Of a stretch of 64,000 nt of DNA, positions 1-64,000 are shown piece by piece (position 1 is the stretch's first letter; every line of letters starts with the position of its first letter). The notes beneath the pieces are model-generated. The model was given only the letters and a program-made list of their open reading frames with translations, was not told the origin of the DNA and did not search any database. A program made the position numbers and the translations under genes. Origin of the DNA: Ailanthus altissimus (lineage: Eukaryota > Streptophyta > Magnoliopsida > Sapindales > Simaroubaceae); NCBI GenBank assembly GCA_946807835.1, contig CAMPEX010000001.1:1503001-1567000 (forward strand), read 5' to 3'.

Positions 1-489
1 TGACTTTTTAAAGTGGAAGATGCTTCCTTTTTCAGAACCTATTTGGCCAAACACTTAATTGCTCTAGGTTGTTAATTTATATCCTCAATAATCTGTAGTC
101 ATTTGTGTTGTGCATATAATTGGTGTGGTACAAGCACTTTTTATTTTTATCTCACTAATCTGTTAGGTATTTTATTGGTAGTGGACCACGAAATAATTTT
201 TGGTGCTTGTTATCTAACCACATCTTCTCTACTGAAGTATTGAAGGTCAGTTCAGATACTTACAGAGTGTTAAAGCTTGATCTTCTTCCTAATTTCTTGT
301 TGATAGGAAAGATCTTGCTCTTTGTTTATAATCTGGCTTGGTATTGGGTTACTATTGGACTTCAAGCTGAGTTACAGCTTTTATTGTCATTTTGTGACTT
401 TTACTTTAAGTTATCTTCTTTTATGCAAATAAAGGACTCCGTATACCAAAATTATTCTTTTATGTTTCTTACAGGTTATCACAGAAGGT
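1..489. other. Unassigned AT-rich sequence
   Basis: No coding similarity or repeat boundary is visible. The only open frame (207-497, +) has no recognisable motif and atypical composition. It may belong to the element whose gag remnant begins at about 490. Confidence 0.3.
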
Positions 490-1130
490 CTTTATAGATA
501 TGAGTATCTGGCAGCAATCCTTTAAAGAAGGCTATTAGAGGAGAAGCATCATCAAGATTCTTAATTTTTATATACATCTCCCCAAAACTCTTGACATAGT
601 CATTTAATGGTTCTTTGAGTCCTTACTATATAGTAGCTAAGTTGAATACATTGACTTCCTGATGGTGAGTTGTTTAGAAATGGTTGACAAACAGCTTGCT
701 GAAGTTGCTGAAGGACTTGTTTGATCTTGGAGGCAGTTTCTGAACTAGGTCATAGCATAGCCAGTTAGCGTTAGAGGGAACAATTTACACTTTAACACTT
801 CACTATAATCTTCTAAAGACACGATCTACTTGAACGAATACACATGATTGACTGGATCAGTTTTGCTTTTGTAAGTTCTAAATTAAGGCATGTGGAATTT
901 GGGCGACTTTTTTTATTCTCGATTTCTTCCACAAATAGAGATGCTATAACTTTCAAGTTGTAGGGGAATAAGAAGCGCCCAGGACAAGAATATGATGGCT
1001 TTGTAAGTGTTCGTCAAATAACTCAGCACGTGAGTTTTCAACTCTTCCTCTAGCAGGTAAGTTGCAGATGATGGTATAGCAGTTGCTACAGCAAGAATGA
1101 TTAATGTAGTCATGACTAGAAGGACGTTTG
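490..1130 (-). pseudogene. Ty3/gypsy gag remnant, C-terminal part
   Basis: Reverse-strand translation in shifting frames gives a Retrotrans_gag-like core: DPVNHVYSF, then KLFPLTLTGYAM, then LNDYVKSFGEMYIK near 580. Gag is the structural protein that would form the virus-like particle. Stops and frameshifts interrupt all frames, so it is dead. The N-terminal part of the same gag lies at 4844-5340. The gap is explained by the solo LTR at 1136-4838, whose target duplication abuts both fragments. Which gypsy clade it belongs to is not resolved. Confidence 0.6.
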
Positions 1131-1135
1131 GTGAT

Positions 1136-4100
1136 TGATAAGGGTTAATTAGGTCTAATTCTTCCAACCTTCATATTTATTCGTTTAAATTAAGATTATT
1201 TATCTTTTTATGTGTTTTATTATTATTAATTTATAGGTTTGGAGTCAATGGAACAAATAAGGATGAAAATATAATGAAAATAAGCCAAAAATATCAAACT
1301 ACTACAGTACCCTACTATAGTAGATTACTAAGTAACAAGCTACAGTACCAGTGCCGTAACGCCCAGAATGGTGCTCAAAATAGTATGTACAGTACCCTAG
1401 TGCCCCAGCGCTGCATGAACAGTAACATAGGGGAATAATACATGTGAACAGAACTCATGAACAGTAATTCTAATTTGATTTGTATTTGATGTTTTACCCT
1501 AATTTGAAGACATTAAACCTATAAATAGAAGATCAAAAAGCCTAATTCAAGAATCAAGAAGGGAGAGAAGAAGAGAGAGAAAGAGCAATTTTTAGAGGAT
1601 CAAAAAGACTAGAAGATTAAAGACAACAGAAAAATTAGTTTTATCTCTTCAACTTTTTATCTTTTAGTTTTTTTTTTTTTAATTTTCATGATGTTATTCT
1701 TGAAAAGCTCTAGAACTCTTTATTTCATCAATAGCTAAGTTTTTATTTCTAGGGTTAGACTTTTAAACCTAGTATATAGTTAGATTTTGTTAATTCTTAG
1801 TTTATGAACGTAATATATAATTGATCTATTCTATCTTGTGTTTATTGCTTTCATTATATCTAGCTAATTTATTGAATGATCAAGGAACCCTAATAAACTT
1901 GACAAAGGGTTTCATGTGTTTAACCTATGATAGTTTGATGCATAATTATAGGGTAACAACTATGAGTTCTATATAGGATAGAAATATACCTATATGACAT
2001 GTATGATATAATTTCTATTTGATCCTAATGAATTACATTCTAATTTGATTACTATAGACATATAAGTGATTGTTAGTATTGGAATAGCACGTAAGCACTA
2101 GCTTCAATAAACTATAATATATAGTACTATGCTTATGATGCTATAGATATTATATGATCTGAAAGAGTTCAGATCTGGTCTAAAAGAGTTTAGATCAACA
2201 CTAAGTGTTAGCAGCGTTGAGAGTTATAAATGCTAAGAGTTAGCAGGTTATAAGAGTTAGCCATATCTAAGAATTTAGAGCCTTGTCTGTAGTGGGACAA
2301 AGACCTGAGAGTATACTAATAATGAAATAGTTGGAAAGAGTTACAATAGGTGCTGGTAAAAATTATTATGCAAGTATGTTCTCAAACACTATGTTCTTGG
2401 TCTATTTTCGCCGATGTAGTTCTATTAGTGAATCCTTTTTATATATAGATAAGTCTATGCTATATCTGTATGGTATAGATGGTTGTTCTTAATTGCTCAT
2501 GAGCTTATGGAAGCTCATATATACATACGGGTATTCAGTAAGGACTAAGAATTGAACAGACTCACAAGGATCTCTAATAGACATCCCATAAAGTCATTAA
2601 TGGTAGGTGTTCTCGAGTTGAGTAGTATTCGTGTTCTTTTGACTTGAGTGCTATGGTGGACTTGTGAGTGATCTACCATACTTTAGTTCTACATATGTCA
2701 GAGACCTTTCATGGTCTGACCACTACGTGTTGCTAAGTATGGTCAGATGCTCATGGAGTCTGGTGTGGGTAGATATGGGATCTGTCAGCTCACATGGGTG
2801 AGTTGTATATCTTGATGCTCCATGGTTGTATTTTAAGAAGTCTTTGTGGCCATAATTATATAATCGAAAAAGCATTTCCTGTAGGATAAATAATATCGCA
2901 AAAGTACTTGCGCATATTATTTATAGAAATACGAATCTAGAGATAAGTTCACGGTCGAGCAAATGGAGACTTGACGGTGATGCTCTATGTCTCCGCTCTT
3001 CCAGTATATAAAAGACGGAGGGACTATACGAATATGTATTAACCTCAACTTATATGGTTCAATTTGTTGTTCCATAATTTTTGTATCGTGTATATGGGGC
3101 ACCGTTTATAGACTTACGGAAGAGTTCTGTAAGACAAAAGATGTGTACCGAGAGAATCTCACAATATAAATTGTACTCGTTAAACACTAAGGTAGTGCTT
3201 TAGGTCGAACAGTTCAATCTTAAAAAAGTTTCAAAAACAAAAATTATTTCATAATCTCTCAAAAAATTGATAAGACTTAAATGTTAAGCCAATAAAAAAG
3301 TGACAAATGGCAAATGATGATTAATTACTCACCACCATATGCCACTTCATGCCACGAATAGAAAAGGCCATTGCCATACTTGTTAAATATAAGGTCATTT
3401 GTCCTTATTACATGGGTGTTAACATGAGAAAGCAATTAAATAGCTTTTGTTTTGTTAAAACTTGGCCCAAAAAAAAGGAAATTCAAAAGTTTATAAGCCA
3501 CCTCATGCTTTTGTTTTATTTTGTTAACACTTAGAGGACAAATGTCTTTTAAGTTAAAATATAATATATAAATATTGCAAAGTTTTTGCAATTGAAAGTG
3601 AGGTGCTTTGTATACGACAATTCTAACATACAAGGGCAATTGTTTCTTTATATCTTGATTAACACATTCAGCTGAATTAATGACTAAATGTTAGTCATAT
3701 ATAGATGTGTTAGATTAAAACAAAAACAAGTGCTAAAATATAATTTGATCGAATGATTACTAATTGTTTAATCAAATTGTTTTAGTTAGTATAAAGATAA
3801 TTTAGACAAATAAAAATGGTTTTGGGATAAATTCGATCACAACAATAAGAATTGCCACCAATCATTTATGCATTCGGTCACCTTTTCATTTAAGAATGCC
3901 ATTATAATGCATTTCAATTGCTAAAATGGGCGGCCAAAATGTCTATAAAAAGGCAACAAAATTCGGCAATAAAGGTGAGCTAGTGAAATCAATTGTAATA
4001 CTAACAAGTGATGAACAAAAGGAATTGTTGCCAGAAAAAGAAAGTCCTTTTTTGGGCAACCATTAAGAACAAAGTAAAAGTTTCTTTTGTTTTTAATTTC

Positions 4101-4838
4101 CCTTTGGCCGAGAGACATGGAGAAGCAAAGAGTTGCTTCAAGCTAATTTTCGATTGAAATTTAAGGCTATCATTCTAGTTCTACAATCTCATTGGATGTT
4201 GTGGACTAGAATTACTCACAGAATCACTTCAGAGTGAATTTCGATAACAACAAATACATCGAATTATCTTTAAGGGTAATTTCTAATTTTATTAGTGTAA
4301 TGAGACTTAAATTCAGTATATATATACATTGCAATAGTAAATTAAATTTTCTTTTCGCTGTTTTAATTTATATGTGTGACATGCAAATAAATTAAATTTA
4401 ATAATTGTAATATATACACTTGAATCCTATGCACAATACACTTACAGTTAGAATGCGTGATATAGTCACTTGACTATCGACAGAGGCTTGTGATGAAATT
4501 AGTATCTAAGCCAATCAATTTGTATTAAGGGATTTATTAAGAGATTAATAAATCCAATGAAATATTAGAGGATAAGTTTAAGCCATAGATTATTATCAAT
4601 TAGCAAATTTATCTCTTTGTTTGTTTTTAAGTTATTTAATTTACTTTGATAGTCTTAGTTAATTAGATTCAATTCTTATTTTAATTTTTCTAAATAAAAG
4701 TTAAGTATATATAATTTTAGTACTTGATTGATAGAATTAGAGATTGTATAGTTCATGTGAGAATAATATCTAGACTTAACTCCTATTTTACTTAATATGA
4801 TAATGTGCGCTTGTGCTTAGCTACTATAGCACAAATCA
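1136..4838 (+). mobile_element. Solo LTR, Tat-like gypsy (TGATAAGG family), interrupted
   Basis: It begins TGATAAGGG at 1136 and ends ACAAATCA at 4838. It is flanked by the 5-bp duplication GTGAT at 1131-1135 and 4839-4843. No internal retroelement sequence is present, so this is a solo LTR. Removing the nested copia LTR (2071-4456) and one copy of its duplication leaves about 1.3 kb. The family matches the solo LTRs at 45353-46744 and 55487-56888: shared start, shared GC-rich patch (here about 1350-1410), and a shared segment around AGAGGCTTGTG (4486). It is inserted in the gag remnant in opposite orientation. Confidence 0.8.
2071..4456 (+). mobile_element. Solo copia LTR nested in the gypsy solo LTR
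   Basis: It starts TGTTAG at 2071. GTGAT occurs at 2066-2070 and 4457-4461. Joining the flanks with one GTGAT restores continuity with the related LTR family. The body (for example GGGACAAAGACCTGA near 2300 and the TTTAGATC repeats near 2200) is the reverse complement of sequence in the copia LTRs at 53558-57232 and 60760-62572. The 3' terminus does not end in CA, so it is mutated or the boundary is off by a few bases. No internal coding sequence follows. Confidence 0.7.
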
Positions 4839-4843
4839 GTGAT

Positions 4844-5340
4844 ATGTTGCGAACAAGCGACTTTGATGCAAAGCGTACTTAGGGTTGCTGGACTGGCTAC
4901 ATACTTGGACTTGTATGCCTTACTACTGCTTGAGTTGCTTGTAGTGACATTACTGAAGGTGGTATGTTCTGTTCTAAGGTTGGATCATAGTTGTGCAAAA
5001 TGTTGATGCTTTCGAAGAACTCGCGTCATTGTGTCAATTGGATTCGCAATTCTTCATTCTGCTTCAACACTTCTTGCAAGTAGTTATGTTGCTGTGCAAA
5101 GGTTTTGAAAAATTGTTCCATTTGGGTAGCCTGTGCGTCGAGCTTTTGTTGTATAGTCGATATCCAATCAGTAAAGTGTTGTGGAACTACTGGTGGTAGT
5201 GTATTTAGGGGAGCCGTGACTTGTTGGGCTGCGACTTGCTGATTATAGGTTTCATCTTGATCTTCAAAGTTTTGTTCATGCTGCTAGAATGACACTTTAT
5301 TTGCTTTAGAGGATGCGCGAGTTTGATGCTTGTCCATCAT
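4844..5340 (-). pseudogene. Ty3/gypsy gag remnant, N-terminal part
   Basis: Reading leftward from ATG at 5340, the translation starts MMDKHQTRASSKANK. It continues through a Gln-rich stretch containing VVPQHFTDWISTIQQKLDA and MEQFFKTFAQQHNYLQEV. This suits the coiled-coil-like N-terminus of plant gypsy Gag. In-frame stops (for example after NKVSF) show it is dead. It ends exactly at the right target duplication of the solo LTR, and the rest of gag resumes at 1130. Confidence 0.55.
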
Positions 5341-8300
5341 CTTGATGTGTGAGTCTTCAAAGATTCGAGAAAGAGCAACAAATGATCCCTAATATCAAAT
5401 GTCTTAACCAAAACAACATTATTCGCACTAGTTTAGGAGATTACACTTGCTTTAAATTATATTAGAGCGACTACTTTAATAAACTTTATACAATTGAATG
5501 CACAGTTGAATAGTTAGGATATTGATAAGTTGTCACGTGTAATAATTATAAATAATTAAAATAATGTAAAATTAAACTTTTAAAAGATGATTGAATTAAT
5601 CAAACCCATTAGTTGTTCTTGATCACTGTAAATCCACCATTAATTCTTGTGCATCATAGGTTATTATACACCATAGATCAACATCACCGTGATCAATCTA
5701 AAATTATAGCTATAATCGTCTTAACTCAATAATAAATGTGATTAATTATCACAAAATATTTAAATCATATAAAGATTAAGAGATATTGCAAGAGAATAAA
5801 TGTCACAATTATATGAGCAAAGTGTAAATATGATTAAATATGAAATTAATCATAGATAACCATTATTTGATGCTCTTATTTTTAATAAATGAAAAAATAT
5901 TGTTAAGTATAAGAAATAATGTGGAAATTATTATAAATAAACTCACCATAACAACATCATAATTAATTTATGATGATCACATGTTGATAAGATATTCTCA
6001 TGCTTCATGCTCATGATTGGATATTCCAATTTATGGTGATTGCATGATTTAATAAAGAAACTAATCTGGCCCGATCAAATTAGCCATGATACCGATGTTT
6101 GATTGAAGGGATAATCATAAGTATCTCATTGTTGCATAGCTCAGGTCAGAGCAAGGCGCCATTAGACGTTCAACAGGCAGTCTCATGATCGGGCATGAGT
6201 GTTCGGTAATCAATAAATGATGACTATTAATCATAAAATAATAATGAAATAATAAAATGATAGGTGAATTTTTATTCACCAATTTATGATTGTAATGCAT
6301 GATCTCTTGATGACGCTAAGGATAAACAATAATAATAAAATGATGGGCAAAATAATAATGATGAATGTAATGGTTGTCATAAATGCTTATAAAATATTTA
6401 CAGTTGAATAAATGATAAATTGAGCAATAATAAGACATGTAAGATATAATACATTAATGAATAAAATAATAATAGGTCAAAGGCCCATGAATTCAATCCC
6501 ATGTTTGGCCTTTTAAAAATTTACATGTATTTTTTATTCATAAAGTAAAAATATTTTGATAAAATGCTTTTAATGAATAAAAGTATTTTGATAAGATAAT
6601 TTATATAATAAAAAAGACAAATAATAAGTTGTCATAAATATCAAGTATTAAATGATAAAATATTAAATTATTAAATAATAATAGCACACGTTTTTCAAAT
6701 AGTGCAAAAGTCATGCGGGTCTCATCTATACTTTTTCTATTTCTTTTCTTTTGTATTAAATAAAACAATAACATAAAGAGAGAATGGTGTATTATATGGG
6801 AGATATTGTATTTTTCTAAGTATACAAGCCCCACGTGATACCATATTTTATTAAAATAATAAAATAATAACAAAAAAAAAGTTATTGTTACATCATCCTT
6901 TTTTAATGCCTTCATTTTTTTGTTTTAATAATATAAAAAAATAATAAAATATTTTAAATATATTTTAGAGGCTAGTGCTTCATGTGGCTCTAAGTTTATT
7001 TACGTGAAACATCTTTCATCTTCTCACTTTTTATATTAAAATAATAATAAAAATTAATAATGACACATTAAATTAAAAAAATAAAACTTAAGATTTGCTT
7101 TATTTGATATCAAACGCGAGCAAACCAAGTTTTAGGGTGACTAAACGAAAGGACGAGAGCTGTAAGATCCATATCCATAACCATCTAATCTGAGATCTTT
7201 CATCAATACTTTCAAATGGTAACCTCGGAGCTTTTTTGGCCGAGCATTTCAGCCGCCTTTAGAGTAAATGCCATACAAAAAAAAAGCACTAAAAAAAAAA
7301 GATGCACTAGGCCAAGAGAAATTGAATCAGAATCTTTTAGAATTGGAACAAACTAACAAGTGGCTGAAAGTTAGAAAGCAACCTTGGCCTATTGGTGAAG
7401 AGATGTGACAAAGTGTTTCAATCATTGTGCAATCACTCCTCGTGGTTTTGAAAAAAGATTTGGCTATTGATTTTTTTAACCAAATATTAAATTAATAAGA
7501 TTAATAAACATAATTTATTGATCAAATAAAATTAGTAGCACCAGAATATATGGTTGCTTTTTTAATATGAAATTAATTTTTATAAAAATAATAATGACCT
7601 GATACTAATAATACTTTTTTTGATGTAATGCTTCTTAATAGAAGAGTATATATATATCAATAACAAGTCATTACAAATATTAATGACTTAAATATTTAAA
7701 GAATTAATAAAAAAAATTATGTAAATGTTAAATAATAATAAAATACATGTGAATCGAAATAATTTTACTTTTTTAGACTTACGGTTTCATGTATTCTAAT
7801 TTTTTTTATAGAAATAATAATAAAAAGATAGTAAAATATGTCTAACCTAAATTAATTTCACATTTTTAAACACATGAATCTAATATATCATTTTTTTTAA
7901 TAAAATAATATATTAAAAAGAGGTGCATTAACTAATTTAGAATTGTTCTTATCATGTCATGTTACTATTTTATAATAAAATAATAAAAAGAACAAAGCAA
8001 TCAAGTGAGAAATGATGTGTTTCACGTGGCCCAATGCCAATTCACGTTAAACACTCTTCAACTTCCATTATATATATATATATATATATATTTACATAAT
8101 GAACTAATAATTAAAAATTTAGGGCATATATCTCAAGCAAAGAAATCATAGCCAATTACTTTAATCAAAGAGATGGACCAATAAAAATCAACAGATATAA
8201 TTAAATGATCTCAATATTTTTACTAAGCTGTGTGATCAAAATACAGTATCAAGAAATTGAAACAAATCAGATATCATCATCAACGCATTCATAACCATAG

Positions 8301-10460
8301 CCATAGCCATGTGATATTTATTATAACTAAATATGACCGTATAATTACTTTACACCAAAGATTAAAATCTTAATCATATGATAAAAAATTATGTAATTAA
8401 TATAAAATTAATTTAAATCATCTAAAAAATACTAATAAACCAATATGATTAACAAAGCAAGATCACGTGAATGTGAGAATAGAAAGCAAAATCAAGATTT
8501 AGACCATAGCATATCAAACCGCCCATAATAGATCATGAATCGGATGAGTATTTACTAATGATAATCGCCATCACAATGTTCTAAAAGTTGATCATAAATC
8601 ATGCATACTATAGACCAGTTAGATTTTAATCATATGGTATTTGATCACAGCTACAATTTTGAGACCGAATCCAACTATTTGAGCTTGATTTGGGTTATGA
8701 AATCTGAACCAGTGATCATGATCGGCTGTCGAAAGCATTGATCATGATCATTGAGGTTCGTTTAAATACTGCAGGTTTAAAGTATGAAAATATCAATAAA
8801 ATAATGACTATGAGCTAAATCAAGTAATATATCACAGGAACAAATGCTTCTTCTGATCAGTAAATGTCAATTACGACTTTCAACAAAATTGATGTTAAAA
8901 CTGAATTAACTGAAATGATTGCTAAAAATAATATTTAAATCAGTATTGGTATTTGTCAAGACCATTGATCGGCCAGATGGCCATGAAATCAGGTAGTTAA
9001 TTCTTTTTTGAAGATGCTGAACGTGTGAATCGATAAAGCTTGAATCTAGATTTTAAAAATTATGATTGGATTTGTCATCAACAAGCAATATTAGTAGCGA
9101 CAAGTCATGGTCTAGTCAGCTGTATCATACAGTCAGTCGATGATTTGGATTGTCAATTTATGATTTAAATAATTTAATAATTGAACGTGATTTAATTAAA
9201 AAAAAAAAGGGCAATTGATAAGTTTAATTACATATAAAATTGATTGAAAAATTCGCATGAATTCTTAAAATTTTTGTAATTTGTAAAAAATATCTAATTA
9301 TATTTTAAAGAGGATGGTTTCATTTAAATGAGTGTTTTGTGCCAAAACAAAAAAAACTCAAAAGAGAAAACACAAATTTTAAGAGAATTGTTCATTTAGA
9401 GGTTTGAGGAGAAAGATTTAAAATTATAAAATAGAGTGGGAGAAGGAATAACGGAAGAATTGACACCATGCTTTGTTTGTGTTTTTTGTGATGCTGCAAG
9501 TAAATTGTTAAGATTTTTTATTGAACTCCATTTGCAGGAAACAATGAGGGCTTCAACCACCAAGATCGGAGGTTATGGGTGGTTAATATAAAAGCAAATT
9601 GAAATATCATTGTTTAAAATCTAGCACGCCATCATCAACTGAGCGAGGTAAGAATCAAAAACTAAATATGTATTTGAAATATATTACATGCATGGCTAAA
9701 CTCCAAAAGTTTTATAATGAAAAAATAAAAAGTATGAAACAAATGAGTGAAATTTTTTGTTTTTGTGACACTTTCAATGAAGAATAGATATAAATTTATT
9801 TGTGGGTTTTATTTTGTGTAAAATACACAGAGAAGTTCATATTATTTTTTTGGTTAAAGTAAATGTGTTAGAATTAGACAATTGTGTTGTAAAAAAATGA
9901 GGTTGTTTATTAGTTGTTGGTGTTTCTAATTTATGCAAGTTAATATAATAATAAAGGCAAAATATTGTAATACATGAAAAAAAAAATTTGGAAATAAAAT
10001 TTTTTTTGGTGATGGTTTAGAAATGGTTGGAGTAACAATTTAAAAGTTTACAATGGGCAAATTGAACTTGAAGATTATTATGCAATATGTAGTGGTTTGT
10101 GCTAAAGTAAATGATGGGAAGTATCGTTGAGCTGTAGGTGGTACTTTCAATTTTTCAGTATTAGGTGAAGGTTAAATATAGTTAGTCATATAAGTTATAA
10201 TGATATGGTTTAATGAATATACAAATGGTTATAAATATGTGGTAGCTGTAATTGTTTGTATTTGAGATACTTCCACGTATAAGCTTAAAAATTATTAAGA
10301 TTATATCAAGAAATATGACAATCAAATAATGGTTGGGGAGCTGTGAACAGTTCATTTTAATAAGAAACGAATGCAAATAGAGAAATGAGGGATACTGTAA
10401 TGATAAATTTGCATCGTGTTTTAAATGTAATTTATCTATGTATAAGTATATATCGTTGTA
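5341..10460. other. AT-rich region without recognisable genes
   Basis: Long AATAATAAAA tracts dominate. Short open frames on both strands show no domain. A stretch near 6960-7030 resembles one near 8005-8065 (CACGTG/ACGTGAAACA-like words within AATAAT repeats), suggesting a degenerate repeated unit. A weak primer-binding-like word occurs at 6077-6088 on the minus strand, but no LTR could be drawn around it. The left end of the Mutator-like element should lie in 9.2-10.4 kb, but no terminal inverted repeat was resolved. Confidence 0.4.
8069..8091. repeat. (TA)n microsatellite
   Basis: An uninterrupted TA dinucleotide run of about 23 bases in AT-rich flanks. Confidence 0.9.
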
Positions 10461-13400
10461 GGTGAAACGATGTTTCAGCAACAACATAAAAAGAGAGGAC
10501 GAGGAATTACAGAAGCATTACATGAAATAAAGGAGGTCACACATTTTCAAATGGAGGATGTGCGAGTTGAAGAAACTCGTGAATTAATAGCACAGTGTAA
10601 AAGTCGGTATGTGTCATTGGTATATGTAACATGTATATATAGTTAGAAGTAGAAATGCATTTTATTTTATTATTATTTTTGCATTGCAATAGCATGTAAT
10701 CAAATAAATAATAAAAAATAATTTTCATTAAACAAATTTGGCAACGTGTTAATGGCATGTGTAGAGAGAAGAAAGCAAAGTGTAATGTAGAAGATGAGGA
10801 CATGACGATTAGTTGTAGCAAGGTGAGTTACACAACATTAGCTAATGCCATATTGAAAATAAAAGTGTTAATGCATGAATTAAGGAGAACATAAAATGAA
10901 GGATTAATGATGATTAATAATGCAGTGTCAGGTAAGAGAACGAGTGAATATAGAACCTACATATAATCCAGGAAAAGAGCAGGTGAGGGGTGACAAATGT
11001 AGGAGTTCAAATAATTATGCTATGGAAACAAAGGCGGTGAAGGAAAAATATAAACGCCTGACCTTATACACAAGATGTGCCTTAAAACGGTTTCATCGTT
11101 TGGTGGGGTCAATTACAAAAGAGCAAAAGCAAGCTGTGTGCAACGTTGGTTTAGGGAGTTTGCTGACAATGAATTGTGGAAGGCTAAAGAGATTGTTATG
11201 ATAGTGGTTAGTAGAAAATTTCAATCTTAAAAGTAGTTCGCTATCAGTTCATGGTTAGATGGTTCAAGTGAGTAGCCATACATTCACAGAGATAATGGGG
11301 ATATGTGACAGAGGTACGAGCATGAGTTTGCATGGTGCAAATGATGTGAGTGTTGAGGTTAGATAAAGATTAGATGCAAATGGTCGTGAAGTGAGCATAG
11401 ATAAAGTAGAGAAAATGTTATAACAATATGAACAAGCCCATGATTTACTCAAGGTATGTACTGCATAGCTACAGTCGTCAATTACTTGTGAATAAGATTA
11501 ATTTGTAATATTTTGGGAGACGTAGTTATGAAAAGAATGGGCAATTAATTATATTGTGGAGGGAAAAGGTGATTGGAACTAAAGTTTGTTTAAAAAATGT
11601 TTACTTTGTTTAAGTCTAATATATAGAACCCGTGTCATATAGTGCACCAAATTTTATATATTTTGACTAAAAATATATTTGATTTTTGTTGTTTATGGTT
11701 TAGGTTGCATTTACTTTGTACACGACGGCGATGATACTATGTCACCACGTGGATCATTCATATCATGCCAGTTCTTGAATCCTTTGGTAACAGTCTAGAA
11801 CTTGAAATCTCTGAATTGGGCATCCTTTTGTGTTGGGCAACTGGCGAAGGGAATATCGACATATAAATTTAGGAAGTCTTGATCGTTGGGTGGTTGTTTG
11901 CTATTTCTTCAAGTGTGTGATACTTTTAAATATGGTAGCAATGATGTATTTATAAAACTGCAATGAATATACATAAAATAAAAACTCAGCATAATGTATA
12001 AAGTGTGTGATACTTGTAAATTTGGTAAAGAATGATGTATTTATGGATTTGCAGTGAATGTAGATAAAATGAAAACTCACCATAATGTATGTAATGCATG
12101 TAAAAAATTGAAGTGTGTTAATGTATATTGGTTATGTTTGTGTTGCACACACTGTACTTTAATAAGATTGGGTGCTTTGACATAGAGGTGGATAGAACTT
12201 TAGTCCCCTTGTTTGCATGGAACGAAGGAAAAATGAAGCTAATAATGCGATGGATAAAATTGCGCAACGGTATTGGTAGAAATAAGGTACAGTTTAATTA
12301 GCAGTAGTTGTCATTAAATTTAAGGACGATGTATGATTGATGAATGTGATGTACATAATTGGAGCATTCATCTAAAAGTGTTTACATTTGATGTTGACAT
12401 ATAGGAATTTTTCACAGCAAAATTAGTAATAGTTATGCCACGTGTAGCTTGGAAAATAACCCACCAGGTAGTAATGTTGATGAAGACTACAAAAGGTTTA
12501 ACCAATCAGTGATAGCAAAGCTGAAAGGCTTAACGAAAGTGGTCACAAAGCTGATGGTGTATTGGCAACAGTATAGGAATTCAGAGCATGGTTATGAATT
12601 CGACAAGAGAAGTGAACTGAATACGATTACGAGTTTTGAGAGACGGTTACTAATAAATGATGGCCACTTACATATATACAGTGACAAGCATCGTGAAAAA
12701 AAATATGAAAGGATGAATGATGTTTATAGTGATATGGCCTTAAATAAGGGACGTAAAGAGATGGTGAAGCTACAATGAGGATAGGTGGAAAAAGGTAGTT
12801 TTCTATGCATTGTAGGTTGAAACAACCATTGACACTTGAACGTTAATTATATTAATAATACTCACAATGCAGGTAAAGGAAAAGATGATGGGTTTAGAAT
12901 GTGTGCTGCTAATGTTGAGGGAAATGCAACTGTTACTCCTGCAGACGATAGTTTGCACGAGCTAAACAGTGATGAGAGGACTAAGAGGGAAGGCAAGCTG
13001 GTAATAACAATAAGCACACCCATCGAAAACACAACTTTCATATTTCTACCGAAATTCCCTGTAGATGTGGATGAATTCAAACTGGTTATTAAGTAATGAT
13101 ATAGTTTTATGTAACAAAATATGTGAAAGTTGAAATGCGTTTAAATTTAGTTTTGAGTATATAAATAAATAAGTGTTTTCTTAAAATTTGTAGGTATCGG
13201 AGTACAGCAAAGTAAAAAATGAATGTACAGGCTTACCATCTAAGCATAGCCTATATGAAATGCGGTCTAATATTAAGGCTAGATGTTTGTATCACTCACC
13301 CTATGAAATGGTTAACTGTAAAGATCCAATACCATGTTATTGGGTGGGTCCTTTCAAAGTATCAAATCCTATTAAAGAGGACGAGTTACAAGTGCTTCTT

Positions 13401-15303
13401 TACATCTTCGATGAGGAGCTTAACAAAAGGTAATTACACTTCATGAAGTTGCCTTACATGTTTATAATTAGAAACATGTTTGTGATTATGTTAGCATACA
13501 TAATTGACGTTAAAAAAATATTGCATGCTAGACTGTAGCATGATATAGTGTTTCATTACACGTATTTTTTATTTTGAACAGAGAAGTGTTGGTTCACACA
13601 AAATGCTATGTTATAGAAAGTAGTAGTATATTGTCGCTGAAGCCTGAGCAGTGGATCCACAGTGACGTAATCACTGATATTAGAGATTTTTGCTATGGAT
13701 AAATTGAACCATTAATTTACATTTTTTTGAATTGTGTTATGGGTTTGATAGTTAATATTTACAGTGTTTGTTTCTTGTAGATAATCAGGATATTTGTAGA
13801 CTTTAAGACAAGAGAAGAGAATATAAAACATGGTATTGAGAGACAGGAGTGGTTTTTACCATTGCAATACAACGTAAGTTGAAGTTTCAACAATTGTTGA
13901 GGCCTAATGTAGTAATTGTAAATATGTAACCAATTAACTTGTTGACTATAAATTGTATACCAAAATGTTTGTTCATAACGCGTGACCAAATGGCCACTTT
14001 ATAAAAGTTCTTCAATGTTCTGCACTTATTTCATGACTGGCGTTGGGACGTGCAAAAAGGTTTGTATGTACACCGCTACCAACGTTTAGTTTTGGCAATC
14101 CCTTTTGTATGCTTGGTATTAGTGACATCAACATGTAGCACCTAAGTCGTATAATATGTGCAAATTTTTGTGCCCTTTAATTTTGACAATGATTGGTATT
14201 TACTCATCGTGAACGTGCATGTTCGCACAACCCATATTTAGGACTCCTTACACTCGGGGAACCAAAAACGTGCGATGCTTGAACAATGCGGCAAAGTGGT
14301 TTGTGTCCTTTAATGCATGTCATTTATTTTCAGATGCATATGTTAATGACTATTGTGTTTCCTTATTGTGAATCATATATGTGAATTTAGATTGTCATGG
14401 TGTGTCTTATTAAGTTTGTTTAATGTTATTGACAATTTGTACATTAAGTGGACATATGTTAGCAAAATAAACTGTAATTTGCATTAAGCATCTTAAATAT
14501 CGAATTGGTATGGTGATTGATAACTGTGTGTAGACAATTTATGCAATATTATTAATGGCTAACATTTGTGGGCAACTAGGTTTCGTGTTATAAGCATAGA
14601 TGATAGAGTAAAATTATCTTAGTTCCTTTTTTTTCCTGTTGAATGCAACCAATGGCATCAATTAACAAGTAAGCTGGAAATGATAAAATAATGTGGTTGA
14701 TTAGTTGAATAATGTATGATGCGGTTGTTGTGTTCATAGCTCCGCTCACTAGATAGTGTTGTGAGTAGCATGGCAAAAGATTATTATAGGGAAGATTTCA
14801 AGTTTGTGAAGTTCACAGTTGACCGTAAAAAAGGATTACCTGCATAGGCCAATGCAACAGATTGTGGTTCTTACATTATTCAATATATGGATGAAGCTAT
14901 AAATATAGTCACTTCTTCATATAAGGTATATGCACTTGGTGACATTGTTGAAGGGCATTGTAAATGATGTGTATCAATCTAAACTAACACTTCTTTACTA
15001 ATTGTCAATCTATTATGGATGATTATAATTGTAGTTATTATAAGACAAACATTTATATTGATTTGGTTAACTTGTGCACATGTGTGACAGTATGATTCAG
15101 AAGGGATACGCTGTAAAACTGCACTTGATTTAGTGTTGTCACAGTTTAATCCTCTTAGGGAGTTAATGTTAGATAAGGCAAGAAGGCGATTCAAGTAGCA
15201 AGTTAGTGGAAATGTGGCTGCAAAAATAAGTTTGTTAGAAACTGTCCTTACCATTGAAGATGCAGGTGAGCCGCCAAACACGTACGTATGTGTCAAGGCA
15301 TAA
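10461..15303 (+). pseudogene. Ulp1/C48 cysteine protease-like gene of a Mutator-like element
   Basis: Several exon-like blocks read in order. 10461-10600 (GETMFQQQHKKRGRG). 11050-11210 (TRCALKRFHRLVGSITKEQK, then VGLGSLL..NCGRLKR), a block often seen upstream of plant transposon-borne Ulp1 domains. 12130-12270 (LVPLFAWNEGKMKL). 13192-13430 (ending KEDELQVLLYIFDEELNKR). 13581-13700 and 13781-13872 follow plausible GT-AG introns. The C-terminal C48 core is at 14175-14920: NDWYLLIVN, DSLHSGNQKRAMLEQ and TDCGSYIIQYMDEA. Ulp1-type enzymes cleave SUMO-like conjugates using a His-Asp-Cys triad. Here the His before Trp is Asp, a TAG precedes DSL, and another TAG replaces the Gln before the Cys motif, so it is inactive. 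It converges on the transposase at 17.9-22.9 kb, suggesting one two-gene element. Confidence 0.65.
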
Positions 15304-15714
15304 TGCGAAAAGGCATGAAAAAATGAGGTAACTTTGAATTGTAATAACTATGTGTTGATGGCTTAGGTAATTTGCAAAATGGTTTTGGCACATAGTTTTC
15401 ATGATTTGAGATTCTAAGATGTAAATTGCTAAAAAGTGTACTAACGCATAAATCTAGAAGTTGGTGTTCTTTGTTTTGTTAATGATTTAGTGGATCTGCC
15501 TTATGCCTCATCCAGAGAAGTTGTTGAATTTTTTTTAGTTACTTCTATGTACTTAAGTGTTGTCACTTTTTGTGAAGGAAAATGAATTCATGATACTCCT
15601 AATTAATATTCTTTGAAATTTTAATAACATTTGACTTAAGATTTTTATTTCATAAATTTTTGTTTACAAATTGGGGACTTATTCATTTAATTTTAAAATG
15701 TTAAGTGAGAAAGA
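15304..15714. other. Short unassigned spacer
   Basis: AT-rich sequence between the Ulp1-like remnant and the tandem array. Nothing recognisable is seen. Confidence 0.4.
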
Positions 15715-17105
15715 TGGTTTCACCTATTTGTGGGTAGGAACACAGTATTATAATTGTGGGTGAGAGGCGTAAATGTTAAGAAGAAAACAACGTATGTAAA
15801 GTTGTGAATTTTTTTTTATTTATTATCTTTAGATATTTTATATTAATCATGGTTATTTAGAATGACTATAAAATATCATTGCCAAGTATTATATTACATT
15901 TTTGTGATGCCAAATACAAATTTTGGTATTTTTTTTATCAATGGGAACACGCTATTATAGTTATAAGTGAGAGGTACAAAAAGTGAGAACACACCTTAAC
16001 TTAAGTAGAGTACAATGTACATAATGTTGTGGATCTATTTATTTTTTATTTTTTAAATAGTTTTTATAAACCATAGTTATTTACCACGATCATAAAATAT
16101 AATCGCCATATATTATATTACTTTTTTGGTGCCATTAAATGCAAACTCGAAATGTTTTGTATAAGTGAAAACACAGTAGTATGTTTATGGCTAAGAGGCG
16201 TAAAAAGTGGGAACATGCTCCATGTTAATGCCATTTTGCTAAATGCAAAGTCGAACTTTACTTGTATAAGTGGGAACACGCTAGTATATTTGTGGGTCAA
16301 AGGCACGAAATGTGGGAATATACTGTATGTTAAGTGAGATAAAACGTATATAACCATGGTTATTTACCACACCTATAAAGTTGTTGATATATTTATTTTT
16401 TATTTTTAGGTATTTTATATTAACTATGGTTATTTACTACACCCATAAAATATCATCGCCATGTATTATATTACTTTTTTGTGCTGCCAAATGTGAACAC
16501 GATATTATTCCTTGGCAAGTGGAAACACGCTATTATAGTTATTTGTGAAAGGTGTAAAAAGTGAGAATATGCCCTATGTTAAGTGGGATACAACGAATAT
16601 AAAGTTGTGGATCTATTTATTTTTTATTTTCAGGTATTTTACGTTAACCATGGTTATTTACCACACCTATAAAATATCATGGCCATGTATTATATTACTT
16701 TTTTGTGCCGCCAAATGTGAACACGATATTTTTTGTATAAGTGAGAACACACTGTTATAGTTGTGGGTGAAAGGCACAAAAAGGTAAGAACACGCCCTAT
16801 GTTAAGTGGGATACAACGTACAAAAAATTGTGGATCTATTTATTTTTTTGCTTTTAGGTATTTTATGTTAACCATGGTTATTTATAGGATGTTCCCACTA
16901 AAATATCATTGCCATGTATTATATTACTTTTTTAAGCACCAATAAAATATACTTCCCTATATTATTGTACACATCTTGAATTATAGTTGTTAACTCGTAA
17001 TTTATTTATAAGTGGAGATATCGCACCACATATTTTAGTTATAGGGGTAAACATTGGTAATACGCCCTCTATTAAGTGGAATATAACATACATCACGTTT
17101 TGCAT
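15715..17105. repeat. Degenerate tandem array, ~220-bp unit, five to six copies
   Basis: The unit has three recurring words: GTGGGAACACGCTATTATAG, then TGTTAAGTGGGATACAACGTA, then ATGGTTATTTACCACACC. Copies begin near 15730, 15945, 16165, 16510, 16740 and a partial one near 17010. The 16165 copy contains an extra internal partial repeat. Copies are clearly diverged. There is no coding potential; the short frames here merely repeat with the unit. It lies between the 3' ends of two convergent genes of the same putative element. Confidence 0.85.
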
Positions 17106-17887
17106 GTAAGTCTTTTTTTTTATGCCTCAGCGCTACAATTTGTTGTCACCTCATTTAATGATACAAAAAATATACTGACGTTTATGAAAGATTCTACCAC
17201 TATTTGCATTGTAACTCTTGTATGACTATTTTGGAATATAATTATTTGTTGAAGCCTTAGCGATATATCAACCAATGTAAGAAGTGCAATAGGTATGATA
17301 TTAAGTACAATCTTCTTATAAACCCATAAATCATGCCTAAATATTTTACAACATATTGATAATGGTTGACTTAATTTTAAGCTTATACTCTGAAACGCTC
17401 ATTGTAAATGAACCGTCATGTGAAGCATTTTTTGTCCTAAGTATATAAGTTATTCTATTTTCTAAGCATATGACGGTGTGGACTCTTCTCACTGTATATT
17501 ATAGTGTACAAAGTAGGTAGAGTCACTTGTACAAGAAATTCACAACCTAAAAAAGTATTGTAAAAAGTGAGAGACATTAATAACATATACCCGAGTTAAC
17601 TAGCATGCCACTAAGCAGTCCACTGGCTAATGCTGTCCGAGCTGATATTAATCCCTTGTTCTATATGTCTTGGTACTGTGATTGGTTCTTGCCTTTCATT
17701 GATGCTGTTGAGGTTTATTGTTGGTGGCTGAGTTTGAAAATTGTTGTCAAATATATTCTTGCTTGCAAAATGTTTGTTTGCGAAGGAAAAGTTGGTAAAA
17801 TGTTAAGTTCCATTGACTCTTTGGTATGTCAGTAGTACAATCGGCACTTGATTTTCTAAAATGTAGTCCGAGCATTCACTTCCTATG
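17106..17887. other. Unassigned sequence beyond the array
   Basis: It lies between the array and the last recognisable transposase codons. It may include the transposase 3' tail. The frame at 17605-17835 (+) has no motif. Confidence 0.35.
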
Positions 17888-20800
17888 TCAGACACACTTG
17901 GATGAGCCATTTTTTCCCAAGCCGACATGTTCGTTTTGTGTGATCAATATTGTTACAAACATGACATCATCGTTGCTTTGTCTGTTGTGTTTTCTTTTTC
18001 TTTCCTGTACCCTTTGTTTTAACAATTTTATCCATTTCTTGGCTTGCCAAACCGGCTCCAGGACAATAGTCCACACCTTCACTCTTTTTAGCCTTTTTGG
18101 TTATCATATGCACAACTTCCTAAGCTTTGTTATATGATTCAACTAATTTTGATGCATAGTGTATTAAGTTTCGACAGGTAATTGAAAGTGCACCAATACG
18201 AGCCACCTTACCTATTGTGGGTTCTCCCATAGATGAGTTCATTTGTGAACTTGCTATCTTTGTACGCACTGTCCACCTCCGTAATATCATGCATGGTGGT
18301 ATTTTAATCAAGTTTTTAGCCTTCATAACTGTAAAGGAATGGCTACAAGGGATTTCTTCGCTTTCTATTGTTTTGCATTGACACTTAATCATACTATTTG
18401 ATTCATGAAATATTACCTCCCAACTTTTATCCCCTCTTCTATATTTCCTAATGTCATAGACTCGACAAGAAGCATAAGGAACACAATTAAATATTTACAT
18501 GTTGCCTTCTTCCTTTAATACCACAAGGACATGGTTGAACACATTTTGTGTGAAAACTATCGCATCATGGTGCTCAAAATTTTTCTATAAATAAATTACT
18601 CCCACAGGCCTTATATGATTGGTTACGAAGTCATCCTCTGCCTCCAAATTCTGAGTTCGAGCAACCAAGCCTTCTATTTGTGTTACCAACTCATGCAGCT
18701 TCAATTTACTTCAAACATCCATTTAAGTAGGCATTCATGCTTTCACACTATTGTGTGTTTCTCATTCCCCCCAAAACTTTTCCTCTCAAATATGTCTCGG
18801 CCCACATTCGTCGATCCTTATATAATTTCTTAACCCATTCATTGTCGTGCAAAGCAAACCTTGTTACCATTTTTGTCTATTTCAAATTAAATTGGGTCTC
18901 ATCCATATCAGCAAGCATTATCTCTTTGAAAGCCATTATGAATGACGGCTCCCCAATATTGACTTATGCATTTCGCTCAAGATGCCAACAACATAAACGG
19001 TGGCATAAATCTAGAAATACCTTAGCGATTACACTGTGCTTGGTGTGATCTCCATATATGACAACGGTTGGTGGTTTTTTCCCTTTCATTACTATCAAAA
19101 AATTTCGTTATAGCCATATGTAAACCCTATCTGTCTCATTTGAGAGTAAAGCAACACCAAAAAATATATTACTTCTATGGTGATTGAGACAAAGAAACAT
19201 TACAAGGGGTTTATTGTAGGCATTGGTTCTGTAAGTTGAATCAAAAGAGAGGATATCGTTGAAGCATTGGTAAGCCGCTCGTATCCCAGAATCAGACCAA
19301 AATATATCTGTCATCCTGTTATTGGGGTCAACCATGTAGTAGTAAAAAATGTTGGGTGTAATATCTAATCCCTATTAGTAGTATTGACGTTTAGATTTTG
19401 GTATAGAGTAATGAAGTCACCGTAGAATTACCCGATTTTAACCTTATTAGAAATATTTCTTTATGGTCTGCGTGAGAGATATTAGACCTAATTTGATAAT
19501 TTCACACACGGTCGAAGCGTCAGATAACCCTAGAATAGTTTTAGAATTTTTGTCTATTGGCTTGGAAAAGAGAATTCTAATTTACTACATGAATTTTTAT
19601 TTAAGGGTTATGTATGGAACAAGCCTTTGTTGAGAAACACAACCCATATATTAGAGAATGGACCAATTAGAAACAATCTCAGGGATTGCCAAGTTAGAAA
19701 TTCTAGTTAGTTCATTGGACTATTCTAACTAGATAGTTACAAAGGAACCAATTACATACTTAGTTTCCAACTAATGGCAATTTAGAAATTTTAAGTTAGT
19801 TGAGGGGAAAATTGGTTATTTGGGAGAGCACTATAAATATGGTAGAAGTGTGTAGAAATTTCAAGTGATCAAAAGCAAACACTTAGAGCAAAAGAGAGCA
19901 AAGTTCGTCCAAGTGAGGGAGGGGCTGCTACAGTGACATTTCAATTTTTTTTCATGATTTTTCATGCTTAATCAAGCTATAAGAAGGTCAAGTATAAGTT
20001 CCTAAACTTAATTGAAGTCTCGATTAGTAAAAATCCAAGAAAAAGAGGTAAAAAAAGTATTGTTTTGTGAGATTGATATGTGAGCTTTCAAGATTGCTTT
20101 AATTGATGTTCTTGTGTGTATTCTTGGTTTAGATTGAGTTGAATTCTAGTGTGGAGCTTGAAGGAGTCACCAAGTGGAAGAAATTAGCAAGGTAAGAATT
20201 ATGGTTTTGGGTGATTGGAATGTAGAGACTTCAATTGGTTGTAATTAGGGTATTAGAATGAAATTGGCTTGATTTAGTGTATTTGGAACAAGAAATACAT
20301 AAAAGAAATGTGTTGGAACCTAGGGTGAAATTCTACCACATTAGGGAAGTTAGGGATTGAGTTGTGTTTTGGTTGAATTGTGATGTATAAATTGTGTCTT
20401 ATGTAAATTGAATGTATATGATTGATGGAAAAATCAAAATGAAGAAAAATGGGGCATAATTATCCATTTTGGAAAGGTAAAGGGCAATTATGTCCAACCG
20501 GAGTTATAGGGTGTTAAGAAATTTTCAGGGTGTCGGATGGTGAATTAAATAAGATTGAATGGCTCCGTAAATAAAAATCGGAAAGTAGTATCCATCCGGG
20601 CTTTGTATGCCGATTAGGGCGTTTAGTAGTTAAATGAGATTTAGCATTTGATTTGGTTCTAAATGTCATTTATGGCGCGTAGGTGAAGAAAATTGAAAGC
20701 AGTAACGGGAGCAGAAATTCAAAGCGAAATTGAGCGCGGAGCGGTTATAAGTGAAAATCTTTCATTTCTTTTATCTTTCGTTTATTATATTTTCGCATAA

Positions 20801-22870
20801 TAAAAATGTATGTTTTATGTGCTTTTAATGCATAAACATGATTTGTGATCTTTATATATATCCATAGATATGCTTTTACATGTTCGGTTTAAGAAACAAC
20901 TTTAAAATTACTGCATCCGTTTCAAATGCCATTGGTACCCTTAGATTATAGTGGTGGTGATTGTATTAGACCCAGCCGGTATATCCCGTACACATGGGCA
21001 GGTTATAGGGGGAGTGTCACTAACTCCGAAAAGTCGGGATGTTGAATCATATGAGTCGCTCTATATGTATGGGGTATTGTCTCGCTATATGTATGCGATG
21101 TAGGATTCCGCTGCATAGACAGTGAGATGTATTGAGATGTCACTATGGGTATTGCTAATTGAGGTACCCCGTGACCTATTCACGTGTGCGGTGCTAGTTG
21201 AGTCGCTGCGTGAGTATAGAGGTTTAGGGTTACCATTGGTACAGTTTAGAAAGAAAATGGCCGAGCGAGGACTTTACTAGTTTTCGATCTACCGATAGCA
21301 TATTATGCGTTTATATGTACATGGTAGTTATTATGTTGTACAGATTTTGGATATTATTTTCCAAAGATGAAATAAAACCCGCTCAGTAAGATTTCATCGG
21401 CATATGATGTTAGAAACTGTTTTACAACTTTATATCAGTTTTGGAAGCATGATTTATGCATGTCTTTTAGAATTTACTATCTATGCGTAATGTTATTTTA
21501 TTTAAAATTTTAAATGCACTCACTGAGCTCCTTTAGCTTACTTGTTTTATGTTTTATGTTTTCTAAACCCCTTTACCAAGTGTAGGTCTTGGTACGCCAG
21601 CTGCTGATTCTCCTATTGCTGATTAGTGGGCTAAATCTGAAGATTATTCTATTCTATGTAAATGTGCTAAATAACACTCTTTTTGCTTTCAGCATGGTAG
21701 TTATAGGCTTGTATATTGTACATATGCTTTGTATAACCAAGAAGAGTTTCGATATTTTGATGATCGTTTCACTCTTTTATCAGTATTTTAGTTTTATGAT
21801 CATAATGAAATTATTGAGTAGAGTTGGATTGTGTTAAAAAGGACCGGAGGTCCTATTTGGCAGTATTGAGAAGTGGTTTGGAAATAGAAGTGTAATTCTT
21901 TGCAGGTTTTGTACTGAATTTTCAGAAAAAGATGGGAAACTCTGTCTGTTTTTTTTAAAAATTAATATGTCATTTTCATATATATTCCAAGCTTTGTTTC
22001 AGTAATAGCAACCCCTAAAAAAGGGTTCGCCTCGCGGAATTTCTTAACTTACCCAATTATATTCTGAGGAACTTCTGTCGGGGTGTCTGGCAGGGTTGTT
22101 AGGATCTACTGTAGAGGGTCTCGAGCCGGGTCCTATTAGAGTGTTATTAGAGCACGATTTTTGAAGTTTTAGTTAAAATGCTTATTTTTAGAATGAGATT
22201 CTTGAAATTGCTAGGATCTACTGTAGAGGTCTCGGGTCGAGTCCTGTCACTGGGTCCACTACTTGTCTATAATGTAGCAAAGAAACACATGTTTAAAAGT
22301 CTGAGTCATATGTTTGCACACGTCAATCACTTGCCAAATTATTCTATAAATCTTTGGCTGTAAACCCAATGCCTGAATAGCCCCCTAACTGTAAAGTTAG
22401 AAAGTCATATATTTGTTTGGGTCTAACCCTAATTCGATATAATGCTATAGAATTGCTAGATTAACATCAGTTACACAATTATTAGACCGCAAGAATTGCA
22501 CTTGGGATGGCAATGTCAGTGCATGAGTGTGGGTATCACAAAATTGTTTGACTACCCATTCTCTTGTGTCTTGTTTCAATATGACTAGCATCGTTGCCTG
22601 ACATTTCACTCTTGTCAATGGCCTAGCCTTTCTCACACAATCTGTTTGTTCTCGGTAATATTTTTGTCTTGTTCCCTATCTAGAGCACACCTATCTGCGT
22701 CTTGATACCTCTCCCGACTTCGTTGCTTTTTGTATATCCTTTCTGACACTGAAGCCAATAGCGTGGGCATATTCTGTGTAGAATCGTTCAGCATTATCTA
22801 CACTGTCAAAAACTCAACCCACAACCTAGATGGATTCAGTGTAGTATTCTAGGTGTTATTCATTTATAGT
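17888..22870 (-). pseudogene. FAR1/FHY3-type Mutator (MULE) transposase, interrupted
   Basis: Domains in N to C order on the minus strand. A FAR1 DNA-binding domain at about 22830-22445 (AERFYTEYAHAIGFSVRKD; then KCQATMLVIL...REWVVKQF, HTHALTLPSQVQFLRS). The MULE catalytic core at 19340-18650 (DPNNRMTDIFWSDSGIRAAY, FDSTYRTNAYNKP, HRLCCWHLERNAQ, CESMNAYLNG). A SWIM zinc finger at 18392-18300 (CQCKTIESEEIPCSHSF). A basic C-terminal tail at 18082-17888. The protein would cut and join element ends via a DDE site. It is split by the solo LTR at 19357-22249. Internal stops (in the FAR1 domain and after GMRNTQ) show further decay. A domesticated FAR1 gene is possible in principle, but the decay and the convergent Ulp1-like gene favour a transposon. 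Confidence 0.8.
19357..22249 (+). mobile_element. Solo LTR, Tekay/Del-like chromovirus, 2.9 kb
   Basis: It starts TGTAATATC at 19357 and ends GAGTCCTGTCA at 22249. Flanks TTGGG (19352-19356) and CTGGG (22250-22254) form a 5-bp duplication with one mismatch. The phrase CACTCACTGAGCTCC near 21515 is typical of long chromovirus LTRs. With one duplication copy retained, the flanking transposase frame reads continuously into PNIFYYYMVDP, which supports the boundaries. A second diverged copy in reverse orientation spans 32142-48576. No internal domain is present. Confidence 0.8.
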
Positions 22871-24559
22871 CCGCTATCAATTTCTAGGATAAAGGTTTAG
22901 ATGTGGTGTACTCTGTTCCTTTGGCTGCGAGTCCGATAATTAATTAGGGGGTAATAGACCCCAATTGTCACAACAGTCATGAACATTAGGCTACCACAAT
23001 TGCTGTCTGTTGAATGTCCTATTTCAACATCCCACGAACACAAAGTTTGTGAGGTTTTATGTTCATTTGTCATCCTGAGTATAAAATAATTCAACCATTG
23101 TATATATGTATATATGGATTTAACATAGCAAAAAATACCACGTGTCAGCAACAATGGATTGGGTTTACTATCAATGATGAAATTAGTATATCATAAGCTT
23201 ACGTTTGTCAAGACTGAAATGAAAATTATAATTTATAGGTTTGTAGTAAGCTCATTTGATTTGGGATGGTGATAATGAAGCAAGCTCCATGCTCATTGTA
23301 CAGAACTTCGCGTGATTTTGAAGTTAGAAGTGGAAAATTTGAATTTTTGGAATGGCCTTCAACAATAAAAATAGCTTGCAAGGGTTATAATTTCTGACCA
23401 AGTTTGAAGAGTGGTGATCCTATAAATATTTTTGGGTATTTAGTAAATGCGGGTAAATTCATGGATTAATGGGAACCAGGTGGGCATCCAAGCATAAGCT
23501 ATCCATTGTCTACCTTCAAGTTAATTGGGTCAACATATGCTAACGTGGACAAACCTTTTTATTTAGTTGATAAGGTGGTGGCACCAAATTTTGGTGGTGC
23601 TATTGCAACAGTTAACAATTAAACTTTGGAGGTAGCTCAAAATTCAAATCAACAAATGAAGGTTGCACAAAATTTAGAACATAAACTTGGGGTCTCTTAA
23701 ACCAAAATTTACAAGTTTAATTGAAATTGTAAACATGCCACAATCCATGAACGGTTAAAATGAACACATCAGACCTAAACTTAGACATAATTTTTGGGTT
23801 ATTACAACTACCTAAATTAACATTTTCGAATGCTCCATACAATAAACGTTAAATTCGGAATGATCAAAGCACCTATCATATACAGTAAGCATGCAATGTA
23901 ACTCTTAGTTATTGTTATTACTATAAAGTTGGACATTATGCAATTTTAAACTATATTAACATAGTTGAAATGTTTTGCTGTTGATTGGTTGATATTGACA
24001 CACGAGGTTGTGCCACCCTTAAATAATGTAAATTTTTTTAAATTCCATGGTTAAAAGTTTGAATAACACAACTTTGCGAACTATATGTTTTTGTAAGATT
24101 GCTTCATACCTAGCGAACATGCGTTAATTGTCATAAATAAGGGGTAGTACCGAGTTCATTGGACAAATAATAACATTACCGCCAATGTACTTACCTAGAA
24201 TGGAATCATTTACAACTATTCCATAACAAGGCATAAATCTTACATTGCTGTTTATTACATTAATTATTACAACATTTTCATCATCATCAATTATATAACA
24301 TTCCCACGTTGGGCACTGTTAACTACCCACTTGAAGGTAGTAGACTATATACTTTGTACATACGTAGTAGATTCCATTTATTGTACATACGTTTGAAGGC
24401 GATGAGTTAAACATATAAACAAATATGAAATTCATATTATACAAGAACATGCAATTAAGAAGTCAACATTTTGATAAATCTCGGGACATGTAAAAGTACA
24501 CTTTTAACCTTATCGAACATGACAAACATTGGCACTGTAAATTCACCATTTAAGACGGG
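22871..24559. other. Unassigned region upstream of the MULE transposase
   Basis: The proximal part (to about 23160) is probably 5' leader of the transposase. Between 23270 and 23640 the + strand has a broken frame (CSLYRTSRDFEVRSGKFEF, WEPGGHPSISYP) that I do not recognise; it could be captured sequence. The right end of the Mutator-like element should be here, but no terminal inverted repeat or 9-bp duplication was identified. Confidence 0.35.
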
Positions 24560-25065
24560 TGTTATTTTATTGGCCCATATTTAATTTGATTAAACTTGTT
24601 TGCCTCAATCTGGCCTAATCCATAATAGTTATGGAATTAAATAAATAATTATATTATTTATTTAATTTAAAATAATTAAATATTATATTTAGATAAATAA
24701 TTAAAATAATTATATTATTTAATTAAATTAAATATTTAGATAATTATAAATTATCTAAATTATTTAATTAAAGATAATATTAAATATTATATTTATCCTT
24801 TTAATTGTCTAAATTAAAATAATATAAAGATATTATTTTATCATATCCTAATAGGATTATGAGTTTAAATAACATAAGGATTCTTGTACTATAAGAAGGA
24901 GTTTTAGAACTACTTTTACGTACTTTCATTAGTAATTCTTTTGGGCTAAATTTTTCTACAAAAAAAAATTAAGAACATAGAATTAGATCTTCTGTAATTT
25001 ATCAACTCGCCTACCACGTAGTCCATTGGTGGGAGATACGGCATGAAAATTTACTGGTGTTAACA
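24560..25065 (+). repeat. LTR of a Tat-like gypsy element (5' LTR candidate)
   Basis: A ~506-bp segment bounded by TGTTAT and TTAACA. It holds an extremely AT-rich, self-complementary stretch (24630-24840) and a leader-like downstream part. Tat-like gag and pol remnants follow in the same orientation, so this is plausibly their 5' LTR. No clear duplication or primer-binding site was found and no 3' LTR is present. Confidence 0.5.
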
Positions 25066-25379
25066 AAAAATATTTATAAAAATTTGCGATTAAGGTATTT
25101 TTCTTATACCATCTTATTGCTAAATTAAAATAGATATAAAATTTGTTAAAATTGTTCCTGCATCAATAGGCATTACATGTCAAGGGAGTTCTCTAGTGAA
25201 AGAATGAGGAATTATGAAAATGGAAGGGTAATTCTATCAATTCTATATTTAAAGTCAAAATACTGTGACTTCAGTGGTTCCATCTATTGAAAACTTACCT
25301 CTATGGCAAACATTTCGTAGAGATTATGTTGACAAGATGGCAGGACCGAAAAAAATAAAAACAGAGCTGACGTGAAAAC

Positions 25380-26090
25380 TGAGATTAGAGAAGATGTTAA
25401 TGTAGTAGATTATAGTATAAATGAAGTTCCTATTTCAATAGTAAAAGTCCTATCTAACATCTTAAAGCAACTATAAAAAATACATAAGCAAAATCAGGAG
25501 CTTAATGATAGGTTAAGAATACTAGATGCAGTGAAAGATGCAATGCTTCTTGCTAAAAAACAAATCAATTAAAGTCCTTTTACAAAATAAATTCATAATG
25601 CATAAAAGTTTCACAAGTTTATAATGCCAGGTTTTCGTATATGATGGATGAAGAGATTCGGAAACACATTTGTTTAACTTCAACCAAAAGCTAACAATGC
25701 ATGCAAATGATAGACATTTGAAATGCATTGCTTTTCCTTCTAGCCTAAGTGGACCAACTCAAGTTTGGTTTAAAAGCTTAAAGGAAAAATCATTCTCATC
25801 TTACAATGAATTGTTTGTGCAATTCATCTCACAGTACATCAGCAATCGAAAGAGAAAGAAAATCACTTCTTATTTTATTTCTCTTAAAACAAGGTGAGAA
25901 TAAGACGATTAAGAATTTTTCAACAAAGAGTTAAGTGAAATTGGAAATTATGGTTTAGACGTGGCTGCACAAGCATTCCAAGAAGTGCTAAAGCCTAACA
26001 ACCTATTATTGATATTTGGTGAGAAAAAAATTTACTTAATCAAAAGTTCGAGCAATGAATCAGAGAAAATGAGGATGAAGTAATGCAACA
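25380..26090 (+). pseudogene. Tat-like gypsy gag remnant
   Basis: A Retrotrans_gag-type core is readable at 25670-25897: DRHLKCIAFPSSLSGPTQVW, FKSLKEKSFSSYNELFVQF and ISQYISNRKRKK. It continues out of frame with FFNKELSEIGNYGLDVAAQA. Frameshifts and stops are frequent. Gag would build the particle. It belongs with the pol remnant at 26590-27700. Confidence 0.65.
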
Positions 26091-26589
26091 TAAAGAGGCA
26101 GTAATGATTATTATAAAGAAAATGGAGTTGCATGTAAGAGTAATGCAAAATGAACTTCTAAAGATAAAGAAGAATAAAAAGGGAAGAAAAGAAGGTACAC
26201 CTGTGAGTCACTAATACCCATCAATACTTTAGCTAAACAAATATAGTTAAAAGTATAAGGATAAGGTTTTTTTTGGAAGCCTAAAGCAATTCTGAATGTG
26301 AAGGATAAATGTGAGCATACTACGTATTATGGCTTTCAATAGAAGTATGGCCATAATATAGGAGATGACAGATTGTTGAGGGGAAGTGCAGATATACTCT
26401 TTAAAGTGTAGACATAACATGGGAACGCATCTCACCCCATCTAATGGAGAAAGTGATAAAAAAATTAATTGGTTGCTAAAGGGACTTCCTCGAGTCAAGA
26501 AAGAGGAAGACTTTGTGGCTCTAAGCATAGTGGAGACAGTGGAAGTAGAATTACACTTTTGGCAATTGACAGGAAGCTGCAAATTCGAT

Positions 26590-27700
26590 CTAATTTGAAT
26601 GAGGAAGAAAATAAGAACATGATAAAACTGTTAAAATAGAATAAAGATATTTTCACCTAGTCTTACAAAGACATAATAGGGATAGATCCAAAAATAATTT
26701 GCCATAGCCTAAATATGGCTAACAATTTTCTTCCTTGTAAAGCAATAATAGGAAAGATTTGCTCCCAAAAAGAACAAAGTGATCAGTGAAAAAGTAGATA
26801 GGTTGCTTGGAATTGGGTACATCTAAAACATTCAATATCAAGACTGGGTATCAAATGTGGTCGTGGTAAAAAATAAGAATGTTAAATGGAGAGCCTATGT
26901 TTATTATAAGAATCTCAAGAAAAGTATGATCAAAATACTATTTTCCACTTCCAAAGATTGATCAAATGGTCGATGGTCACTGAATATGAAAGGTTGTCCT
27001 TCTTAGATGCATATAATGAGTATAATCAAAATAAAATGAATCAAGAAGATAAAGAAAAAAATAGGTTTTATTATAGAAAGGGGGATTTTTACAATAAAGT
27101 GATGCCGTTTGGTATAAAGAATATCAAATAACCTTCCAAAGATTAGTTCATAAGGTCTTTGGAAGGATGGTTTAGAAAATTATCGAGGCCTAAATGGATG
27201 ATAGGTAGTCAAAATGATAAAGGCAGGAGACCATTTGAAGGATTTACAAGAAGTGTTCAGTGTGCTCAAGAAGTACAAGATCCACTTAAATCCAACAAAA
27301 TACACCATTGGAGTTTCATCGGGAAATGTCTTGGGGCATGCACTTAGTGTTAAGGGAATCGAAGCCAACCCTTCCTAGTGATATAGTAACCAGCCTATAG
27401 CCATTTGTTCAATGGGGAGTGATATTGTACGGCGTCTACCAATAATGTTGCTGGTAGCAAAAGATTGATTTTATTCGCAACGACTTACTTAACTAAATCG
27501 GTAGAAGGGGAATCTATAACAATATCGCAAGATATAAACTTTACAAATTCCTCTAGAATAACATAATCATCAAATATAAAATGCCACAAACCAAAGTAGC
27601 AAATAATGGGAAGCAGTACCAAATATGGAATGTCATAAATTAAAGTCCACAAGATTCAACAAAAAAATTCCTCTCAAAGTTACCCACAAGGTAACAGATA
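26590..27700 (+). pseudogene. Tat-like gypsy pol remnant (RT fused by deletion to integrase)
   Basis: RT is recognised from LNEEENKNMIKLLK, SYKDIIGIDPKIICHSLN, YERLSFLDAYNEYNQNKMNQ, the VMPFG word and, out of frame, a segment ending LGHxxSVKGIEANP near 27360. The (A/W)S-x-D-x-x-GIDP-x-x-x-CH word is characteristic of the Tat/Ogre branch. Immediately after, integrase words appear: PFVQWGV near 27400 and FATTYLTKSVEGES near 27460. RNase H and part of RT, including the catalytic DD segment, appear deleted. Multiple stops make it non-functional. Confidence 0.7.
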
Positions 27701-28137
27701 GGAGGATAAAAATAAAACTATTTTTCCATTCTCAAGAAGAAACTAGAGAAGAGGAAGGGTAAATGATTGGAAGGACTATCAAGTGTATTATGGGCATAGT
27801 GGATAACTGTTGGAAGAACAAATGACAACTCATGATATTTATTGGTATTGCCCTAGAAGGCCTTGAAGAATTTGATGATTTAAACAATAGAAAAGAAAAG
27901 CAATGATTTTAGACCAAAAGTGAGAAGTTTTGAAAGTCTTAGACAATAAAAACAAGATCATATAAGAAAGACATTTCAATAAAGAAGGGATAAAAATTTA
28001 TTTACACTTTCATTTGGTATAGAGTGGGTAGGGATATTTAAGGACTTAATCGCCTTTATAGAGATCCTAGACATACATAGAAGGATAATATATAACTAGA
28101 CCACTTTACTTTTATGGAATAAATTTTAACTATTAAA

Positions 28138-28985
28138 AGGATAGAATGATCACATATTTACTAGCCAATGTTATGAATTTTATAAACTCATTAGAAAAGA
28201 TCTTTATATCCTTACTAAAAAAGATGGTGAAAATAAAGACACCCCAAAATTACAAAATGAGTGGGATAAGGGAGACATTATTTTATGCTAATGAAATTTT
28301 TTTTAATTCAATTGTATTGTGTCATAGATAGAAGGGTAGTTTGTAAGATCTCTAAATGCTCAAATGGACAAGCATTATGGAATACCTTAGTTATAAAATA
28401 TGATGGAACTAATGATTCTAAGGAGTTTAAGATACATAGACTCTTAAGTAAGTACGAATCATTTCTATGAATATTAATGAATCTATTAAGTTTATGATTT
28501 CAAGATTTATAATACTCATCAACAAGCTACAAGTCCTTGGAAAGATGTTTCCCTAAAGTGAACAAGCTTAAAAGGTGTTAAGAGCTCTATCATTAGAATG
28601 GGCTAGTCTCAAAGTCTCTATTAAAGCTACCAATGATTTTGAAAAGATTAATATGTTGCTAGTATACTTGAAGAAATTGAGTTGTAGTTGAAAGAAGAAA
28701 AGCTAGACGATAAGAAGAAATCCATTTCCTTAAAGTCTGCCATAGAAGAGGAGGAAGAAAGTGATCTTGAGGTAGAAGAAGATAAAGTTGCCTTATTAAC
28801 TAAACAATTAAACAAGAGCAATCAAAATGAAGATGATCAAGAAATGACAAGTCACTTGCTAATTATGTAAGAAACATAGATATATCTGAAAGATTGCCCT
28901 TATAAAAATATGACCAACTACAACACCATTAAGTTCAAGAAGAAAGCAATGATGACATCAACATATGATGATGATTTGCTAAAAG
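28138..28985 (+). pseudogene. Copia UBN2-type gag remnant
   Basis: Words in order: LFYANEIFFNSIVLC, VVCKISKCSNGQALWNTL, VIKYDGTNDSKEFKIHRLLS, KYESF, then out of frame NESIKFM and KLQVLGKMFP. An acidic EEEEESDLEVEEDKVALLTKQ-type segment follows at 28745-28805. This order matches the UBN2 gag polypeptide of plant copia elements. Several stops and frameshifts interrupt it. Confidence 0.65.
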
Positions 28986-30116
28986 ATGATGAAGGAAAAA
29001 TAACCAATGTTGCACTCATGGCTATCAACATGGCATATTCGACAATAAGGTAGTGATAATGAAACCCTATTAAAGATCTCTATTTATAATTCATTAAAGA
29101 AACCAAAACCATGAAAAATAAATTGATTAAATGTAAAGAATATGCTTCACAAGGAAATTGAGGGTTTTAAACTTGAATTTTGATGAGCTATAAAAAAAGA
29201 ATAAAGTTTTTAATTAAAAATGATAGTTTGTATGAAAAGGTTAATGAATTAAATTACATTTTTTTTTAAAATTTATGAATAAGGAAAAGAATTTTGCTAA
29301 GTTGATTTGTGTTAAAAATATGTGTTTTTAACAAGGGATATTTGTGATACAAACTATTTTTGAAACAAATTTTTTCAAAACATACTTTGTCAAATCCTCT
29401 CTAAAAAATTATCCTTATTCTCTTTGTTATTATTGCAACAAAAATGAACCCAAAACTTTTAGTTGTCTAATCAAGAAACTTGGAGGAAAATAAATTTGGG
29501 TTTCAAAGGAGCCATTGTAACATTCAAAGATCCAAGAAATATTGGGTGCCAAAATATACAACTTGATTTTATTTTCCAAGTATTGATATCAAAGGATGCA
29601 GGAGGTATTTAAGCATAATGTTTTTTTTTTTTTTGGTAACAAGTCTTTTACTTTTTTTATTTTCATGAAATAATTTGAATATATGTATTTAATTTTGTAT
29701 CCTTAATCAAACCATACTTCAATGTATAAGTTCATAGGTCCTAAGTGTTAATCATTTGCAAAGATTACAAAGAGAAAATTTGTGAAACATGTATGGTGTA
29801 TTTAAGGGGAGCTTTGTAATAATTATCTTTAAAGCATGTGAATTTTTTTTTTCTTTGGATAAGATTTTGATGTTTCATTCTTTCTTTATATAGATATGAT
29901 GATATAAGATTATGACATTATTTTTTATGATGCCGAAGGCGGAGGAATATGTGCATGAATTTTATTAAATTTAAGATTTATTCTCAAAATTCTTGATAAC
30001 TTACACTTGAATATTTGCACAATTCTTGACAAAGGCATAATTATAGGAGGAGCACAATTTGAGGGGGAAGACTTACTTTTCAAATTCAAGATATTACATA
30101 AATTATTTGTCATCAC

Positions 30117-30132
30117 TAAAAAGGGAGAGATT
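30117..30132 (+). other. Polypurine tract of the copia derivative
   Basis: AAAAAGGGAGAGA lies directly 5' of the right LTR start. It would prime plus-strand synthesis. The adjacent LTR start reads TATTGG where TGTTGG is expected. Confidence 0.6.
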
Positions 30133-31219
30133 ATTGGTCTAGAAGGCCTTTAAGATTTGTATGATTCAAAAAATAGAGAAAAACAATGATTTTGGAATAA
30201 AATAAAAAGTATTGAAAATTTTAGGCAATAAGGATAAGATTACTCAAGGAAGTCATTCAACAAAATATAAGGCCATTTTTGAAATTATAATAGAATTGCA
30301 ATGAGATCAAATTTGAGTACAACCTTGATGTTAATATAAAGAAACTTTTTTAGCTTTCTAAGAAAATTTTCAAAAATCAATTTGGACTTCTCTAAACTAA
30401 CTTATGGCCAAATCATTCAAGCATGCACAATGCAAAGTGGTTAACTTTTTTGTCAAAGTGGTTTGGCATTTTAAACCACCAAGGTAGTTTGGCAACCAGT
30501 TTCAAACAATAGCTAGCCTACTCAAAGCATTTTTACAGTTTAGCAAAACACTAAACTAGTTTGGATGTCAAAAGCTTTATAACGACTATAAACTATTGTT
30601 TTCTCTATTGCTTTATAAATACAAGCATAATTTTAGCTCGAGACATAAGAGAAACACTCTATAACCTTTATATCATTTGTAAAAAATAGAAATAATCATC
30701 TTTGTATTGAAATTATTGGGTCTACTATTTGAAAGAGTTTTTGTTATTTTATTTGAATCCTTATGAATATTTAATTGGTACCAAATAAACAAATTAATTG
30801 TAAAGGTTTAATTATCACTTAGGAAGTTAATTAAAAGGTCTTCAAAGAATAGAGTTACTGACCCCTTAAGCATGATTTACTTTAAGGCATGGATGCAAGC
30901 CAAATTAAAGGTCGAAGTGCATTCCTTACACTCTTTAATTTGTACATCTCTATTTACTTTATACTCATACAAACCAATGTTTTAAGATGTTAGTCTATTA
31001 GGCATTGAAAGTTCTAAGTGTATAAGTTAGGTAAATTATGAGTAAGTGAAGTTCTCATGAAAACTCAAAGAAGACTTCTTTACAAAATAGAAGGAAACTT
31101 TAGAAATTATATTGGCACTTCATGGAATTGAATCTGTGCATAAGCTTGATATTAATAGAAAGATAATTGTGTCAACTTTTAAAGGAATTTTGTAGAACTC
31201 AATTTAGAGTTTTCTATAA

Positions 31220-31755
31220 GAGAAAAAGGACATCCGAACCCCTAAGGTTAGTTAATAAGGTGGTCAATCACTAGCCAACACTGATAAAGGGCTGATCAAT
31301 AGTGGTTGATAGCTAGTCAACAATGACCAATAAATGGTCAATGATTGGTTAATGCTAATCAATGGTTGGTCAATACTAGTCAATAACCAATCAATGGTCA
31401 ATCAATAGCCAATCAAGGGGTTGGTCAATGGAGTGGTCAACGACTAGTTAACATTGGTCAAAGGCAGTCAACACTAGTCACCAATGATTAATATTGGTCA
31501 ATAGTAGTTAATAACGATCATTACCTGGTCAACGGTGGTTAATGATAATCAACAGTTGGTCAACGACTAGTCAACACTGGTTAGACTGTTTTTAAACATA
31601 ATAGGGGTATAATTATCATTTCACTATATTTAACAATTTTTTTATTAACTTTAATAAAATATATAACCTGACAGAGATGTAAATAGGAATTTTAAAACTT
31701 GAGGGGTCTGTATGTCACTTCTCTGAAATCTTACAGGTCCAGATATCCTTTTCCC
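31220..31755. mobile_element. Mutator-type MITE, 536 bp
   Basis: A perfect 9-bp duplication TTTCTATAA flanks it at 31211-31219 and 31756-31764, the hallmark length of Mutator-superfamily insertions. Terminal inverted repeats are similar over about 30 bp: left GAGAAAAAGGACATCCGAAC; right, reverse-complemented, GGGAAAAGGATATCTGGACC. There is no coding capacity. Its left half is a GGTCAA-rich array. Confidence 0.8.
31255..31585. repeat. Degenerate GGTCAA minisatellite inside the MITE
   Basis: About 330 bp made of irregularly spaced GGTCAA, AGTCAA and CCAATCAA words on both strands, at about 10-14 bp intervals. The complement of GGTCAA contains TTGAC, the core recognised by WRKY factors. Confidence 0.8.
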
Positions 31756-31855
31756 TTTCTATAATAAGTTATGGCTAAATCATTCAAGTTAAGTTTAATT
31801 TAGGGATGAATAATTTCTCCCTTTTTTAAGTTAGGTTTAATTTTATGCAAGAATA

Positions 31856-31962
31856 ATTTCTCCCTTTCTTTGGAAAGGTTTATATCTCCCTTTCTTCGAA
31901 AAGGTCTGTATCTCCCTTTCTTTGAAAAGGTCTGTTATCCCTTTCTTTTGAAAGGGTCCGTA
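31856..31962. repeat. Short tandem repeat, ~26-bp unit
   Basis: Four adjacent copies of a unit built around CTCCCTTTCTTTGAAAAGG followed by TCTGTAT. They differ by one to three bases. A further diverged copy lies near 31815. The surrounding 31780-32130 looks like an LTR or transcript-end fragment of unknown family. Confidence 0.75.
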
Positions 31963-32377
31963 TTTTTTCTTACCTGATTTTGGGTATGACTATTACTCTT
32001 CATTGTAAGAGTCTTGATTCAGGTGATCTTGAAATGTATTTATCTTAAACTGTTATTCATTTGATTTGTGTATCAAAGGTATTTAATGTAATATCTTGAT
32101 GATATGAAATGAAATTATTTTCTCAAAAAAATAAATAAAAAATGAAACAATCATCATAATATCGAAACCTCTTCTTATTTGTCCAAAACATATTCACAAA
32201 ATACACAAGTCTATAACTACTATGCAGAAAGCAAAAAGGTGCTACTTAGCACATTTACATTTACAAAATGATCATCAGACTTGACCTACTAATTAGTTGA
32301 GGAGAATCAGTAATTTGAGCACCGAGGCCTGCACTTGGAAGGGAGTTTAGAAAACATAAAACATAAAACAGGTGAAC

Positions 32378-33808
32378 TGACACGTCCAGAATATAGAAGT
32401 TATTCCCAAGTGCAGGATTGTCGAAGTAATAAATAACCCGATGAGAACGGGGTCGATCCACAGGGAAGTAGAATTAAAATTACAAATTATAAGCACTTTA
32501 AAGATAATTAATGCAGTATAAGATGTTTGCAAATATTATTTCAATTAACCAATTCAAATAAAAAGCTAAGGTTATGGAGATTCACTATTGGCATAAGAAA
32601 TAAGATTATATTTAATTTTTTTATAACTCAATTGGAATCCTCACACAAAGAAGGTTCCAACCGAAAAATATAGCAATTAAAGTTCATCATCATTTATATA
32701 TTAATTAGTATTTATTGTTTTTAATTATTATACACCAAATCTTATAAATGGGTTCAAGTATTTATTATGCCAATCTTTATATTTGTCTACAATAAATCAA
32801 GACTCCCACTTTACAAGAAAGGTTATATAAACCAAATCTTGTAAATGGTTTCAAGAATTTATTGTGCCAAGTATTAAGTTTGTCAATAATAAATCAAGAA
32901 TCACCACTTTAGAAGAAAGGGTATTAATTCTACAAACAAAATAAATACATCATATATAAATTTGCATAACTTAAAAATGAAGCATTAAATTCATGAATAA
33001 ATATTAAACATATCTTATTACCTTGCCAAGAGCTTCACCCTTTCACCTTAGCTTAAAAAAAATTATTTGGACATAATAAAACTAAATGAAAAGAAAAGAA
33101 ATGGAAGAAGAAATAACATGACTTAATAGTAAACAAGAGAAATAATAGTACAAGGAAATGGATACAAAGGAAAAGTATTTTGAACTAAATTCTAACTTTC
33201 TAATTACATTCCTTAGGCATAAACAAGCCACCTATTTATAGAAAAATATGGATAAATCGAGACAAATTTGGAGGGAACCACTTGGTTGATGAAAGTCAAG
33301 AATGGTGGCAAAATAATTTGCATTCATTATCACTTGGGTACCCACTTGATTATCCAATTTGGAATTGATGTGATCCGAATTAGCTGTCACTCAAAACATA
33401 AACGTTGTAGATAAGTCTCTTATCTTTCCAAATTGAGTGATCGCATACGTATTAGATACGTATTTCTATAGTTATGGGCCAAATACTGATAACTGTTCAA
33501 ACCAGGCCTGTACTGCAGATCAATTATGTTCTAGGCCAATTTTCACCCTCTAAACACTCGAATTTCCAATACTTTGTGAAATACAATATGTTAGCCCATT
33601 GAGTCAGCTCTGCACAAGATTAAGAATAACCTCAATTGGATCTTTAGGTAGAAAGTTATGCCCATTTTACCGAACCTGCCACAAAACAGTTATAAGATAA
33701 TTAAGTACAATATTGTAAACATACTTAAGTTAAGAAAATTAAATACACTAGTAATACAAAACAATCATGTAAAACTCTTATTAAATGTGTAATTTCAAGT
33801 GTTCATCA
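32378..33808 (-). repeat. 3' LTR of the gypsy element
   Basis: 1431 bp, TGACACGTCC to GTTCATCA on the + strand, near-identical to 42983-44412. It contains a TATA-like word at 33233-33240 on the minus strand. Confidence 0.95.
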
Positions 33809-33820
33809 CACCCCCCAACT
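33809..33820 (-). other. Polypurine tract
   Basis: On the minus strand AGTTGGGGGGTG lies immediately 5' of the 3' LTR (TGATGAAC). This is the expected site of plus-strand priming. Confidence 0.85.
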
Positions 33821-35228
33821 GGCTTATTGCTAGTCCCTAGCAATTCGAGCATAAATAAAATTTAAACACTACCTAAGTATTTCAAACAAAACGTCAGTTT
33901 AAAATCACAATCGCTATAAAGGTTATTTCAATCATAACTTCCAAAAATATTTTTGTATGTGTGTGAATTAAGCCAAAGCCTTCTTACCACAAACCACAAC
34001 ATATATAGCCTTAAAAATGTTCCAAGTAAAAGCCTCAACTCCATATCCTTACAGGTGAATAACTTGTTTAATGACTTAGGATTTCACTCATGGAGTTGGA
34101 AAACAGATAATCGCTCAAGAAAAAGTTACATTTAAGGACAGACAGACAAACTAACATTGATCCAAAGATAGAAAAATCAAATATTTAGAGTCAAACCATT
34201 ATTGCCAAATGCCAGCTTCAAGACTTTAATTATTTAATGCGAATCTTACGAATATAGAATTCGGTGATAAGATTGCTTCCTAATGACTTTAGTCTTCTAA
34301 AATTGAATGAAGACTTTATTGAACTGAATTGACTTCTTTTCTTTCTTTTTTTTTTTAAAAATTTTTTTTTACTCATTTTTTTTTCTTTTTTTGAAAGACA
34401 TAAGGAATCATTATAACATAAGAGCAATTTATCACCATAATACTTTTCTAATTTCTTTTTTATCCTTCAGCTAAGCAATCAAATCATTCATCATCCCAAA
34501 TAATGTCATTCCAAATAAAAATTAACTATTTCAAAAGATCAATGAAAGTTCGTAAGCTGTTATCTCAAACCTCTCCACTCACTCACAAAAGATATGTGAG
34601 TTTAGAAAATAATATGTATACTTAAACATGGAAATTCTCTTGGCTATATATATTGAATCATCCATCTTACCACAAGGCTTAGTAATGTTCTCAAGAAATA
34701 ATTTCAGAAGTTATTCTTTAGTAACCTAAATAGAGAAAGTGATTTAAACTAAACAATTTTGAAATCATACATCGATAGTAAAGTAAATTTATTTACGTAA
34801 GAGTTACCAAAAACTTAAGCAACAAACAATTATACATAAAATGCATTTAAAAATAAACCAATTAGAATGTGTTTCAAAAGTTTATAATGTACTCTTTATT
34901 CTGCCATTCTAGAACTAGAATGCGTCTCAAGAATACATAAATGAACATTTTACTCACGCCATTCATGATAATTTTTTTTTTTTACATAACAAAGTGATAA
35001 CAACAACAAAATAAAATAATTAACACTAACATTATATATCAACTATCCTCCCCCCAACCAGATTAAGACATTGTCCTCAATGTCAAAATATAGAAAGAGT
35101 AAAATATAGAAGATATCACCTGAAACATTTTTTATTAAAAATTAAACCTGAAACAAAATAAAACAAGCCACACAAAAAAATAAAACAAGCTACACAAAAA
35201 AGCTTAAAAATACATAGAAATAGATAGG
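33821..35228 (-). other. Noncoding internal region between LOG and the polypurine tract
   Basis: About 1.4 kb with no sustained frame on the element strand. A second purine tract, GGTTGGGGGGAGG (35047-35059, minus), stands next to CATTGAGGACAATGTC (35067-35082, minus). This pairing is commonly seen near the 3' end of Athila and Tat elements. A T-rich stretch lies at 34340-34390. Confidence 0.6.
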
Positions 35229-35882
35229 CTACAGACGAAGCGTCAAATCTATCCTGCGTTTTTTTTCACTGTTATCAGTATACCAATCTATCTGACTCAT
35301 TATTGGATCAGATAGAGGTGTAAAAGCTTGTAGTTCATCGAGTAACTGATCAACAGTTGAAGCAGAAATGAGGATCTGTCGTGCTGCAGATGAGACGAAT
35401 TGTTTTTCCACCGCATAGTCAAGAAAAGATAACAACCCATTATAAAAACCATCAACGTTTAACAAACCAATTGGTTTTTTATGGATTTGCAATTGTGCCC
35501 ATGAGACAATTTGAAAAATTTCCTCCAATGTTCCGAAACCTCCAGGTAGAGCTATGAAGGCATCAGCATTACGAAGCATAAAAGAAATTCGTTCATGCAT
35601 TGATGATACCTGTAACTCATCCCTAATTGTTTTTCCTACAATATCTCCAACAGCTAGAGCTTTTGGTATGATACCCAAAACTCGACTGCCATTATTTTGT
35701 GCAGCGGTTGCCACACGTCCCATTAATCCAAGACTACCTCCCCTATATACTAAATGAATATTGCGCTCAGCTAACATCTTACCAAGGGTTTCTGCTGCTT
35801 CTATAAACTCACTAGTTTTTCCAAGGCTGGATCTATAAAAGACACAAATTTTTGTGAATTTACGAGTTGATGATCCTTCCAT
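35229..35882 (-). CDS. LOG: LOG-type cytokinin riboside 5'-monophosphate phosphoribohydrolase, captured in the retroelement
   Basis: A 217-residue intact ORF. LOG enzymes remove ribose phosphate from cytokinin nucleotides, releasing active free-base cytokinin in one step. Seen here: the signature PGGFGTLEE (about residue 113), SSMHERIS, and LGLMG. The tail KKRRIDLTLRL resembles one clade of plant LOGs. Length fits the family (about 210-220). I chose ATG at 35882 because MEGSSTRKF aligns with plant LOG starts; an upstream ATG at 35945 would add 21 unrelated residues. Plant LOG genes normally have several introns; this copy has none, indicating capture through RNA. It lies inside the LTRs on the element strand, after the 182-residue ORF. 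Odd: two conserved nucleotide-binding words are altered, CGSS to YRSS and YGGGS to YRGGS. Each change is consistent with a single G-to-A, so activity may be reduced. Confidence 0.9.
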   Translation of the reverse strand: MEGSSTRKFTKICVFYRSSLGKTSEFIEAAETLGKMLAERNIHLVYRGGSLGLMGRVATAAQNNGSRVLGIIPKALAVGDIVGKTIRDELQVSSMHERISFMLRNADAFIALPGGFGTLEEIFQIVSWAQLQIHKKPIGLLNVDGFYNGLLSFLDYAVEKQFVSSAARQILISASTVDQLLDELQAFTPLSDPIMSQIDWYTDNSEKKRRIDLTLRL

Positions 35883-35947
35883 GATTACACTCACCCTCTC
35901 TCTTGAATGATTTTGAGTTTGTACAAAGATGCAGAAATAATGCAATG

Positions 35948-35955
35948 TATTTATA
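35948..35955 (-). promoter_or_regulatory. Candidate TATA box upstream of captured LOG
   Basis: The minus strand reads CTATAAATACA, with TATAAATA starting 73 bp before the chosen ATG. That is suitable spacing for a short leader. Farther upstream (35975-36100) a phrase around TCACATGG...GGCTT occurs twice, as a diverged tandem pair. Transcription from here is inferred only. Confidence 0.5.
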
Positions 35956-36239
35956 GAGCCAAAAGGTATTGCAAAGTTAAATCACATGGCTATTGGCTTG
36001 AAATACAAGATTCAACACCTTTTACCAATTTTCAATTTGTTAGCTAGAAAAGTCACATGGGTTGTCGGCTTAAAATGCAAAATTTTTAAAAAGGATTATA
36101 GGTGGTTGATTATTGAAAAGACGTTTGAGTTTGAAATGAAACATTTAAAAATAACAGCTATAGTAAAAATATACAAGTAGTTGTGATTGTGGCTCACATC
36201 TTTCTTTGATTTTACGTCCAATAACAGCTTAAACGCCCT

Positions 36240-36788
36240 CTATGGGTCGGGGATAGGCTTCCCATCCAATTTTCTTATAAATTGGCAAACAGGGTCTTTT
36301 AAAGTCAGATTCCCGAGACTGTACCGCTCATGTTCTTTTAGGAATATGTCCCATAATTCATGAATTGCAATATGCACATATCCATTAGGATGCATCTCAA
36401 GAGTCGATAAGATATTATCTAAAGACTCCTTACTCAGGCCATCCTTAATGAACCTAATTTTATCTTCACGATTTACAGACACCATTCCTAAAGTGCGGCA
36501 ACGTGTGTTGCAAGTCGTGCGTGCACACTTGTAACAAACATTTAATTGTTTTGCTCTTTGTTTTTTTGAAAAAGAGCTTTTACCTAAGCCAGGCATGTAG
36601 GAAATTAATGAGTCTGAAAATTCACCTGTCAATCTAACTTTGGCTTTAATTAACCAACGTAAATCAACAGGTATATTCATAATCATTAATAACCTTAATC
36701 TTTCACATCTTGCTTGGTAAATTTTCTTCAAAGAATTTTGAGGCAATGAGGGAAAACGCTTTTTCAAATTTTTTAGAATGTCATCCAT
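36240..36788 (-). CDS. 182-residue basic Cys-rich protein, viral nucleic-acid-binding-protein-like
   Basis: An intact ORF starting MDDILKNLKKRFPSL and ending KPIPDP, 214 bp after pol and about 0.36 kb before LOG on the same strand. Residues 50-75 (NIPVDLRWLI) precede a basic stretch GKSSFSKKQRAKQL, a tight cluster CYKCARTTCNTRC, and DKIRFIKDGLS. This order (basic RRAK-like arm, Cys-x2-Cys finger, second Cys pair, FI-x-x-G) resembles the small cysteine-rich nucleic-acid-binding proteins of carlaviruses, vitiviruses and allexiviruses. Several of those bind nucleic acid and suppress RNA silencing. The similarity was recognised by eye; a novel zinc-finger protein is the alternative. No signal peptide or membrane segment is seen, which argues against an env-like protein. 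Function in the element is unknown. Confidence 0.6.
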   Translation of the reverse strand: MDDILKNLKKRFPSLPQNSLKKIYQARCERLRLLMIMNIPVDLRWLIKAKVRLTGEFSDSLISYMPGLGKSSFSKKQRAKQLNVCYKCARTTCNTRCRTLGMVSVNREDKIRFIKDGLSKESLDNILSTLEMHPNGYVHIAIHELWDIFLKEHERYSLGNLTLKDPVCQFIRKLDGKPIPDP

Positions 36789-37002
36789 TTTTTTTTTTTA
36801 GAAAAGGGGAAAGAAGAGAAGATATCAGTAATTATGGAAAACTGACAAAACCGATTTGAAATATCACGGAGTACCGTTATCCGCCGCTTAACCGGGGTGC
36901 AAAACAAAACTTTAACAAAACTACTAAATTAACCTGCAAGTAAAAAAAAAATGTTAGAAGAAGAATAAATATATATAAATATGTAAATATATAAAACAAA
37001 GA

Positions 37003-39906
37003 TTAATTGGTCTCGTAACAAGGATCCGACAGGAACGTAAATTCTTCATGAAAAGCTTGGTTTTTTAGAAACGGCTTGAGTCTTTGCCCATTTACCTTAA
37101 ACACATTCCCATTTCTAGGATTTTCAATGTCAATTGTTCCATAAGGGTACACATGTTTCACAATAAAAGGGCCACTCCATCTTGATCTTAATTTTCCAGG
37201 GAATATGTGAAGTCGAGAATTATAAAGCAAAACCTTCTGACCAGTGTCAAATGTTTTTCTCTGAATTTTTTTATCATGAAAGGCTTTAATTTTAGTTTTA
37301 TGAATTTTTGAATTCTCATATGCATCATTTCTCAATTCTTCAAGTTCATTTATTTGTAATTTACGTATGTGTCCAACAGAATCAAGATTTTCATTGAAAG
37401 TTTTAATAGCCCAGTAGGCTTTATGCTCAAGTTCCACAGGTAAGTGACAAGGTTTTCCATAAACTATCCTATAGGGAGACATACCCAATGAAGTTTTAAA
37501 AGCAGTTCTATAAGCCCACAGTGCATCAATTAGTCTTAAAGACCAATCTTTGCGATTTGGGTTTACAGTTTTTTCTAAAATTTGTTTTATCTCCCTATTT
37601 GCTAATTCAACTTGTCCACTTGTCTGAGGATGATAAGGGGTGGCAACTTTATGAGTAATACCATATTTTTTCACTAATGTTTCAAATGGTCTATTACAAA
37701 AATGCTTACCCCCATCACTTATAATGGCTCGAGGGATTCCAAATCGACTTAAGATATTTTCTTTCAAATATTTCATGACTGTTTTATGGTCATTATGTCG
37801 ACATGGAATAGCCTCAATCCATTTTGAGACATAATCTACCGCAACTAAGATATACGTAAATCCAAATGATAACGAAAATGGTCCCATGAAATCTATCCCC
37901 CAACAATCAAAGATTTCAATAACAAGAATGGGGTTCAAAGGCATCACGTTTCGTTTTGAAATTGATCCCAACTTTTGACAATTTTCACAAGTTATACAAA
38001 ATGCATGTGTATCTTTAAATAAAGTGGGCCAATAAAATCCACACTGCAAGATTTTTGCAGCTGTTTTCTTTGATGAGAAATGTCCCCCACATGCTTCAGA
38101 ATGACAAAATTTAATAACTTTATTTACCTCATTGTCAGGTATGCATCTTCGAAATATTTGATCACGACAATATTTAAAGAGATAAGGATCATCCCAATAA
38201 AACTTTCTCACCTTCGTTAAAAATTTTCTTTTGTCTTGAGCATTCCATTGAGATGGCATTTCTCCTGTTACAAGAAAATTAACAATATTAGCATACCAGG
38301 ACATTGTAACAGTAGAAAATAAAAATTTATCGGGAAAAGAATCATTAATAGGTGTTATTTCTGTTGATGAATCTGATGTGAGTCTTGATAAGTGATGTGC
38401 AACAACATTCTCAGCTCCCTTCTTATCCTTGATAGTGATAATAAATTCTTGAAGCAATAGAATCCATTGAATCAGTCTTGGTTTTGCATCCTGTTTTGAC
38501 ATTAAGTACCTTACAGCAGCATGGTCAGTAAATACAATAGTTGAAGAACCAATTAAGTAAGAACGAAATTTGTCTAATGTAAATATTACAGCAGGTAGTT
38601 CTTTTTCAGTTGTTGTGTAATTCATTTGTGCACTGTTTAAAGTTCTACTAGCGTAATAAATTACATAGGATTTACCTTCCTTTCTTTGTCCTAATACAAC
38701 ACCAACAATGTAGTCACTAGCATCACACATAAGCTCAAAAGGTAAAGACCAGTCAGGAGATTGTATGATAGGAGCAGATGTTAAGAGGCCAATTAATTTT
38801 TCAAACGAATTTTGACACTCTTGAGTCCACTTAAATGATACATCTTTTACTAAGAGGTTACAAAGAGGTTTAGATATAGCACTAAAGTTTTTTATGAACC
38901 TCTTATAGAATCCAGCATGTCCTAAAAAGGATCGGACTTCTCTGACTGTTTTTGGTGGAGGCAAATGTGTAATGAGTTCGACTTTTGCCTTATCCACTTC
39001 AATTCCTTTAGAAGATACTATATGTCCCAAAACAATTCCAGAAGTAACCATGTAATGACATTTTTCCCAGTTCAATACAAGACTCTTTTCTTCACATCTT
39101 TTTAAGACCTTTTTTAAGTTTTCAAGACAATTATCAAAAGAATTTCCAAACACAGTTAAATCATCCATGAAAACTTCTAAATAATGCTCAATCATGTCAC
39201 TAAAAATGTTTAACATACATCTCTGAAATGTTGCTGGGGCATTACAAAGTCCAAAGGGCATTTTTCTAAAAGCAAAGGTTCCAAAAGGACATGTGAATGT
39301 AGTCTTTTCTTGGTCCTCTAGTGCTATAGGAATTTGATAATAGCCAGAGTAACCATCTAGAAAGCAATAGTAGAGATGTCCTGCTACTCTTTCTATAATC
39401 TGATCAAGGAATGGTAAAGGAAAATGGTTTTTTCTAGTGACCAAGTTCAATTTTCTATAATCTATGCACATCTTCCAACTAAATGAGACTCGAGTTGGTA
39501 TTAACTCACCTTTTTCATTTTCAATGACTGTGATTCCAGATTTTTTTGGTACTACCTGAGTAGGACTTACCCACTTACTATCTGAGATCGGATAGATGAT
39601 TCCTACTTCAAGTAATTTGAGAACTTCAGCTCTCACTACCTCTTTCATATGTGGATTTAATCTCCTTTGAGGTTGTTGGAAAGTTTTAGCATTATCCTCT
39701 AGGTGTATTCTATGTGTGCAAATCAAAGGATTAATACCATTTATGTCTTTTATAGTCCACCCAATTGCATTTTTATGCATTTTCAATAATTCAATCAACT
39801 TATCTTCTTGTTCACTTGTGAGTGTAGAAGCGATTACCACCGGGCAAGTTTGTTTCTCTCCAAGAAATGTATATTTCAGTCCTTCAGGCAGAGGTTTTAA
39901 CTCCAA
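37003..39906 (-). CDS. pol: Gypsy (Athila-like) pol: reverse transcriptase, RNase H, integrase
   Basis: An open frame of 967 codons. RT spans about residues 75-350: [18 protein letters not shown], and catalytic FMDD at 246-249 in place of the usual YxDD. RNase H spans 390-510 with D395, E434 and D461. The fourth acidic position (NVVADHLSR in relatives) is His504, which could impair template removal. Integrase follows: zinc motif H602, H609, C640, C643; core D672, D731, E767 in words [17 protein letters not shown] and [12 protein letters not shown]. It is separated from the protease frame by a single in-frame TAG at 39907-39909, most simply a CAG-to-TAG change, though readthrough is possible. 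The words [11 protein letters not shown] and [17 protein letters not shown] place it with Athila-like elements. It copies element RNA to DNA and inserts it. Confidence 0.93.
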
Positions 39907-40968
39907 CTATGAAATTTCGTTCTTTTTATCCTCATTTTCTCCCAATTCTTTAAACTTTAGTTTCCATCTTTTATTTTTAATCACCTGTGCACAGTCAAGT
40001 AAAGAACATATGTCAGAGATTTCAGGATCTAATTGTTTATTTGACTCAAATGAATTTATTAAACACATTTCTAAGGGATCGGTAGAACTCTCTTTTTGAA
40101 TATGATCCTCCACAATCGTTTCAATCATGTCACCTTCTTCACTTTCATTCTCCTCTTCATATGGGTGCTTACACATATTAAAAACATTGAGTTTAAGTGT
40201 CATGTTTCCAAATGAAAGCTTCATTACTCCATTCCTGCAATTAATCAAAGCGTTAAAAGTTGCTAAAAATGGACGACCTAAAATAACAGGTATCGGATTA
40301 CATCCTTTGACAGGTTCTGTGTCCAAGACGATAAAATCCATAGGATATATGAATTTATCAACTTGAACTAAGACATCCTCCACTGTCCCTCTTGGTACTT
40401 TTATTGATCTATCAGCAAGTAAAAGAGTTACAGATGTTGATTTTAACTCCCCGAGATTGAGCTGCTGATAAACTGAATACGGCAATAAATTCACACTAGC
40501 GCCAAAATCAAGTAAGGCTTGTTCAATTTTATGACTTCCAATAATACATGAAATTGTAGGACAACCAGGGTCTTTATATTTCAAAGAATTATTGTTCTGA
40601 AGAATGGCACTTACTTGTTCAGCTAAAAATGCTTTCTTTTTTACATTCAGTTTTCTTTTTACTGTGCATAAGTCTTTCAAAAAAATTTCATAAGATGGAA
40701 CCTGTTTAATAGCATCCAGTAAAGGAATATTAACTTTTACCTGTTTGAAGATTTCAAAATTTTCAGGATTGTGATTCATCTTCTTAGTATTACGTAATGC
40801 ATGAGGAAATGGGGGTGGAGGTGAGGGTTTAGTATTTTCTTCATTAAGTGTATGTTCAACACTTTCCTTACCCTTAGAGATTGATTCATCGCTTTCATGA
40901 GGTTCAGGAATTTCTTTTTCAACAATTTTACCACTCCGAAAAGTGATAACTGCTTTAACTTGATCCAT
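39907..40968 (-). pseudogene. Gypsy protease region (gag-pol middle part)
   Basis: A 353-codon frame in phase with pol but closed by TAG at 39907-39909. It holds an aspartic protease: active-site word LLDFGASVNLLP (Asp154), LLADRSIKVPRGTVEDVLV, and ILGRPFL at 229-235. The enzyme matures Gag and Pol in the particle and normally acts as a dimer. The upstream join to gag is out of frame, so this segment depends on repair of gag or complementation. Asp-Phe-Gly rather than Asp-Thr/Ser-Gly is a variation at the active site. Confidence 0.8.
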
Positions 40969-42434
40969 GTGTTGGCTTCCTGAACTACATGCATTTGAGC
41001 TATGTTGTCATTTGGGGTTTGGCTATGGTTGAGAAGGATATTTTCCTTTCTCATGAATGTTCAGTGCAGATGCAAATTTAGCAAGAGTATCTTTCAAATC
41101 AGCAAATGTTTGAGCATTTTGAGAATTAACAGACTCTTGTTTTTCAATGAATGTATACAAGGTTTCTTCAAGATTTTTCCTAGGAGGTGGGACATATGGT
41201 GCATAACCTTAATGATTTTGAAAGTTTTGGTGTGGTTGGAAAGGTGGTTGCGAAGCCTGTGCTTGAGTGTCATTCCTCCAACTAAAATTTGGGTGATTTC
41301 GCCATCCAGGATTATAGTTTTGTGAATATGGGTTATTGTTTGACCATTTGAACGTGTTTAAAACATTGGCTTGTTCATGGAGACATTCCCTAAATGCAGG
41401 CAAAGTTGGGCAATCATTGGTAGGGTGATCATGGGTTTTACAAATGTGACACACAATTTCTTGAACAGTTTTTATTTGACCACTTTTTTCATTTCTAAGG
41501 TTTCGACTTTTCTAGCAAGGGATGCTAATTTGGCTTGAAGGTCATGGTCTTCCTTAAGATGATAAATACCCCCACTAGATGTAGTGGTTTGATTTTTGCT
41601 AGGTGCCTCACAGGTACCAGCAGTGTCCCAATTTTGAGCATTTTCTGCTAGTAAGTCAAGATAGCTCATTGCCTCTTCTGGGTCTTTTTCCTCAAATGTT
41701 CCATTACACATCATTTCTACCATTTGCCTAACTTGGGGTGTTAAGCCCTCATAGAAATTTGAGACTACTCTCCATGTTTCAAAACCATGATGGGGATAGG
41801 TATTAAGTAATTCTTTATACCTTTCCCAATATTGGTAAAGGGTCTCTCTTGGTTTTTGGGCAAAAGTGGTGATTTGTCTTTTGAAAGAATTTGTTCTATG
41901 GGAGGGAAAAAACTTTTTCAGGAATTGTTGTTGCATCTCATCCCATAAAGAAATGGATCCTGGCCTAAGGTTTTGTAGCCATGTTTTAGCTTTATCTTTT
42001 AAAGAAAAAGGGAAAAGCTTAAGTCGAATTGTGTTCATGCTACAATTTTGATCATTATACGTGTTACACACTTCTTCAAATTCTCTTAGATGTAGATAAG
42101 GGTTCTCTGCATCTAAGCCATGAAAAGTGGGTAAAAGTTGGATAATGTCTGGCTTAAAATTAAAATGCGTTGCATCCGGTGGAAAAATTAAGCAAGATGG
42201 TGCACCGGTTCGTGTAGGGTTCATATAGTCTCTAAGTGTCCTAGGTCGGTTATGGTCATTATGTTGGGACTGATTGTCCCCTAGGTCTATGAGTCCCTCA
42301 ATTTGATTTTTGCTCATGGAGTTACTTGGTGAAGAATGAGAAGATGAAGGAGAATCTAACAAATTATCAAAGGAAGTTTTGAAATTACCTTTTACTAAAC
42401 GATGAGAATTAGGATCTCGAAACCAACCGTTCAT
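40969..42434 (-). pseudogene. Gypsy gag with frameshift and stop
   Basis: ATG at 42434 begins MNGWFRDPNSHRLVKGNF; codons farther upstream are leader. The Retrotrans_gag domain is clear: FHGLDAENPYLHLREFEEVC, LKLFPFSLKDKAKTWLQNL, LWDEMQQQFLKKFFP, YWERYKELLNTYPHHGFETW. Near 41484 a run of A residues seems one base short and moves the frame to a stop at 41472. In the shifted frame a CCHC zinc knuckle follows (CHICKTHDHPTNDC, about 41452), then Asn/Pro/Gln-rich sequence with a TAA at 41209 where Gln is likely. GYAPYVPPPRKNLEETLY follows. Gag would package the RNA; this copy cannot make full-length Gag without frameshift correction. Confidence 0.88.
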
Positions 42435-42600
42435 AAAAAGAAACAAAACAAAATACAATAACAATAAATAATACAAATAAAATATTGAACACAGGTAAAT
42501 AAAATAAAATATTACACACAAGTAAATAAAATATGTAAAACTAAAAGTAAAATAAAGATAAATAATTAGAAGTTAGATTAGTGATGTTAGATTATATAAT

Positions 42601-42915
42601 AAAAAGTTAATAAATAAATAGTAGGAGGCTTAGCCTTCCATTAAAATAAAAAGCGAAAATAAAAGGCGTATAATAAATAAAGTAAAGTACGTTAGGAGGC
42701 TCGGCCTTCCATGAAAATTAAAAAAAATGAAAATAAAAAGTAAAAAATAATAAATAAACAAAATAAAGAGTAGGAGGCTCAGCCTTCCGCGAAAATAAAA
42801 ACAGAATAATAATAAAGTACGTTAGGAGGCTCGGCCTTCCATGAAAATAAAAAATAAAAATAAAAAAAACGAATAATAAATAACGAGTAGGAGGCTCAGC
42901 CTTCCATGAAAATAA
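42601..42915 (-). repeat. Five-copy hairpin repeat in the element leader
   Basis: AGGAGGCTCNGCCTTCC-like words occur at about 42623, 42694, 42772, 42824 and 42888, separated by A-rich spacers of 50-70 bp. Each word is an imperfect palindrome (GGAAGGC...GCCTCC on the element strand), able to form a short hairpin in the RNA between the primer-binding site and gag. Confidence 0.85.
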
Positions 42916-42958
42916 AATAAACAAACAAATAATAACAAAATAAAATATTAACGTTACC

Positions 42959-42976
42959 TCCCCGGCAACGGCGCCA
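42959..42976 (-). other. Primer-binding site, tRNA-Asp
   Basis: The minus strand reads TGGCGCCGTTGCCGGGGA, six bases after the 5' LTR. From memory of plant tRNA ends, it is complementary over all 18 bases to the 3' end of tRNA-Asp (GUC). It primes minus-strand DNA synthesis. Confidence 0.9.
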
Positions 42977-42982
42977 AAAACT

Positions 42983-44412
42983 TGACACGTCCAGAATATA
43001 GAAGTTATTCCCAAGTGCAGGATTGTCGAAGTAATAAATAACCCGATGAGAACGGGGTCGATCCACAGGGAAGTAGAATTAAAATTACAAATTATAAACA
43101 CTTTAAAGATAATTAATGCAGTATAAGATGTTTGCAAATATTATTTCAATTAACCAATTCAAATAAAAAGCTAAGGTTATGGAGATTCACTCTTGGCATA
43201 AGAAATAAGAATATATTTAATTTTTTTATAACTCAATTGGAATCCTCACACAAAGAAGGTTCCAACCGAAAAATATAGCAATTAAAGTTCATCATCATTT
43301 ATATATTAATTAGTATTTATTGTTTTTAATTATTATACACCAAATCTTATAAATGGGTTCAAGTATTTATTATGCCAATCTTTATATTTGTCTACAATAA
43401 ATCAAGACTCCCACTTTACAAGAAAGGTTATATAAACCAAATCTTGTAAATGGTTTCAAGAATTTATTGTGCCAAGTATTAAGTTTGTCAATAATAAATC
43501 AAGAATCACCACTTTAGAAGAAAGAGTATTAATTCTACAAACAAAATAAATACATCATATATAAATTTGCATAACTTAAAAATGAAGCATTAAATTCATG
43601 AATAAATATTAAACATATCTTATTACCTTGCCAAGAGCTTCACCCTTTCACCTTAGCTTAAACAAAATTATTTGGACATAATAAAACTAAATGAAAAGAA
43701 AAGAAATGGAAGAAGAAATAACATGACTTAATAGTAAACAAGAGAAATAATAGTACAAGGAAATGGATACAAAGGAAAAGTATTTTGAACTAAATTCTAA
43801 CTTTCTAATTACATTCCTTAGGCATAAACAAGCCACCTATTTATAGAAAAATATGGATAAATCGAGACAAATTTAGAGGGAACCACTTGGTTGATGAAAG
43901 TCAAGAATGGTGGCAAAATAATTTGCATTCATTATCACTTGGGCACCCACTTGATTATCCAATTTGGAATTGATGTGATCCAAATTAGCTGTCACTCAAA
44001 ACATAAAAGTTGTAGATAAGTCTCTTATCTTTCCAAATTGAGTGATCTCATATGTATTAGATACGTATTTCTATAGTTATAGGCCAAATACTGATAACTG
44101 TTCAAATTGGGCCTGTACTGCAGATCAATTATGTTCTAGGCCAATTTCACCCTCTAAACACTCGAATTTACAATGCTTTGTGAAATAAAATATGTTAGCC
44201 CATTGAGTCAGCTCTGTACAGGATTAAGAATCACCTCAATTGGATCTTTAAGTAGAAAGTTATGCCTATTTTACCGAACCTGCCACAAAACAGTTATAAG
44301 ATAATTAAGTACAATATTGTAAACATACTTAAGTTAAGAAAATTAAATACACTAGTAATACAAAACAATCATGTAAAACTCTTATTAAATGTGTAATTTC
44401 AAGTGTTCATCA
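42983..44412 (-). repeat. 5' LTR of the gypsy element
   Basis: 1430 bp and near-identical to 32378-33808. It includes a TATA-like word (TATAAATA on the minus strand at 43838-43845), about 570 bp from the LTR start in element orientation. This is a plausible promoter for the genomic RNA. Confidence 0.95.
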
Positions 44413-46780
44413 TAAACTAAAGGAGCTCAGTGAGTGCACTTATGATTTTCAGTTAAAATAAATAAAATTCTGCATAAATATTAAATTCTAAAAAATGCAT
44501 AAAACATGCTTCTAAAACTATTATAAAATTGTAAAATGGTTTCTAACGTCATATGCTGATAAAATCTTACCGAACGGGTTTCATTTATATCTTCTATAAA
44601 CAATATCCAGAATCTGTAAAACATAATAACTAAATTGTACACATATAAATACGTAATATGCATTCGGTAGCTCAGAAACTATTAAAACCTTCGCTTGACC
44701 ATTTTCTTTCTAAGTTGCACCAATGGTAACCCTAAAGCTCCATACTCATACAGCGACTAAACTTGCACCGCACAAAACTAGTGAAACGATCATCATAATA
44801 TCGAAACCTCTTCTTATTTGTCCAAAACATATTTACAAAACACATAAGTCTATAACTTCTATGCAGAAAGCAAAAAGGTACTACTTAGCACATTTACATC
44901 TATAAAATGATCGTCAGATTGGGCCACTAATTAGTCGTAGGAGAATCAGCAACTTGTGCACCGAGGCCTGCACCTAGAGGGGGTCAGAAAACATAAAACA
45001 CAAAACGAGTGAGCTAAAGGAGCTCAGTGAGTGCATTTAAGATTTCCAATAAACTAAAATTCTGCATAGATATTAAATTTTAAAAGACATACATAAAATA
45101 TGCTTTTAAATTTTTTATAAAACTGTAAAATGGTTTCTAATATCATATGCTGATGAAATCTTACCAAGCGGGTTTTATTTACATCTTCGAAAAACAATAT
45201 CCAAAATCTGTAAGACATAATAGCTAGCATGTACATATATAAATATGTTATGTGCGTTCGATAGCTCGAAAACTATTAAAGCCGTCGTTCGACCATTTTC
45301 TTTCTAAACTGTACCAATGGTAACCTTAAAGCTCTATACTCACATAGCGACTTGTTGTGTGTTTTCTATAACACAATTTAGCATAAGTGCACGTTGTCGC
45401 AACAAGTAATATAAGATGAGAAAAGTGTCGATCCCACAGAGAATGATTTGTCTTTTCTAGTTTAAGTACTGAAATGGTGTCTTTCTACTATTATCCAGAA
45501 AATGATTTAATGTATGAGATTAAACTACTCAAGTAAAAGAACAACTTAATTATGCTAAGTGATAAACTAAATTACCAACAAGTTAAATTCAATATGAGAA
45601 ATCCTAAGATTACAAACTATCCCCCATTATGCAAATAAATTCAGCAAAATCTCTTTCAGGTCTATTGGTTCTCAACTTGATATATTGACCAAAACACTCA
45701 ACACATCACAAGCCTCTTTTGCAGGTCAAGCGAATATATTCTATCCATTCAAATATCTATATGTCTATGATAAATAAATTGAACAAAATTCATTAAGCAC
45801 AAGTTTTATGAGCCATACATGCCTTATGAGTATATGTCTATCTCATATGAAACTCAAGTGTACTACACTATGATCATGCATCAATATGCTTAAGACTGAA
45901 TACCTAAATGCCTTTGTCAAGTTTATTTAAGCATTTCTAGATCAATTTAACTACTGGCCAAGTAATCAAATAGCATTAAGCACAAGCACAATGAATATAT
46001 CAAAAGCTGAATTAATACCATAAAAGAGAGAGCTAAAATCAATCACATAATGAGTTCAATGATGTAATCCTAGATTAATGAAATTAGCTCATCATTAAAC
46101 TACACAATCTTGAAGCTAATTCCATCAATACATGTAAACTAAACATCTTACAACAAGTAAAGAATCAAAGCAAAGAAGACATCCCTATCAAATGTCTTTG
46201 ATGTTGAAGCTTGCTTTCCTCCTCTTTGATTTCTCCAAACTTAGAAGTTAGGTGTTTTTTTGTGTTTCCAGCTGCTGTCCCAACTGGAGTCCCCTCCAAA
46301 ATGTAACTTTTGAGCAAATATATAGGTAAGAGCACGGAATTAGGGCGCACTTAGGGTTACTTTTGGGTTTCCTGATTTTCAGCAACCTGTCAACTTTTTT
46401 TGTCCAGGTCCCGGTGCCGCGGCATTGAGATTCAATGCCGCGGCGCTCACTTTCTGCAATTGGCGCCGCGGCGCTGAAATCCAATGCTGCGGCACTGCAC
46501 TGTAGCAAAATAGTACTGTTGCAACAGTGGTACTGTAGCAACAGTGGCTCCATTTGCAACAGTGCCTCCATTTGTATTTTTATCTCTAATGCTCCCATTT
46601 GCGTCCGTTTTCCGGTATTTTTGCTCCGATAATGCTTAAACCTATAAAACAACATTAATATGCATAAATAGCTAAATTATTGAGATAAATTGAACAAATA
46701 TCAAGTTAGGAAGATAAAATAGTTTATACAATTACGCCTTATCACGACTCAACTAGCATCACACAATGTGAGTAGGTCAC
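44413..46780 (-). repeat. ~600-bp tandem duplication inside the old Tekay-like LTR
   Basis: The segment from GTGCGGTGCAAGTTTAGTCG-type sequence to the ATGATGATCGTTTCAC end occurs twice in succession. The first copy runs 46775 to about 44785, broken by a solo LTR. The second runs about 44784 to 44413 and continues at 32377-32142, broken by the full-length gypsy element. The + copy at 19357-22249 has it once. Confidence 0.7.
45353..46744 (-). mobile_element. Solo LTR, TGATAAGG gypsy family, 1392 bp
   Basis: The perfect duplication CGACT lies at 45348-45352 and 46745-46749. On the element strand it starts TGATAAGGCG and ends CACAACA. A GC-rich patch with repeated GCCGCGGC words lies at 46410-46500. 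No internal sequence is present. It is inserted in the duplicated Tekay-like LTR. Confidence 0.9.
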
Positions 46781-48576
46781 AGAGCGTCTCAACTAGCAAC
46801 ACCCACTTTGACATCTCATTGGCTATATAGCTGAATCCTACATCGCCTACATATAGCGAGACAATACCCCGTACACATAGGTGACTCACATGACTCGACG
46901 ACCTAACTTTTTGAAGTTAGTAACACACCCCCAATACTTGCCCATATGTACGGGATATACCAACTGGGTCTTAAATCATCACCACAACTATAAATCTAAT
47001 GGTATCAATGGCCTTTGAAACTAATTTGGTAGTTTTAAAACTGTTTCTTAAATCGAACATGTAAATGCATAACTATGGATATATATCAAAATCGTAAATC
47101 ATATTTATGCATTAAAAGCACATAAAACATATAATTTCAATATGTAAACATTAAACAATAGATAAACCATGACAGATTTTCACTCACCAACCGCTCCGAG
47201 CTCGACTCTCCTCCGAACTTTTACTTCCTTTACCGGTCTCAATTTTCTTCACCTATACGCCATAAATGACATTTAGAACCTTTACAATCGCTAAAATTTC
47301 AATTAACTAATAAGCGACCTAATCGGCTTACAAAGTTTAGATGGATACCACTTTTTGATTTTTATTTACGAAGTCATTCAATCTTATCTAATTCACTATG
47401 CGACGCCCTGAAAATTGTTAAACACCCTATAAATTAAGTTTGACATAATTGCCCTTCACCTTACCAAAATAGACAATTAGGTCCTATTTTCTTCATTTTT
47501 GATTTTCCATCAACCATATACATCTCATTGACACAAGGAATCATTCATATACGACAATTTAACTAAAACACAATTCAACCCTAAAAATCTCTAATTGGCC
47601 AAAATTTCCATCTTCACCTAACACATTGCTTTTCTCAATTTCTTGTTCCAATGATATTCAAATCAAGTCAATTTAATTTTAATGCCCTAATAACATCCAA
47701 TTGAAGTTTCTACAATAATTACACCAAACCCTTATTCTTACCTTATCAATTCCTTTACTTTGATGAGTTCTTTAAACTCCACACTTGAATTCAACTCAAC
47801 CTACATCAATAATTTACACCAAAAACATAAATTGAAGTGATCTTGAAAAATCATAACCACCATCACTAGATAATATTTTTCTTACCTCTTTTTCTTAGGT
47901 TTTCACTAATGGAAGCTTCAATTGATCTTATGAACTTGTATTTGATTTTATTTTGGCTTGATCAAGCATGAAAACTCATAAAGAAGCCTTGGGTTTTACT
48001 GTAGCAGCCTCCCATTCACCTTGGCCGAAATCCTCTCTTTTTGCTCTAAACATGTTATGTTTTTAACTTAGCCAAAATTTTACACACTTCCTCCTTATAT
48101 AGTATTCTTCCAAAAGTCCACTTTGCCCCTCAACTAACTCAAAATTTCTAAATTGTCATTGGTTCAAAATGGAAGGATTTAATTGGTTCCTTTCTAACTA
48201 TTTAGCTAGAATAGTCAAAGGAACTAACTAGACATCCAACATGGCAATCCATGAACTTGTCTCTAATTGGCTCATTTTCTAACATATGGATTGTGTTTCT
48301 TAACAAAGGCTTGTTAAATGCATAACCCTTAAATGAAAATTCATGTATTAAATTGAAATTTCATTTTCCAAGCCAATAGAGAAAATTTTCAAAAATATTC
48401 CATGACTGTCCGACGCTCCGACTGAGTGTGAAATTATCAATTTAGGTCTAATACCTCTCACGTGCACTATAAAAAAAAATTACTAATAGGGTTGGAATTG
48501 GGTATCCCTACGGTGTCTTTATCGCTTTCTACCGAAATCTAGACACTTATACTACTAATAGGGATCGGATATTACA

Positions 48577-48879
48577 AAATATGTTACTATTTATCCACAA
48601 ACTTAATTTAATAAAATTTTATTAAAATATATTATTATTATTAAATTTTAAACTTTTATATTTATACATTTTTTTAATCATTATGAATATCTATTTATAA
48701 TGGTTTTTTATAGATAATTTTAAAATATATATATTATAATTATGTAAGAGTACATGAACAAAAAATAATATTTATTTATGTTAATTAGTTCAACGAAATA
48801 TAATAGAACAATTTAAGTACAAAATAAAAATATCCATAAAAAAGTTCAAAATAAAAGTAAAGATTGAAAATCATGCTTG
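48577..48879. other. AT-rich spacer
   Basis: Nothing recognisable. It is probably the 3' noncoding part of the CACTA remnant to the right. Confidence 0.35.
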
Positions 48880-50160
48880 AGATGGCTGTGAAAATTGCTC
48901 CAATGATGAAAGTATATCACCCGGAAGGATCCTACTAATAACAGTCTCGAATTGTTTAAGTCGAGTAGATAAATTATCAATAGTACTTTGTTGGGATTGG
49001 ACAATAGTCTTGGTTTGCTGCAGCTCTATCTTTATTGCCTCTAACTTACTATTTGTTACATCTAACTCATTACGTAATGCTGACTAATTTTGACTAGATG
49101 CCCCATGTAAACGTTGCCTCCTAACTCCTAGTCTCAAATAGTATGCATTTTTCTTTCCAAAAACCTCTTGAGATAAATGCTCATCACTGAGTTATTCACT
49201 CCCTCAATATTTCTCTACTTCTGAAGTTTTTTCATCTTCTTTTATAAATTATAAAAAGTAAAATATTAAAAAAAATAATAACTTCTCACATTAACATATA
49301 AATTAATTAAAAAAATTATATTGAACATGTAAAAATAATAACAAAAATACTTACATATTGTGATTGTGCTTTAAAATTCACCCATCCTTTATTAGCACTA
49401 TAATGGGTAGTGAAAAATAAATATGAAAAGCTTTGTACTTCACCACTCTCACCCTACATTTGAACCAAATATTTAAAACATATGAAAAACTTGTCAAATA
49501 TTGTCAAGATATGAAAATGAAGAGACTATTTTATCTTAGAGTTCTCACGGTGAGCAACAAATGATTTAGACCTGCCACGATGATTATATGGAAGTTTCTT
49601 TCTATTGTTTGTTTTTCTCACACCTTTAGTGAAAAAAAAAAGTATATTTTTATACAATATTTAATAAATATTTAAATAGTAGTATTCTACAAATTTTGAA
49701 AATAAAATTAATCTACCAAAATTTTGACAGCAACTCCCCTATATTTTAGATATAAACACTCTATAATACATAAAAATTAAACATTCATAATATTCGCTAT
49801 CCATAAGAATGGTATCAAAATTCAACAATAACCATAAAAATGGTTCACAATATACTGTGAACTTCAACAATAAAATTCAAACACCATCAATAATGTCAAG
49901 TTTCTTCTTCTTTAAAGTTGTTAATTAAAATATTAATACATTTAAAAAAAATTAATTAAATATAAAATTTATACCTGATACTTTTCTTGATCCCAAAGGA
50001 TACATAATTACTCTCAATCTTCAATAGAGATCTTATTTGAAGGATGTCGAAGTGCCTCATCATGTGATGAAAACTTAGCATAACTCTTCTTCAATTTATA
50101 GCGATGACTATGATAACGTTCACCTATAATATAATTCACACACATTACGACATGGTGTTG
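48880..50160 (-). pseudogene. CACTA (En/Spm) transposon ORF remnant, Transposase_24-like
   Basis: Exon-like blocks on the minus strand. 50135-50010: GERYHSHRYKLKKSYAKFSS, then HPSNKISIED and a stop. 49640-49550: RKKLPYNHRGRSKSFVAHRE. 49470-49375: GESGEVQSFSYLFFTTHYS, then ANKGWVNFKAQSQY. 49190-48885: LSQEVFGKKNAYYLRLGVRR, QRLHGASSQN, a coiled-coil-like LEAIKIELQQTKTIVQSQQ, and ISRILPGDILSSL. This order fits the plant En/Spm-associated Transposase_24 family. Introns seem AT-rich and GT-AG-like. Stops and the missing catalytic ORF show a dead remnant. No CACTA termini were located. Confidence 0.65.
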
Positions 50161-51649
50161 GTCCAAATCCAAATCTATTCTATTCTGTATTAGTGAATGA
50201 GATTGTAATACTTGTAAGTAATAAAATCACACATTAATAACAAATATTAAAAACAATTTATACCAAAAGCTTTTCAAATAACTTCATCCTCTCACTCCAT
50301 AGTATGTGGATCCAAGACTTTACATGAAGGAGAGCAAAATTTTGAGCGATATAGCTATATTCGCTAGATAGTTTTGATATTAATAGTCCTGTGGCTTTTC
50401 AGTGTTGTGCTGAAATAGTCAAAACTATCCGCCTCGATAATCTCACAATATAATCTAAACTTCTTTCCTTTGCTTGGCAATTTTAGCATCTTTTTCTTTT
50501 GACTCTTCCTTATAAGCTTCCACTGTGTACATACTATCCTATAAAGCATGCAACAAAATAATTCCACTCACAAATCTTAAACATGTATAACAACAACTTT
50601 CATTACACATACAATTAGTTATAGTGATCCATGATTGAGCAAAGCAACGATGCGACCTAGATCCTTTTGCAGATACGTTGAATCCTTCACTACCCTAGAA
50701 TAATCTCCTTTCATGAAAATAAAAGTGAAGTTGTCATCCCTTGCAGAAGGTGACTGAGAAAATTCATCTTCTTGGTCCTACCTTTTCTAGGGGAGCAAGA
50801 TAGTCATCACTTTCAATGGACTCTGAACTGCTAGTGTTAGTGTAACTGATTTTTGAAAATAGGAACATTTAATAGACAGGATTGGGAAGAACATAAACAA
50901 AGTTATTAACTTATAATTAACCAACAAAGCTCCAAAAACACAAGTCAATAATCTTAACAGCGTCGAAAATAGAACATAAGGATATGATGGTTTCCTTTAA
51001 GCCTAGAGAAGGTTGAGAGTAAGAGTATTTCAAAGGATTCTTTGGCATGGCCACAAAACAATCAGAGGGGGCAATAGTAGGAGTTAGATGAGCCATAACA
51101 TCAAGGTTGGGAATTTTAAACTAATAAGAGTTAAATTTGTGAGAGATGCTTCAAACGAGTCCTTCCTAAATAAAGGATCATCAATGACAACAAACAACCC
51201 ATAAGGATTGATAGAAGGGAACAAAATATTTTCCAAATTTTGAGTGGGGAAACCCGTAGGTTTAGTAGAAATTAAGGCAGTAAATTAACTGGCAGATGGT
51301 TCGAGTATGGGTTACTAAAAAACATATTGTTTCTTCACAGTAGAAATTAAAGAACCAGCTTCAACAAGTACATCTTTTGACACCTTCTTTCTTTTCAACA
51401 TCTTTTTCAATTTTTCAGAAGCTTAGAACCACAACAGAAAAGTCATTCTGAAAAGAAATGGAAATTTGTAAAAGAAAATAAGAAGGAGCATTATAGAAGA
51501 AAATGTACAGAAAGAAGATATAGAAGTAGAAAAGTGTAACTATTGCAGAAAATACCTTAGCACTAATCCCACTTAGGAATTAACCTTTACATTAACTCTA
51601 TTTTTAGGGTTTTTAGTGGATACTCTAAGAATCCTATATGCTTTGTGGA
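50161..51649 (-). other. Unidentified degenerate coding-like sequence
   Basis: Reverse-strand fragments such as KLKKMLKRKKVSKDVLVEAG near 51400 and NPYGLFVVIDDPLFRKDSF near 51190 look protein-like but match no family I recognise. The 67-codon frame at 50364-50567 has no motif. These may be remains of a non-autonomous element together with 52446-53557. Confidence 0.3.
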
Positions 51650-52445
51650 ACACTTCACTAATAAGTAACCAATAATATAAAAGATTAACACAATAATAAA
51701 TATAAGAAACAATCACCATAAGACACAAGATATACGTAGTTTGGATAAGCGCTTATGTCTACGGTGGATCAATGATCCACTTCTTTCATTAACTAGTTCA
51801 CAAAGAACTACAGTACATAAAATATTCTCAGATCTCCTAGATTTTTCAGATTACTAAGATCTCATATATCACTCAAATCTCCTAAATCACTAGTATCTTC
51901 CAAATCACTTAGATCTTATAATAAGAGATTAATTAATAAATACAATGAATAGCCAAAGCTTCCCTTAAAGGATATATCGTCACCCTCTTGCGTACTCAGC
52001 AATCAGTGATCTCATAGTTACTCTCTCGTGCACTTAGTACTTAATGCCTACCTAGCTCTTTATTCTCTTTTATGTTTACATCTTTAATGCTTGATAAAGT
52101 CTAAGGGGTTACAAGAGTTTACATAGTATTTACAAAGTCCTTAGAAACCCTATTTCTAGTTAGAATAAGAGTTCACACATTGTAGAAGTCCAAAACTAAT
52201 TTTAGGATGTAATTCTACCCAAAAAATAGAGTTTTCTTGAATAAACAATGTTGCGATGCCAAGAGCTAATGCTAGGGCATTCAGACATGAATTTGATCCA
52301 ATACCACAACATTCGATGGCCAATGTTGCAGCTTTGAGCATATTGGAATTGGGGCTGCGGTTTTGAGATCTTATCGCCATGACATTCAGGCATGTTAGGT
52401 CTCCTCTTGTGCTTTCAGCCCTTCCTTGCATCCAACTTTCTTTTT
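51650..52445 (-). repeat. LTR-like fragment of unknown family
   Basis: The phrase near 51722 (reverse complement: CCAAACTACGTATATCTTGT) and repeated CTCCTAAATCACT/CAGATCTCCTAGAT words at 51830-51910 resemble the transcript-end part of plant LTRs. A TG..CA frame and a target duplication were not found. Confidence 0.35.
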
Positions 52446-53557
52446 CGATACTTGCGTATCAATCTAACATATTCTTAACCTTATCTTAACTCTTCTTGAT
52501 TTCAAACTCAAAATCAAACTCATCTTTGATAATCACCTAAATCCAATAGTAACACATCTTCATTTTGAGAGGGTATTGATATAATTGATAAAGAAGAAGG
52601 TTCCATGACAATAGCTACTTGTAGAGTACCTTTACTTGAAGCAAGAGTGAAATTATAGCAACAATAACAGATTAAGTAATTGGTTTAGAGGGATCAACAA
52701 TATATGTCTCCTTTCAAACAACCATGGAAAGAAGAATTTCAAAATATAAAGGAACATCGACAAGATCTTCACCTTTTAAATCCTCTGTATCATAAAAGAA
52801 AGTGGCAATATCAAAGGAATCATAATTAGATGAATTCAAAAAGAAAGACAAGTCAAGAATCTCACTAGTGGATGACACTAAGGAAAACTAACATCGTCTG
52901 CTATAAATAAGGAATAAGGAATAGTCAAAATCAACTACACTATTTCCAAGCAATCGAAAGACATTAAGATAAAGATACTGACTCATAAATGGGGGAAAAG
53001 CCAGTAAATGAGATATTTATAAAAAATTCTATCCCATATCTTAGGAAATGAATTTAAAGGAACAATTCATCTAATGGAAAGAAAGTGTCAATATAAACTC
53101 ATTCTTGTAAATCACCTAGACCAAATCTATGACCTAGTTCACCAATTCTCATGTTGGGAGGGAACAAAACTAAGATGTAGTTTGCCTATTTTTATATGAG
53201 TCTCATAGTTGACCCTTGAGAGAAAAAAGGGATTGGAGGAAGGCTAACATATAGAGCAATAAACTTCCTCAAAAAGTCAGGATTGGAATGCCAACTGCCT
53301 CAAGTCAGCATATAGGTAACCTTTATCCCAAATTAAATTCTTCAAAAAGTTTTTTGGCTAACATAAGAAGCAAAGACCAACTTTGACGCCGCAAAGAAAA
53401 AAAATTAAAACTTAAAAAAAAAAAAGAAGCAAACAAAAACAGAAGGTGCCAAAAGTCTTGTGCACGATAAATAGAAGGTTGGGTCTCTTCCATTCACCAC
53501 AAGGGTTTTTTAAAACCTCTCAATTGTTAGGAATATGTTCTTAAAGCATGATTATTT
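52446..53557 (-). other. Unidentified degenerate ORF remnant
   Basis: Reverse-strand words FPPFMSQYLYLNVFRLLGN (about 53000) and PDFLRKFIALYVSLPPIPF (about 53270) suggest an old coding sequence with many stops. The family is not recognised. It could be the N-terminal part of a gag-like protein continuing at 51.0-51.4 kb. Confidence 0.3.
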
Positions 53558-56500
53558 TGTTGAGTGCTCTATTTCATGGGTTCATGCATGTGTTTTGTAT
53601 TCATTACAATAATTTCTGCGCCTTATAAATATATATTTCGCAGCTTAACAGAAAGTATAATTTTCTAATGCAATAAACACATTAAAATTTAAGTTTCATT
53701 ACACTAATGAGATTGAGAATCATCTTTGAAGCCTTTGAAATTTTTTCCAAACTTGAGCTCACCTTAAAGTGCTCTCCTTGGCAATTCTAGATTCCAACTT
53801 AGTGGGCTTAGAATGCTAGAATGGTAGCTTTTATTTTGTGAGATTTTCTAAAACATCTCTTGCTTTAGCCTTTTCAATTTTACGTGAGAAAATGGGACTT
53901 GGAAGAAAAGAGTAACATTTACTTTTTTTCCTCTCCACCAAGAGTGGTCGTTCTTCTCTCTTTGTAAAGTTAATGAATAAAACTCTTTTGTCCACCTTTT
54001 ATATCTATTGGTATAACCATTTTACATTAAGGATAAAAGTCAAAACTATTTCTTGTCTTATTTTCCACCAATATGGACGAACACTTTCCCAAGCCTTTAA
54101 AAAAATATCTCTAAAAGTTTTTATTATTTTAAGTCATCAAAAGTATACTTGTCACCGCCTTAAACAATGTATCTTTTTTCATAAACAAAGCTTATCTAAT
54201 AAGCTTCATTAAGATAATAAGACCATTGCAAAAGAGACAAGTATTCAAAGCTTATCCAACAAGCCTTAATAAAATAATTAAGTCTATTAATAGTGTCCAA
54301 CACTTATCACCATTATGTACTAATGCTTAACCATTAAGCATTCTTAAAATAATTAAGTACATGATAAGTGTCTAATACTTAAATAAGTACTATTCAAAAG
54401 CTTACTCTTTAATGCTTAGTGATGTGTCAAATTCTAGAGGTTTCGTAAACAAATCTTGCTCACCTATAATCTCTTTTGATCGAACACTTTGATTAAGGAT
54501 GCCATATTTTAAAAAGTCTTAATAACGAGCTCTCTCCTTAGATCAAACTCTTCGAATGAGAACTGTTAATCTCAAGAATTCCCAAAATTGAACTCATCCA
54601 TCTCCTCTAATCAAACTCTTTGAATAAGGATGTTACCCAAGTACTCAATGAGTACACTTCACATAGACTCTCTAAGTCCACGCTAGGTTTGTCATATAGA
54701 ACTCCTTCATACGTCTGTGAATAATGTCCTACACACAAGTTATGAATATTACAAAATAACTCATTGAACTATACAAATTGAGGATAAAACATATACGTAT
54801 AAATCTTCCGTTACCTTTATCATTGGAAAAATAGATAAGTAGTTCTCCACCGTCAAATCTCTACTTGCTTGACCATGAACTATGTCCAGATTTATATTTC
54901 TATAAACAATATCTGTAAACTCTTTTATGATATTATTTATTGTAAAGATTTAATAGTTATGGCCACAAGACTTTCTGAAATATAATTTCAGAGCATCAAG
55001 ATATACAACTCACGATATCAGTTAACAAATCTCATTTCTATGTATACCAGACTCCATGAGTATTGGACCATATCTAACGACACCTAACGGTTAAACTATA
55101 AAAGGTCTCTGACATATTTAGAACCAAAGTATGATGGATTACTCACAAGCCCACTGTGACGCTTAGGTCAAATGACCACAAATATTACTCAACTTGAGAA
55201 GACCTTCTATTAACAGCTTTATGGGATGTCTACTAGAGGTCCATGTGAGTTTGTTCAGTACCCGATCATTACTAGTTACCTGTATGCCTATACGAGTTCC
55301 ACTAAGCTTATGGTCAGCTAAGACTAACCATCTGGACTGCCAAATATAGATATACACTGATCTATATAAAGAGGTTTAACTAATAATCTGACATTGATAA
55401 AATAGATCAGGAATATAGTGTTTGAGAATATACTTGCATAATGACATTTTCTAGCACAATTTGCAACTCTTTGCAACTGTGTCATTTGATGCGATATTTC
55501 TATATCATAAAATTAAGTTCAAGTATAGACTATTGTATGCAAGTAATAAAGAGACTAAATAAGTCGGATGTTGAACTCACAGAGATAATTTCTTCTTTTT
55601 AACCAATTACTAAAATTATGTCTTCCTAATAATTATTCATAAAAACAAAAATCTAAGAATAAATGTAAGAAATATAAAAGCAAAACACAATGCAAAGAAA
55701 ATTAGATGACAGCAATGTAGAAAAAACCTAGGATTAATATTATCCCTCAATATTCTTTCTAATGATTAATCCTTTAATATTTAACTCACTTAGTCTTTAT
55801 TATTGATCAAGACGCTAATGTATTCACAAGCCTCTTCCAAGGTCATGCAAGTATACCTTAATTTACCAAATACCTATATTCCTATGGTACTTGTAATAAA
55901 TTAAGATTCATTAAGATTAGGTCTTATTGATCATACATGCCAATTAGGTATATTTATATCCTAGATTGAAACTTGCATATGCAACATTGAATGTTACTCT
56001 ACAATCATGCATCAAATTACCTAGGTCTAAATATTATGATTCCTCTTCCGAGTTTATCAATAATATTCCCAATTCATTCACCATATATTGGCCAAATATA
56101 TTGAAGCATTAAACACAAGTAATTTAAATAATAAAGGACTAAGTTTATTAAATACTAAAAGATATGGCAATTAAGCACACATATTGAGTTCAAATATTAA
56201 CCTTAGAAAATAAATTAGTTCATAGTTACAAGAAAATAGCAGTAAAAATAATTATAAATCATGATACAATTATTAGCAAACCGATATAGACGTCGAATTG
56301 CTCTTAATTGCGCTGCCTAAGAACTCTTGATGCCGAAGAACATCTTGTATCTCTCTCTAAAGTTGCTTTAATTAAGCTCCTATTGCTCTTCAAGACTCGT
56401 GCTCTGTATTCTTGGTGCTCTTGGGTCGTCTTCTCTGGTCTTTTTGGATTCTTCTTGAAGGTTGGGAACGAGTGGCTTTTTATAGGGATTGATATGAGCT

Positions 56501-57232
56501 TGAAAATCTCAATTCTCGTCGGACTAGGACTCGCACTACCGCTGGCGCGCTATGCAGTTGTCGCTGGGGCGACGCGTGAAAAAGCTATTACCGCTGGAGC
56601 AGTGGGATCTTGGCGCTGGGGCGCTGCATGAAAATGGCTTCACCGCTGGCGCGGTATGTTGATAGCGCTGGGGCGATGGAGCGTCGCTGGCGCGGTAACT
56701 CTTCAGCGCTGGACTCATATTTTGAAAACTTTGCAATTTAGTCCCTATTTTCGCTCTTTTTGCATTCTTTCTTTAAATTTTGTTCAAGTCCCTACAATAA
56801 AGCACATAAATAGCTATCTATTCTCATAAAATAATAAAATATCAATAATAAAAATATGAGAAAATATATGACAATTTTGCCCTTATCATCATTATTAATA
56901 TATTTTCAGGTCTTTGTCCCATTTCAAACAAGGCTCTAACTCCTCAAATTTTGCTAACTCTTATAATGATCTAACTCTTAGCACTGTTAACTCTTAGACA
57001 ATATAATGCTTAGCGCTGTTAACACTTAGCACCTGATTTAAACTCTTTTAGACCAGATCTGAACTCTTTTAGACCAGATCTAAACTCTTTTAGATCATAT
57101 AATGTCTGAAACGTTACAAGCATCTTACCATTTAATAAACATAATTAGTGTTTTAATGAAATATGGATTGTATTTATATTAAAAATAAATATTCATACAA
57201 ATTGGGATGGCATGTAAGCGCAAACCCCAATA
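53558..57232 (-). repeat. 3' LTR of the copia element, interrupted
   Basis: The + strand runs from TGTTGAGTGCTC at 53558 to CCCCAATA at 57232. Its net length is about 2.27 kb after removing the solo LTR at 55487-56888. It contains repeated CTCTTTTAGACCAGATCT words at 57030-57090. Confidence 0.7.
55487..56888 (-). mobile_element. Solo LTR, TGATAAGG gypsy family, 1402 bp
   Basis: The perfect duplication TCATT lies at 55482-55486 and 56889-56893. On the element strand it starts TGATAAGGGCAAAATTGTC and ends ATCGCATCA. The flanking copia LTR reads through correctly when it is removed (compare 62360-62400). A GC-rich patch of CGCTGGCGCGGT/GCGCTGGGGCG words lies at 56540-56710. Confidence 0.92.
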
Positions 57233-57239
57233 AACTCTC

Positions 57240-60200
57240 ACTTGTTCTAATACCATTTGTACTGGTATCTAATACCCATGACTCCACGTGTTTCTCAAAC
57301 AAATTTGGAGTTAAAACCTTAGTAAGTGGATCCACTATATTATTTATAGAGTTTACTCTATAAATTATTACATCTCCTCAAGCCACGATCTCTCTAATTA
57401 TATGGTATTTTTTCACCACATGTTTAGATTTCTGGAGTGCTCTTGGCTCTTTGGCTTATGCAATGGCCTTGTTATTATTGTAAAATAATGGGATAGGATC
57501 CTTCAAACTTAGGATTATTCCGAGCTCGGCAACAAACTTATATAAACACACTGCTTCTTTTGTTGCTTTCGAGGTACCAATGTATTCTACCTCTGCTATA
57601 GAATCACTATGGATCCTTGCTTGGTGCATTTTCAACTCACCGTGGCACCGTTGAGAATGCATACATACCCGCATGTAGACTTTTAATCATCTAGATGAGA
57701 TTGAAAGTCTGAATCTCTGTATCTTTTCACTTGTAAGTCACTATCTCTATATATGAGAAACCTGTCCTTTGTACCTTTAAGGTATTTTAGGACATGTTTC
57801 ACAGCCATCAAATGGTTGTCACTTGGATCAGACTAATATCGACTTATAACACTTACAGCCATATAGATGTCAGGTCTCGTACACATTATGGCATACATCA
57901 AGCTTGCAACATGTGATGCATATGGGATTTTAGATATTCTAACCCTTTTATCATCTGTCTGAGGACACATCTTTCTTGAAAGATGAACGTTATGTCTAAA
58001 AGATACATTAACTATCTTATAGTTAGTGAAACTGTAACTTTCTAAGACATTGTCTTTATACAATAACTGGGAGAGTCCTATTAGCTTCCTAACTTTATCT
58101 GTATAAAGCTTTATACCCAGTATATAGGAAGCCTCTCCCAAATCCTTCAAGAAGAAGTTCTTACTTAGATAGCCTTTCACTAACTATAACGTACCGATAT
58201 CATTTTCAATGATCAGTATGTCATCCACATAAAGAACCAAAAAGATTATCATGTTACCATTGAACTTTCTATACACATATGCTTCCTCTTCAGTTTTTAT
58301 AAAATCAGACTCTCTGATTACTTCATCAAAACGAAGATTTCAGCTCCGGGAAGCCTACTTAAGTCCATAAATGGATTTTTACAGTTTGCATACTAGACCA
58401 GCAGTAAATCCTTCAGGCTGTTCCATATATATCTCGTCCTCGAGATATCCATTCAAGAATGCCGTCTTCATATCTATTTGTCATATCTCAAAGTCATAAT
58501 ATACAACAATTGCCAATAAAATTTGAATTAACTTAATCATTACTTTAAAAGTCTCTACCTTCCCATCAGGCCCACGCTTCTACTTGTAAATTCATTTACA
58601 ACCAATAGGAACTATTCCTTCAGGAAGCTAAGCTAAGTCACAGACTTGATTGTGAAGCATTGAGTCAATTTTGGATATCATGACATCTGCCATTTTCCCT
58701 AGTCGATGTCCAATATTGCCTCTCAGTAAGTAAAAGAATAATTTTTTTCAACTAAAAAAACACTAAAGGTACAATCAGGCATCAAACCATACCTTAAAGG
58801 TGGCCTTGACATCCTTTTCGACCTACGTGAAGGGTGTGTCAAAGGTGTTACGCTCGATTGAGCCTATGGTTCAATCATTAGTTCATTTTCATTTTGATTG
58901 ACTTTATCAAGTTCAATATTTCTACAATCTTTATGATCCATAAGAAACTATTTTATCTAGGAAAGTGGCATTATAAGCAAAAAACACATTTCGTTTCTCA
59001 AGATCATAGAACAAGTATCCTATAGAATGCTTGGGATACCCAATGAACCGCTACTTATACCCTTTGGGTGTAAGTTTATCCTATTGTATAACTCTTACAT
59101 AAGCAGGACAACCCCAAATCTTAACATACTTTGTTTCATAAGAAAAACATATCTATATCGTGATAAATGATCGATAAAGATTATAAAATATCAAAATCTA
59201 CCTATTGCAATGTGATTCATTGGATCGCATACATCACTATGTACTAGTTCCAAAAACTCAATGGCACGATGTCTAACACCAATAAAAGGAGATTTGGTCA
59301 TCTTTCATTGAATACAAGATTCATAAAGTAGATAAGGCTTTATGGCCAGATCAGGTATTTGACCATCTTTAATTAGACGGGATATGCGTCTCACACATAT
59401 GTGACCTAGCTTTATTGCCACAATTTTTTCTCATTCAAAGTTCTTGGGGTACTACTAGCATAATCCTATACATTTATGACATTTTAAGTTATATCCACTA
59501 TGTAATGGTCATTAACTAACTAACATTCAGCTAATAAAATATTATTCATATCATACAAACATAGGGAATGGTTCTGAATATACATATGATATCCTTCACT
59601 GTCTAGCACAAGAAGAGATATAATCTGCCAAATAATGTTTGGCATAAAATAACAATTATGTAATATAATAGTTCTATTACAAGGAATAAGTAAATAAAAA
59701 TGTGTCACAGCCTCGACTTGTAGGAAATTCCCATTTCCAACATTAAACTATACTTCTCAAGGCAACACATTTGCAGATGTGAGAATGACAAGCAATATCT
59801 AATACCCAACCAGAACTAGCATCAAATGCTAAAGAAATGTTAATGATAGGTAAACATATACCTGAGGCATTCTTCTTAACAGTGGCAAGATACCTTGTAC
59901 AATTGTGCTTTCAATGCCCATCCTTGCCGTAATGCAAACATTTTCGCATTGCTTTGGTCTTCTCTTGTGGTTTGGATATGTGTCACTTTAGAGGACCCAT
60001 GCTGGGTGTTTACTTCACCTTCTTTTTCTTCTTCCTTTTAGACTTCTCAGAAGCCTTCAGAGTAAAAGATGAAGCACCTTAAACATAGAGGGTCAAGCAC
60101 CATTCCTTCATATCCTCCTAAGTTATATTTGACAAGTTATACAGCTTAGCATAAGTCAAGATCAATCCTTGCATATTAAAGTTCACGATGAACTGTACGA

Positions 60201-60686
60201 AAGATCCCAAAAGCAACTGAAGAATCAAATTATTCCTCAATGAATTATTCAACACTATGTCCATGTCTCCAACCTCTCGATATATCCCATAATCTTGAGA
60301 ATTTGGGGACTAACAAGACTGCCCTCAGGTAGTCTAGCCTGAAAGATCAATTTGGTAACGCTGCATATCTCGACTAGAGGTCTGTTGCCAAAAAGCTCCT
60401 TCAAATAGAGCATGATACTATTAGCATAGTCTATATAAATATGCTCTCTCTCCAGCTCCATAGACATAAAGGTGAGGATGTAAGATTTGACTTTCAAATT
60501 GTAATCCATCCATTTCTAATTTATCACTCTCTCATCTGGAGTAGCAATATCAGAAACACCTCAAGAAAAATTTTAATTAATTACATACCCAAGTTATTCT
60601 GAGATTCAAGAGCCAATCAACATAGTTCTCACCACCTTTGAGTTAGTGTGCATCAAGTATACATACTAACAGGTTGGTCATAGCCA
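57240..60686 (-). pseudogene. Copia gag-pol remnant
   Basis: Read right to left. The gag start is near 60686 (MAMTNLLVCILD, then GGENYVDWLLNLRI); gag continues at 60509-60255. A zinc knuckle CLHYGKDGH-x2-HNC lies near 59930, followed by a protease-like word GWVLDIACHSHIC near 59800. Integrase words are HSDVCDPM and FIIFIDHLSRYRYVFLM (59260-59140). RT has FNGYLEDEIYMEQPEGF near 58430, YVDD at 58220-58231 and MKGYLSKNFFLKDLGEASYI from 58180. RNase H has EVEYIGTSKATKEAVCLYKF near 57600. This order (integrase before RT) is diagnostic of Ty1/copia. Many stops and frameshifts are present and the integrase core is shortened. It is inactive. Confidence 0.85.
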
Positions 60687-60759
60687 TTGTATCTTCATAA
60701 GATAAAATAAATGTTAACAGAATATTTTAATCATTAATTAAATTTTTTTTAGATCATGG

Positions 60760-62572
60760 TGTTAGTGCATTAAATGGTGCAAGCATGTAATTATGTACGT
60801 GTTAAAAACTTTTAAATGCATGTCCAACATATATTACGTAGCAGAATAAAACAATATAATCAACATATACACATTAAAACTGAATTAAAAATAGTATAAG
60901 AATCGAATACATACCCTTGTAGATAATTCAGTGAAGATTTTTAAACTTTGAAGCTTGTTAAGCTCACAATGAAGTCCTCTCTTGAACAATTCTCGACTCC
61001 AATATTTGGTGTAATTAGAGTAGCTAGAATGGTAGCCTTTGATCAGTATTTCATACAGCAATCAACAAACAACTCAACTCTTGGATTGGTTTAAGCATCA
61101 AATGTATAAAAATGTGTTTTAGGGACCTAAATGCAAGATTTTGAAATTTGTATTTTCTCTCAAATGCTTTGCACGAATTTGCATTCAACAATTGGGTTCT
61201 ATATAAATGAAACTCTTTTTATTTGTTTTATGAAGTGAAATACTTCTCAAGTTGCCATATGTCTTACATATAGCCATGTGATGCCATGTAGGCTTATGCA
61301 TAAGTGACAAATGTCACTCATCCTTACAAACACTTTGCATGGGTAACATTTGTCACATAACACTCTATGCATGCTGCCATTAGTCACATAAATGGCTATG
61401 CATAGATGCCATGTGTGCAATTTGCTTTTCCATGCAATAGGGATCTATTTGCAACATTTGTAAAGTACAATTTCCATTTTCCAAATAAGTCTTAAAACGT
61501 ATCATGCTTTCTGAAACCTTCCCGGATTGATCGGTACCATTGTCACAGTGCTTAACGAGTACACTTCATATTATGAAACTCTCTGAGTTTACACCCATTT
61601 GTCTTACAGAACACTTCCGCAAGTCCATGAATGATACCCATACACATGTTACTAATATTACAAATAGTGCATTAAACCATACAAGTTAAGGTCAACCATA
61701 TCCTTATAATCCTTCTGTCATCTATATCCTTAGAAGAGCAGAGATATAGATCATCATTGTCAAATCTTTATATGCTCAACCGTGAACTTATCTCTAGATT
61801 TGTATTTTCATAAACAATATCCACAAACTCCTTTGAGATATTGTTTTACCCTATGGAAAACTCTTTACAGCCCCAAGACTTCTTAAAATATAATTTGGGA
61901 GCATCATGATATATAACTCACCCATATGAGCTAACAGATCTCATATCTATGCACATCAGACTCCATGAGCATCGAACCATACATAACGATACCCAACGGT
62001 CAGACTATGAAAGGTCTCTGACATTTGTGGAACCAAAGTATGATGGATCACTCATAATCCTATCACGGCGATTAGGTCAAAGGATTACGAATACTACTCA
62101 ACTCGCGAATACCCTTCATTGACAGCTTTATGGGATGTCTATTAAAGGTTCTCGTGAGTCTGTTCAGTATCCAATCCTTACTAAATACCTACATGCCTAT
62201 ACGGACTTTCTATTAAGTTCATGGTCTGCTAAGACTAACCATCTAAATAATTCAAATATAAACATACACTAATTCAGAAAGAATATAAATCGACCTGTGT
62301 CAGTAACAATGGATCGAAAATGATATTTTTGAGAGCATGTTGCATAATAACATTTCTTACCACTATTTGTAACTATGCCATTACTATACTATTCTTGGGT
62401 CTTTGTCCCTAACTTTAGCATTAACCTAAACTCTTTTAGATCAGATCTAAACTCCTTTAGATCTATAATGTCTGAAAAAGTTACAAGTTTCTTATCATAT
62501 AATTATGTATTAACGATTATTATTAAAATATTTACTGTATAATAGAGTGGCACGTAAGCACTATCTCCAACA
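60760..62572 (-). mobile_element. Solo copia LTR nested in the copia leader
   Basis: The + strand runs from TGTTAGTGCATT at 60760 to CTCCAACA at 62572 (about 1.8 kb). It is related to the LTRs at 2071-4456 and 53558-57232, sharing GGCACGTAAGCACTAT and GGTCTTTGTCCCTAA. It separates the gag start from the leader and primer-binding site. The flanks (CATGG and TATAG) do not make a clean duplication, so its status as a separate insertion is inferred. Confidence 0.6.
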
Positions 62573-63535
62573 TATAGGTATAATAATTATATATTTTTAA
62601 ATCTAAAGATGCCCTCCTACTACTTTATATAATCTTTTCCTTTTATCTCGAACGGCATAACTACAGTTTAAACTCTTGAAACTATACAGCAAGAAGTAAA
62701 CTCCATTGGCATTTTACTCCAGCCTAACGTTGTAGCAATATTAGCCTTTGTAAATCTAAAAGGTAAACTAACTCTTGTTAATTGCATCTTATGCAACTCT
62801 TACAACTGATCTTAAATACACTTTATCCTCATATTGTAGTAATATTGAGTAAATGTATTCCATATTAACTTGTTAATGATCAAATATATGTTACTAATAC
62901 TACCCTCATGTTATAGCAATATTGGGCAATACGTTCATATATATTTGTCTCATCTCATATTTAACCGACATAGTCTAAGTCACACCGATCAGTCCCTCAC
63001 GTTGTAGCAATATTAGAAAAGACTGACCTAATCCATCTAACACCGTATTGACAAGATAAACTATTATAAAAATATTATCTCATAATATAATATCATTTAG
63101 TCTGATTAAGAGAGATTTTTAAAATTTTTGAACATTTATCCCCATCTCATGAGGGCTTGATTCTTAATCAATTATTTGTTTTATGCAAACACAACTAACC
63201 CTCACTAATAAACCTCCGATTGTGGTTACAGCACAAACAAATGATCACACTTTATAATGCAATCATATAACACTTATTATTGCATAAATAAATATCACAT
63301 GCAAAAGAAGGTAAAATGGAGTATATGCCTTGAGCTCTACAATGTTATACACCCAACGCCCTAGTGTTTATCTAAATTCATAAATGCCCTTGCGCTAAGC
63401 ATGAAACGCCCTAGGTTTTCCTCGAACGAAGACTTGGTTCTATACTTTCAACACTTAAAAATGCACTACCCATTGCTTCTGGGAATTCCAAATAGATCAA
63501 ATACACTCCATTTAGCAAAAATAGCACACAAACAT
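62573..63535 (-). other. Leader of the copia element
   Basis: About 0.96 kb between the nested LTR and the primer-binding site. No protein-coding frame is recognised. It contains the four-copy motif listed separately. Confidence 0.5.
62724..63014 (-). repeat. Four spaced copies of CCTCAYRTTGTAGCAATATT
   Basis: Copies lie at 62724-62743, 62827-62846, 62903-62924 and 62994-63014 (+ strand), with one to four differences each. They are spaced at about 76-103 bp in the transcribed leader. Confidence 0.8.
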
Positions 63536-63547
63536 GCTTTGATACCA
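63536..63547 (-). other. Primer-binding site, initiator tRNA-Met
   Basis: The minus strand reads TGGTATCAAAGC, two bases after the LTR end. It matches the usual plant TGGTATCAGAGC at 11 of 12 bases. Confidence 0.7.
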
Positions 63548-63549
63548 AT

Positions 63550-64000
63550 TATTGAGTGTGTTATTCCATGGGTTCATGCATGTATTATGTGTTTATTACA
63601 ATATAATTTATACATCTTCTACATGTATTTCGTAGTAGAACCAAAAATCTAATTTCCTAATTCAACAAAGACATACTAAAATTTAAGTTTTCATTACACT
63701 AATGGGATTGCGAATCATCTTTGAAGAATTTGGAAATTTTCTCAAACTTGAGCTCACCTTGAAGTGCTCTTCTTGGCAATTCTAGATTTTAACTTAGTGG
63801 GCTTCGAATGCTAGAATGGTAGCTTTTATTTTGTAGGATTTTTTAAAACAACTCTTGCTTTGGCCTTTTCAATTTTGGGTGAGAAAATGGGACTTGGAAG
63901 AAAAGAGTAACACTTGCTTTTTCTCTTCTCCACCAAGATTGGTCATTTCTCTCTTTTTGTAAAAATGATAAACAAAACTCTTTTGTCCACCTTTTACATC
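63550..64000 (-). repeat. 5' LTR of the copia element, partial
   Basis: It begins TATTGAGTG (TGTTGAGTG in the partner LTR) next to the primer-binding site. It stays alignable with 53558-54000 to the window edge, for example AGAATGGTAGCTTTTATTTT in both. Confidence 0.8.

Follow-up and report, generated by a model that had tools for sequence, protein, structure and literature searches.

The window analysed here, a stretch of DNA of 64,000 nucleotides, contains a young, internally broken copy of a multicopy Ty3/Gypsy LTR retrotransposon which carries two additional genes between its integrase and its 3' LTR, one specifying a LOG (LONELY GUY) protein, an enzyme type that activates cytokinin, and the other a zinc-finger protein of the Viral_NABP family, which comprises nucleic-acid-binding proteins (NABPs) of plant viruses. 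The two genes are linked in this genome, LOGs of this type form a single clade in which the LOG motifs are conserved, and the window's own LOG has lost two glycines. The presence of LOG in such elements was already known; the viral-type NABP neighbour is apparently new. We moderately favour the view that this is an Athila-type element with an NABP and LOG cassette in the env position, that its LOG derives from one probably old capture from a plant, and that the cassette counters silencing or alters transcription and also releases cytokinin. The cytokinin step taken alone, as judged from the sequence, we regard as about evenly balanced.

Structure and age of the insertion

All five ORFs of at least 170 aa in the 64-kb window belong to one minus-strand element, the features of which are given below in the order of the element.

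44413..44417, no strand: target-site duplication, copy 1 (GTTTA on the element strand)
42983..44412, minus strand: 5' LTR, 1430 nt, TG...CA ends, with promoter-like CTATAAATA at 43846
42959..42976, minus strand: primer binding site TGGCGCCGTTGCCGGGGA, 3' of the 5' LTR
42952..42960, minus strand: candidate 5' splice donor GAG/GTAACG at the primer binding site (GT at 42957-42956), predicted, of moderate quality
41472..42521, minus strand: gag, capsid part (PF03732)
41511-41212, minus strand: gag zinc knuckle, in a frame differing from that of the capsid part, with in-frame stops after it
39907..40968, minus strand: aspartic protease part of pol (PF13650)
37003..39906, minus strand: RT-RNaseH-integrase, with one in-frame stop between the protease part and the RT part
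36934..36978, minus strand: predicted 3' splice site just past integrase (branch point CTAAC, T-rich tract, TTGCAG/G)
36240..36788, minus strand: NABP gene, 182 aa, between integrase and LOG (Viral_NABP, PF05515)
35948..35956, minus strand: CTATAAATA, predicted internal LOG promoter (TATA box), 74 nt upstream of the LOG ATG
35229..35882, minus strand: LOG gene, 217 aa, open and intron-free, with C16Y, G17R and G47R relative to most relatives
33809..33819, minus strand: polypurine-like tract GTTGGGGGGTG, adjoining the 3' LTR
32378..33808, minus strand: 3' LTR, 1431 nt, TG...CA ends, with CTATAAATA at 33241
32373..32377, no strand: target-site duplication, copy 2 (GTTCA, one mismatch)

A first-pass annotation of this DNA had described a young element with near-identical LTRs, and this is borne out by the TG...CA ends, the target-site duplication and the LTR pair itself, which is identical at 1407 of 1430 compared columns (98.4%), the 23 differences being 15 transitions and 8 transversions (K2P 0.0163). 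Substitution rates per site and year range from 1.3e-8 to 4e-9, at which the LTR divergence corresponds to an insertion age of about 0.6 to 2 million years. A 5-bp duplication of the target site (GTTTA/GTTCA, 4/5 identical) flanks the element, and the uninterrupted insertion site is visible in a related repeat near 21536-21541. An artefact of assembly or nesting can be set aside with near certainty in view of the target-site duplication, the LTR pairs and the many independent insertions on many contigs.

The same annotation had noted a broken gag, and indeed the capsid and zinc knuckle parts are out of frame and in-frame stops flank the protease part on both sides. Pol is interrupted in addition to gag.

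Several other repeats were seen in the window. A second polypurine-like tract, GGTTGGGGGGAGG, lies beside an inverted repeat, GACATTGAGGACAATGTC, 3' of LOG (35043-35084, minus strand) and 1.2 kb short of the true 3' LTR. An older repeat is present in inverted copies, approximately 79-82% identical, at 19357-21773 and 44780-48576, and the element sits in one of them. A direct repeat pair (53557-54005 and 63549-64000, 85% identical) perhaps represents the LTRs of an older element cut at the window end. There is also a short direct-repeat array at 15773-16933 with units 77-85% alike, and degenerate reverse transcriptase fragments in two frames occur at 26997-27369 on the plus strand.

Lineage assignment

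The domain order protease, RT-RNaseH, integrase is that of Ty3/Gypsy elements. The primer binding site TGGCGCCGTTGCCGGGGA is of a type which we take to be tRNA-Asp. The scanned ORFs contain one RNase H only, no second RNase H region being found in them, and an additional RNase H marks Tat, not Athila, in the passages of PMC6317226 drawn on here. The Athila ORF-1 domain PF03078 is absent from the five ORFs scanned; the same source found it in just 16% of Athila elements (PMC6317226), and it is hence not defining. The single RNase H region, the layout and the primer binding site point to Athila rather than Tat.

The LOG gene

The frame of 217 codons which had been placed, intronless and on the element strand, between integrase and the polypurine tract is confirmed at 35229-35882 (minus strand). 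With 136.9 bits against PF03641 and 214 bits against its best solved relative, Arabidopsis At2g37210, it is not a chance frame. Arg 98 and Glu 121, which we take to be catalytic, are retained together with the motif PGGFGTLEE; both PF03641 and PGGxGTxxE are thus present, and the predicted model of the protein has a pLDDT of 84.

The glycine-rich loop GGGxxGLMG is not intact and reads RGGSLGLMG. Among the LOGs compared, Gly 17 is present in 119/120 element-type, 120/120 plant and 77/80 bacterial proteins, and Gly 47 in 116/120, 120/120 and 80/80, respectively, both sets of 120 being the best-scoring matches of longer lists. With arginine in place of two almost invariant glycines, the window LOG is probably inactive as an enzyme despite its open frame. 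The gene had been called intact, which holds for the frame and fails for G17 and G47. Departures of this kind are not unusual. In 62 columns a single residue accounts for at least 95% of the sequences, and the window LOG deviates from it in two of them; among its best 120 relatives, 47 show no such deviation, 31 show one, 25 show two and 17 show three or more.

At residues 16-17, 72 of the 74 full-length copies in the genome read CG, and YR occurs in the window copy alone. Gly 47 is found in 67 of the 74 and Arg 47 in six, the carriers of the latter being the window copy, L082-L085 and one more among L111-L155; the G47R variant may have spread by copying rather than arising after each insertion. 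G-to-A and C-to-T changes are in excess among the genome copies (87 of 112 LOG differences), and the changes in the window LOG appear to fit that excess, as one would expect of methylated, silenced DNA.

The NABP gene

The gene between integrase and LOG (36240-36788) was missed in the first-pass annotation. Its product scores 26.2 bits against PF05515 (cut-off 23), the match covering residues 38-123 of 182, and 17.9 bits against Carla_C4, which is under the cut-off of 20.9. When 20 members of the family were scanned at E 0.01, Viral_NABP was found in 18, Carla_C4 in 19 and, weakly, SHQ1 in two. In the window protein a CxxCx4Cx3C finger comes after a basic stretch; among the best 120 of 388 relatives the finger is present in 96 and the basic motif in 87, and the sources named there include Xanthoceras, Acer, Populus and Rhamnella (Rosales). 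Its structure prediction is poor (pLDDT 53), and the NABP profile gave no match to the PDB. Scans of IMG/VR with NABP and LOG, both as single proteins and as alignments, revealed no relatives.

The arrangement of a basic stretch and then a Cys-rich finger, and the Pfam families Viral_NABP and Carla_C4, are features in common with the cysteine-rich or NABP proteins of carlaviruses, allexiviruses and mandariviruses (PMC12172455). As described in the passages of that paper used here, the viral proteins combine a zinc finger with a nuclear localisation signal; several of them suppress silencing, and the one from chrysanthemum virus B acts in addition as a transcription factor inducing hyperplasia (PMC12172455). 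Unlike these, the NABP of the element sits in an LTR retrotransposon.

Copies in the host genome

A search of the genome (939,062,666 bases in 37 contigs) with LOG as query gave 6256 first-look candidates, and the scoring of these yielded at least 150 LOG matches at 95-100% identity. Among the 150 scored, 118 are without a stop and 32 have one. We read 75 of the 150 copies, namely 30 loci including the window's own and 45 more. In 74 of the 75 NABP lies 359-362 nt upstream of LOG on the same strand; in the exception, L110, the match to the element stops between NABP and LOG. LOG is gap-free and full length in 74 of the 75 and open in 59; among the 62 gap-free, full-length copies of NABP the frame is open in 52. 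In three of three further copies LTR pairs lay where predicted, being 99.93, 99.03 and 98.68% identical (divergence 0.0007, 0.0098 and 0.0133). The first-pass annotation had asked whether other copies also carry LOG, a gene confined to one copy being what would refute its reading; the answer is in its favour, the gene being no one-off, and its multiplication together with the element is supported.

Singleton variants are near neutral in both genes, with 50 nonsynonymous, 24 synonymous and six stop changes in LOG (74 copies) and 59, 16 and four, respectively, in NABP (62 copies). The within-genome dN/dS of 0.25 for LOG (30 copies) and 0.42 for NABP (26 copies) is not taken as a sign of selection, since the copies were chosen for their similarity in LOG and the recent variation is close to neutral.

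One might argue from the near-neutral recent LOG variants, from the 32 of 150 copies with stops and from the probable death of the window LOG that LOG is a neutral passenger from which the element gains nothing. This appears distinctly unlikely: inserted, silenced copies should decay whether or not the gene is used, LOG has a constant position next to NABP in 74 of 75 copies, and LOGs of this type form one clade across distant plants which has kept its catalytic motifs and its length (217 aa in 75 and 216 aa in 31 of the best 120 relatives).

Putative expression signals

In the 520 nt that follow the 5' LTR, the candidate donor in the leader is the sole site scoring at least 6 of 9, and the predicted acceptor lies approximately 145 nt before the NABP ATG. 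With a strict acceptor motif the site at 36934 is the only one in the window on both strands. A looser definition gives seven window sites on both strands, three of which are in the element: 42541 (before gag) and 36934 on the element strand, and 40650 on the opposite strand. TTGCAGG occurs at the acceptor place in 70 of the 75 copies read.

On the element strand CTATAAATA occurs once per LTR and once before LOG, as against 0.0011 per 100 nt in a shuffled model. There are 12 occurrences of this 9-mer in the whole window on both strands, so position rather than rarity is the argument for it. At the LOG promoter place TATAAATA is present in 75/75 copies, preceded by C in 68 and T in seven. The copies being close relatives, conservation of the TATA box and acceptor among them is weak evidence. 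Derivation of the LOG promoter by copying from the LTR was rejected, as there is no meaningful similarity beyond a 10-base core.

Origin and relatives of LOG

A broad tree was made with 36 element-type LOGs (35 from the best 120 matches to the window LOG, plus the window LOG itself), 23 plant and five bacterial LOGs, and a more careful one with 20, 13 and two, respectively; the bacterial sequences came from 80 LOG loci of a prokaryote genome scan, all kept records of which were bacterial and which served as outgroup. The label "element" was given to the best matches of the window LOG before the trees were made, flanking DNA having been seen for few. The plant LOGs were the best 120 of 7998 from one LOG3-type query, plus LOG8, so that other LOG subfamilies are hardly sampled. 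In the broad tree, which came with long-branch warnings, each label occupies one side of a branch; in the careful tree all 20 element-type LOGs are set apart from the others by a branch with support 99/97. Grouping of element-type LOGs with LOG8 gave a p-AU of 0.0858 in an AU test in which the sampling was mainly LOG3-type.

Members of the element-type clade are named for Xanthoceras, Populus, Reevesia, Diplodiscus and Paulownia. Since Paulownia is an asterid and Reevesia a malvid, the clade spans rosids and an asterid, and a single clade with members from such distant plants suggests that the capture is old and the insertion alone young: LOG was probably captured once, long ago, and then passed on by vertical descent or later horizontal spread. 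The first-pass annotation had proposed that this element captured a spliced LOG transcript. Capture of such a transcript is consistent with the absence of introns and with a plant-like sequence; capture by this young element is not supported, given the one clade (99/97) and the probable age of the event.

Among element-type LOGs of 200-235 aa, the window's included, 117/117 score higher against plant LOGs (the 120 and LOG8) than against the 80 bacterial loci, with a mean margin of 39 bits and a minimum of 18. Plant host LOG genes are split by introns, and an intronless LOG which is nearer to plant than to bacterial LOGs is consistent with capture at the RNA level. A bacterial donor would account for the lack of introns without RNA capture, and the tree alone, being rooted on bacteria by choice, leaves a non-plant donor possible, the element-type, plant and bacterial LOGs forming three separate groups in it. 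With every one of the 117 nearer to plants, and by at least 18 bits, we consider a bacterial source very improbable and retain a plant one.

The window LOG has the domain and catalytic motif in common with the plant host LOG3 and LOG8 (2a33, 1ydh) and is approximately 48-50% identical to the nearest plant LOGs compared. Unlike these, the element-type LOGs constitute their own clade and have a basic C-terminal tail, and the LOG of the window's family is intronless. The lysine/arginine-rich tail, KKRRxDLxLRL, is common to element-type LOGs and absent from the five host LOG ends compared, and columns 208 and 215 also differ between the two. In the best 120 element-type relatives R98 is found in 113, E121 in 117 and G47 in 116.

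An element origin is observed for the window family, and for Xanthoceras P0123, in which LOG is fused with element sequence, it follows from the fusion. Two NABP and LOG pairs on contigs of equal size (P0009 and P0196, 8723 nt; P0006 and P0239, 4511 nt) point the same way, as do 27 of the best 120 LOG relatives, which come from distinct loci of Reevesia pubescens, a pattern to be expected of a repeat. For the remaining members of the clade we infer such an origin from the clade itself.

Relation to known elements

Steinbauerova et al. in 2011 reportedly described two Athila-like elements with similarity to LOGL4. According to the passages of PMC9289625 drawn on here, a YgdH domain, as in LONELY GUY, occurs in Gypsy consensus sequences of Citrus sinensis, C. 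clementina and, in the unfiltered set, Populus trichocarpa, which that paper finds in agreement with the 2011 study. The statement in the first-pass annotation that no described retroelement carries LOG is thus contradicted by the Citrus and Populus elements in print (PMC9289625). Gypsy/Athila-type elements with YgdH or LOGL4-like extra ORFs are, like that of the window, eudicot Ty3/Gypsy elements with a LOG-like gene. What goes beyond them here, and finds no mention in those passages of the text of PMC9289625, is the NABP neighbour, the promoter and splice signals, the scale of the copy number and the one origin across distant plants. A literature search covering accessible text, including parts of PMC9289625, PMC6317226, PMC11728184 (Athila extra ORFs) and PMC7264820, found no report of an NABP partner in retroelements.

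Orchid Gypsy elements that encode a functional m6A demethylase of the AlkB type (PMC9289625) are also Ty3 elements with an enzyme gene beyond gag-pol; the enzyme and the plants are different. AlkB is found in flexiviruses as well (PMC9289625), the group in which NABP occurs. By analogy, the occurrence of NABP in both settings, together with the AlkB case, suggests that genes have passed between Ty3 elements and RNA viruses of plants.

Possible function of the cassette

We envisage that NABP would be made from a spliced RNA joining the leader donor to the acceptor at 36934, and that LOG would either use a TATA promoter of its own or be expressed as a later cistron. Where a copy is competent, NABP might dampen silencing or alter transcription, and LOG would free cytokinin bases from ribotides; the local cytokinin could then hold cells dividing, so that new copies would be made and inherited. 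A bolder proposal, to which we give rather less than an even chance, is that of a two-gene host-manipulation cassette in the env position, partly common with plant RNA viruses, which combines a silencing suppressor or transcription factor with a cytokinin enzyme under its own promoter and which has been kept through much of eudicot evolution; mobile DNA would then provide a growth hormone in favour of its own inheritance.

LOG might instead be kept for its protein and not for cytokinin, either as a general nucleotide hydrolase or as a structural or RNA-associated partner of NABP, with the tail KKRRxDLxLRL as the new part. The tail and columns 208 and 215, which set element-type LOGs apart from the five host LOG ends, are in keeping with this, as is the recurrence of R47 in six of 74 copies. 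Retention of R98, PGGxGTxxE and most of the loop glycines speaks against it, and we hold it to be fairly unlikely. Should the cassette work, a transposable element would supply the last step of cytokinin activation along with a viral-type counter-defence, and the extra genes of plant retrotransposons would gain direct, testable functions.

Since proteins of the element-type clade are publicly named as host LOG genes, surveys of the LOG family may count retrotransposon genes, an example being Populus P0159 ("LOGL10"), which falls in that clade. Public annotations that list element-type LOGs as host genes comprise Populus P0159 and P0188 (LOGL10) and Xanthoceras P0122, P0123 and P0125, some of the models being fused or doubled.
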